A stretch of DNA of 37,914 nucleotides from Geodermatophilus chilensis (GTDB lineage Bacteria > Actinomycetota > Actinomycetes > Mycobacteriales > Geodermatophilaceae). The notes beneath the pieces are model-generated. The model had not been told where the DNA came from, ran no database searches, and saw only the letters and a list, made by a program, of their open reading frames with translations. This document shows positions 1 to 37,914 of this stretch, piece by piece. The stretch covers positions 1 to 37,914 of the forward strand of contig NZ_NVPT01000027.1 of assembly GCF_002802985.1 (NCBI RefSeq). Reading direction: 5' to 3'. A program made the translations under genes and the position numbers. The first letter of the stretch is position 1. Each line of letters opens with the position of its first letter.

Positions 1-171
1 CTGCTGCTGGCGGCCGAGTCCTCGGGGGCGCTGGTGGCGGCGGAGATGACGCACGCCGGACTGCCGTGGCGGGCCGACGTGCACGAGCGCCTGCTCACCC
101 ACCGGGGCGACCGGCGGTGGACCCGCAAGTGGGCCCGCGTCGAACCGACCTGGAGCCGCCGCGTCCCGTGA
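1..171 (+). pseudogene. 3' fragment resembling actinobacterial exonuclease/DNA polymerase I-like protein
   Basis: Frame 1 is open from the window edge to a TGA at 169-171. The first ~30 residues (AAESSGALVAAEMTHAGLPW followed by RADVHERLLT) resemble the region of actinobacterial 'bifunctional 3'-5' exonuclease/DNA polymerase' proteins that carries AAESxGALVAAEM and GLPWRADVH motifs. In that family, as I recall it, several hundred more residues follow. Here the similarity fades after LLT and the frame ends 25 codons later, so I read it as a truncated or frameshifted remnant. Only the tail is visible; it may instead be the genuine end of a shorter relative. Confidence 0.4.
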
Positions 172-308
172 CCGGCGCGGTCGGGGCCAGGGAGGGCGGC
201 CCTGCGCCCGGACCACCCGGGGGCTCGCTCCCCCGGACGCCGTGGACCTCCTCTGCCCCCGGATCGGCCCGGCCGCGACGGTCGGTGCCGCGGCCGGGGC
301 CGATGCGG

Positions 309-1358
309 TCAGGACCCGGCGAAGGCCGGGACCACCTGCTCGATGAAGAGCTGGAGCGACTTCTTCTTCTCCTCGTGCGGCAGGCTGTTGTCGCACCAGA
401 AGCTGAACTCGTCCACGCCGAGCTCCTGGTAGTAGCGCAGCCGCTCGATGACCTCCTCCGGCGTCCCGATCATGGCCGTCTTGTGCAGCGACTCGGGCTC
501 GAACTCCGGGCGACCGGCGAACTTGGACTCGGGGCTGGGCTCCAGGAAGCCGTTCTCCGGCGTGGTCTTGTTGCCGAACCACGCGTCGAAGGTCCGGTAG
601 AACCGGGAGATCGCCTCGGCCGCCGGCCGCCAGCCGTCCGGGTCGTCCGGGGAGTGGACGTGGGTGTGCCGCAGGACCATGAGCCGCGGGCGGGACACCT
701 CCGGGTGGTCGGCCACGGCGGTCTCGAACTTGCGGGTCAGGTCGAGCACCTCCTCGTCGCCCTTCATGAGCGGGGTGACCATGACGTTGCACCCGGACCG
801 GACCGCGAAGTCGTGCGAGTCGGGGTCCCGCGCCGCGATCCACATCGGCGGCGTCGGCTGCTGCACGGGCTTCGGCACGCTCGTGGAGGTCGGGAACTGC
901 CAGATCTCGCCGTCGTGCGCGTAGTCGCCCTGCCACAGCTGCTGCACCGCCGGCACCAGCTCGCGCAGGTGCGCGCCGCCGCTGGTGGCGGGGATCCCAC
1001 CCGCCAGCCGGTCGAACTCGAACTGGTACGCACCGCGCGCCAGGCCGACCTCCATCCGGCCGTTGCTGATCACGTCGAGCAGCGCGCACTCGCCGGCGAC
1101 CCGGATGGGGTTCCAGAACGGGGCGATGATGGTGCCCGCGCCGAGCCGGATCCGCTCGGTGCGCGCCGCCAGGTAGGCCAGCTGCGGCATCGGGCTCGGG
1201 GAGATCGTGTACTCCATCGAGTGGTGCTCGCCGATCCACACCGTGCTGAACCCGCCGGCCTCGGCCATCAGCGTCAGCTCGGTGAGGTCCTCGAACAACT
1301 GTCGGTGACTGACCTGCTCGTCCCAGCGCTCCATGTGCACGAACAGCGAGAACTTCAC
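309..1358 (-). CDS. LLM-class flavin-dependent monooxygenase (bacterial luciferase family)
   Basis: A 349-residue TIM-barrel protein of the bacterial luciferase family (PF00296). It opens with the usual beta-1 strand MKFSLFVHME and has TVWIGEHHSMEY near residues 40-50, an RIRLGAGTIIAPFWNPIRVA stretch and the WIAARDPDSHDFAVRSGCNV region. Such enzymes use reduced FMN supplied by a separate reductase to oxygenate small organics. The start is GTG at 1358, overlapping the stop of the tautomerase gene as GTGA, with AGGAGC just upstream. It is the last gene of the minus operon that begins near 5070. The likely partner reductase is encoded at 7583-8086 in the divergent arm. I infer it is the oxygenase of a ring-opening or N-dealkylating pathway; the substrate cannot be read from sequence. 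Confidence 0.9.
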   Translation of the reverse strand: MKFSLFVHMERWDEQVSHRQLFEDLTELTLMAEAGGFSTVWIGEHHSMEYTISPSPMPQLAYLAARTERIRLGAGTIIAPFWNPIRVAGECALLDVISNGRMEVGLARGAYQFEFDRLAGGIPATSGGAHLRELVPAVQQLWQGDYAHDGEIWQFPTSTSVPKPVQQPTPPMWIAARDPDSHDFAVRSGCNVMVTPLMKGDEEVLDLTRKFETAVADHPEVSRPRLMVLRHTHVHSPDDPDGWRPAAEAISRFYRTFDAWFGNKTTPENGFLEPSPESKFAGRPEFEPESLHKTAMIGTPEEVIERLRYYQELGVDEFSFWCDNSLPHEEKKKSLQLFIEQVVPAFAGS

Positions 1359-1597
1359 GACGGCTCCTGACTGACGGTTGGGGTGGATGGGGCGGACGAC
1401 GGCGCTGCGGCGTCCATCTCGCTCAGGGTCACGTCCCCGGTGGCCCAGTGGGCCCGCGGGACCTCGCGCACGATGACCCGGATGTGGTCCGGCCGGGCGC
1501 CGGTCGTCCGGGCCACGGCCGCGTGCACCTCGTGGATCAGGTCGCGGACCTGCTGGTCGGTGCGTCCGGCACCGAGCGTCACCTCGATCAGCGGCAC
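1355..1597 (-). CDS. 4-oxalocrotonate tautomerase-like protein
   Basis: An 80-residue protein starting at GTG 1597 and reading PLIEVTLGAGRTDQQVRDL. This is the N-terminus of the tautomerase superfamily, where Pro1, exposed after removal of the initiator Met, is the catalytic base. The ~62-residue core is followed by a Ser/Pro/Ala-rich tail of about 15 residues. The gene starts 2 bases after the aldehyde dehydrogenase stop and its TGA overlaps the GTG of the monooxygenase, so all three are probably translationally coupled. Relatives isomerise enol/keto acids or hydrate unsaturated acids. Here it could act on an unsaturated ring-cleavage product (inference). Confidence 0.8.
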   Translation of the reverse strand: MPLIEVTLGAGRTDQQVRDLIHEVHAAVARTTGARPDHIRVIVREVPRAHWATGDVTLSEMDAAAPSSAPSTPTVSQEPS

Positions 1598-1599
1598 GG

Positions 1600-3087
1600 T
1601 CAGCTCCGCATGACGAACGGGTCGGCCACCGGCTCCTGGCTGGTGTTGATCCACACGCTCTTGAGCCGGGTGTACTCGCGGATGGTCTCGGTGCCGTGCT
1701 CGACGCCCACGCCGCTGTTCTTGAAACCCTGGCGCGGCGACATCGGCGACATGGCCCGGTAGGTGTTGACCCAGACGGTGCCGGCCTCCAGCCGCGCCGC
1801 CATCCGGTGCCCGCGGGAGAGATCGGAGGTCCAGACGCCGGCGGCCAGGCCGTACTCGGTGTCGTTGGCCAGCCGCACGACCTCCTCCTCGGTCTCGAAC
1901 GGCATGATCGCCGCCACCGGCCCGAAGATCTCCTCCCGGACCACGCGCATGGAGTTGTCCACGTCGACCAGCACGGTCGGCTCGTAGAACCAGCCGCCCA
2001 GCCCGCCGTCGGTGGGCCGGCCGCCGGTGAGCACCCGGGCGCCCTCGCTGCGGCCGAGGTCGACGTAGCCGGCGACCTTGTCGCGCTGGTCGGCGAAGGC
2101 CAGCGGCCCCAGCTCCGTGGTGTCCTCGAGCGGGTCGCCGATCCGGATGCTGCGGGCCCGCTCGGTGACCCGCTCCAGCAGCTCGTCGTAGACCGACGTG
2201 TGCGCGAAGACCCGGCTGCCGGCGATGCAGGTCTGCCCCGCCGCGGCGAAGATCCCGGCCACGACGCCCATCGACGCGTTGGCGACGTTCGCGTCCTCGA
2301 AGACGATGTTGGGCGACTTCCCGCCGAGCTCGAGGGTGGAGCCGATGAACCGGGCGGCCGTGCTCGCGGCGATCCGCGCCCCGGTGCCGGTGCTGCCGGT
2401 GAAGGAGATCTTCGCCAGCTGGGGGTGGTCGACCAGCGCCTGCCCGGCCTCCGGCCCGAAACCGGTCACCACGTTCACCGCGCCGGGCGGGAAGCCCGCC
2501 TCCAGGGCCAGCTCGGCCAGCTTCAGCACGGTCGCCGAGGTGTGCTCGGACGGCTTGATCACGACCGTGTTGCCGGCGCAGAGGGCCGGGGCCAGCTTGC
2601 TGGTGGTCAGGGTGAGCGGCGAGTTCCACGGGGTGATCGCCCCGACGACGCCCAGCGGCTCGCGGGTGGTGTAGTTCAGCACCCGGCGGTCCGACGTCGG
2701 GATGACGTCGCCCTGGATCTTGTCGGCCAGACCGGCGTAGTACCAGTAGTACTCCGGCAGCGTGGTCAGCTGCCCGCGCATCTCGCGCAGCAGCTTGCCG
2801 TTGTCCTCGGTCTCCATCCGGGCCAGCTCGTCGGCGTGCTCGCCGATGAGGTCGCCGAGCCGGCGCAGCAGGTGGCCACGTCTGGTCTGGCTGAGGTCGC
2901 GCCAGCGGGGGTCCTCGAACGCCGTCCGGGCGGCCTGGACGGCGCGCCCGACGTCGGCCGCGGAGCCGCGCGCAGCGGTGTACAGCGTCGCGCCGGTCGC
3001 CGGGTTGGTGCTCTCGAAGTACTCGCCGGCGGCCGGCGCCACCCACTCACCACCGATGTGGTGCTCGTACTGCTCCAGATCAGACAT
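1600..3087 (-). CDS. NAD(P)-dependent aldehyde dehydrogenase
   Basis: A 495-residue ALDH-superfamily enzyme of normal length. Visible family features are the oxyanion Asn155 in ITPWNSP, the general base Glu253 in TLELGGKSPN and the nucleophile Cys287 in GQTCIAGSR. It oxidises an aldehyde to the acid. The ATG at 3087 lies inside the 3' end of the hydrolase gene (8-base overlap) and the stop is 2 bases before the tautomerase GTG. In trigonelline and pyridine catabolism an ALDH oxidises the ring-opened aldehyde or its lactol before the hydrolase acts (TgnC-like step). That role here is inferred from context; the sequence alone says only broad ALDH. Confidence 0.92.
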   Translation of the reverse strand: MSDLEQYEHHIGGEWVAPAAGEYFESTNPATGATLYTAARGSAADVGRAVQAARTAFEDPRWRDLSQTRRGHLLRRLGDLIGEHADELARMETEDNGKLLREMRGQLTTLPEYYWYYAGLADKIQGDVIPTSDRRVLNYTTREPLGVVGAITPWNSPLTLTTSKLAPALCAGNTVVIKPSEHTSATVLKLAELALEAGFPPGAVNVVTGFGPEAGQALVDHPQLAKISFTGSTGTGARIAASTAARFIGSTLELGGKSPNIVFEDANVANASMGVVAGIFAAAGQTCIAGSRVFAHTSVYDELLERVTERARSIRIGDPLEDTTELGPLAFADQRDKVAGYVDLGRSEGARVLTGGRPTDGGLGGWFYEPTVLVDVDNSMRVVREEIFGPVAAIMPFETEEEVVRLANDTEYGLAAGVWTSDLSRGHRMAARLEAGTVWVNTYRAMSPMSPRQGFKNSGVGVEHGTETIREYTRLKSVWINTSQEPVADPFVMRS

Positions 3088-3811
3088 GAGCCCTCTCTCC
3101 GATGAAGGTGGTCAGACAGGTGACGAGGTCGCGTGGTCGCTGGACCGGCAGCATGTGCCGGGCCCCGGGGACGACGACGGCCCGGCACCCGGGGATCGCG
3201 GCGGCCAGCCGGTGGGTCATCCCGGGGGTCGATCCGGGGTCGAGCTCACCGGTGACCGCCAGCGCGGGCACCGCGATCCGCGGCAGCTCCGGGGCGATCT
3301 CCGCGTCCGCGGTGGCGAAGACCCGGTAGCAGTTCAGGTAGGACCTGACGTCGTTGGCCAGCAGCGTGGCCTCCGTGCGGCGCACCCACTCGGGGTCGGT
3401 GTCGGTGCCGTCGTACCAGCGGTGCAACGAGGCCGCGACGCTGCCCGGGAAGTCGGCGGCGGCCGACTCCAGCCGGCCGAGGACCGCGGCCCGCTCCTCC
3501 TCGGTGCGCCGGCACACCGAGCTCACCGACGTCAGGGTCGCCACGAGGTCGGGACGGTGCCGGGCCAGGTGCTGGGCGACGAGCGCACCCAGGGAGAACC
3601 CGACGAGGTGGGAGCCGGGCGGGACGTCCCCGGCCACCCCGTCGGCCAGGTCGGCGAGCGTCACGCCGTCCGGAGCCGGTTCCCTCCGGCCGTGGCCGGG
3701 CAGGTCCAGGGCCAGGACGTCGACGTCGTCCTCGAGCAGCGCCGTGGTGGGCCCCCACATGGTGGAGTCCAGGCCCACCCCGTGCAGCAGGACCAGCGAG
3801 GGCTTCGCCAT
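3080..3811 (-). CDS. alpha/beta hydrolase
   Basis: A 243-residue alpha/beta-hydrolase-fold protein without a signal peptide. The oxyanion-hole motif is LLHGVG (residues 8-13), the nucleophile elbow GFSLG gives Ser73, and the likely acid and base are Asp191 (GELDPG) and His219 (GARHM). It looks like 3-oxoadipate enol-lactonase and related C-C or C-N hydrolases. It lies 10 bases after the preceding AA_synth gene and overlaps the ALDH start. In the Acinetobacter tgn pathway the hydrolase TgnD is, to my recollection, also an alpha/beta hydrolase that cleaves an N-formyl enamine intermediate. An equivalent role is plausible but unproven. Confidence 0.88.
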   Translation of the reverse strand: MAKPSLVLLHGVGLDSTMWGPTTALLEDDVDVLALDLPGHGRREPAPDGVTLADLADGVAGDVPPGSHLVGFSLGALVAQHLARHRPDLVATLTSVSSVCRRTEEERAAVLGRLESAAADFPGSVAASLHRWYDGTDTDPEWVRRTEATLLANDVRSYLNCYRVFATADAEIAPELPRIAVPALAVTGELDPGSTPGMTHRLAAAIPGCRAVVVPGARHMLPVQRPRDLVTCLTTFIGERAHV

Positions 3812-3821
3812 GGCCGCCGGC

Positions 3822-4373
3822 TCAGCGCTCGGTCGAGAGGGGCGCCAGCCGCTGCTGCGGCCGGCCCTGGGCGGCCGCGGCGAGGGCGATCACGATCTCG
3901 CCCGGGTGCGGCGCGTCGGCCAGGCGCACCTCGACGGTCTGGTGGTGCGACCGGATGGTCGCGTCGGTGACGTGCTTGAGCGGGATGTCGAACACCACCC
4001 CGGCCGGGCCGCGCTTCTCCACGGCGGGCAGGAGCGTGGTCGCGTTGGCCGCCTTCCGGAAGTGGTCGCCGAACTTCAGCGTGTGGATGAGGGCCGACCC
4101 GTGCTCCACCTCGCCGTCCAGGCCGACGATGGCCGCCTTGCCGTAGGCCTCGGCGGGGGCGTCGAGCGCGGCCAGCACCTGGGGCGCCAGCAGGGCACCG
4201 ACGGCGGAGGCGTGCTGCTCGATCCCGGGCTGCAGGTCCTCGACGAAGCCCTGCCCCGCCCACGGGTTCTCGATGACGGCGGCGACGACGGCGACGCGCG
4301 CGGCGGGGGTGACCTCACGGCCGCCCTCGGCGCAGACCTCCTCGACGATGGTCACGATCTTGCGCACGGTCAT
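3822..4373 (-). CDS. AA_synth (DUF1185) family protein, copy 1
   Basis: A 183-residue protein of the 'amino acid synthesis' family (PF06684), recognisable from RKIVTIVEEVCAEGG at the N-terminus, VIENPWAGQGFVEDL, GKAAIVGLDGEVEHGSALIH and the ATIRSHHQTVEVRL stretch. The family has solved structures but, to my knowledge, no established reaction. It begins 1 base after the stop of the second family member (TGACATG), so the two are cotranslated and may form a heteromer. This copy keeps the compact family length. Its position with an oxygenase and hydrolase suggests a role on the nitrogenous substrate or an intermediate. Confidence 0.85.
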   Translation of the reverse strand: MTVRKIVTIVEEVCAEGGREVTPAARVAVVAAVIENPWAGQGFVEDLQPGIEQHASAVGALLAPQVLAALDAPAEAYGKAAIVGLDGEVEHGSALIHTLKFGDHFRKAANATTLLPAVEKRGPAGVVFDIPLKHVTDATIRSHHQTVEVRLADAPHPGEIVIALAAAAQGRPQQRLAPLSTER

Positions 4374-4374
4374 G

Positions 4375-5070
4375 TCAGGAGATCTCCAGTTTCTCTGCGG
4401 TGACGACGGGGTCGGTGGCGCGGTCGCCGATGCGGGCGTGCGGGCGGGGACCGGTGGAGGCGGCGGCGATCACGACGATCTCGTCGGGCCGGGGGGCGTC
4501 GGGGACCCGGGCGGAGATCGTCTGGTAGTGGCTGCGGGTGGCGGCGTGGGTCTTGTGCCACATCGGGACGACGAGGGTCTCGCCGGCGTCGGCCCGGGTG
4601 TCGGCGAAGCAGATGATCGACTCGCCGCCCAGGAACTCCCGCATCAGGTTGCCGAAGTAGGGCGTGTGGATGAGCGCCCCCGCGTGCTCGAGCTCCCCGG
4701 CCGTCCCGACGAGGGCCGCCTTCCCGAACGCCTCGATCCGGTCGACGCCGCCGAGCGCATCGATCAGCCGGCCGGTCAGCAGCTGCGCCAGCACGGGCGC
4801 GACCACCTCGACCGCGGGCGCCAGATCGGTCGCCGGGCCCGTGCCGACCCACGGGTTGGCCAGGACGGCGGCGACCGTCGCGCGCTCGCTGGGCCGGGCG
4901 GGCGCGCTGCCGTTCTCGGCGAGGACGGTCTCGCGGTACAGCACCACCTTGCGGATGCCGACCGCCGACCGGGCTCCTCGTGCTGCCGGGGCCGGCCCCG
5001 TTCCGCTGGCGGCGTCCGGTGGCGTGCCGGTGCGTCGGACCCGGGCGGTGTCGACGGCGGTCACGGGCAC
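4375..5070 (-). CDS. AA_synth (DUF1185) family protein, copy 2
   Basis: Second PF06684 member, read here as 231 residues from GTG 5070. It repeats the landmarks of its neighbour: IRKVVLYRETVLAENG, VLANPWVGTG, GKAALVGTAGELEHAGALIH and a C-terminal AATRSHYQTISARV. It is the first gene of the minus operon. An in-frame start at 5130 would place the codon inside the inferred promoter (5108-5137), so I prefer 5070, although its ribosome site (GGCGCGGAG) is poorly spaced. The first ~45 residues are Ala/Pro/Gly-rich and absent from copy 1, so an internal start nearer residue 45 is also possible. Confidence 0.82.
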   Translation of the reverse strand: MPVTAVDTARVRRTGTPPDAASGTGPAPAARGARSAVGIRKVVLYRETVLAENGSAPARPSERATVAAVLANPWVGTGPATDLAPAVEVVAPVLAQLLTGRLIDALGGVDRIEAFGKAALVGTAGELEHAGALIHTPYFGNLMREFLGGESIICFADTRADAGETLVVPMWHKTHAATRSHYQTISARVPDAPRPDEIVVIAAASTGPRPHARIGDRATDPVVTAEKLEIS

Positions 5071-5090
5071 CTCCGCGCCCTGGAGTGAAG

Positions 5091-5142
5091 CTGTTGCATG
5101 GCACAGGACCGTACCGTTGTTGACGGCCACGCGTCAACGACG
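5091..5142 (-). promoter_or_regulatory. minus-operon promoter with inverted repeat
   Basis: On the minus strand TTGACG (5137-5132) and TACGGT (5113-5108) are separated by 18 bases, a good actinobacterial promoter match placed to start transcription about 35 bases before the GTG at 5070. The -35 sits inside an inverted repeat with 11-base arms (CGTTGTTGACG at 5115-5125, CGTCAACGACG at 5132-5142, one mismatch). Next to the expected start site lies an imperfect palindrome, TGTTGCATGGCACA (5091-5104 region), with the same central CAT as the operators at the divergent promoter. All read by eye. Confidence 0.45.
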
Positions 5143-5305
5143 GGCCGCTCCGGCGTTCCGCGATCCGCTCCGGACGCCGGGCAGCGACGGCCATCATGGC
5201 CGCGGTAACCGCTTGGCCTGCACAGATACCGCATCGCGTCGCCGCGGCGACACACCGCTCAGGGGCGTGGGCGCCACGCGGAGGTGGCGAGCCACGGCCA
5301 CCCTC

Positions 5306-5351
5306 TTGACATGCCAGTGTGTCCGACTTAACGTCCTGTGGCATACCAGTG
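5306..5351 (+). promoter_or_regulatory. BCCT-operon promoter with paired operator-like repeats
   Basis: TTGACA (5306-5311), a 17-base spacer and TAACGT (5329-5334) form a plausible promoter for the plus operon. Two similar palindromic decamers, TGACATGCCA (5307-5316) and TGGCATACCA (5339-5348), each followed by GTG, lie 32 bases apart (about three helical turns). One overlaps the -35 and the other lies just downstream of the -10, the classical arrangement for repression. The shape TGRCATRCCA fits FadR-subfamily GntR operators, and a GntR/FCD regulator is encoded in this operon at 8118-8792. Confidence 0.55.
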
Positions 5352-5390
5352 ACGGCGTCGTCCACGTCGTCCCACTCCTCGAGGAGCCTC

Positions 5391-7091
5391 ATGTCCAGTG
5401 ACCTCGGAGCGCGCGTGCCCCAGCAGCCGGTGGCCCCCGCACCGGCTCCGGATCTCGCCACGCTGCCGCCCGACGCCGTGCCCGACCCCGCGGAGGAGGG
5501 CCGACTCGGGTCGGTCTTCTGGACGTCGGTGGCCATCTCCGCGGTGTTCGTCGCCTGGGGTGTCCTCTTCACCGAGAACCTCACGACCGTCACCACGGCG
5601 TCGCTGAACTGGCTCACCGAGTCCTTCGGGTGGACCTACCTGGTCGTGACGCTGGCGATCCTGGTCTTCCTCGTGTTCCTGGCCTTCAGCCCGGCCGGTG
5701 ACATCCGGCTCGGCAGGGACACCGACCGGCCGGAGTTCTCCACGCCGACGTGGTTCGCGATGATCTGCGCCGCCGTGATGGGCATCGGCCTGGTCTCCTA
5801 CGGCGTCGCCGAGCCCATCTCGCACTTCGCGACCCCGCCGCACGGCCTCGCGGAGGCCGGTTCACCCGAGGCCGCGGTGCGGGCGCTGCAGTACGCCTAC
5901 TTCGACTGGGGCCTGCACGCCTGGGCGATCTTCGCCGTCTTCGGCCTGGCCATCGCCTACTCGACCTACCGCAAGGGCCGGCGGACGACGGTCAGCCAGC
6001 TGTTCCGCCCGCTGCTCGGGGACCGGGTCGACGGCCCGGCCGGCAAGGCGATCGACATCCTCGCGGTCTTCGCGACCCTGTTCGGCACCACGACGTCGCT
6101 GGGCCTGGGTGCGCTCCAGGTGAACAACGGTCTGGGCACGCTGTTCGGCGTCCCGGTCAACTCGGTGAGCCAGGTGCTCATCATCGCGGCCATCACCACG
6201 CTGTTCACGATGTCGGCGGTGACCGGGGTGAGCCGGGGCATCAAGTACCTCAGCCAGGGCAGCGCGGTGCTGGCCGTCCTGCTGTTCCTGTTCGTCCTGG
6301 TGGCCGGCCCGACGGTGTTCCTGTTCAACCTCTATGCCGAGTCGATCGGGCTGTGGGCCACCGACTTCTTCCGGATGAGCCTGCAGGGCACCGCGTTCGG
6401 CGACCTGCAGTGGATGCAGTGGTGGACCTACTTCATGATGGCGTGGTGGGTCTCCTGGGGGGCCTTCGTCGGGATCTTCCTGGCCCGCATCTCCCGCGGC
6501 CGCACCATCCGCGGCTTCATCACCGGCGTCCTCGTCGTCCCCAGCATCGTCTTCTTCACCTGGTTCACCGTGTTCGGCGGGTCCGCCATCCACATCGACA
6601 TGTTCCAGGGCGGCACCATCGCCGAGCAGACCGCGGCCGACATCAACAGCGCGTTCTTCGCGACGCTGGCGAACTTCCCGCTCGCCGAGGTCACCTCGGT
6701 GGTCGCGATCGTCCTGGTGATCATGTTCTTCGTCTCCGGCGCGGACGCGAACACCTACGTCCTGGGCATGCTGACGTCGAACGGCTCGTTGAACCCGCGC
6801 CGTCCGGTGCTGGTGCTGTGGGGCGTCCTCACCGGCGTCACCGCGATCGTCCTCATGCTGGCCGGGGGCCTGAGCGCCCTGCAGAACACGGTGATCGTCA
6901 CCTCCGCGCCGTTCCTGCTCATCATCGCGGGCCTGACGGTCGCCTTCTGGAAGGACCTCACCGCGGACCGGCGCGCGGCCGCCGCGGCCATGGCCACACG
7001 CCTCGCACCGGCCGGCATCCCGGCGCCGACCCAGGACGCCGGCACCACCGGCCCGGCCGTCCCGGCGCCGGCCGACCGGTCCGCGACCTGA
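5391..7091 (+). CDS. BCCT-family transporter (betaine/carnitine/choline type)
   Basis: A 566-residue membrane carrier with about twelve hydrophobic segments after a ~40-residue Pro/Ala-rich cytoplasmic N-terminus. Family landmarks are GIGLVSYGVAEPISHF near residue 131 and the Trp-rich WTYFMMAWWVSWGAFVG followed by ARISRGRTIRGF. In BetP-type carriers the Trp-rich segment forms the aromatic box for quaternary ammonium groups. The chosen ATG at 5391 has GAGGAG (5381-5386) five bases upstream; the longer frame from 5319 overlaps the promoter and is rejected. It heads the plus operon. A quaternary or zwitterionic nitrogen compound is therefore the expected substrate of the whole locus. Confidence 0.93.
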   Translation: MSSDLGARVPQQPVAPAPAPDLATLPPDAVPDPAEEGRLGSVFWTSVAISAVFVAWGVLFTENLTTVTTASLNWLTESFGWTYLVVTLAILVFLVFLAFSPAGDIRLGRDTDRPEFSTPTWFAMICAAVMGIGLVSYGVAEPISHFATPPHGLAEAGSPEAAVRALQYAYFDWGLHAWAIFAVFGLAIAYSTYRKGRRTTVSQLFRPLLGDRVDGPAGKAIDILAVFATLFGTTTSLGLGALQVNNGLGTLFGVPVNSVSQVLIIAAITTLFTMSAVTGVSRGIKYLSQGSAVLAVLLFLFVLVAGPTVFLFNLYAESIGLWATDFFRMSLQGTAFGDLQWMQWWTYFMMAWWVSWGAFVGIFLARISRGRTIRGFITGVLVVPSIVFFTWFTVFGGSAIHIDMFQGGTIAEQTAADINSAFFATLANFPLAEVTSVVAIVLVIMFFVSGADANTYVLGMLTSNGSLNPRRPVLVLWGVLTGVTAIVLMLAGGLSALQNTVIVTSAPFLLIIAGLTVAFWKDLTADRRAAAAAMATRLAPAGIPAPTQDAGTTGPAVPAPADRSAT

Positions 7092-7122
7092 CCCGCCCGC
7101 CGCTCGAGCAGAGGAGGACACG

Positions 7123-7554
7123 ATGAGCGACCCCGACGCCCGCCGCGAGCTGATCACCGAGACCTGGGCCGCCGCCTGGGACCACGGCGACGTGGACGCG
7201 CTGGACACGCTGCTGAGCCCGGACTACCGCCGGCACGGCGGCCCGGGCGACGCCGGCCAGGACCTCGCCACCTTCAAGGCGTCGATCGTCACGACCCGCC
7301 AGGCGTTCCCCGACCTGGTGACCACGATCGACGAGGTCGTCGTCGAGGGCGACCGCGCCGCGGTGCGCTGGCACACCACCGGCCGGCACGACGGCTCGTT
7401 CCTCGGGGTGCCGCCCACGCACCGGCAGGTCGAGGTGGGCGGGGCGACCTTCGCCCTCTTCGAGGGCGACCGGATCGTGGAGGAGCAGGTCACCTGGGAC
7501 CCCCGCGCCCTGCTCACCGCGCTCGGCATCATCACTGTCGGGCAGGACCGATGA
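7123..7554 (+). CDS. SnoaL-like / ester cyclase family protein
   Basis: A 143-residue alpha+beta-barrel protein of the SnoaL/NTF2-like group. It starts with LITETWAAAWDHGDVDALDT and contains LLSPDYRRHGG, AFPDLVTTIDEVVVEGDRAA, VRWHTTGRHDGSFLGVPPT and FALFEGDRIVEEQVTWD. This is the pattern of SnoaL-like polyketide cyclases and small-molecule isomerases. A strong GAGGAGGA site precedes the ATG. It lies 31 bases after the transporter and 28 bases before the flavin reductase. Members may cyclise, isomerise or hydrate; the actual chemistry here is unknown. Confidence 0.85.
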   Translation: MSDPDARRELITETWAAAWDHGDVDALDTLLSPDYRRHGGPGDAGQDLATFKASIVTTRQAFPDLVTTIDEVVVEGDRAAVRWHTTGRHDGSFLGVPPTHRQVEVGGATFALFEGDRIVEEQVTWDPRALLTALGIITVGQDR

Positions 7555-7582
7555 GGTCCCGCCCACCGGCACAGGAGGTCTC

Positions 7583-8086
7583 GTGACCACCCCGACCAGC
7601 ACACTCGACAGCGACCTGGTCAAGCAGGTCAACCGGCGGTTCGTCACGGGGGTCACCGTGGTGACCACGATGGACGGCGACGTGCCGCGGGGGCTGGCCG
7701 TCAACGCGTTCGCCAGCGTCTCGCTGGAGCCGCCGACGGTGATGGTGTGCGTGCAGCGCACCTCCGGGACGCACGACTGCCTGTTCCGGTCGGGCCACCT
7801 CGCGGTCAACATCCTCTCCACCGAGCAGGCGGACGTGGTGACCCGCTTCGCGGGCAAGTCGCTGGACAAGTTCGCCGGGCTGGACTGGGCTCCCGGCCCC
7901 TTCGGCAGCCCGCTGCTGGCCCGCAGCAGCGCGCAGGTGGAGGTGGAGATCCGGGAGCGGCTGCAGGCCAGCACGCACACCGTGTTCATCTGCCGCGTGG
8001 TCGACGCCCGCGTCAGCGACGCCCCGCCGATGATCTACAGCGCCGGCCGGTTCTTCGACGGCGGGCAGCTGACCGAGCTGGCCTGA
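7583..8086 (+). CDS. flavin reductase (NAD(P)H:FMN) component
   Basis: A 167-residue flavin-reductase-like, FMN-binding split-barrel protein (PF01613). Diagnostic stretches are RRFVTGVTVVTTMDGDVPRG, LAVNAFASVSLEPPTVMVCV, HLAVNILSTEQADV and the C-terminal FICRVVDARVSDAPPMIYSAGRF split across the barrel. The GTG start has AGGAGG nearby. It reduces free FMN with NAD(P)H and hands it to a monooxygenase. The only luciferase-family oxygenase in the window is at 309-1358, in the divergent arm of the same locus, so the two very probably form a two-component system (TgnA/TgnB or PyrE/PyrA type). Confidence 0.9.
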   Translation: MTTPTSTLDSDLVKQVNRRFVTGVTVVTTMDGDVPRGLAVNAFASVSLEPPTVMVCVQRTSGTHDCLFRSGHLAVNILSTEQADVVTRFAGKSLDKFAGLDWAPGPFGSPLLARSSAQVEVEIRERLQASTHTVFICRVVDARVSDAPPMIYSAGRFFDGGQLTELA

Positions 8087-8117
8087 CCGCCGCCGGTCCA
8101 CCGAGGGAGGGGAACAG

Positions 8118-8792
8118 ATGAGTCAGGTCCTGAACGGGGCGGGGAACGGGAGCATCCAGGCCCAGGTCATCGCCGAGCTGCGCCGCCGCATCATCAGCGG
8201 GGAGCTCCAGCCCGACGTCAACCTCTCCGAGCTCGCGCTGGCGGAGGACTTCGGGGTCAGCCGCACCCCGGTGCGCGAGGCGTTCAAGCAGCTGCAGACC
8301 GAGGGGCTGGTCGAGATCCGCCCGCGGGTGGGCACCTTCGTCACCTCCCCCTCCCGCCGGGAGATCACCGAGCTGTTCGAGATGAAGGAGCTCCTCGAGG
8401 GCGCGGCCGCGCGGCTGCTGGCGCAGCGCGGCCGCGTCCCCGAGCTGGACCGGCTCGAGGAGAACCTCCGCGAGGCCGACGCCGCGGTCGAGCGGGACGA
8501 CACGACCCGCTACGCCGAACTCGTGCAGGAGTTCCACGACCTCCTCATCGTCGGCTCGGACAACCACAAGCTCGAGGCCCACTACCGGACCCTCATGAAC
8601 CAGCTCGCCTATCCGCGGCTGGTCACCACCTCGCTGAGCCAGCCCGGCCGGCCGGCCCAGTCCGACCAGGAGCACCACCGGGTGGTCGAGCTGATCGCCG
8701 CCAAGGACGGCGACAGCGCCGAGCGGGTCATGCGCGAGCACGTCCGCGCCAGCCGGCAGGCCGTGCTCGCGGGCCTGCCCCTCCCCCGCTGA
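8118..8792 (+). CDS. GntR-family regulator, FCD (FadR) subfamily
   Basis: A 224-residue regulator with an N-terminal GntR winged helix (LRRRIISGELQPDVNLSELA, LAEDFGVSRTPVREAFKQL, VEIRPRVGTFV) and a C-terminal all-helical FCD ligand domain. The FCD histidines expected to bind a metal and the effector acid are visible in EFHDLL, DQEHHRVVELI and VMREHVR. FCD regulators usually sense small carboxylates that are pathway substrates or intermediates. It is cotranscribed with the transporter and reductase. Probable targets are the paired decamers at 5307-5348. Confidence 0.92.
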   Translation: MSQVLNGAGNGSIQAQVIAELRRRIISGELQPDVNLSELALAEDFGVSRTPVREAFKQLQTEGLVEIRPRVGTFVTSPSRREITELFEMKELLEGAAARLLAQRGRVPELDRLEENLREADAAVERDDTTRYAELVQEFHDLLIVGSDNHKLEAHYRTLMNQLAYPRLVTTSLSQPGRPAQSDQEHHRVVELIAAKDGDSAERVMREHVRASRQAVLAGLPLPR

Positions 8793-8852
8793 CCCGCCGC
8801 CGGGACGACGGCCCCTCCCGCGTCACCATCTCCGCACTCCCCTGGAGGAGCC

Positions 8853-10121
8853 ATGGACCACCCCAGCCCCACCGCACTCCGCAGGAGTGGGCGCCGTGAC
8901 CGGGCCGGCCGAGGTCGCCCGGTGACCGCCGAGGCGGAGCTGCCCGCCGTCCTGCCGCACCGGCGGTCGCACCCCCGTTGCGAGGAGACGGTCCCCGCGC
9001 CCTGGAACGCGACGGGGCGGTGGTCGCCGGCCGGCCCCGACCCGGTCGAGCGCGTCCGGGCGGCGCTGGCGGACGTCGCCGCGGGCCGGCCGGTCGTCCT
9101 GGCCGGCGACGAGGAGGGCGGCGCCCTCGTCCTCGCCGCGGAGCTGGCCACGCCAGAGGCGGTCGCGTTCGTCGTCCGGCACACCTCCGGCTTCCTCTGC
9201 GTCGCGGTGACCGGGGACGACGCCGACCGGCTGGACCTCCCGCTGCTGACCGGGCGTGCCGTGGAGCGCCCCGCCGCGGCGCAGTGCGTGGCGGTCGACG
9301 CCCGGGACGGGGTGAGCACCGGCATCTCGGCCGCGGACCGGGCGCGGACGATGCGCCTGTTGGCCGCGGCGGACACCGACGCCGAGGACCTGGTGCGGCC
9401 GGGTCACGTCGTCCCCCTGCGGGTGCGGCCGGACGGCGTGCTGGCCCACCGGGGCACGGCGGAGGCCGCGGTGGACCTCGCCGTCCTGGCCGGGCTGCGG
9501 CCGTCCGGCGCCGTGTGCGACCTCGTCAGCCCCGCCGACCCGCGGCGGATGGCCCGCGGCCCCGAGCTCGCCGCCTTCGCCCGGGAGCACGGCCTGCGGC
9601 TGGTCGCCGTCGGGGACCTCGTGGCCTACCGCACGCGGTTCGAGGCGCTCGTCGAGCGGGCTGCCGCGACCTCCCTGCCGCTGGCCGCCGGCCGCTTCAC
9701 CGCTGTGGGCTACCGCGGCCGCCTCGACGGTCGCGAGCACCTGGCACTCGTCCACGGGGAGATCGGCGACGGCGAGGACGTCCCGGTGCACGTCCACCGC
9801 GAGTGCCTGGCCGGGGACGTCCTCGGCTCGGCCCGCTGTGGGTGCGGCGGCCGCCTGCAGACCGCCCTGGCCGGGATCGCCCACGAGGGTCGCGGGGTCG
9901 TCGTCTACCTCCGGGGCGAGCCGGACGGTGCCGACCTCTCCCGCGTGCTGTTCCGCGGGGCGCACCGGGGCGACGACGCCCCGTCGTGCGCCGCCGGTCC
10001 CGGGCCGGCCGACGACGGGCTCGACGGGCAGATCCTGTGGGACCTCGGTGTCCGCAGCAGCCGGTCGCTCGGCGGCGACCTGACCGACCGGGGGCCGGCA
10101 GCCGCGTCGTCGGGCCGGTGA
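8853..10121 (+). CDS. divergent RibBA-like protein (DHBP synthase / GTP cyclohydrolase II fusion)
   Basis: A 422-residue protein with the architecture of bifunctional riboflavin enzyme RibBA. The RibB half has RPVVLAGDEEGGALVLAAEL, DGVSTGISAADRARTM, RPGHVVPLRV, a Glu in HRGTAEAAVDLA and MARGPELAAFAREHGL. The RibA half has HRECLAGDVLGSARCGCGG, with the three zinc Cys, and a shortened end with DGQILWDLGVRS. Two catalytic loops look lost. The acidic DREGEGD-type loop of RibB is replaced by DEEGGA, and the GRGIGL loop with the conserved Arg of RibA is replaced after VVVYLRGEPDG. TGGAGGAG precedes the ATG. It may be an inactive paralogue or have changed specificity. No FMN riboswitch is visible upstream. 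Confidence 0.8.
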   Translation: MDHPSPTALRRSGRRDRAGRGRPVTAEAELPAVLPHRRSHPRCEETVPAPWNATGRWSPAGPDPVERVRAALADVAAGRPVVLAGDEEGGALVLAAELATPEAVAFVVRHTSGFLCVAVTGDDADRLDLPLLTGRAVERPAAAQCVAVDARDGVSTGISAADRARTMRLLAAADTDAEDLVRPGHVVPLRVRPDGVLAHRGTAEAAVDLAVLAGLRPSGAVCDLVSPADPRRMARGPELAAFAREHGLRLVAVGDLVAYRTRFEALVERAAATSLPLAAGRFTAVGYRGRLDGREHLALVHGEIGDGEDVPVHVHRECLAGDVLGSARCGCGGRLQTALAGIAHEGRGVVVYLRGEPDGADLSRVLFRGAHRGDDAPSCAAGPGPADDGLDGQILWDLGVRSSRSLGGDLTDRGPAAASSGR

Positions 10122-10250
10122 CCCGGCGGCGCTCCGGTCGCCCGGGTCTCGATCAGCCCGCTGCAGCTGCCCGTCCAGCCGCTCTGCGACGGTGACGGGA
10201 ACCGGGCCGACCGACGCACCGTCCTGGCGGACATGGGAGAAGCTGTCCCC

Positions 10251-11435
10251 ATGCTCGACACCAGCTCCTGGCGCGCCGAGGACGGGGCCGGCCTCGACGC
10301 CCTGCGCGCCCGCACCCGCGCGCTGTGCGCCGAGTTCCCCGACGCCTACTGGCGCGAGACCGACCGCGACCGCCGCTACCCGCAGGAGTTCGTCGACACC
10401 CTCACCGCGGCCGGCCTGCTCTCGGTCCTCGTCCCGGCCGAGTACGGCGGCGCGGGCCTGGGCGTGACCGAGGCCTCGGTCATCATGGAGGAGATCAACC
10501 GCTCCGGTGGCCACTCCGCCGCCTGCCACGCGCAGATGTACACGATGGGCGCCCTGCTGCGGCACGGCAGCGACGCGCTCAAGGAGGCCTACCTGCCCCT
10601 GATCGCCCAGGGCGAGCTGCGGCTGCAGGCCTTCTCGGTCACCGAGTCCGCCGCCGGCTCGGACACCACCGCCATCGCCACCACCGCCACCCGCGACGGC
10701 GAGGACTTCCTGATCACCGGGCACAAGAACTGGACCAGCCGGATCCAGGAGTCCGACCTCGCCCTCGTGCTGGCCCGCACCAGCGAGCGGGGGGCCGACA
10801 AGACGCGCGGACTGACCCTCTTCCTCGTCGACCTGCGCCGGGTGCGCGCCGAGCAGCCGGAGACCCTCGAGGTCGTGCCGGTGCGCACGATGTTCAACTA
10901 CGCGACCAACCAGGTGCACTACCGCGGCATGCGCGTGCCCGCCGACCACGTCATCGGGCAGGTGGACGCCGGCTTCCGGTACGTCATCGACGGCTGGAAC
11001 GCCGAGCGCATCCTGCTCGCCGCCGAGGCGATCGGCGACGGCTACTGGTTCGTCGACCGAGCCGTCGCCTACGCCAACGAGCGGGAGGTGTTCGGCCGCC
11101 CGATCGGCGCCAACCAGGGGGTGCAGTTCCCCCTCGCCGACGCCTACATGGAGGTGCGCGCGGCGGACCTGATGCGGTACGAGGCCGCCCGGCTGTTCGA
11201 CGCGGGCCGGCCGTGCGGGGCCGAGGCGAACATGGCCAAGCACCTGGCCTCCGAGGCGAGCTGGGCCGCGGCCAACATCGCCCTCGACACCCACGGCGGC
11301 AACGGCTTCGTCGACGAGTACGACGTCGAGCGCAAGTTCCGCGAGACCCGCATGTACCAGGTCGCCCCGGTCAACAACAACATGATCAAGGCCTTCGTCG
11401 CGACCAAGGTGCTGGGGCTGCCGCGGTCCTACTGA
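10251..11435 (+). CDS. acyl-CoA dehydrogenase family protein
   Basis: A 394-residue flavoprotein of normal family length. It contains LVPAEYGGAGLG, the substrate/FAD signature FSVTESAAGSDT, TGHKNWTSRIQESDLALVLA, the helix GWNAERILLAAEAIG and the C-terminal DTHGGNGFVDEYDVERKFRE. The position where many members carry the catalytic Glu in a YEGT motif reads YQVAP, so the Glu in NAERI, the position used by isovaleryl-type enzymes, is the better candidate base (inference). I prefer ATG 10251, preceded by GGGAGA; an ATG at 10233 would add six residues. It lies 129 bases after the RibBA-like gene, so cotranscription is uncertain. Confidence 0.9.
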   Translation: MLDTSSWRAEDGAGLDALRARTRALCAEFPDAYWRETDRDRRYPQEFVDTLTAAGLLSVLVPAEYGGAGLGVTEASVIMEEINRSGGHSAACHAQMYTMGALLRHGSDALKEAYLPLIAQGELRLQAFSVTESAAGSDTTAIATTATRDGEDFLITGHKNWTSRIQESDLALVLARTSERGADKTRGLTLFLVDLRRVRAEQPETLEVVPVRTMFNYATNQVHYRGMRVPADHVIGQVDAGFRYVIDGWNAERILLAAEAIGDGYWFVDRAVAYANEREVFGRPIGANQGVQFPLADAYMEVRAADLMRYEAARLFDAGRPCGAEANMAKHLASEASWAAANIALDTHGGNGFVDEYDVERKFRETRMYQVAPVNNNMIKAFVATKVLGLPRSY

Positions 11436-11671
11436 CCGGGCTCCTCCACCCCCGGACGCTCGGCCGCTGCTCCCGCGGGGAAGCAGGGGGCGAGCATCCC
11501 CGGAGGTGCCCGCGCTCCGGCCCCCACGCGGGCGCGACGCAGGACCGTCCCCCGGGACACTCGGACGCTGCCCACCGTGCGGGGCAGGGGTGGACGTCGG
11601 GAGGCATCCCCGGTGGCGGCGCCGAGGGAGGGTGGCACGTCCTGTCGGTGCCCGCGGCGAGGATGGCCGCC

Positions 11672-12052
11672 ATGGCTGCCTTCTTCCTCCCCCGGGCGAG
11701 CGACGACGAGCAGGCCGAGCGGCTCTACGAGGCCCTCGCCGAGTTCGCCGGCTGCGAGCCCGCTCCCCCGGGGCGGCGCGTGCACGCCATCGCCTTCGGC
11801 CAGGACGGCGCCCGGTGGGTCGCCGAGGTCGGGGCGGAACTGCGCGGCGAGCGAACGACGCAGCAGCTCCGGCGCGGCGAGCTGATCGAGCGCACCGAGA
11901 CGCTCACCTCGACCACTCGGGTGCTCGCCGTCTACCCGGGCACCCCGTTCGTGGTCGTCACCGACGCCCAGCCGATCACCGGCACGGCCTCGGAGTGGGC
12001 CAACCCGTTCACCGCGCAGCCCGACGAGGTCACCCTCTTCGACGCGCCGTGA
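11672..12052 (+). CDS. small conserved-looking protein of unknown function
   Basis: A 126-residue soluble protein with no recognised domain. It begins MAAFFLPRASDDEQAERLYE and ends with NPFTAQPDEVTLFDAP. The middle (AIAFGQDGARWVAEVG, then a run of charged residues, then VLAVYPGTPFVVVTDAQPIT) looks like alternating beta strands. GGCGAGGA (11656-11662 region) suits the ATG at 11672; ATG 11663 or GTG 11648 are in-frame alternatives. Third-position GC and the sensible length support a real gene. Function unknown. Confidence 0.6.
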   Translation: MAAFFLPRASDDEQAERLYEALAEFAGCEPAPPGRRVHAIAFGQDGARWVAEVGAELRGERTTQQLRRGELIERTETLTSTTRVLAVYPGTPFVVVTDAQPITGTASEWANPFTAQPDEVTLFDAP

Positions 12053-12200
12053 GCCGGCCGCGCCGAGATGCCGCCGGACGCGGTCATCGGCCCTCGCGTG
12101 ACGACCACCGGACGCACCTCGCCGTCCCCCGGACGGGCGGTGAGAACGGCCTCACGTCCCTCTCACCGGGCTCACGAGCGACCCGGGCAACCTCGCGGAC

Positions 12201-12776
12201 ATGACCCGATCGCGCCTGCTCCTGACCGTGCCCGCCGTCCTCGCCGTCGCCGCCTGCGGGGGTGAGTCCGCCGAGGGGACCGCCGCCCCGGCCACCGCGC
12301 CGTCGTCGTCGGCCGTGGCCGGCAGCACCCCGACCGGTGGTCCGACGGCCGGCGGCACCACGACCGGCAGCACCTCCGGCGCCGCGTCGGCCTCCCTCGA
12401 GTTCGAGGACCAGTCCGGCGTCGGGGACTCCGCGACGGTGGCCCGCGTGTCCGCTCCCGAGGCCGGCTTCGTCGTCGTCCTGCTCGAGGAGGACGACGAC
12501 CGGCCGGTGGCCGAGCGGCTCCTGGGGTCGACAGCCGTGCCGGTGGGCTCCTCGATCGACGTCGCCGTGCCGCTCGCCCCGGCCCTGACGCAGTCCACGG
12601 AGCTGGAGGCGGCCCTGTACGCCGACACCGACGGGAACGGCGCCTTCGACCCGGCCGCGGACCGGCCCGTCCCCGAGCCGGACGACGACGATGACGTGGA
12701 CGACGACGTGGACGACGACGTGGACGACGACGTGGACGACGACGTGGACGACGACGCCGAGTACCGGCTGGGCTGA
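12201..12776 (+). CDS. lipoprotein with DUF7282-like domain and Asp-rich repeat tail
   Basis: A 191-residue predicted lipoprotein. The signal peptide MTRSRLLLTVPAVLAVAAC ends in a lipobox with Cys19. A Thr/Ser/Gly/Ala-rich linker runs to about residue 65. The folded part (ASLEFEDQSGVGDSATVARV, GFVVVLLEEDDD, ELEAALYADTDGNGAFDPAA) resembles the DUF7282 family, which often ends in an EF-hand-like DxDGNGxFD loop. The tail is VDDD repeated five times and then DAEYRLG. The acidic tail could bind cations or the cell wall. No close operon partner is seen. Confidence 0.75.
   Translation: MTRSRLLLTVPAVLAVAACGGESAEGTAAPATAPSSSAVAGSTPTGGPTAGGTTTGSTSGAASASLEFEDQSGVGDSATVARVSAPEAGFVVVLLEEDDDRPVAERLLGSTAVPVGSSIDVAVPLAPALTQSTELEAALYADTDGNGAFDPAADRPVPEPDDDDDVDDDVDDDVDDDVDDDVDDDAEYRLG
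12696..12755 (+). repeat. five perfect 12-bp tandem repeats encoding VDDD
   Basis: The unit GTGGACGACGAC occurs five times without change at 12696, 12708, 12720, 12732 and 12744, preceded by GAC codons from 12681. It is in frame and gives an acidic tail, so gains or losses of units would not shift the frame. The perfect identity at DNA level suggests recent expansion or slippage. Confidence 0.95.
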
Positions 12777-12925
12777 GGCCGTAGCGCTCCATGGCCGCCT
12801 CCCCCGCCGACGCAGCCGACGGCCCCGCGGGCGAGAGCAGCCCTCGCCCGCCCCGTCCGGGTCCTGCCATCGCGGCGGCCGACCCGGCGGGAGCGGACCG
12901 CGCGAGGCGGACGGAGGATGGGGGC

Positions 12926-13423
12926 GTGCCGATCGTCCCGTCGCCGGACCCGGTCGCGGTCGCCCGGCCGACCGACGGGGACGCGGCCCCCCGGCGCCCC
13001 ACGGTCGCCGACGCGATGATCAGCCGCCCGAAGGCACTGCCCGCCGACGCCTCGGTCGCCGACGTCCGGGCGGTCCTCGCCGACGACCACGTCGTCATGG
13101 CCCTGCTCACCGAGGACGGCGTCCTCCGCGGCACGCTGCTGCGCGAGGACCTGCCCGACACCGCGCCGGACGCAGCGCCGGCCCTCCCGCTGTCGCGGCT
13201 GGTCGGCCGGATCGTCGCACCGGCCGCCCCACTCGCCGACGTGCACGAGCTGCTCCTGCGCACCGGCCGGCGCCGCCTCGCGGTGGTGGACGAGGAGGGC
13301 CGGCTGCTCGGGCTGCTGTGCCTCACGCGCCGGCGCACCGGCTACTGCAGCGACGCCGGCGTGGCCGAGCGGGCCCGCTCCCGCCGGTGCGCGCCCGGCC
13401 CGGGGTCGCCGCGGTCCGCCTGA
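12926..13423 (+). CDS. CBS-domain pair protein
   Basis: A 165-residue protein starting at GTG 12926, with GGAGGA at 12913-12918; an in-frame ATG at 12791 would add a disordered Ala/Pro-rich 45 residues. The first CBS motif is TVADAMISRPKALPADASVA followed by VVMALLTEDGVLRGTLLRED. The second is RLVGRIVAPAAPLADVHELL followed by RRLAVVDEEGRLLGLLCL. It ends with RTGYCSDAGVAERAR, a tail I associate with small actinobacterial CBS proteins. CBS pairs bind adenosine ligands or serve as regulatory modules. A hairpin follows 13 bases after the stop. Confidence 0.8.
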   Translation: MPIVPSPDPVAVARPTDGDAAPRRPTVADAMISRPKALPADASVADVRAVLADDHVVMALLTEDGVLRGTLLREDLPDTAPDAAPALPLSRLVGRIVAPAAPLADVHELLLRTGRRRLAVVDEEGRLLGLLCLTRRRTGYCSDAGVAERARSRRCAPGPGSPRSA

Positions 13424-13436
13424 CGCCGTCCCGACG

Positions 13437-13501
13437 GCGCCGAGTGGCGGGTCGTCGTGGTCTCGAGCAGCTGGACACCACGACAGGTCACCACTCGGCG
13501 C
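13437..13501. terminator. long two-stage hairpin between convergent genes
   Basis: Arms GCGCCGAGTGG (13437-13447) and CCACTCGGCGC (13491-13501) pair perfectly over 11 bases. A 6/6 internal loop is followed by GTCGTGGT (13454-13461) and ACCACGAC (13477-13484), pairing over 8 bases, with a 15-base loop. It lies between the stops of the CBS gene (13423) and the alcohol dehydrogenase (13542, opposite strand), so it may terminate both. No U-run follows either arm. Its length also fits a dispersed palindromic repeat. Confidence 0.7.
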
Positions 13502-13541
13502 GACATCCGGATCCGGAGGCGGTGCGGCCCGGGGTCCTCTC

Positions 13542-14567
13542 TCAGGGGACGAGGATCGCCCGGCCCCGGACGCGACCGGCCGACAGGTCGTCGATGGCGG
13601 TCTGCACGTCGTCCATCGCGTACTTCTGCGTGTGCAGGGTGACCCGCTGCGCGGCGGCGAGGGCCATCAGCTCGACCAGGTCGTTGTAGGAGCCGACCAG
13701 GTTGCCGATGATGTTCTTCTCGGTCGAGATGAGGTCGATCGTCGGCACGTTGACGTTCTCGCCGTACCCCACGACGTGGTAGTCGCCGGCCCGCCGCGTC
13801 ATCGCGAGGCCCTCCGCCGTCGTCCCGTTCTCGCCGACGAAGTCGATGACCTGCTCGGCGCCGTGGCCGCCGGTGAGCTCGAGGACCTCCGCGACGTGGG
13901 CACCGTCGGCGACGACGCCGTGGTGGGCGCCGATCTCCACCGCGAGCTTGACCGCGTCGGGGTTGCGGTCGACGACCACGATCTCGGCCGGGGACAGCGC
14001 GGCCATCACCTGGATGCCGATGTGCCCGAGCCCGCCCGCGCCGATGAGCACGGTGCGGTCGCCGGCCCGCAGCTTCCGCGCCGCCTTGGCGACGGCGTGG
14101 TAGGCGGTCAGCCCGGCGTCGGCCAGCGCGGCGACGTCGGCCGGCTCCAGCGAGTCGTCGATCCGGACCACGCTGCGCGCCGACGTCTTGAGGTACTCGG
14201 CGTAGCCGCCGTCGGTGTCGATGCCGGGGAACTGCGAGTTCTCGCAGTGCACGTCGTCACCGAACCGGCAGGCGCGGCACAGCCCGCAGGTGATCAGCGG
14301 GTGCAGGATCACCTTGTCGCCCTCGGCGACGTGGGTGACCGCGCTGCCCACGGCCGACACCCAGCCGGCGTTCTCGTGGCCGATCGTGTACGGCAGCGCG
14401 ACGCCGGACTTCTCCGCCCACTGGCCCTCGAGGATGTGGATGTCGGTCCGGCACACCCCCGCCCCGCCGACCTTGACGATGACGTCGTGCGGGCCGGTGA
14501 CCTCGGGCTGGGGGACGTCGTCGAGCTGCAGCGGCTGGTGGTATCCGACGACGCGGACGGCCTTCAT
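13542..14567 (-). CDS. zinc-dependent NAD-linked alcohol dehydrogenase
   Basis: A 341-residue medium-chain dehydrogenase. Catalytic zinc ligands are Cys39 (GVCRTD) and His64-Glu65 (TIGHE). Structural zinc ligands are Cys94, 97, 100 and 108 in TCGLCRACRFGDDVHC. The dinucleotide fold is IGAGGLGHIG and an Asp in VVVDRNPDA favours NAD over NADP. The ATG overlaps the stop of the DUF59 gene (ATGA). In propane-monooxygenase loci an alcohol dehydrogenase of this class oxidises the alcohol product; the same role is inferred here from the neighbours. Confidence 0.92.
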   Translation of the reverse strand: MKAVRVVGYHQPLQLDDVPQPEVTGPHDVIVKVGGAGVCRTDIHILEGQWAEKSGVALPYTIGHENAGWVSAVGSAVTHVAEGDKVILHPLITCGLCRACRFGDDVHCENSQFPGIDTDGGYAEYLKTSARSVVRIDDSLEPADVAALADAGLTAYHAVAKAARKLRAGDRTVLIGAGGLGHIGIQVMAALSPAEIVVVDRNPDAVKLAVEIGAHHGVVADGAHVAEVLELTGGHGAEQVIDFVGENGTTAEGLAMTRRAGDYHVVGYGENVNVPTIDLISTEKNIIGNLVGSYNDLVELMALAAAQRVTLHTQKYAMDDVQTAIDDLSAGRVRGRAILVP

Positions 14568-15349
14568 CGGGCGGTTCCCTTCGAGACGGTGAGCGGGAGC
14601 AGGGGACGGTCCTCGGGGCGGGGCGTCTGGTCGGCCTCCGACCCGGGGTAGCGGGTGGTGAGCAGACCCCGGCAGAAGTGTGCGTTGCCGTCGACGGAGA
14701 TGCGCACCGAGCGGGCCCGGCGCAGCACCATCTCCGCCTGCGCGGGGTCGGGGCGGGTGCCGTCGTCCCGCACGAGCACCGGCGCCCCGGCGTCGACGGG
14801 CAGGCCGAGGGTCGCCCGGCGGCGCAGCAGCGCGTCGGTGGTGCGCTCCCCCGCCGGCAGGTCGCCGAGGGTGAGCGCCGCGACGTCGACCGTGGGGTCG
14901 GTGCGGAGCAGCGCGGTGATCGCCCGCTCCATCGCCGCGGTGTGCGCCTTGCGCTGGAAGGTCGCCCGCAGCTCGTCGAGCGACTCCTCCGCCTCGTGCC
15001 CGAAGGTGCCCCGGTAGCCCAGCCCGGCGGCCATCCCGCGGTTGATCAGGTCGGAGTCGTGGTGGTCGTCGAGCTCGACCACCACGGACTCCACCCCGGG
15101 GACGGCGGACACCGCGTCGTGGGCGTCGGAGACCATCAGCCAGGCGAAGTTGGGCGCGCAGAACGAGGTGGGCAGGCGCAGGTGCACCTCCACCGTGGGC
15201 CGGCCGGGCAGACCATGGACGGTCACCGAGCGGACGAAACCGACGTCGGTGATCGGCTCGTCCAGCTCGGGATCGACGACGGTGCCGAGCGCGGCGCGGA
15301 CCCTGCCCTCGGAGACCTCGGCGGTGCGGTCGGTGAGCAGCGCGGTCAT
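14564..15349 (-). CDS. DUF59/MIP18-type (metal-sulfur cluster assembly-like) protein
   Basis: A 261-residue protein beginning at ATG 15349. The first ~110 residues are a DUF59 domain (PF01883): RVRAALGTVVDPELDEPITD, VGFVRSVTV, VEVHLRLPTSFCAPNFAWLM and a VVVELDDHHDSDLINRG segment. The remaining ~150 residues, with ERAITALLRTDPTV and VRISVDGNAHFCRGLLTTRY, are a lineage-specific extension. DUF59 proteins assist iron-sulfur or diiron cluster assembly. In propane and phenol-type monooxygenase operons a member of this family sits between amidohydrolase and alcohol dehydrogenase genes, and I infer a maturation role. It starts 11 bases after the amidohydrolase stop. Confidence 0.85.
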   Translation of the reverse strand: MTALLTDRTAEVSEGRVRAALGTVVDPELDEPITDVGFVRSVTVHGLPGRPTVEVHLRLPTSFCAPNFAWLMVSDAHDAVSAVPGVESVVVELDDHHDSDLINRGMAAGLGYRGTFGHEAEESLDELRATFQRKAHTAAMERAITALLRTDPTVDVAALTLGDLPAGERTTDALLRRRATLGLPVDAGAPVLVRDDGTRPDPAQAEMVLRRARSVRISVDGNAHFCRGLLTTRYPGSEADQTPRPEDRPLLPLTVSKGTAR

Positions 15350-15360
15350 CGGCGTCCGCC

Positions 15361-16404
15361 TCAGGCCGTGGCGAGGTCGGCGGCGGCCGGCTCGCGCGGG
15401 CCGGTGGCCGTCTCGTCGGCGTCGGGCAGCTGCAGGTGGGCCGGCACCGGCAGGTCGTAGAGCTTGGCCGCGTTGAGGCCGAGCACCTTCTTCTTCACCG
15501 CGGTGGTCAGCGGGGCGTACTCGGTCATGTCCTCGGGGATCTGGAAGTCCACGAAGCGCTCGACCAGCCACTTCGGCGTCCACAGCGCGTAGTCGCTGGA
15601 GAAGAGGATGCGGTCCTCGCCGAGCCAGTAGACGAGCTCGCCCATGATCTGCGCGAAGTAGCGCGGCCGGGTGTGGATGAACGGCATCGCGACGGCGAGG
15701 CCGGCGTGCACGTTCGGCTCCTGCGTGGCGATCCAGCAGAAGTCCTCCAGGCGCGGCAGCCCGCAGTGCTCGACGATGAACTCCAGGTCGGTGAAGTCCG
15801 AGGCGGCGTGGTCGACGTCGGCGACGTCGAAGGCGTCCCGGTCCAGCGGGCGGATGGTCGGGCCCTTGTGGACGTGGATGTTCCTGATGCCCAGCTCGCG
15901 GCAGGCCTCGAAGTAGCGGTAGGCCATCGGGTCGGTGAGCTTCCAGCCGCGGGACTCGCCGTGCCAGTCGGCGGTGTAGAGCTTCACGCCCTTGAGCTGC
16001 ATCCGCTCGGCGTTGGCCCGGAGCTCGGTCAGGCCGTTCTCGCCGTCGCGCGGGTCCCAGTAGTGGTTGTACGTCAGCTTGTCCGGGTGCGCCTGCGCGA
16101 GGGCGAAGGCCTCCTCGGTCTGCCCGAAGCCCCGGTGGTAGAACTCGCCGAGCCGGGCCGGCTGGAAGATCGCGTGGTCGACGATGCCGTCGACGAACAC
16201 GTCGCGCATCAGCCGCTCGCCGCCCTGGTAGAGGTACTCCTCGTAGCCCCAGACCTCGGACTCCGGGCTGAGGTTGCGGTGGTAGTCGTAGAAGCAGTCG
16301 ATGAACTGCTTCCCGTGGATGTTGCGCTGGTTCTCCGGCCGCGCGTCCCACAGGCCGATGTGGGCGTCCACGACGTAGTACTGCTCGCCGTCCTTGCTGT
16401 ACAT
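15361..16404 (-). CDS. amidohydrolase-2 family protein of the propane-monooxygenase-linked type
   Basis: A 347-residue TIM-barrel amidohydrolase (PF04909). It starts at ATG 16404 with GGAGG six bases upstream; a GTG at 16440 would add 12 residues. Distinctive stretches are NIHGKQFIDCFYDYHRNLSP, GGERLMRDVFVDGIVDHAIF, GVKLYTADWHGESRGWKL, NIHVHKGPTIRPLDRDAFDV, VEHCGLPRLEDFCWIATQEP and ILFSSDYALWTPKWLVE. This closely matches the amidohydrolase I know beside prm/mim propane monooxygenase genes. Metal-type residues are in NIHVHKG, FIVEHCG and SSDY. The N-terminal metal motif, usually HxH, reads HIG here (His15, Gly17), so one ligand seems missing. It is the first gene of a three-gene operon. Confidence 0.9.
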   Translation of the reverse strand: MYSKDGEQYYVVDAHIGLWDARPENQRNIHGKQFIDCFYDYHRNLSPESEVWGYEEYLYQGGERLMRDVFVDGIVDHAIFQPARLGEFYHRGFGQTEEAFALAQAHPDKLTYNHYWDPRDGENGLTELRANAERMQLKGVKLYTADWHGESRGWKLTDPMAYRYFEACRELGIRNIHVHKGPTIRPLDRDAFDVADVDHAASDFTDLEFIVEHCGLPRLEDFCWIATQEPNVHAGLAVAMPFIHTRPRYFAQIMGELVYWLGEDRILFSSDYALWTPKWLVERFVDFQIPEDMTEYAPLTTAVKKKVLGLNAAKLYDLPVPAHLQLPDADETATGPREPAAADLATA

Positions 16405-16492
16405 CTCCGGCCTCCGTCGGGTCTCTGTGGCAGCGGTCACACTCCCTGGCCGACGACGCTAGGCGGCGGCCGCCGTCCGCGGAACCGGTCGC

Positions 16493-16509
16493 TGTCTCAC
16501 TTTGGGACG
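16493..16509. promoter_or_regulatory. palindrome between amidohydrolase and GAF-Fis regulator
   Basis: TGTCTCA and TGGGACG are separated by CTT and pair as an imperfect inverted repeat (5 of 7 positions). It lies 83 bases before the regulator start and 89 before the amidohydrolase start, the expected place for an operator shared by a divergent pair. TGTCTCA-like half sites suit Fis-type HTH dimers; binding is inferred. Confidence 0.4.
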
Positions 16510-16591
16510 CCGTCCGGGCCGATCCGGCGCGTACAGTCCGGTGACACACGACACAGCGGGTCGGCCGTGCCCGCGGCCGGCGGAGGTGCCC

Positions 16592-18079
16592 GTGGACGTG
16601 CGCCCGGACGAGGGGTCGAGCGCGGCCGTCCCGCTGGATCCTGAGCTGGCCGGGCGGGCGGCGGCGCCGCGGCTGCGCGCCTCGTGGCGGCGCAGCCAGG
16701 GCTACGGCGTCCCCCCGGACGAGGTCGTCCCCGTCTTCAGCGGCTCGCCGGACACCGGGTCGCTGCTCTACGAGTGCGCGCACCGGGTGCTCACCGACCT
16801 GCAGGCCACCATCCCGAACGAGCCGGTCAGCCTCATGGTGGCCGACTCCGAGGGGCTGGTGCTCGCCCGGATCGGCGACGACCGCGACATCCAGCGGTCG
16901 CTGGACCGGGTGCACCTGGCACCCGGGTTCTCCTACAACGAGCGCAACGCCGGGACCAACGGCCTGGGCCTCTCCCTCGCCGACCGGGCGCCCTCGCTGG
17001 TCCGGGCCGAGGACCACTACGTCACCGACCTGCGCGGCTACACCTGCGCGGCCGCACCGGTGATCGAGCCGGTGACCGGCCAACTCGCCGGCAGCATCAA
17101 CCTCACGACGTGGTCGAGCAGCTCCTCCGGGCTGCTCCTGGGGCTGGCGCAGACGGCGGCCAACGCCACGAGCGCGCTCATGCTGGTGCGCGCCGGCGGC
17201 CGGACGGTGCGGCCGGCGCCGCGCGGCGAGGTCTTCCACGTCATCGGCAGCCACCTGGCCCCGGACGCCGGCGACCCCTGCGTCTCGGCGGCCTGGCGGA
17301 CGGCGACCGAGGAGGCCGCGGCCGCCGTCGCGGCCGGCCGGGGGACCGCGGTCGTGGGCGAGCCGGGGGCGGGCAAGGCCACGCTCGCCGCCCTCGCCCG
17401 CCGACGGCTGTCCTCGCGACAGCGGCTGCTGCACGCGCGCGCCCCGGAGACCGGCGACGTCGCGGCGTGGCTCGAGCTGTGGACGCCGGAGCTGCGCGAC
17501 GCCGACACCTGCGTCATCGTCTCCGGGCTGCCGCACCTGCCGGCGTGGGCGGCCGGCGAGCTCGCGCAGATCCTGACCGCGGTCCGGCGCCCCGGGCGGC
17601 CGCAGCCGTTCGTGCTGGCCGCGCCCGAGTTCGCCGCGATCCCCGAGCAGCTGGCGCAGCTGGCCGACGCCGTCGTCGAGGCCCCGCCGCTGCGGCTGCG
17701 GGGGGACGACGTCCTGCCGCTCGCGCGCTGGTTCGCCCGCCAGGAGCGGCACCGCGCGGTGGACGTCACCCCGCGGGCAGCCCGCGCGCTGGCCGGCTGC
17801 GCGTGGCCGGGCAACGTGCGGCAGCTGCGCCGCGTCGTCCGCGACGCCGTGGCCCGCGCCGACGTGGTCGACGTGCACCACCTGGCGCCGGAGGTGCTCG
17901 ACGGCGGCGCCCGCCCGCTCGGCCGGCTGGAGCGGCTGGAGCGGGACGAGATCATCCGCTGCCTCACCCGGCCCGACACCACGGTGACCCGCGCCGCCGA
18001 GGAGCTCGGCATCGGCCGCGCCACGCTCTACCGGAAGATCGCCCAGTACAAGATCACGGTGCCGCGGGCGACGGACTGA
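16592..18079 (+). CDS. GAF-AAA-like-Fis transcriptional regulator (AcoR/MimR type)
   Basis: A 495-residue regulator. The GAF-like sensor spans about residues 60-200, including SLMVADSEGLVLARIGDD, GFSYNERNAGTNGLGLSLAD and SINLTTWSSSSSG. A reduced AAA+-like region has a Walker-A-like GEPGAGKAT (residues 256-264) but no GAFTGA loop, consistent with activators in bacteria without sigma-54. It contains AWPGNVRQLRRVVRDAV and ends in a Fis-type HTH (TRAAEELGIGRATLYRKIAQ). GTG 16592 has CGGAGG five bases upstream and suits better than the far upstream TTG. It is divergent from the amidohydrolase operon, as the MimR-type regulators are in propane/acetone gene clusters. Confidence 0.88.
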   Translation: MDVRPDEGSSAAVPLDPELAGRAAAPRLRASWRRSQGYGVPPDEVVPVFSGSPDTGSLLYECAHRVLTDLQATIPNEPVSLMVADSEGLVLARIGDDRDIQRSLDRVHLAPGFSYNERNAGTNGLGLSLADRAPSLVRAEDHYVTDLRGYTCAAAPVIEPVTGQLAGSINLTTWSSSSSGLLLGLAQTAANATSALMLVRAGGRTVRPAPRGEVFHVIGSHLAPDAGDPCVSAAWRTATEEAAAAVAAGRGTAVVGEPGAGKATLAALARRRLSSRQRLLHARAPETGDVAAWLELWTPELRDADTCVIVSGLPHLPAWAAGELAQILTAVRRPGRPQPFVLAAPEFAAIPEQLAQLADAVVEAPPLRLRGDDVLPLARWFARQERHRAVDVTPRAARALAGCAWPGNVRQLRRVVRDAVARADVVDVHHLAPEVLDGGARPLGRLERLERDEIIRCLTRPDTTVTRAAEELGIGRATLYRKIAQYKITVPRATD

Positions 18080-18099
18080 GCGCGGCTCCGTCCCGGGTC

Positions 18100-18173
18100 G
18101 GCCCCGTCCAGAGGCTCGCCGCGGCCCCGTCCAGAGGCTCGCCGCGAGCCTGCGAGCGGTGAGGAGGACGGGG
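18100..18173. repeat. 23-bp tandem duplication plus hairpin between convergent genes
   Basis: A 23-base unit beginning GGCCCCGTCCAGAGGCTCGC is present twice in tandem (18100 and 18123). The second copy folds. Outer arms are CCCCGTCC (18125-18132) and GGACGGGG (18166-18173); inside is AGGCTCGC-C-GCGAGCCT (18135-18151). The core at 18141-18164 is 22/24 identical to one at 19807-19830. It lies between the convergent regulator and ALDH7 gene, where it could also stop transcription from both sides. Confidence 0.75.
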
Positions 18174-18182
18174 TCCTTCTAC

Positions 18183-19712
18183 TCAGACCGTGAACTCCAC
18201 CCCCTGGGCCAGGGGCAGCTCGCCGGAGAAGTTGATGGTGTTGGTCGACCGGCGCATGTAGCTGCGCCACGCGTCGGAGCCGGACTCCCGCCCGCCCCCG
18301 GTCTGCTTCTCCCCGCCGAAGGCCCCGCCGATCTCGGCTCCGGAGGTGCCGATGTTGACGTTGGCGATGCCGCAGTCCGAGCCGTCGGCGGCGAGGAACC
18401 GCTCGGCCTCGGCCTGGTCGGAGGTGAAGATGCTCGACGACAGGCCCTGCGGGACGTCGTTGTTCAGCGCGATCGCCTCCTCCAGCGTCCGGTAGGGCAG
18501 GACGTAGAGGACCGGCACGAAGGTCTCCTGCCGCACGATGTCGGTCTGCTCCGGCATCCGCACGATCGCCGGTTCCACGTACCAGGCGTCCGGCGCCTCG
18601 TCGGCGAGCCGGCGCTGCCCGCCCACGACGAGCTCGCCGCCCTGCTGGCGTGCGGCCTCGAGCGCGTCCTGCATCGCCTTGAACGCGGCGTCGTGGATGA
18701 GCGGACCGACCAGCGTCCCCTCCTCGGTCGGCGACCCGATGGGCAGGCGGCGGTACGCGGCGGCGAGCCGCTCGGTGAGGTCGTCGACGACGTCGACGTG
18801 GGCGATGACCCGGCGCATGGTGGTGCACCGCTGCCCGGCCGTGCCGGCGGCGGCGAAGACGACCCCGCGCGTGGTGAGGTCCAGGTCGGCCGACGGCGTC
18901 GCGATCGCGGCGTTGTTGCCGCCCAGCTCCAGCAGCGAACGGCCGAAGCGGTCGGCCACCCGCGGCCCGACCGCCCGGCCCATGCGGGTCGACCCGGTGG
19001 CGCTGAGCAGCGCGACGCCCGGGTGGGCGACCAGCGCCTCCCCCACGTCGGCGCCGCCGACGACCACCTGGCTCAGGTCGGCGGGGGCGCCGGTCTCGGC
19101 GATCGCCCGGTCGAGCAGGGCGGCCGAGGCGAGGGCCGAGAGCGGGGCGAGCTCGGAGGGCTTCCAGACCACCGGGTCCCCGCAGACGAGAGCGAGGGCG
19201 GTGTTCCACGACCAGACGGCCACCGGGAAGTTGAAGGCGCTGATGACGCCGACGACCCCCAGCGGGTGCCAGGTCTCCATGAGCCGGTGGCCGGGACGCT
19301 CGGAGCTGATCGTCTTCCCGTACAGCTGGCGGGAGAGCCCGACGGCGAACTCGCAGATGTCGATCATCTCCTGGACCTCGCCCAGGGCCTCGGAGCGGAT
19401 CTTGCCGACCTCGAGGGTGACCAGCGTGGCGAGGTCGGCCTTGTGCTCGCGCAGCAACTCGCCGAGGCGGCGCACCAGCCCGCCGCGGACGGGGGCGGGC
19501 ACGGTCCGCCAGACCCGGAACGCCTCGCCCGCCCGGGTCACGGCGGCGTCGACGCCGGCCGCGTCCTGCCACCGGACCGAGGCGATCGGCCGGCCGTTGA
19601 CCGGTGAGGTCACCGGCCGGTCGCCGGCGAGGGAGTCGAGGTCGACGCCGCAGCGGGCGGCGGCGTCCCGTGCCGAGCGGCTGAGGTCCTCGGCGGTGGG
19701 CAGGGTGGTCAC
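18183..19712 (-). CDS. ALDH7-family semialdehyde dehydrogenase (AmaB/antiquitin type)
   Basis: A 509-residue aldehyde dehydrogenase starting at GTG 19712, with AGGAGC upstream; longer readings run into the repeat. The nucleophile is Cys296 in GQRCTTMRR and the base is Glu262 in LLELGGNN. The C-terminal block FGGEKQTGGGRESGSDAW followed by MRRSTNTINFS is diagnostic of the antiquitin/ALDH7 family, which oxidises alpha-aminoadipate semialdehyde (in equilibrium with piperideine-6-carboxylate). The gene follows a DAO-family oxidase in the same orientation, like amaA-amaB of pseudomonads. Lysine/pipecolate catabolism is therefore the best guess. The gap between the two contains a hairpin repeat. 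Confidence 0.9.
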   Translation of the reverse strand: MTTLPTAEDLSRSARDAAARCGVDLDSLAGDRPVTSPVNGRPIASVRWQDAAGVDAAVTRAGEAFRVWRTVPAPVRGGLVRRLGELLREHKADLATLVTLEVGKIRSEALGEVQEMIDICEFAVGLSRQLYGKTISSERPGHRLMETWHPLGVVGVISAFNFPVAVWSWNTALALVCGDPVVWKPSELAPLSALASAALLDRAIAETGAPADLSQVVVGGADVGEALVAHPGVALLSATGSTRMGRAVGPRVADRFGRSLLELGGNNAAIATPSADLDLTTRGVVFAAAGTAGQRCTTMRRVIAHVDVVDDLTERLAAAYRRLPIGSPTEEGTLVGPLIHDAAFKAMQDALEAARQQGGELVVGGQRRLADEAPDAWYVEPAIVRMPEQTDIVRQETFVPVLYVLPYRTLEEAIALNNDVPQGLSSSIFTSDQAEAERFLAADGSDCGIANVNIGTSGAEIGGAFGGEKQTGGGRESGSDAWRSYMRRSTNTINFSGELPLAQGVEFTV

Positions 19713-19750
19713 GTGCAGCTCCTGGGGATCGGGACGGAGGTCCGACGGCG

Positions 19751-19840
19751 GGGTCCCGCCGCAAGCTCGCGAGAGAGGGACAGGGGCGGCCCCCTTGCAG
19801 GGTCCCGCCGCGAGCTTGCGAGCGGTGGGGGGCAAGGGGG
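19751..19840. repeat. GC-rich hairpin repeat, same family as at 18100-18173
   Basis: Two related 23-mers beginning GGGTCCCGCCGC occur at 19751-19773 and 19800-19822 (21/23 identical). The second lies inside a hairpin with perfect outer arms CCCCCTTGC (19790-19798) and GCAAGGGGG (19832-19840) and an inner CCGCGAGCTTGCGAGCGG. The core matches the element near 18150. It fills most of the 135-base gap between the oxidase stop and the ALDH7 start. Confidence 0.75.
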
Positions 19841-19847
19841 TCCTCTT

Positions 19848-21014
19848 TCAGACGATGTTCAGTTCTGGCCGGACGTCCGCGCCGGCGAAGCGCGCGGCGC
19901 TCAGGCCGGAGACGTCCACGAAGGGCTCCTCGTCCAGGTACAGGTCGCGCACGACCTCGCCCACGGCCGGCCCCATGAGGAAACCGTGCCCGGAGAAGCC
20001 GGTGGCGTAGAGGAAGCCCTCGACCGTGTCGGACCGGCCAATGAGGGCGTTGTGGTCCGGCGTCATCTCGTAGAGACCGGCCCACCCCCCGGCGATGCCG
20101 ACCTCGGCCAGGGCCGGCGCCCGCCGTTTGACCGCCTCACCGAGGCGCGGCAGCCAGGCGTCGGACCGGGTGAGCGCGAAGCCGGGGCTCTCCTCGGGGT
20201 CGGACATGCCGAGCAGCAGCCCCGGGCCCTCCCCGTGGAAGTAGAAGCTGGTCGCGAAGTCGATGGTGAAGGGCGTGTGCGGGTCCAGGCCGGGGACCGG
20301 CTCGGTCACCAGGATCTGCCGGCGCAGCGGCGTGACCGGCAGGTCGACCCCGGCCCACGCCCCCACCTCGGTCGACCAGGGCCCGGCGGCGCAGACGACG
20401 GTGTCGGTGCGGATCGTCCCGGCGTCGGTCCGCACGCCGGTGACCCGGCCGTCCCGGACGTCGATGCCGGTGGCCGGGCAGTGCGGCAGCAGCGTGGCGC
20501 CCGCCAGGCGGGCGGCCGCCGCGTAGCCGAGGACGACGGCCTCCGGGGTGCAGTGGCCGTCGGTCGGCGAGTACGCCGCGGCGAGCAGCCCGTCGGTGTC
20601 GATCAGCGGCGACAGCCTCTTGGCCTCCGCCACGCTGATCATCCGGCTCGGCACGCCGAGCTCGTTCTGCAGGGCGACGTTGGCCTCGAAGGCCCTGACG
20701 GCGAGCCGGCTGTCGAGCAGGAACAGGTAGCCGACCTCCCGGAGGTCGATGTCCTGGCCGAACCGCCGGGGGAAGTCGCGGAAGGTCTCCAGGCTGCGTG
20801 CGCCGAGCGCGATGTTGACCGGGTCGGAGAACTGCGCCCGGACGCCGCCGGCCGCCTTGCAGGTCGAGCCGGACCCGAGCGCGCCGGCGTCCAGCAGCAC
20901 GACGTCGCGCACCCCGGCCCGCGCCAGGGAGTGGGCCGAGCTCAGCCCCACCACGCCCCCGCCGATGACGACGACCGAGGCCGAGGAGGGCGGCGGGCGC
21001 CGGGGAGCGGTCAT
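19848..21014 (-). CDS. DAO-family FAD-dependent amino acid oxidase (AmaA-like)
   Basis: A 388-residue flavoprotein of the D-amino-acid/sarcosine oxidase fold (PF01266). The N-terminal FAD site is VVVIGGGVVGLSSAHSLA (GxGxxG at about residues 18-23). Later landmarks are AAGGVRAQFS, TDTVVCAAGPWSTEVGAWAG, the inner region LRRQILVTEPVP and a C-terminal GGWAGLYEMTPDHNALIG with ATGFSGHGFLMGPAVGEV. ATG 21014 has GAGGA seven bases upstream; GTG 21026 adds four residues. Together with the downstream ALDH7, an oxidase acting on pipecolate or a similar secondary or N-methyl amino acid is likely, giving an imine for the dehydrogenase. It is divergent from a LysR gene. Confidence 0.85.
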   Translation of the reverse strand: MTAPRRPPPSSASVVVIGGGVVGLSSAHSLARAGVRDVVLLDAGALGSGSTCKAAGGVRAQFSDPVNIALGARSLETFRDFPRRFGQDIDLREVGYLFLLDSRLAVRAFEANVALQNELGVPSRMISVAEAKRLSPLIDTDGLLAAAYSPTDGHCTPEAVVLGYAAAARLAGATLLPHCPATGIDVRDGRVTGVRTDAGTIRTDTVVCAAGPWSTEVGAWAGVDLPVTPLRRQILVTEPVPGLDPHTPFTIDFATSFYFHGEGPGLLLGMSDPEESPGFALTRSDAWLPRLGEAVKRRAPALAEVGIAGGWAGLYEMTPDHNALIGRSDTVEGFLYATGFSGHGFLMGPAVGEVVRDLYLDEEPFVDVSGLSAARFAGADVRPELNIV

Positions 21015-21084
21015 CACGGTCCTCACGGGGAAGGGGGGAACGCCGGGTGCGCTGCATCCTGCTGCCCGGCGACGTGCAGCACCA

Positions 21085-21122
21085 TCGACAGTTCCTCGAC
21101 CCTCCCGTTTAGCGTTCCTGCA
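21085..21122 (+). promoter_or_regulatory. candidate promoter of leaderless LysR gene
   Basis: TAGCGT (21110-21115) ends seven bases before the ATG at 21122, and TCGACA (21085-21090) lies 19 bases further upstream. No ribosome site precedes the ATG. The transcript would therefore begin at or next to the start codon, as in many actinobacterial leaderless mRNAs. Confidence 0.4.
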
Positions 21123-22030
21123 TGGACGCCGCCCTCGACCTGGTGAAGCTGCGCACCCTGGTGGAGATCCGGGAGACCGGCAGCATGACGGCGGCTGCGG
21201 CGGCCCTCGGGTACACGACCGGTGCGGTGTCGCAGCAGATGACCGCCCTCGAGCGGTCGGTGCGGGCCGAGCTGTTCGCCCAGGTCGGCCGGCGCATGCA
21301 CCTCACCGACGCCGGCCGGCTGCTCGCCGACCACGCGGTCGGCCTGCTGTCGCTGGCCCGGCAGACCGAGCTGGCGCTCGCCGGGCTGTCCGAGCGTCCG
21401 CAGGCGCGGGTCCTCATCGGTGTCTTCGGGACGGCGGCCGCGCTGCTGCCCCGGGCCCTGCAGCGGGTGCGCGAGCAGTGCCCCGGCGTCCGCCTGCGGT
21501 CGGTCGAGGTGGACGTCGACGACGCCACCTCCGCCGTGGCCGCCGGGCGGGTGGACCTCGCCTTCGGCGTGGACTACCCCCAAGCGCCCGTCCCGCGGGA
21601 CCGGGACGTGGCCCTGCTCGTGCTCGGCACCGAGCGCTTCTCGATGGCCACGGCGGCCGGTCGCGCGGCGCGGGGCACGGCGTCGCTGCGGGACTTCGCC
21701 GACGAGCCCTGGATCCTCCCCCCGGAGCAGAGCTCCTACGGCCGCGCCGTCCGCATGGCCTGCCGCCGCCTCGACTTCGAGCCCCGCGTCGACCACGTGG
21801 TGACCGACACGGCCTCGACCCTGGCCCTCGTCGCTGCCGGCCTCGGCGTCGCGCCGGTGACCGACCTGATGCTCGCGCTGCGCCGGGAGGGGCTGGCGAC
21901 GGTGCCGCTGGCCGACCGGGTGGAGCGGACCATGGTGCTGGCGCACCGCCGCGAGCCGGCACCGCAGCCCGGGGTGCGCGCGGTCATCGACGCCATCCGG
22001 CAGTCGGTGACCCCCGGCGCGACCGACTGA
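21122..22030 (+). CDS. LysR-family transcriptional regulator
   Basis: A 302-residue LysR regulator. The N-terminal winged helix-turn-helix reads LVKLRTLVEIRETGSMTAAA, AALGYTTGAVSQQMTALERS and ELFAQVGRRMHLTDAGRLLA. The co-inducer domain begins near residue 90 with ARVLIGVFGTAAALLPRALQ and includes ADEPWILPPEQSSYGRAVRM and AAGLGVAPVTDLML. It is divergent from the FAD oxidase, the usual position for a LysR activator of the neighbouring operon, so it probably controls the oxidase/ALDH7 genes. Confidence 0.93.
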   Translation: MDAALDLVKLRTLVEIRETGSMTAAAAALGYTTGAVSQQMTALERSVRAELFAQVGRRMHLTDAGRLLADHAVGLLSLARQTELALAGLSERPQARVLIGVFGTAAALLPRALQRVREQCPGVRLRSVEVDVDDATSAVAAGRVDLAFGVDYPQAPVPRDRDVALLVLGTERFSMATAAGRAARGTASLRDFADEPWILPPEQSSYGRAVRMACRRLDFEPRVDHVVTDTASTLALVAAGLGVAPVTDLMLALRREGLATVPLADRVERTMVLAHRREPAPQPGVRAVIDAIRQSVTPGATD

Positions 22031-22089
22031 GGGGCCTGCTCCGGACCACACGCCGGTTCGCCCTCCGGCGCCGGGCCGGTCGGTGTGGG

Positions 22090-23325
22090 TCAGTGCCCGC
22101 CCCCGTCGAGGACGGCGGCCAGCGCGTCGACGGCCAGGTCGATGTCGCCCGGCTCGACGACCAGCGGCGGGGACAGCCGGATGGTCTGCCCGTGCGCGTC
22201 CTTGACCAGGACGCCGCGCTCGGCCAGCCGCTCGCACGCGGCGCGCCCGGTCATCAGGCCGGGGTCGATGTCGATCCCGGCCCACAGCCCGCGCGTCCGC
22301 ACCGCCTGGACGCCGTGCCCGACCAGCCCGTCGAGCCGGTCCCGCAGCTGCACGCCGAGCTTGGCCGCGCGCTCCTGGTACTCGCCGGTCTCCAGCAGCC
22401 CCACCACGGCGTGCCCGATCGCGGCCGCGAGCGGGTTGCCGCCGAACGTCGACCCGTGGCTGCCCGGCGTCAGGACGTCGAGCACCGCGGAGGTGGACAC
22501 CACCGCCGAGACCGGGACGATGCCGCCGCCGAGGGCCTTGCCGAGCAGGTAGACGTCGGGGACGACGCCCTCCAGCTCGCAGGCGAAGGTGGCCCCGGTC
22601 CGGCCCAGCCCGGACTGGACCTCGTCGGCGACGAACAGCACCCCGGCGTCGGTGCAGGCCTGCCGCACCGCGGCGAGGTAGCCCGGCGGCGGCACGACCA
22701 CGCCGGCCTCGCCCTGCACCGGCTCGAGCAGCACCGCGACCGTCTCCGGGGTGAGCGCCGCCCGCAGCGCGTCGGCGTCGCCGTAGGGGACGACGGTGAA
22801 GCCCGGGGTGAAGGGGCCGAAGCCCTCGCGCGCCGAGTCGTCGGTGGAGAAGCTGACGATCGTGGTGGTGCGGCCGTGGAAGTTCCCCGCCGCGACGACG
22901 ATCCGCGCCTGCCCGGCGGGCACCCCCTTGACCTGGTGGCCCCAGCGCCGGACCACCTTGATCGCCGTCTCCACCGCCTCGGCCCCGGTGTTCATCGGCA
23001 GCACCAGCTCCATCCCGGCCAGCGCGGCCAGGTCACGCGCGAAGGGTCCGAGCCGGTCGTTGTAGAAGGCGCGGCTGGTGAGCGTCACCCGCTCCAGCTG
23101 CTCGCGGGCCGCCCGGAGCAGGACCGGGTGCCCGTGGCCGAAGTTCAGCGCCGAGTAGCCCGCCAGGCAGTCGAGGTAGCGACGGCCGTCGACGTCGGTC
23201 ACCCACGCCCCGCGCGCCTCGGCGACGACCACCGGGAGGGGGGCGTAGTTGTGCGCGGTGACCGTCTCGGTGAGCGCCGCGTGCCCGCTCGAGGACAGTC
23301 GGGTCCCGGTGCGCGGGGTGGTCAT
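22090..23325 (-). CDS. rocD: ornithine--oxo-acid aminotransferase
   Basis: A 411-residue class-III aminotransferase closely matching ornithine delta-aminotransferase. Landmarks include AHNYAPLPVVVAEARGAWV, LDCLAGYSALNFGHGHP, VLPMNTGAEAVETAIKVVRR, NFHGRTTTIVSFSTDD, GFGPFTPGFTVVPYGD, FVADEVQSGLGRTG and the PLP-lysine region YLLGKALGGG. The enzyme converts ornithine and 2-oxoglutarate to glutamate-5-semialdehyde and glutamate in arginine/ornithine use. An Lrp-type regulator is divergent from it, as is common for rocD in actinobacteria. No arginase or dimethylargininase gene is adjacent. Confidence 0.93.
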   Translation of the reverse strand: MTTPRTGTRLSSSGHAALTETVTAHNYAPLPVVVAEARGAWVTDVDGRRYLDCLAGYSALNFGHGHPVLLRAAREQLERVTLTSRAFYNDRLGPFARDLAALAGMELVLPMNTGAEAVETAIKVVRRWGHQVKGVPAGQARIVVAAGNFHGRTTTIVSFSTDDSAREGFGPFTPGFTVVPYGDADALRAALTPETVAVLLEPVQGEAGVVVPPPGYLAAVRQACTDAGVLFVADEVQSGLGRTGATFACELEGVVPDVYLLGKALGGGIVPVSAVVSTSAVLDVLTPGSHGSTFGGNPLAAAIGHAVVGLLETGEYQERAAKLGVQLRDRLDGLVGHGVQAVRTRGLWAGIDIDPGLMTGRAACERLAERGVLVKDAHGQTIRLSPPLVVEPGDIDLAVDALAAVLDGGGH

Positions 23326-23439
23326 GGGGGGCCTCCTCCAGGTCGGGCGTCGGACTCGCCACCGGCCGGCGGCCCGGGAGTGCCGGGCGGGGCCGTGTCC
23401 CGAAGGTTAGGAACACCGCCCGCAGTGATCAATGCGCCT

Positions 23440-23502
23440 CCGTTGCGTCATCGGCATGGATCCGTTGCACAGATCGGCCTACGGTGCACGGTGTGTTGCA
23501 CA
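23440..23502. promoter_or_regulatory. repeated GTTGC motifs at divergent rocD/Lrp promoters
   Basis: CCGTTGC occurs at 23440 and 23462 (22 bases apart), and GTTGCACA at 23464 recurs at 23495 (31 bases). Multiple phased short repeats are typical of Lrp-type binding arrays. TACGGT at 23480-23485 would place a transcription start at the GTG 23493. Confidence 0.35.
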
Positions 23503-23954
23503 GGACCGCGGACCGCCTCGACCCGCTCGACCGGCAGATCATCGGCTGCCTGACGCGGGACGCCCGCGCCACGTACGCCGTCATCGGCGACGAGGTCGGC
23601 CTGTCCGCGCCGGCGGTGAAGCGCCGCGTCGACCGGCTGCTCGCCGACGGGGTGATCCGCGGCTTCACCGCACTGGTCGACCCCGAGGTCCTCGGCTGGA
23701 CGACCGAGGCCTACGTGGAGGTCTACTGGGAGGGGACGCCGTCCCCGCTGGAGCTCCGCCGCAGCCTGGAGAAGGTGCCCGAGGTCGTCGGCGCGTGGAG
23801 CGTCACCGGCTCCGCGGACGCGCTGGTGCACATCCTGGCCGCCGACATCCCGCACCTGGAGGAGGCCATCGAGCGCCTCCGGCAGCAGCCCAACGTGCAC
23901 CAGACCCGCAGCGAGGTCGTGCTCTCCCGGCTGATCGACCGCGCCCGCCCCTGA
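23493..23954 (+). CDS. Lrp/AsnC-family regulator
   Basis: A 153-residue regulator. The N-terminal HTH reads LDPLDRQIIGCLTRDARATY, VIGDEVGLSAPAVKRRVDRL and DGVIRGFTALVDPEVLGW. The C-terminal RAM/ligand domain has EVVGAWSVTGSADALVHILA and a final strand before VVLSRLIDR. GTG 23493 fits a leaderless start seven bases after TACGGT; GTG 23484 is in frame too. It is divergent from rocD and probably senses an amino acid to switch on ornithine/arginine degradation. Confidence 0.92.
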   Translation: MLHRTADRLDPLDRQIIGCLTRDARATYAVIGDEVGLSAPAVKRRVDRLLADGVIRGFTALVDPEVLGWTTEAYVEVYWEGTPSPLELRRSLEKVPEVVGAWSVTGSADALVHILAADIPHLEEAIERLRQQPNVHQTRSEVVLSRLIDRARP

Positions 23955-23999
23955 GGCCGCGGACCCGGCCAGCCGCCGCCCGGCCCACCGCTCCCGGGA

Positions 24000-24602
24000 T
24001 CAGGACGGCGGTGCCGGAGGGAGCAGGAACGCGGCGTAGTCGCCGGCCGTCAGCGGCCGCGCGGTGAGCTGCCCCGAGGGCAGCGGCGCCTCGACCCGCT
24101 CGCCGTCCCGGGCGAGGACGACGGAGTCGACCCCGGGCACGCTGGTCGCGGTCAGCACGATCTGGGCGACGGCACGCCGGCTGTCCAGCCCCGTCCCGGC
24201 GGCGGTGGTGTCGCCGATCCGGACGACCGCCGTCCCGTCGGCGACCTCCGCGACGTCGAGCTCGATCTCGGGCGGGAGCGCGGTGGACAGCTGCCGCTCG
24301 CGCTCTCCGGGGTTCGGCCCCTCGGCCAGGTCGTCGAGCAGCGCGTCGAGCCGCTCGGCCACCGAGCCGCCGTCCACCTCGCGTGGCTCGGGGACCAGGC
24401 GGTCGTCCGGGGCGACCAGGTGCACCCGAGTGGCGAGCAGGACCGGCTGGGGGTCGGGGGTCGGCTCGGGCGTCGGGGTCGCGGAGGTCAGCCCGTACGG
24501 GACCTCGTCGCCGGGGATGGCCTCCGCCGGCCCGCCCGTCGGCACCCCGCACCCGGCGACGAGCGCGAGCAGCCCCGCGGCCACCCACCGCCCCGGGTTC
24601 AC
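24000..24602 (-). CDS. GerMN-domain lipoprotein (short LpqB-like)
   Basis: A 200-residue predicted lipoprotein starting at GTG 24602, which overlaps the kinase stop as GTGA. The signal PGRWVAAGLLALVAGC ends in a lipobox. After a Pro/Thr-rich linker comes a GerMN domain (PF10646): VHLVAPDDRLVPEPREV, ALLDDLAEGPNPGERERQLS and AVAQIVLTATSVPGVDSVVL. In the MtrA-MtrB-LpqB system the lipoprotein LpqB carries GerMN plus a large propeller and modulates the kinase. This one has only the GerMN part, so I infer a minimal extracytoplasmic partner of the kinase encoded just upstream. Confidence 0.85.
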   Translation of the reverse strand: MNPGRWVAAGLLALVAGCGVPTGGPAEAIPGDEVPYGLTSATPTPEPTPDPQPVLLATRVHLVAPDDRLVPEPREVDGGSVAERLDALLDDLAEGPNPGERERQLSTALPPEIELDVAEVADGTAVVRIGDTTAAGTGLDSRRAVAQIVLTATSVPGVDSVVLARDGERVEAPLPSGQLTARPLTAGDYAAFLLPPAPPS

Positions 24603-25972
24603 CGGGCACCCACCGGCAGGGAGAGGCTGAGGCGGGCGCCTCCGGAGGGAGCCGCGGTGCACCACGCGGCGCCGCCGTGCCGGGCCGCCGTCTCCGCGAC
24701 GATGGCCAGGCCCAGGCCGGCCCCGGGCAGCGACCGGCGGGCCGCGCGGGGTCCGCGGGCGAACCGCTCGAACACCCGCTCCCGGTCCTCGACGGGCACC
24801 CCGGGCCCGTCGTCGTCGACGCTGACCACCACCACGCCGTCCCGCCGCTGCACGTGCACGGCGGAGGGGCCGCCGGCGTGCCGGGCGGCGTTGTCGAGCA
24901 GGTTGCGCACCGCACGCTCCAGCGCGTTCTTGTCCCCGGGCACCGTGGTGACGTCCTCAGGGTCGGCGTGCAGCAGGCCGCGGTCCCACCCGCCGGCGGC
25001 CAGCACCTCCCGCACCAGCGCGGTCACCGACACCGGGACGTCGGGGTCCGACGGCGGGGCGCCGTCCAGGCGGGCCAGGGCGAGGAGGTCGTCGAGCATC
25101 TGCCGGAACCGGGCGAGTTCCCGTTCGACGAGGGCCAGCGCCTGGTCGGCGCGCGGGGACAGCTCGCCGCGGCGGGTGGCCAGCACCTCCACGCTGGTCA
25201 CCACCCCGGTGAGCGGGCTGCGCAGCTCGTGGCTGACGTCGCCCACGAAGCGGGCGTCGCGCTCGATCCGGGCGGCCAGGGCGTCGACCATGCTGTTGAA
25301 GCCGGCGACGATGGCAACCAGGTCGGGGTCGGCGGTGGGCGGCAGGCGGGTGGTGAGCTCGCCGCCGGCGATCCGGGTGGCCGCCCCGGCGACCTGCTCC
25401 AGCGGCTGCAGCGCCCGGCGGCCGGCCCACCCGCCGAAGGCCGCGCCCGCCGCCGTGGCGGCCAGTGCCCCGGCCCCCAGCACGACGGCCAGCGTGCGCA
25501 GCACCTGCTGCAGCTCGGTCAGCGGCGCCAGCTCGTAGAACTCCACCCCGGCGCTGCTGACCGGCACCCCGACGACCAGCGCCGGACCCTCCGGGGTGTC
25601 CACCCGGATGGTCCCGGCCGAGCCCGCGGCGACGACGGCGCGCAGGTCCACCGGGACGTCGCGGGCACCGACGTCCAGGCTCGAGGAGTACCAGGCGTCC
25701 CCGCTGCGGACGACGACGTCGGCCCCGCCGGAGGGCGCCAGCTCCGCCACCACGTCACCCACCGCCGTCCCGGCGGTCGCCAGGCGGCTGCCGAGGACGT
25801 TGGCGTCGGCGAACGCCTGCCGGGTGGACGAACCCTCCCGCTGCTCGAGCAGGTAGCTGCGGGCCAGGAGCCAGGTCGTCGTCACCAGCACGACGGACAC
25901 GAGCAGCGCCCCGACGGCCGAGCCCATCACGATCCGCGACCGCAGCCCCCGCGACCCGAGGGCTCCCCTCAC
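24599..25972 (-). CDS. sensor histidine kinase (MtrB-like)
   Basis: A 457-residue membrane kinase starting at GTG 25972, overlapping the response-regulator stop (GTGA). TM1 is about residues 15-37. An extracytoplasmic sensor of about 120 residues follows, then TM2 about 160-183 and HAMP 184-237. The dimerisation helix FVGDVSHELRSPLTG gives His248. The ATPase domain has RAVRNLLDNAARHA (N box), VDDDGPGVP (G1) and LPGAGLGLAIVAETAARHGG (G2). Three genes in the order regulator, kinase, GerMN lipoprotein mirror mtrA-mtrB-lpqB in shortened form. The signal is probably envelope-related (inference). Confidence 0.93.
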   Translation of the reverse strand: MRGALGSRGLRSRIVMGSAVGALLVSVVLVTTTWLLARSYLLEQREGSSTRQAFADANVLGSRLATAGTAVGDVVAELAPSGGADVVVRSGDAWYSSSLDVGARDVPVDLRAVVAAGSAGTIRVDTPEGPALVVGVPVSSAGVEFYELAPLTELQQVLRTLAVVLGAGALAATAAGAAFGGWAGRRALQPLEQVAGAATRIAGGELTTRLPPTADPDLVAIVAGFNSMVDALAARIERDARFVGDVSHELRSPLTGVVTSVEVLATRRGELSPRADQALALVERELARFRQMLDDLLALARLDGAPPSDPDVPVSVTALVREVLAAGGWDRGLLHADPEDVTTVPGDKNALERAVRNLLDNAARHAGGPSAVHVQRRDGVVVVSVDDDGPGVPVEDRERVFERFARGPRAARRSLPGAGLGLAIVAETAARHGGAAWCTAAPSGGARLSLSLPVGAR

Positions 25973-26682
25973 TGCGGGTCCAGCCGGTAACCCAGCCCCC
26001 GGACGGTCACCACCACCCGGGGCGCGGCCGGGTCGCGCTCCACCTTGGTGCGCAGCCGGCGGATGTGGACGTCGACGATGCGCTCGTCGCCGAAGAAGCC
26101 GTGCTCCCACACCCGCTCCAGCAGCACCTGCCGGCTGAACACCCGGCCCGGGGCCGACGCCAGCTCGCACAGCAGCCGGAACTCCGTCAGCGTCAGCGGC
26201 AGCTGCTCGTCCCCGCGGTGCACCGTGCCGGCCGCCTCGCGCAGCACCAGCGCCGGAGCGGTCCGGTCCAGGACCACCTCCGCGGGTGCCGAGGCGGCGG
26301 GGGCGCCGGACCCGGCCCGCCGCCGCAGGGCGCGCAGCCGGGCGGTGATCTCCTTGACCTGGAACGGCTTGGTCACGTAGTCGTCGGCGCCGGCCTCCAG
26401 CGCCGCGACGATGTCGTGGGTGTCGGCTCGGGCGCTGACCACGATGATCGGCAGGTCGTGTTCGCGGCGGACCTCGCGGATGACGGCGAACCCGTCCATC
26501 GAGCCGAGCATCAGGTCGACGACCATGAGGTCCGGCGTCGCCGTCCCGACCGCGGCGAGGGCCTCCTCACCGCTCACCGCCTCGGCAACGTCGTAGCCCT
26601 CGTCCTCGAGCGCCCACCGCAGGGCGGTGCGGATCGGGTCGTCGTCCTCGACGACCAGCAGACGGGGAGCCACTCCCGGCAT
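25969..26682 (-). CDS. OmpR-family response regulator
   Basis: A 237-residue response regulator. The receiver has LLVVEDDDPIRTALRWAL with the acidic pocket, phospho-Asp56 in MVVDLMLG, and the Lys in DDYVTKPFQVKE. After an Ala/Pro linker the winged-helix output domain reads LTLTEFRLLCELASAPGRVF, RVWEHGFFGDERIVDVHIRR and VVVTVRGLGYRLDP. ATG 26682 lacks a clear ribosome site; GTG 26673, after CGGGA, is a close alternative. Two direct GGGATCGCAA repeats lie just upstream and may be its own sites. Confidence 0.93.
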   Translation of the reverse strand: MPGVAPRLLVVEDDDPIRTALRWALEDEGYDVAEAVSGEEALAAVGTATPDLMVVDLMLGSMDGFAVIREVRREHDLPIIVVSARADTHDIVAALEAGADDYVTKPFQVKEITARLRALRRRAGSGAPAASAPAEVVLDRTAPALVLREAAGTVHRGDEQLPLTLTEFRLLCELASAPGRVFSRQVLLERVWEHGFFGDERIVDVHIRRLRTKVERDPAAPRVVVTVRGLGYRLDPQ

Positions 26683-26719
26683 GCTGCCACCGGTTCCCCG
26701 CCGGTCGCCCCGGCGTCAC

Positions 26720-26752
26720 GGGATCGCAAAGCAACGCCCGGGGGGATCGCAA
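26720..26752. promoter_or_regulatory. direct repeat upstream of response regulator
   Basis: GGGATCGCAA occurs at 26720-26729 and 26743-26752, 23 bases apart (about two helical turns), in the 135-base gap between the response regulator and the divergent STAS gene. OmpR-family regulators bind direct repeats, so autoregulation is possible. Confidence 0.4.
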
Positions 26753-26817
26753 TCTCCGCGGCCGACGCTGTCCGCAGCGGCACCAGCCACCACGACCACG
26801 GACCGAGGAGGACGGCG

Positions 26818-27159
26818 ATGACGACGGCTCCCGCACGCAGCCGGATGGACGTCGGGACGGAGGGCGACGTGGTGACGGTGCACCTCGACGACGCCCTGCT
26901 CGCCGACGGGCTGGCCGACGTGCGGTGGCTGCTGCACGACGCGCTGCTGGCCGGCGCGCGCCGCCTGGTCGTCGACCTCTCCGGCGTGCAGCACCTCTCG
27001 AGCTCCGCCGTCGCCAGCTTCCTCTGGGCGCACCGCACCTGCCGCGCCCGCGGCGGCGCGGTCGTGGTGCGGGGCGCCAATCGCCGCACCGAGGACCTGC
27101 TGCACCGCACCGGCCTGTGGCGGGTCATCCAGGTGGAGTCCGACCGGGCCGTGGCCTGA
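26818..27159 (+). CDS. STAS-domain anti-sigma-factor antagonist-like protein
   Basis: A 113-residue STAS protein. DVVTVHLDDALLADGLADV is the first strand and helix. LVVDLSGVQHLSSSAVASFL is the phosphorylation loop with Ser residues at the SpoIIAA-type site. RARGGAVVVRGANRRTEDLL and a C-terminal GLWRVIQVE complete the fold. GAGGAGGA precedes the ATG. Such proteins bind anti-sigma kinases and release them when dephosphorylated. No kinase or phosphatase gene is adjacent. It is followed by a small membrane protein and a damaged second STAS gene. Confidence 0.88.
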   Translation: MTTAPARSRMDVGTEGDVVTVHLDDALLADGLADVRWLLHDALLAGARRLVVDLSGVQHLSSSAVASFLWAHRTCRARGGAVVVRGANRRTEDLLHRTGLWRVIQVESDRAVA

Positions 27160-27202
27160 CCCCGCCCGCACGCCCCTGCCACCCCCTCCGGAGGAGGAGA
27201 CC

Positions 27203-27406
27203 GTGACCGGTCTGCTGCTCGTCGTCGTGTCCGCGCTCGCCCTCGCCGTCGTCGGCACCCTCGTCGACGGCCTGTTCTGGCTGACCCTCGTCGGGCTGGC
27301 CCTGTTCCTGGTCAGCGCCGCGCTCGGGGAGGCCCGCGGCCTCTCCCGCGCCCGCGGCGGCCAGGACCGCGCCCACGGCTCCGGCTCCGCGCCCGCGAGG
27401 AGGTGA
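27203..27406 (+). CDS. small two-helix membrane protein
   Basis: A 67-residue protein starting at GTG 27203 behind GGAGGAGGA. Two hydrophobic segments, TGLLLVVVSALALAVVGTLV and GLFWLTLVGLALFLVSAA, are followed by a basic/Gly-rich tail. It resembles short actinobacterial hypothetical membrane proteins with a GLFWLT motif. Its TGA is one base before the next GTG, so it is likely cotranslated with the following STAS frame. Function unknown. Confidence 0.75.
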   Translation: MTGLLLVVVSALALAVVGTLVDGLFWLTLVGLALFLVSAALGEARGLSRARGGQDRAHGSGSAPARR

Positions 27407-27407
27407 C

Positions 27408-27664
27408 GTGCTCCATCCCGACGTCCGCGCCCTCACCGAGACCTCGACCGCAGTGCCGGCACCATCCGGGTCAGTGGCCACCTGACCTCGCTCGGCGCCG
27501 ACCTGGTGCGCGGCACGGCCGGCCAGCTCCGCGGCCTCGGCCACGTCCGCGTGGTCCTCGACGTCCGCGGTGTGCGCGCCGTCGACGCCGAGGGCCTGGC
27601 GGTCCTGCGTGCCCTGCACGACGAGTTCCGCCGGGACGGCGGTGAGCTGCTCATCCGCAGTTGA
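27408..27664 (+). pseudogene. frameshifted STAS-domain gene
   Basis: GTG 27408 has an excellent AGGAGGTGAC site and is coupled to the preceding stop, but its frame meets TGA after 25 codons. The STAS sequence continues in the -1 frame: GTIRVSGHLTSLGADLVRGT, then VRVVLDVRGVRAVDAEGLAV and ALHDEFRRDGGELLIRS to TGA 27662-27664. That frame has no start codon of its own before mid-domain. Adding one base near ACCGAGACCTCGACC (about 27434-27448) would give a single ~86-residue STAS protein. The break is either a real one-base deletion or a sequencing error; no slippery heptamer is visible. Confidence 0.75.
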
Positions 27665-27725
27665 CCGGCACGGCGCCGTGCGACCCGGGCGGGTGCCTGC
27701 GGTCGTGGGCGACCGCCGACGTCGG

Positions 27726-28136
27726 TCAGAGGCAGTACGGGCAGCCCGTTCCGCCGGCCGCGACGGTGCGCAGGCACCGGAGCAGCAGACCGAGGCGGGT
27801 GCCCTTGGGGACCAGGGCGTGCGCGCCGGCGTCCACGGCCTCCCGGCGCACCTCGGGGCCCTCCGCGGTCAGCACGATGACCCGGGCGTCGGGCTGGGCG
27901 GTGCGCAGCGCGGCGGTGGCCGTCAACCCGTCCGTCCCGGCCATGGACACGTCCATGAGGACGACGTCGGGCCGCAGCCACGCCGCGGCCTCGACCGCCT
28001 GCGCCCCGTCCTCGCACTCGCCGACGACGGTGAGGCCGTCCTCGTCGGACAGCGCCTCCGCCAGGGCCCGGCGCACCATCGGGTGGTCGTCGACGAGCAG
28101 GACGCGGATGTCGCCGGCGCGGCCGTCCCCGGTCAC
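27726..28136 (-). CDS. stand-alone receiver domain with CxxC tail
   Basis: A 136-residue CheY-like protein: RVLLVDDHPMVRRALAEALS, phospho-Asp62 in VVLMDVSMAGTDG, VIVLTAEGPEVRREAVDAGA and the Lys in ALVPKGTRLGLLL. The fold is the NarL/LuxR receiver type, but the usual HTH is absent. The chain ends AAGGTGCPYCL, with a CPYC pair four residues from the end. GTG 28136 has GAGGAGG spaced seven bases away and is preferred to GTG 28142. Without an output domain it may act by protein contact; the Cys pair could bind metal or be redox-active. Confidence 0.85.
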   Translation of the reverse strand: MTGDGRAGDIRVLLVDDHPMVRRALAEALSDEDGLTVVGECEDGAQAVEAAAWLRPDVVLMDVSMAGTDGLTATAALRTAQPDARVIVLTAEGPEVRREAVDAGAHALVPKGTRLGLLLRCLRTVAAGGTGCPYCL

Positions 28137-28281
28137 CTGCACACCTCCTCGCCGTCGGCGTGGGTCACCGGCCGCTCCCCGGCCCGGTGGACCGGCCGTG
28201 GCTCGTTCCGGGCCGCTGGACTGCCTACCACACGGACTCCGTCGGCGGGCCTGCTCCGGCCCCGCCAGGGGGCCCGGCCGG

Positions 28282-28734
28282 TCAGCGGCCCGTGCGGTCG
28301 CGGTAGCGGGCGGCGCGCCTGGCGTTGGCGGCCCGGCGGCGCTCGCTGTCCCGCAGGTCGCGCTGGTGCGCGGCGCGCTCGCGGCGGGCGGTGGCGGTGC
28401 CGGCCGGGTAACCGGCCTTCACGACCCGGTTCTCGGTCGTCTCGGGCATGTAGGCCAGCGAGTAGATGAGCCCGAGGAAGATCCCACCGCCGGACACCGC
28501 CGCGCGCAGCCCCCACGGGGCCGGCAGGAAGGCCATGATCAGCGCGATCGGGACCGACATCTGGACGAGCATGCGGGCGATGTGCCGCGCCCACCACGTG
28601 CCGGTCGTGGTGTCGAACAGCACCCAGCCGCGGTGCCGCGCGGGCAGCTTGCCGCCCAGTGCGTACCAGAGCCAGCGGTGCGGCGCCGGCCGGACGATCG
28701 GCTCGGACGTGTCGTGCTCTGCCGGCTCTGCCAT
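28282..28734 (-). CDS. DUF5313-family membrane protein
   Basis: A 150-residue protein from ATG 28734, with AGGAGC upstream. The N-terminal WLWYALGGKLPARHRGWVLF followed by TGTWWARHIARMLVQMS fits actinobacterial DUF5313 proteins. One or two hydrophobic segments (PIALIMAFLPAPWGL and GGGIFLGLIYSLAYM) are followed by a long Arg/Ala-rich charged tail of about 50 residues, probably a cytoplasmic coiled helix. Family function is unknown. It stands alone between a receiver gene and a MarR gene on the same strand. Confidence 0.8.
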   Translation of the reverse strand: MAEPAEHDTSEPIVRPAPHRWLWYALGGKLPARHRGWVLFDTTTGTWWARHIARMLVQMSVPIALIMAFLPAPWGLRAAVSGGGIFLGLIYSLAYMPETTENRVVKAGYPAGTATARRERAAHQRDLRDSERRRAANARRAARYRDRTGR

Positions 28735-28859
28735 GGCGTCTGGATGCTCCTGATCGACGACGGTTCCTCCCCATCGTGCCCCGGAATGCTGGGTACCCCA
28801 AGGATTGGTGCCCCAACTCGCGCCCGGACGACGGCGATCCCGGTCACGGGACCGGGCGG

Positions 28860-29378
28860 TCAGGCGACCGTTGCCTCCGGGCCCTCCCCCTCGCGCGCGG
28901 CGGGGTGCGCCAGGGCCTGCTGGGAGGCGGCGATCACCTGGGTGAGCGCCTCGCGCAGGCTCATCAGCTGCTCCACCGGCATGCCCAGGCGCTCGACGAT
29001 GCCGGCGGGGATCCGCTCGGCCTGCTCGCGCAGCGCCGTGCCCTTGCCGGTCAGCGCCAGTGCCAGGTTGCGCTGGTCCCTCGGATCCCGCTCGCGGCGC
29101 AGCAGGCCGGCCGCCTCCAGCCGCTTGAGCAGCGGCGAGAGCGTGCCGGGGTCCAGCTGCAGCAGGCCCGAGAGCTCCTTGACCGACAGCGTCCCGTGCT
29201 GCCACAGCGCGAGCATCACCAGGTACTGCGGGTGGGTCAGGCCCAACGGCTCCAGCACCGGCCGGTAGACGGCGACCACGTTGCGGGCGGCCACCGACAG
29301 CGCGAAGCAGACCTGCCGGTCCAGGGCGAGCACGTCGCCGGACCCGGGTGCGTCCTGGGGTGTCTGGCTGGTCGTCAC
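28860..29378 (-). CDS. MarR-family regulator, OhrR-like
   Basis: A 172-residue winged-helix regulator. RQVCFALSVAARNVVAVYRP holds a Cys (residue 24) at the position of the peroxide-sensing Cys of OhrR. LEPLGLTHPQYLVMLALWQH, SVKELSGLLQLDPGTLSPLL and KRLEAAGLLRRERDPRDQRN are typical OhrR sequence. OhrR represses the organic hydroperoxide reductase gene ohr and is released when the Cys is oxidised. No ohr gene lies within the window next to it. The GTG start follows GAGGGG. A 14-base palindrome at 29411-29424 may be its operator. Confidence 0.88.
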   Translation of the reverse strand: MTTSQTPQDAPGSGDVLALDRQVCFALSVAARNVVAVYRPVLEPLGLTHPQYLVMLALWQHGTLSVKELSGLLQLDPGTLSPLLKRLEAAGLLRRERDPRDQRNLALALTGKGTALREQAERIPAGIVERLGMPVEQLMSLREALTQVIAASQQALAHPAAREGEGPEATVA

Positions 29379-29684
29379 CCCCTCAGCGTAGGAGCCGTGG
29401 GGCACCAAGCGTTGGCCTGCCAACCGTGGGACCCCCGCCCTGGTCGTCCCCGCCGACTCGGCGGCCGGGCTCCGGGCCGCCTCCCCACCCGGGACGCCCC
29501 GCTGGGCGCGCCTGCCGTCGTCCGGCCGGCTCGTGGGTGACGCTCCCGGGCAGCGGTCCCGCGCGCTGCGGGGGACACTCCCGGACGGCACGAGGTCCCG
29601 CCGGGGACGGCCGCGGAGGCCGAGGGACCGGGAGCCGGTCCGCTCCCCGGCGCGGCGGGACGACCTCCGGGGAGAGCGAGCGGG
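29379..29684. promoter_or_regulatory. intergenic region with palindrome upstream of OhrR-like gene
   Basis: This 306-base gap separates the divergent MarR gene and P-type ATPase. GTTGGC-CT-GCCAAC (29411-29424) is a perfect 6+6 inverted repeat 33 bases upstream of the MarR start, a likely autoregulatory site. GGAGAG (29671-29676) is the ribosome site of the ATPase. Nothing coding is recognised in between. Confidence 0.45.
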
Positions 29685-32228
29685 ATGGACGTGCAGGTGA
29701 CCGACCCGGCCGCGGTGGTGGGCCTCACCGCGCGGGAGGCGGACGCCCGGCGGCGGCGCGGCGAGGGCAACGTCGCCGTCAGCTCGTCGTCCCGCAGCTA
29801 CGCCCGGATCCTGCGCACCAACGTCTTCTCGTTCTTCAACGTCATCCTCTTCGTGATCGGCGCGGCGCTGCTGGTGCTGGGGCGCTACAACGACGCCTTC
29901 ACCAGCGTGGGGCTGGGACTGGTCAACGCGACGATCAGCGCCGTCCAGGAGATCGGGGCCAAGCGCAAGCTCGACCGGTTGCAGCTGCTGAGCCGCAGCC
30001 CGGTCACCGTGCTGCGCGACGGCCGGAAGACCTCGGTGGCGCAGGAGGAGGTCGTCCGCGGGGACGTGCTGCGCGTGCGCCCGGGCGACCAGGTGGTCGT
30101 CGACGGCCCGGTCCTCGACGGCGGCCGGGTGGAGGTCGACGAGTCGCTGCTGACCGGCGAGTCCGAGCCGCAGCTGCGGGGGCCCGGCGAGGACCTGCTG
30201 TCGGGCAGCTTCTGCGTCGGCGGCGGAGGGGACCAGCTCGCCCGGGACGTCGGCGCGGCCAGCTACGCCAGCCGGCTGACCGTCGAGGCCCGCCAGGCGT
30301 CCACGGACACGACCCCGCTGCAGCGGCGCATCGGCTTCGTCGTCCGGCTGGTCATGGTGCTGGTGGCGCTGATGAGCGCGACGATCCTGCTGCAGGCCGC
30401 GCTCGAGGGGTTCTCGCTGGTGCGCGTCGTGCAGACCACGGCGGTGCTGTCCGGGCTGGTGCCCTACGGGCTGTTCTTCCTCGTGGCGGTGGCCTACACC
30501 GTCGGCGCGGCGAAGAGCTCCGCCAAGGGCGCTCTGGTGCAGCAGGTCAACGCGGTGGAGTCGGTGAGCAACGTCGACGTCGTCTGCACCGACAAGACCG
30601 GGACGCTGACCACCGGCCGCCTGTCGCTGGCGGAGGTGCGGCCGGTCGGTCCGCTCGGGGCCGCGGACGTCGAGCAGCTGCTCGGCTCCCTGGCCCGCAG
30701 CGCGACCGCCGCCAACCTGACCTCCTCGGCGCTGGCCGCGGCGCTGCCCGGCACGCCGTGGGAGGTGCGCGAGGAGATCCCGTTCTCCTCGTCGCTGCGG
30801 TGGAGCGCGCTGCGCACGGACGACGGCGTCCTCGTCCTGGGCGCACCCGACGCCCTGGCCCCTCAGCTGTCCGGGCCGCCGCTGACCGAGACGGTGACCG
30901 GCCTGACCGGGCAGGGGCTGCGCGTGCTGGTCGTCGCCCGCGCCGCCGATCCGGACTCCTCGCTGCGCGACGACGCCGGGCGGCCGCGGCTGCCGGCGCT
31001 GGAGCCGCTGGCCGTGGTGGCCCTCGCCGACGAGCTGCGGCCGGACGTGCCCGAGACCCTCGCGGGGCTGACCGCCGGCGGCACGGCGGTCAAGGTGGTC
31101 TCCGGAGACGACCCCCGCACGGTCGCCGCGCTGGCCCGGCAGGCCGGGCTGGACGGCGGGGAGCCGGTGACCGGCAGCGACCTCGACGCCCTCTCCGACC
31201 GGCAGTTCGACGACGTGGCGGCCCGGACGACGGTGTTCGGCCGGATCGCCCCGGAGCAGAAGGAGCGCCTCGTCGCCTCGCTGCGCCGGCAGGGCCGCTA
31301 CGTCGCCATGGTCGGTGACGGCGTCAACGACGCCCGCGCGCTCAAGCGGGCCCACGTCGGCGTGGCGATGAGGAGCGGCAGCGCCGTCACCCGCGACGTC
31401 GCCGACATCGTGCTCACCGACGACTCGCTGACCGCGCTGCTGCCCGCCCAGCAGGAGGGCCGGCGGATCATCTCGGGCATCGGCACCTCGATGCAGGTGT
31501 TCCTCGCCCGGGTCGGCACGCAGGGCCTGGTGATCCTCGCGGTGACCATGCTCGGCCTGGGGTTCCCCTACTCCCCCGCCCAGGTCGGGCTGACCCTGCT
31601 GACCGTGGGCCTGCCGACGCTGTTCCTCACCATGTGGGCCCGCCCCGCACCGCCGGACCCCCACCTGCTGACGTCGCTGTGGCGGTTCGTCGTCCCGGCC
31701 ATGGTCGTCACCGCCGCCGGCGGCGTCGGGATCTACGCCCTCCACTACACGCTGCTGCTCTCCGGCTTCAGCCAGGACGACGTCCCGGACTTCGTCGTCT
31801 CCGACTTCGAGCGCTACACCGGGGTCTCCTCCAGCGACGTCGGCTTCGCGGAGGCGGCGGCGACGATCGGGGCGCAGACGGCGCTGTCCACCTTCGTCTC
31901 CTACGCCGCCTTCCTGCTGATCCTCTTCCTCAAGCCACCCAACCGGCTCTTCGCGTCGTGGACCCGGCCGGACGGCGACCGACGGCCGGCCGTCCTCGTC
32001 GCCGTGCTGGTCGTCGCGTTCACCGGCGGGCTGTTCGTCTCCGCGTTCACCGACTACTTCGGCCTCACCCGCGCCGCCGACCCCGTCTTCAGGACCGTCG
32101 TGCCGGCGCTGGTGCTCTGGTTCGCCGTCCTGACGGCGGCCTACCGGTTCCGGCTGCTGGAGCGGGCCCTGGGGCTGGCCCATCTCCCCGGGGCGAACGC
32201 CGCCCGGAGCGCGCCGACGCAGGGCTGA
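29685..32228 (+). CDS. cation-transporting P-type ATPase (CtpE-like)
   Basis: An 847-residue P-type ATPase. The actuator loop has LLTGESEP (TGES 157-160), the phosphorylation site is Asp303 in CTDKTGTLTTG, and the hinge is MVGDGVNDARALK (GDGVND 544-549). The ion-site helix M4 reads SGLVPYGLFFL (PYGL 260-263). No heavy-metal-binding domain or CPC motif is present. The short N-domain, with LRWSALRTDDGVLVLGAPDA, and the long C-terminal membrane part of about six segments resemble mycobacterial CtpE, reported as a calcium-uptake ATPase. It probably moves Ca2+ or a similar cation at the plasma membrane. It is convergent with the next ALDH gene, 7 bases apart. Confidence 0.9.
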   Translation: MDVQVTDPAAVVGLTAREADARRRRGEGNVAVSSSSRSYARILRTNVFSFFNVILFVIGAALLVLGRYNDAFTSVGLGLVNATISAVQEIGAKRKLDRLQLLSRSPVTVLRDGRKTSVAQEEVVRGDVLRVRPGDQVVVDGPVLDGGRVEVDESLLTGESEPQLRGPGEDLLSGSFCVGGGGDQLARDVGAASYASRLTVEARQASTDTTPLQRRIGFVVRLVMVLVALMSATILLQAALEGFSLVRVVQTTAVLSGLVPYGLFFLVAVAYTVGAAKSSAKGALVQQVNAVESVSNVDVVCTDKTGTLTTGRLSLAEVRPVGPLGAADVEQLLGSLARSATAANLTSSALAAALPGTPWEVREEIPFSSSLRWSALRTDDGVLVLGAPDALAPQLSGPPLTETVTGLTGQGLRVLVVARAADPDSSLRDDAGRPRLPALEPLAVVALADELRPDVPETLAGLTAGGTAVKVVSGDDPRTVAALARQAGLDGGEPVTGSDLDALSDRQFDDVAARTTVFGRIAPEQKERLVASLRRQGRYVAMVGDGVNDARALKRAHVGVAMRSGSAVTRDVADIVLTDDSLTALLPAQQEGRRIISGIGTSMQVFLARVGTQGLVILAVTMLGLGFPYSPAQVGLTLLTVGLPTLFLTMWARPAPPDPHLLTSLWRFVVPAMVVTAAGGVGIYALHYTLLLSGFSQDDVPDFVVSDFERYTGVSSSDVGFAEAAATIGAQTALSTFVSYAAFLLILFLKPPNRLFASWTRPDGDRRPAVLVAVLVVAFTGGLFVSAFTDYFGLTRAADPVFRTVVPALVLWFAVLTAAYRFRLLERALGLAHLPGANAARSAPTQG

Positions 32229-32235
32229 GGACCGG

Positions 32236-33765
32236 TCAGGTCTCCGTCCTGGGGGTCGGGGTCGCTCCGTGCCCGAGGCGCACGTTGATCTGCTTGGTCT
32301 GCGTGAAGCCGGCGATCATGCCCTCGAGGGACACCTCCCGGCCGATGCCGCTCTGCTTGTAGCCGCCGTAGGACTGGCCCACGACCTGCCCACCGCCCTG
32401 GTTGACCTGCACCCAGCCGGCCTCGAGGCGGTGCGCCGTGGTGATCGCCTGGTCGATGTCGTGGCTCCAGACGTAGGCCCCCAGCCCGTAGGCGGTGTCG
32501 TTGGCCATGCGGACGACGTCGTCGACGTCGGTCCAGGCGATCGCGACGACCACGGGGCCGAAGATCTCCTCGCGGGCGAGGCGGAAGCTGTTGTCGCCGC
32601 CGGAGAACAGCGTGGGCACGTGGAAGAACCCCTCGGCCAGGGGCCCGCTGGTCGGCGGCAACCCACCCACCTCGACGTGCAGCGCGGGATTGGCCAGCCC
32701 GTCCTCCAGGTAGCCGGTGATGGAGTCGAACTGGGTCTCGTTGATGACCGCGCCGATGTCGCTGCTCTCGTCCAGCGGGTCACCGACCGTCATCGCCCCC
32801 AGCCGCTCCGCCAGCCGGGCGAGCACCTCGTCGTGGACGTCGCGGTGCAGGTACAGCCGGGAGCCGGCGGTGCAGCTCTGGCCCTGCCGGCTGATCCGCG
32901 AGGACAGGACCAGGCCCTCGATCAGCTCGTCGGTCACCGCACCGGGGAAGACGATCGACGGGTTCTTGCCGCCCAGCTCCAGGGACAGGTGGGCCAGCCG
33001 CTCCCCCGCCTTGCTGGCGATGCCCCGGCCGACCTCGGTGGAGCCGGTGAAGGAGATCTTGTCGACGCCGGGGTGCTCGACCAGGGCGTTGCCCGCTGCC
33101 CGGCCGGTACCGGTGACCACGTTCAGCACGCCGGGGGGCAGGAACTCCTGGCAGATCTCGGCCATCAGCAGGATCGACAGCGGAGCGTCCTCGGCGGCCT
33201 TGAGCACGATGGTGTTCCCGGCGGCCAGGGCGGCCGGCACCTTGAAGCCGGCGATCATCAGCGGCGAGTTCCACGGCAGGATCGCGCCGACCACCCCCAG
33301 CGGCTCCTGCCGGGTGTACTGCAGCTGCGACGCCTCGGCCGGCAGGGTGGTGCCCTTCACCTCCCCCGCCACGCCGCCGAAGTAGCGGAACAGGTCGACC
33401 AGCAGCGCCGCCTCGGGCCGCGCCTGGCTGCGCAGCGCGTTCCCGGTGTCGGCGGCGGTGACCCGGGCGAGTTCCTCGGCGCGGCCCTCGAGAGCGTCGG
33501 CGATCCGCAGCAGCAGCCGCTGACGAGCGGTGAAGTGCTGGTCGCGCCAGGCGGGGAACGCCTCCCGGGCGGCGGTGACGGCTCGGTCGACGTCCGTGGC
33601 GCTGCCGCGGGGCACGCGGGCGATGACCTCGCCGCGGCGGGCCGGGCTGGTGATCTCCCGCCACCCGCCGTCGGCGGCCTCCACCCACTCTCCGCCGATG
33701 AGCATCAGCCGGGTCGGCGGGGACGTCGTGCCGGGAGACCGGCTCAGGACGCTCTGCTCGGACAT
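32236..33765 (-). CDS. aldehyde dehydrogenase family protein
   Basis: A 509-residue ALDH starting at ATG 33765 behind AGGAGGAA. Key residues are Asn166 (ILPWNSP), Glu263 (SLELGGKNPS) and Cys298 (RQGQSCTAGSR). LMLIGGEWVEAADGGWREIT is the N-terminal strand and GGYKQSGIGREVSLEGM lies near the C-terminus, as in betaine/gamma-aminobutyraldehyde-type and vanillin-type dehydrogenases. It stands alone, with a 376-base upstream gap. The substrate cannot be assigned. Confidence 0.92.
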   Translation of the reverse strand: MSEQSVLSRSPGTTSPPTRLMLIGGEWVEAADGGWREITSPARRGEVIARVPRGSATDVDRAVTAAREAFPAWRDQHFTARQRLLLRIADALEGRAEELARVTAADTGNALRSQARPEAALLVDLFRYFGGVAGEVKGTTLPAEASQLQYTRQEPLGVVGAILPWNSPLMIAGFKVPAALAAGNTIVLKAAEDAPLSILLMAEICQEFLPPGVLNVVTGTGRAAGNALVEHPGVDKISFTGSTEVGRGIASKAGERLAHLSLELGGKNPSIVFPGAVTDELIEGLVLSSRISRQGQSCTAGSRLYLHRDVHDEVLARLAERLGAMTVGDPLDESSDIGAVINETQFDSITGYLEDGLANPALHVEVGGLPPTSGPLAEGFFHVPTLFSGGDNSFRLAREEIFGPVVVAIAWTDVDDVVRMANDTAYGLGAYVWSHDIDQAITTAHRLEAGWVQVNQGGGQVVGQSYGGYKQSGIGREVSLEGMIAGFTQTKQINVRLGHGATPTPRTET

Positions 33766-34141
33766 GGCTTCCTCCTGTGCCTGGTGGTGAGGCGGCGGCG
33801 GGTCGGGCCGGACCTCCTGCTCGGCGCGCAGTGCGTCGAGTGTCAGCGTGCACCTGACGGTCGGCGACCCGGAACCCCCGACACCGCGTCCGCCGCCGCC
33901 CACACCGGTCCGACCGGCGCTGTCCGGCCCGTCGGGGGCACCCGCGAGTCATTGACGGCGGCCAGACGGGACTGAGCCGTCGGTGGCGGCATGGCAAGGC
34001 GGCGGTCTCCCCGGGCTGCATCGAGTTCCACCCGGAGAGGCCGTGGGCGCGGAAGATCACAATTTGTGTACGCGCGGCGTCCCCCTGCATCAGCGGCAGC
34101 CCCGGGAAGCGGAGGCATGGTTGTGATGCCCGAGCCCAGCG
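33766..34141. other. non-coding gap with AT-rich palindrome
   Basis: No convincing gene is seen in this 376-base gap upstream of the ALDH. Within it, CACAA-T-TTGTG (34058-34068) is a perfect inverted repeat in a locally AT-rich patch, unlike the surrounding GC-rich DNA, and may be a regulator site. It lies about 290 bases from the ALDH start, so its target is unclear. Confidence 0.4.
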
Positions 34142-34387
34142 TCAGGGTCGGTCGGAGCGTCGACTTCGGGCCTGTAGGACCGCTTTGGCCACGAGGCCGA
34201 TGGCCAGAGCGGTGGCCATACCCAGGAATCCCCAACCGGGCTCACCCCGGATGAGCCAGGTCGCAGCCGCACCCGCCAAGGCGACCCCGAGAAAGGCCGT
34301 GGTCAGGATCCATCGGGACCGCGGCCAGTCCGGTCGTCCATCAGCGCTCACCCAACGCATCGTGACGGCGATCCATCCGCCGTGCAC
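34142..34387 (-). CDS. small membrane protein of unknown function
   Basis: An 81-residue frame from GTG 34387, or 73 residues from ATG 34363. RSRWILTTAFLGVALAGAAA and EPGWGFLGMATALAIGLVAK are two membrane-spanning candidates separated by WLIRGEP, with a basic C-terminus (QARSRRSDRP). The hydrophobic pattern and charge distribution look like a real small membrane protein, but no family is recognised. Ribosome site is weak. Confidence 0.5.
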   Translation of the reverse strand: MHGGWIAVTMRWVSADGRPDWPRSRWILTTAFLGVALAGAAATWLIRGEPGWGFLGMATALAIGLVAKAVLQARSRRSDRP

Positions 34388-34542
34388 AGCCGGTCACCCG
34401 TACGTGGAGTGAGCATTGGGCCCGGCCGGCCGGCCGATAGGCAGTCGCAGCGTGTCCCTGAGTGGGCCGCTTCAGGACATCAAGACTCACCGTGAGCCCG
34501 ACCTCAGGGTCGGTCGGGAGTAGGGACGACCTGACGATGAGG

Positions 34543-35442
34543 TCAGCCGTCGAGGACGCTGGCCATGACCCGCCGCGCCCGCCGCCCTTCCGGCACTGGC
34601 AGGAGGGGGTGCACGTGGATCAGGCCCGCTTCCTCGTGGTGGTCGACCTGTACACCGGCGGCACGGGCGCGGCTGACCAGCAGACGGGTGTCCGGGCTGG
34701 TGATGTCGAGGGTGCCGCTGAAGACGGTCAGCGGGCCGAGCCCGGCCAGGTCACCGAACAGCGGGCTGACCAATGGGTCCTTGAGCGGCAGGTCGCCTCG
34801 CCAGAGCTCGATCGCCGCCCGGGTACCGGGCCGGGCGAGCCACGGATCCTGTGGCTCGACGAGGTCGATCTCCGGATTGGCCAGGGTCAGGTCCAGCGCG
34901 GGTGAGACGAGCACGGTCCGGTGCAGCGGCGGCACGCCCCGGTCGCGGAGGAGCAGCGCCGCGGACAGCGCGATCTGTCCGCCGGCCGAGTCACCGAAGG
35001 CGGCGACCTGCCCGGCGCCGTACCGGTCGACCAGCGCGCCGATCACGTCGGCGATCGGGGGCACAACCGTCGCCGCGGTCCCCACGGGCGCAAGCGGGTA
35101 GATCGGGACGGTGATCGCGGCGCCGCTGCGGGCGGCGAGCCCGGCGATCAGCCGCCAGTGCAGCGGGTGTATCTGATTGACCCAGGCGCCGCCGTGTACG
35201 TAGACGGCGGCACGGGGCGCCGTGTGGCGACGAGGCAGGACCCGGTAGACCGGCCAGCCCGTCTCGTGGCGGACGTCGACCTCGATCTCGACCGAGCGCA
35301 ATCCCCGCGGCGGCCCGTACGGGACGGGCCGCACCAGGCGATGCTGCACACCGCGCAGCATCGCCTCCGGGCTGGCGAACTCCCGCCGGAAGCCGAGCAG
35401 GCGAAAGAGCGGAGGCAGCAGGCGGCCGGCGGGGCTGGGCAC
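34543..35442 (-). CDS. alpha/beta hydrolase of the lipase/esterase (HSL) family
   Basis: A 299-residue esterase starting at GTG 35442, with GAGGACC upstream. The oxyanion-hole motif HGGAW is at residues 83-87, the nucleophile Ser152 is in AAFGDSAGGQIALS, the acid is in FSGTLDITSPD and the base in GLIHVHPLLPVPE. This is the hormone-sensitive-lipase type layout, near the 'steryl acetyl hydrolase/lipase' actinobacterial group. No signal peptide is seen. It is flanked by non-coding gaps on both sides and no operon is visible. Confidence 0.88.
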   Translation of the reverse strand: MPSPAGRLLPPLFRLLGFRREFASPEAMLRGVQHRLVRPVPYGPPRGLRSVEIEVDVRHETGWPVYRVLPRRHTAPRAAVYVHGGAWVNQIHPLHWRLIAGLAARSGAAITVPIYPLAPVGTAATVVPPIADVIGALVDRYGAGQVAAFGDSAGGQIALSAALLLRDRGVPPLHRTVLVSPALDLTLANPEIDLVEPQDPWLARPGTRAAIELWRGDLPLKDPLVSPLFGDLAGLGPLTVFSGTLDITSPDTRLLVSRARAAGVQVDHHEEAGLIHVHPLLPVPEGRRARRVMASVLDG

Positions 35443-35924
35443 GGAGGTCGGTCCTCTCGACTCGAGCAGGGGCCGGGGTCCATGGCAGCTTGCAGCACCG
35501 TCCACAGGCACGAACCCGAGGGGTCAGCCGCCGACCGCCGCTCCCCCGGTGAACCCGGGGAGCATGGCAGGACGCTGCGTCCGGGGTGCCCGTGAACGGG
35601 CCGCTCGAGGACGCCATCGCCGGGCTCGCCCTGAGGGCGACCCAAGGGACGGCGTCGACTCGCTCGAGCGCCGCGACGAGTGATGGCAATGCCCCTGCCG
35701 TTCAGCGCATGCTCCCGCCGAGTTCTGGGTCGACGAGCCCGACGACGCCGACCGGCATCCGCGAGGCCGTGCTGGCAGCCGCCGGCCGTGAACCGGTACA
35801 GCCCGGGGAGTTCAGGCGCTGACCAGCCCCGCGGCGGCTGCCGCATCCGGCCTCAGCAACATGGCAGGAGTGCCCAGCGTCCGGCCACGGCGGCTTCTCG
35901 TACCCCGCCGCTGCCGGGCTCCGG
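35443..35924. other. 482-base gap without an assignable gene
   Basis: No ORF here has a recognisable product. A short plus-strand reading near 35708-35770 (AEFWVDEPDDADRHPR) looks protein-like but stops soon and continues more plausibly in another frame (IREAVLAAAGREPVQPG), suggesting a decayed small gene. The evidence is weak. Confidence 0.3.
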
Positions 35925-36905
35925 TCAGGTGCCCGGGGGTCGCTCACGTGGAGCGCCGATCAGGATGCTCTCCGCTTGCGCGGCCATGCTGCGCACGACG
36001 TCGCCGGCGTCCTCGATCGCGTGGACCTGTCCGACCGCCTCGCCGACGATCATGTTGGCGAGGTCGACGTCATCGGCTTCGACGGCGTGCGAGAACTCCG
36101 CACGTGCCGCGTCGAGGTTCCCGACCAGTTCGGTCTCGTGGCCGTGCCAGCGGACCACGAAGTCGTTGGCCAGGACGCGACTGGTGTAGACGGGGGGCCA
36201 GGTCTTGCCGCGGACGATGTCGTAGACGCTGGTGCGTCGGGTCGAGTCGCCGTTGACAGCGAGGGCCCGTGCGTGGGCGCCGCGGGTGACTGCCGCCTGG
36301 CGGGTGGCCCAGAAGCGGGTGCCGGCGACGACTCCGTCCGCGCCCAACGCCAACGCCGCCGCGACGCTGCGGCCGTTGGCGATCCCGCCGGCGGCCAGCA
36401 GCAGCACCTCCGGCCGCTCCGCGGCGATGAGGTCGGCGGCCTCGGGGACGAGTGTGAAGGTCGACCGGGTCCCCTTGCCGTGGCCGCCGGCTTCGCCGCC
36501 CTGCACGCAGACCGCATCGGCGCCGATCCGCAGTGCCTCGTCCACCTGGGCCAGGTCGTGCACCTGACAGATGAGCGGTACGCCGGCTCGGTGGATCTGC
36601 TCGACGTAGGGGCCGGCGTCCCCGAAGGACAGGAAGATGGCGGCGGGCTCGTGCGACAGCGCGATGTCGAGGAGGCCGGCGTCGATGCTCCAGGTGATGA
36701 ACCCGCATCCGACGCGGGTGCCGGCGGCCGCCCCGAGCTCCCGGCTGAGCCACTCCTCGTCTCCGTAGCCGCCGCCGATGAGCCCCAGGCCTCCGGCTCG
36801 GCTCACGGCAGTGGCCAGTTCGGCGGTGGAGACGAGGTCCATCGGTGCGGACACGATGGGGTGTTCGACACCGAAGCGCTCGGTGAAGCGGGTGTGCAGG
36901 GTCAT
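35925..36905 (-). CDS. nitronate monooxygenase family protein
   Basis: A 326-residue FMN-binding TIM-barrel protein of the nitronate monooxygenase/2-nitropropane dioxygenase family (PF03060). It has VEHPIVSAPMDLVSTAELAT, AVSRAGGLGLIGGG, GADAVCVQGGEAGGHGKGTR, the FMN phosphate loop LLLAAGGIANGRSVAAALAL followed by GADGVVAGTRFWAT. ATG 36905 has GAGGAGAAG just upstream and overlaps the stop of a 20-codon leader (TGATG). It oxidises propionate-3-nitronate-like compounds to aldehydes or acids; the natural substrate is unknown. A decayed paralogue C-terminus lies 110 bases upstream. Confidence 0.9.
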   Translation of the reverse strand: MTLHTRFTERFGVEHPIVSAPMDLVSTAELATAVSRAGGLGLIGGGYGDEEWLSRELGAAAGTRVGCGFITWSIDAGLLDIALSHEPAAIFLSFGDAGPYVEQIHRAGVPLICQVHDLAQVDEALRIGADAVCVQGGEAGGHGKGTRSTFTLVPEAADLIAAERPEVLLLAAGGIANGRSVAAALALGADGVVAGTRFWATRQAAVTRGAHARALAVNGDSTRRTSVYDIVRGKTWPPVYTSRVLANDFVVRWHGHETELVGNLDAARAEFSHAVEADDVDLANMIVGEAVGQVHAIEDAGDVVRSMAAQAESILIGAPRERPPGT

Positions 36906-36967
36906 CACTTCTCCTCGGTGGCCTTCTCGGAGCGGCCTTCGACGACGTCGACGGTGATCAGGGTCAT
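36905..36967 (-). pseudogene. truncated tautomerase-like leader ORF
   Basis: ATG 36967 follows GGGGAG and opens a 20-codon frame whose first half, MTLITVDVVEGRS, matches the start of 4-oxalocrotonate tautomerases except that catalytic Pro1 is Thr. The frame ends EKATEEK before TGA, which overlaps the ATG of the nitronate monooxygenase (TGATG). I read it as a tautomerase remnant that may now work as a leader for translational coupling. Confidence 0.5.
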
Positions 36968-37015
36968 CGTTCTCGGGCTCCCCGGCGTCGTGTTCGCGGA
37001 CGTGACATGCGGTGG

Positions 37016-37179
37016 TCAGAGGAGCTCGGCGAGCCGGTCGATGACGGCGCGTGCCGGTCCGGTGGTCGCGGAACGGAAGCCGGTCCCCGCCCACAGGCGC
37101 ACCGTGCGGGTCCCCGGCGGCGGCCGCGGCCTGCCGGAGGCCGCGGGTCAGGTGGTGAATGGCGGCGTAGCCGGCCGGG
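37016..37179 (-). pseudogene. frameshifted C-terminal remnant of a nitronate monooxygenase
   Basis: On the minus strand one frame reads PAGYAAIHHLTRGLRQAAAA and then GDP, and the +1 frame continues TVRLWAGTGFRSATTGPARA and VIDRLAELL to a TGA at 37018-37016. Together these make the typical end of nitronate monooxygenases (AI..LT..LR.AA..AGDP...LWAGTGFR). The break falls near a GGGG run around 37114. The rest of the gene is absent, because similarity ends at about 37180 where a LysR fragment in the other orientation begins. Confidence 0.6.
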
Positions 37180-37190
37180 GTCGGCCGAGC

Positions 37191-37537
37191 ACCGCCCGAC
37201 GCGGGTGGTGACCTGCGGCAACTACGACGGGTGGCTGCAGTTGGTCGCCACCGGCCGCGGCGTCGGCGCCGTGCCCCGGTCCGCCGCCCGCACCGACACC
37301 CACCCCGGCGTCACCTTCATCCCACTGGCCGGCGCGCCACCCGTCTCCGTCTGCCTCACCTACCGCCCCCGCCGCGGCGACCCGCTGGTGCGCCGGTTCG
37401 TCGACGTCGCCGCGACCGCAGCCTCCGCTGAGCCCCTGCAGGAGCTGCGGACGGGCATGCCAGGCCCGCCCCCTACGACATCGCAGAGAGATTCCAGTTC
37501 TCCGAGAGGTCAGGGATGCCGCCGAGGTGCCCCGTAG
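37191..37537 (+). pseudogene. headless LysR-family substrate-domain fragment
   Basis: From about 37191 the plus frame reads RPTRVVTCGNYDGWLQLVAT, GRGVGAVPRSAARTDTHPGV, TFIPLAGAPPVSVCLTYRPR and RGDPLVRRFVDVAATA. This is the second half of a LysR co-inducer domain (lobe 1 and its C-terminal strands). The DNA-binding domain and first lobe are missing and the upstream sequence in frame is not LysR-like. The frame ends at 37537. It is a decayed regulator truncated by rearrangement. Confidence 0.65.
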
Positions 37538-37663
37538 TGAGCGCTGAGGGACGCCGACAGCGGTGGCGGCGCATCTGATCCCAGGGCAGGCACTAGGAGC
37601 CTGCTGAACAACCTCGGCGTGTCTGCCCGGTGCGAGCGGGGAGCGCGAGAACGATTTGGGTCG

Positions 37664-37914
37664 TGCAGGGCACTTCCCAGCCTCAGCATGTGGTGATGGA
37701 TGCCGATTCGGTGTCGGGTCACCTGTTGCCGTCGGGCAGCGTCTACGCGTTCTTGGCCGAGCATCGCCGGGAGCTGTTCCCGGATGCGATGTTCGCCGAT
37801 CTGTTCCCCTCCGCCCTGGGCCGGCCCAGCGTGCCCGCGGATGTGGTGGCCGCGGTGCTGGTGCTCCAAGCGCTGGAGGGCCGCTCGGATCGGGAGGCGA
37901 CCGAGGCCCTGACC
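37664..37914 (+). mobile_element. 5' end of IS1182-type transposase, cut by window edge
   Basis: A frame opening at GTG 37664 runs off the window (83 codons). VMDADSVSGHLLPSGSVYAF, LAEHRRELFPDAMFADLFPS and RPSVPADVVAAVLVLQALEG, then SDREATEALT, are the N-terminal DUF772-type part of IS1182-family transposases. The left insertion end is probably in the non-coding stretch 37590-37663 (sequence GAGCCTGCTGAACAACC at 37597), but terminal repeats cannot be confirmed because the right end is outside. Confidence 0.8.

Follow-up and report, generated by a model that had tools for sequence, protein, structure and literature searches.

RutA of the Rut pathway is luciferase-like, and trigonelline breakdown passes through N-methylformamidomethylene succinate, hydrolysis of which should give an enamine, 2-formylsuccinate and then succinic semialdehyde. 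RutA/F open uracil, RutB frees 3-aminoacrylate and RutC, a member of the Rid family, deaminates the latter (PMC8113886); TgnF of the trigonelline (tgn) pathway of Acinetobacter baylyi is a homologue of DUF1185, that is, of family PF06684 (AA_synth), and stimulates the TgnE-dependent oxidation of succinic semialdehyde, and attempts to see TgnF-like stimulation with the DUF1185 protein HcdD failed (PMC7913881). The name of the family, amino acid synthesis, came from gene neighbours and fold, and solved structures exist. As argued in the structure paper, a role in amino acid synthesis is suggested by ABC-transporter neighbours of SPO0826 and by branched-chain amino-acid genes linked to BB2672; both solved members (BB2672, 3byq; SPO0826, 2qtp) are one-protein hexamers in solution, arranged as a trimer of dimers, and in BB2672 helix H4 of one protomer touches, with its beginning, the segment that follows strand β7 in the other, and a cavity of about 1000 cubic angstroms at this interface includes residues of H4, the H4-β4 loop, β5 and the C-terminal region (Bakolitsa et al. 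2010).

The window, that is, the whole stretch of 37,914 nucleotides analysed here (Geodermatophilus chilensis, contig NZ_NVPT01000027.1), encodes two members of this family, AAS_A and AAS_B (in the following A and B), followed downstream on the same strand by genes for an alpha/beta hydrolase, an aldehyde dehydrogenase, a tautomerase and a luciferase-type (LLM) monooxygenase (Table 1). The original prediction, made from the letters of the window, that two PF06684 genes, separated by a single base, head an oxygenase operon is borne out by the Pfam matches (A, 190.8 bits, E 1.8e-56; B, 200.2 bits, E 2.3e-59; curated cut-off 27 bits), for which the query for A, 4375-5067, began at a Pro codon between the candidate starts without affecting the domain, and by the TGA-C-ATG junction, at which translation of B may well be coupled to that of A. 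These scores, together with a genome-wide profile search in which A and B were the sole PF06684 matches at E <= 0.001 in the 5.5-Mb genome, rule out chance reading frames or one misannotated gene. Both reading frames are complete, and neither copy in the window is degraded. The N-terminus of A is uncertain, since GTG 5070, the coordinate given at the outset, and GTG 5064 are both possible starts, the better ribosome-binding site as judged by eye (GGAGG, 5 bases upstream) belonging to 5064. Identity between the two proteins amounts to 39% over 188 aligned positions (40% over 182 by BLAST), and both carry the landmarks described for them in the original prediction, except for TRSH-QT, which reads TRSHYQT in A but IRSHHQT in B.

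Table 1. Positions of the genes discussed, in the window or in the locus named.
Feature	Position	Strand	Basis and remarks
AAS_A, first PF06684 paralogue	4375..5064 (about)	minus	Pfam, tree, residues: TgnF-like C-terminal tail, H174 and GDR (BB2672 numbering)
AAS_B, second PF06684 paralogue	3822..4373	minus	Pfam, tree, residues: His104 (helix H4), Gln174, no GDR
A/B junction TGACATG (A stop, 1 base, B start)	4371..4377	minus	Sequence read
Alpha/beta hydrolase, PcaD-like	3080..3811	minus	31% identity to pSymA cluster hydrolase
Aldehyde dehydrogenase	1600..3087	minus	Pfam and comparison
4-Oxalocrotonate-type (4-OT) tautomerase, 80 residues	1355..1597	minus	GTG start, Pro at position 2
Luciferase-type (LLM) monooxygenase	309..1358	minus	Pfam and comparison
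BCCT-family carrier, divergent	5391..7091	plus	Pfam; alternative start GTG 5319
SnoaL-like protein, divergent	7123..7554	plus	Pfam
Flavin reductase, divergent	7583..8086	plus	Pfam
GntR/FCD regulator, divergent	8118..8792	plus	Pfam
Roseobacter PF06684 tandem pair, locus L187	8974-10145		
Roseobacter PF06684 tandem pair, locus L190	8908-10142		
Roseobacter PF06684 tandem pair, locus L191	8986-10145		

The pairing of A and B is real and conserved. PF06684 itself is patchily distributed: in overlapping sets of genomes drawn from the family, the order and the class, it was present in 6 of 112, 18 of 397 and 27 of 394, respectively. These three surveys yielded tandem pairs in 18 other genomes, the pair in G128 (locus L062) belonging to a different type; neighbourhoods were retrieved for all sites other than those of G495, G518, G659, G716, G723 and G782 (two) and the second G736 site. 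Together with the window, the whole-genome survey thus holds 18 A/B pairs, all of them accompanied by an alpha/beta hydrolase and a GntR regulator and 17 each by an LLM, a flavin reductase and an aldehyde dehydrogenase (the exception being locus L064), so that the pair is conserved along with the two oxygenase components. A separate survey of Streptomyces, which was not selected on A, found 62 matches in 33 of 295 genomes, 42 of which constitute 21 tandem pairs in 19 genomes (one pair being spaced wider). All 21 have the same order, a match of 531 bases preceding one of 519/522, and the sole unpaired 531-base match sits at a contig edge; subtype was judged here by match length only, and neighbourhoods were fetched for G450, G624 and G647 only. 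Among the named actinobacterial loci (L105-L184, the best 80 of 265 relatives of A), B lies directly downstream of A in 79, and the remaining one, L176, ends inside A at a contig edge. Since these loci were picked by similarity to A, they provide no measure of how frequently the family as a whole is paired. Their neighbours comprise an LLM (79), a flavin reductase (80), the hydrolase (79), the dehydrogenase (79) and a tautomerase (69), and the pair is evidently not a peculiarity of one strain. In one of the 79, that of Amycolatopsis orientalis (L136, 10573-12063), AAS_B is split over two reading frames, owing to either a frameshift or a sequencing error. No prior report of the A/B pair, of the second type of pair described below, or of the reading of SPO0826 given there was found in the literature searched.

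The original prediction went on to suggest a heteromeric enzyme, and the comparative evidence (tree, gene overlap, residues and enrichment of differences at the cavity) favours this suggestion: A and B probably form a heteromer. The competing view, which we regard as unlikely yet worth keeping in mind, holds that A and B are separate homomeric enzymes that catalyse two steps, or one step on two intermediates, of the same pathway and are kept together by tandem duplication and shared regulation; the known members of PF06684 being homo-hexamers is in line with it. A script located both ends in 97 pairs, and in 85 of these the start and stop codons overlap by four bases; eight genomes enter this count twice, and it takes in L062, L064 and the three roseobacter pairs. 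Four-base overlaps are common for genes encoding subunits, and this argues against separate enzymes. So does the observation that, among the loci examined, an A-clade copy without B was encountered only at a contig edge. Evidence against the heteromer comes from the A-sister copy L078 (branch support 91/60), whose 6.2-kb contig carries no B.

A maximum-likelihood tree of 107 sequences (midpoint root; L136, L176, L083 and rows more than 86% alike left out) places A in one clade (support 98/89), which joins a group of single copies, including the TgnF-type ones, at 99/91, with B lying outside. B and one derived relative are supported at 98/88, and a lineage of single copies, L084-L086, is sister to B. 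Hence, the proteobacterial clusters examined possess an A-like copy without B, and both A and B are present in the actinobacterial clusters. The members of the A + TgnF group that are single copies, and equally L084-L086, occur alone, which is compatible with A and B being able to act separately. The six proteobacterial clusters of trigonelline type, however, show one copy alongside otherwise similar enzymes, which speaks against a second, independent enzyme and weighs against the heteromer as well.

The residues that distinguish the two paralogues can be located with the aid of BB2672, whose numbering we use, and of SPO0826; both belong to subfamilies other than A and B in the tree, but share with them the fold, the conserved ion pairs and the greater part of the histidine cluster. 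In AlphaFold models (mean pLDDT 85.4 for A and 88.9 for B), both proteins adopt that fold, with Z-scores against 3byq/2qtp of 22.6/21.5 for A and 22.3/21.1 for B. Glu90, Glu92, His93, His98, His144, Arg172 and Arg176 do not vary among the 90 sequences of A (one of which is cut short at the tail) or the 88 of B, counts that omit eight loci repeating a named genome, the B of L136, and L083. The residues of the interface ion pairs, E90-R176 and E92-R172, are consequently retained in full in A and in B each, which counts for the proposed assembly but would equally suit separate homomers. Position 104, which falls in H4 past its first turn, is Leu, Val or Ile in 90 of 90 A and His throughout B (88 of 88). 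At position 174, 83 of 90 A have His (five have Asn, one Phe) and 86 of 88 B have Gln (one has His), and a GDR tail is found in 89 of 90 A and 0 of 88 B. In TgnF-type copies these features come together: all eight have His174 and GDR, and six of the eight have His104 too. Since His104 occurs in 0 of 6 other single copies of the TgnF/A group, it is not a requirement in every single copy, a point against the proposed site.

Altogether, 27 positions are fixed differently between A and B, 16 of them among the 52 cavity-segment positions and 11 among the remaining 130 (Fisher p 0.0003); for the C-terminal dimer interface the enrichment is not significant (13 of 63 vs 14 of 119, p 0.13). The interface was tested first and the cavity only afterwards, on the basis of its published description, and both tests treat related sequences as independent. 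Clustering in cavity segments is also what two different substrate specificities would give. For the heteromer, it would imply that a single cavity is built from helix H4 of B and the C-terminal tail of A, such that a mixed dimer rebuilds one TgnF-like site, most likely within a mixed version of the family's hexamer (trimer of dimers); the structure paper is silent on which protomer provides which cavity wall (Bakolitsa et al. 2010).

A quite different and, in our judgement, improbable view is that A and B are not enzymes at all but helper or sensor proteins which, for example, stabilise a dehydrogenase or a reactive aldehyde. TgnF is described only as stimulating TgnE-dependent oxidation (PMC7913881), and the structure paper proposed sensing of pH or salt (Bakolitsa et al. 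2010). The size of the cavity and the invariant Glu, His and Arg residues close to it speak for catalysis, however, as does the linkage of the genes to steps of defined chemistry in two separate routes of pyridine-ring breakdown.

The pathway in which the pair participates is best approached through the plasmid clusters of S. meliloti (pSymA), Leisingera, Burkholderia multivorans, Acinetobacter junii, Acidiphilium and Mesorhizobium, in each of which one PF06684 gene is accompanied by genes for a hydrolase, a flavin reductase, an LLM and an aldehyde dehydrogenase; from this gene content we infer that they are tgn genes. In Mesorhizobium the hydrolase and the flavin reductase are found in a single frame, and in Acidiphilium multivorum pACMV1 (L189, 11331-13830) the LLM gene is broken by an IS110 transposase gene. 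The clusters of S. meliloti pSymA (L101) and A. junii (L185) resemble the A/B cluster in possessing a luciferase-type oxygenase, a flavin reductase, aldehyde dehydrogenases and a hydrolase, and both also show a match to succinate-semialdehyde dehydrogenase; unlike the A/B cluster, the trigonelline-type clusters carry one PF06684 copy, which groups with A and not with B. The tgn-type set of LLM plus flavin reductase, aldehyde dehydrogenase, alpha/beta hydrolase and PF06684 protein is likewise present in the window. For the dehydrogenase in the role of TgnE, no succinate-semialdehyde dehydrogenase was found in the window operon (other aldehyde dehydrogenases lie at 18.2-19.8 and 32.2-33.9 kb), and tblastn gave matches in related loci, e.g., L100, L101 and L120.

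Wild-type S. meliloti, but not a strain without pSymA, is reported to grow on trigonelline (PMC4207669), and this, together with the homology of TgnF, makes the proposed tie of the family to the degradation of nitrogen compounds sound, although it was in essence already published (PMC7913881). As a rule for the whole family the tie does not hold: among 22 actinobacterial sites examined that carry a single copy, an LLM neighbour was present at 4 and a flavin reductase was detected at none, and the six trigonelline-type clusters have single copies. Whether the ring that is opened in A/B clusters is trigonelline is independent of the subunit question, and we give somewhat less than an even chance to another pyridinium betaine, or an unmethylated pyridine, being the substrate. 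The growth phenotype of the pSymA-free strain, the similarity of the gene set on pSymA (oxygenase, flavin reductase, aldehyde dehydrogenase, alpha/beta hydrolase, GntR, PF06684) and the BCCT carrier, which suits a zwitterionic betaine, favour trigonelline, and TgnA/TgnB were deemed unlikely to act on its isomer homarine (PMC8269262). The window LLM, on the other hand, is just 51-53% identical to the LLMs of the pSymA, Leisingera and Burkholderia trigonelline-type clusters and 45-47% identical to another LLM group. The carrier likewise varies among the best 80 loci, being BCCT in 52 and NCS1 (cytosine-permease type) in 32, with both in five, in clusters that are otherwise similar. In ten A/B loci (L063, L067, L068, L070, L071, L073, L108, L145, L155 and L165), again otherwise similar, a distant luciferase-type enzyme, LLM2 (27% identity to the window LLM), lies upstream of A and replaces the usual LLM. 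Finally, neither a tautomerase nor a SnoaL gene was detected in any of the six proteobacterial trigonelline-type clusters, and other substrates would be in keeping with each of these features.

Taken together, A and B may be two subunits of one assembly serving an aerobic pathway for the ring opening of N-methylpyridinium or pyridine carboxylates, with trigonelline as the best guess, a reading for which we consider the chances to be about even. The monooxygenase and the flavin reductase would open the ring, the aldehyde dehydrogenase would oxidise the product and the alpha/beta hydrolase would cleave the resulting enamide; the A:B assembly would then accelerate formation of the semialdehyde from the (methyl)aminomethylene- or formyl-dicarboxylate set free in this step, in a role resembling that of RutC towards 3-aminoacrylate. 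Assigning this exact reaction, at the enamine/formyl-dicarboxylate stage after ring cleavage, is doubtful. The chemistry may be a deamination, a decarboxylation or a tautomerisation, and there is room for each in view of RidA genes beside AAS in two loci and of the tautomerase in most actinobacterial clusters. If the proposal is true, many ‘amino acid synthesis’ annotations would become ring-degradation genes, and the A/B pair constitutes a sharp test of PF06684 function.

The Rut operon follows a similar logic, with ring opening by an oxygenase and a flavin reductase, a hydrolase, and a small protein of similar fold for the enamine. The likeness in fold between the models of A and B and the Rid proteins is weak: outside the family, the best match for A is the Rid protein PA0814 (Z-score 7.0; 3.2 Å, 111 residues), which is level with chorismatase (6.7) and unrelated entries at about 6.3, with RidA 5hp7 (5.9) and RutC (5.5) scoring lower, and that for B is a PurM-type enzyme (7.1), with PA0814 at 5.8. 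All of these Z-scores are under 8 and may reflect a common arrangement. Pfam gave PF06684 only for A and B at E up to 0.001, with no match to the Rid/YjgF profile or to that of AroH-type chorismate mutase, for which the fold Z-scores are 4.9-5.9 only. A and B thus differ from RutC in having no Rid match in Pfam, a Z-score to Rid structures of 5.5-7.0 and a family hexamer with its own interfaces. The idea that AAS replaces RidA is weakened by two loci (L081, about 13083-13322; L082, about 10305-10616) in which a RidA gene lies between the LLM gene and a single-copy PF06684 gene, just upstream of the latter; AAS is therefore not simply a RidA substitute. A RidA query (one sequence, E <= 1e-5) matched in only five of the loci examined, including its own.

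A second kind of pair is found in Sulfitobacter mediterraneus, Sagittula stellata and S. pontiacus, where two PF06684 genes with a 4-base overlap lie downstream of the genes for 6-hydroxynicotinate reductase and a UPF0280 protein, near molybdenum-hydroxylase subunits (Table 1). The reductive route that runs through this reductase proceeds via an enamide to 2-formylglutarate (PMC9304392). In the tree, the first member of the pair groups with BB2672 and the second with SPO0826, the latter being 89% identical to the second member of S. mediterraneus over 181 positions; His174 is kept in the first member only (3 of 3). Genes for ABC transporters adjoin the 6-hydroxynicotinate reductase clusters of Sagittula and S. 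pontiacus, and no support for a role of PF06684 in amino acid synthesis was found in this analysis.

SPO0826 was crystallised alone, although its relative with 89% identity is the second member of a Sulfitobacter pair. Its crystal (2qtp) lacks density for residues 103-115, 137-145 and 172-193, and the dimer interface is unseen; the authors invoke salt and pH, and a hexamer was observed in solution (Bakolitsa et al. 2010). The A/B pair offers a simple alternative reading, namely that the partner was missing: were SPO0826 half an enzyme, the disordered interface would be explained. It is tempting to speculate, albeit with rather low confidence, that PF06684 proteins are inter-subunit enzymes for the unstable enamine/formyl-dicarboxylate stage of pyridine-ring catabolism, that they became obligate heteromers at least twice (A/B, and BB2672-like plus SPO0826-like), and that SPO0826 was crystallised as half of such an enzyme.

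Some further features of the window and of related loci deserve mention. A riboflavin-synthesis gene (DHBP synthase plus GTP cyclohydrolase II) occupies 8853-10121, directly after the GntR gene, and a riboflavin kinase gene is located near the cluster of Arthrobacter dokdonellae pDCT5 (L100); such genes possibly supply FMN for the monooxygenase. The divergent intergenic region contains, at 5339-5348, the palindrome-like TGGCATACCA, a plausible GntR site; a shared GntR operator upstream of A was discarded, the TGGCATACCA pattern being present in just 4 of 81 homologous intergenic regions, and a promoter and terminator scan of 4900-5420 returned no match. Farther away, the minus strand of 13542-16440 encodes an alcohol dehydrogenase and an amidohydrolase_2 protein, in a gene order that we take to be like that of the accessory genes of propane-type diiron monooxygenases, and the reading frame at 12201-12776 ends in a tail of repeated DDDVDDDVDDD (12691-12776).
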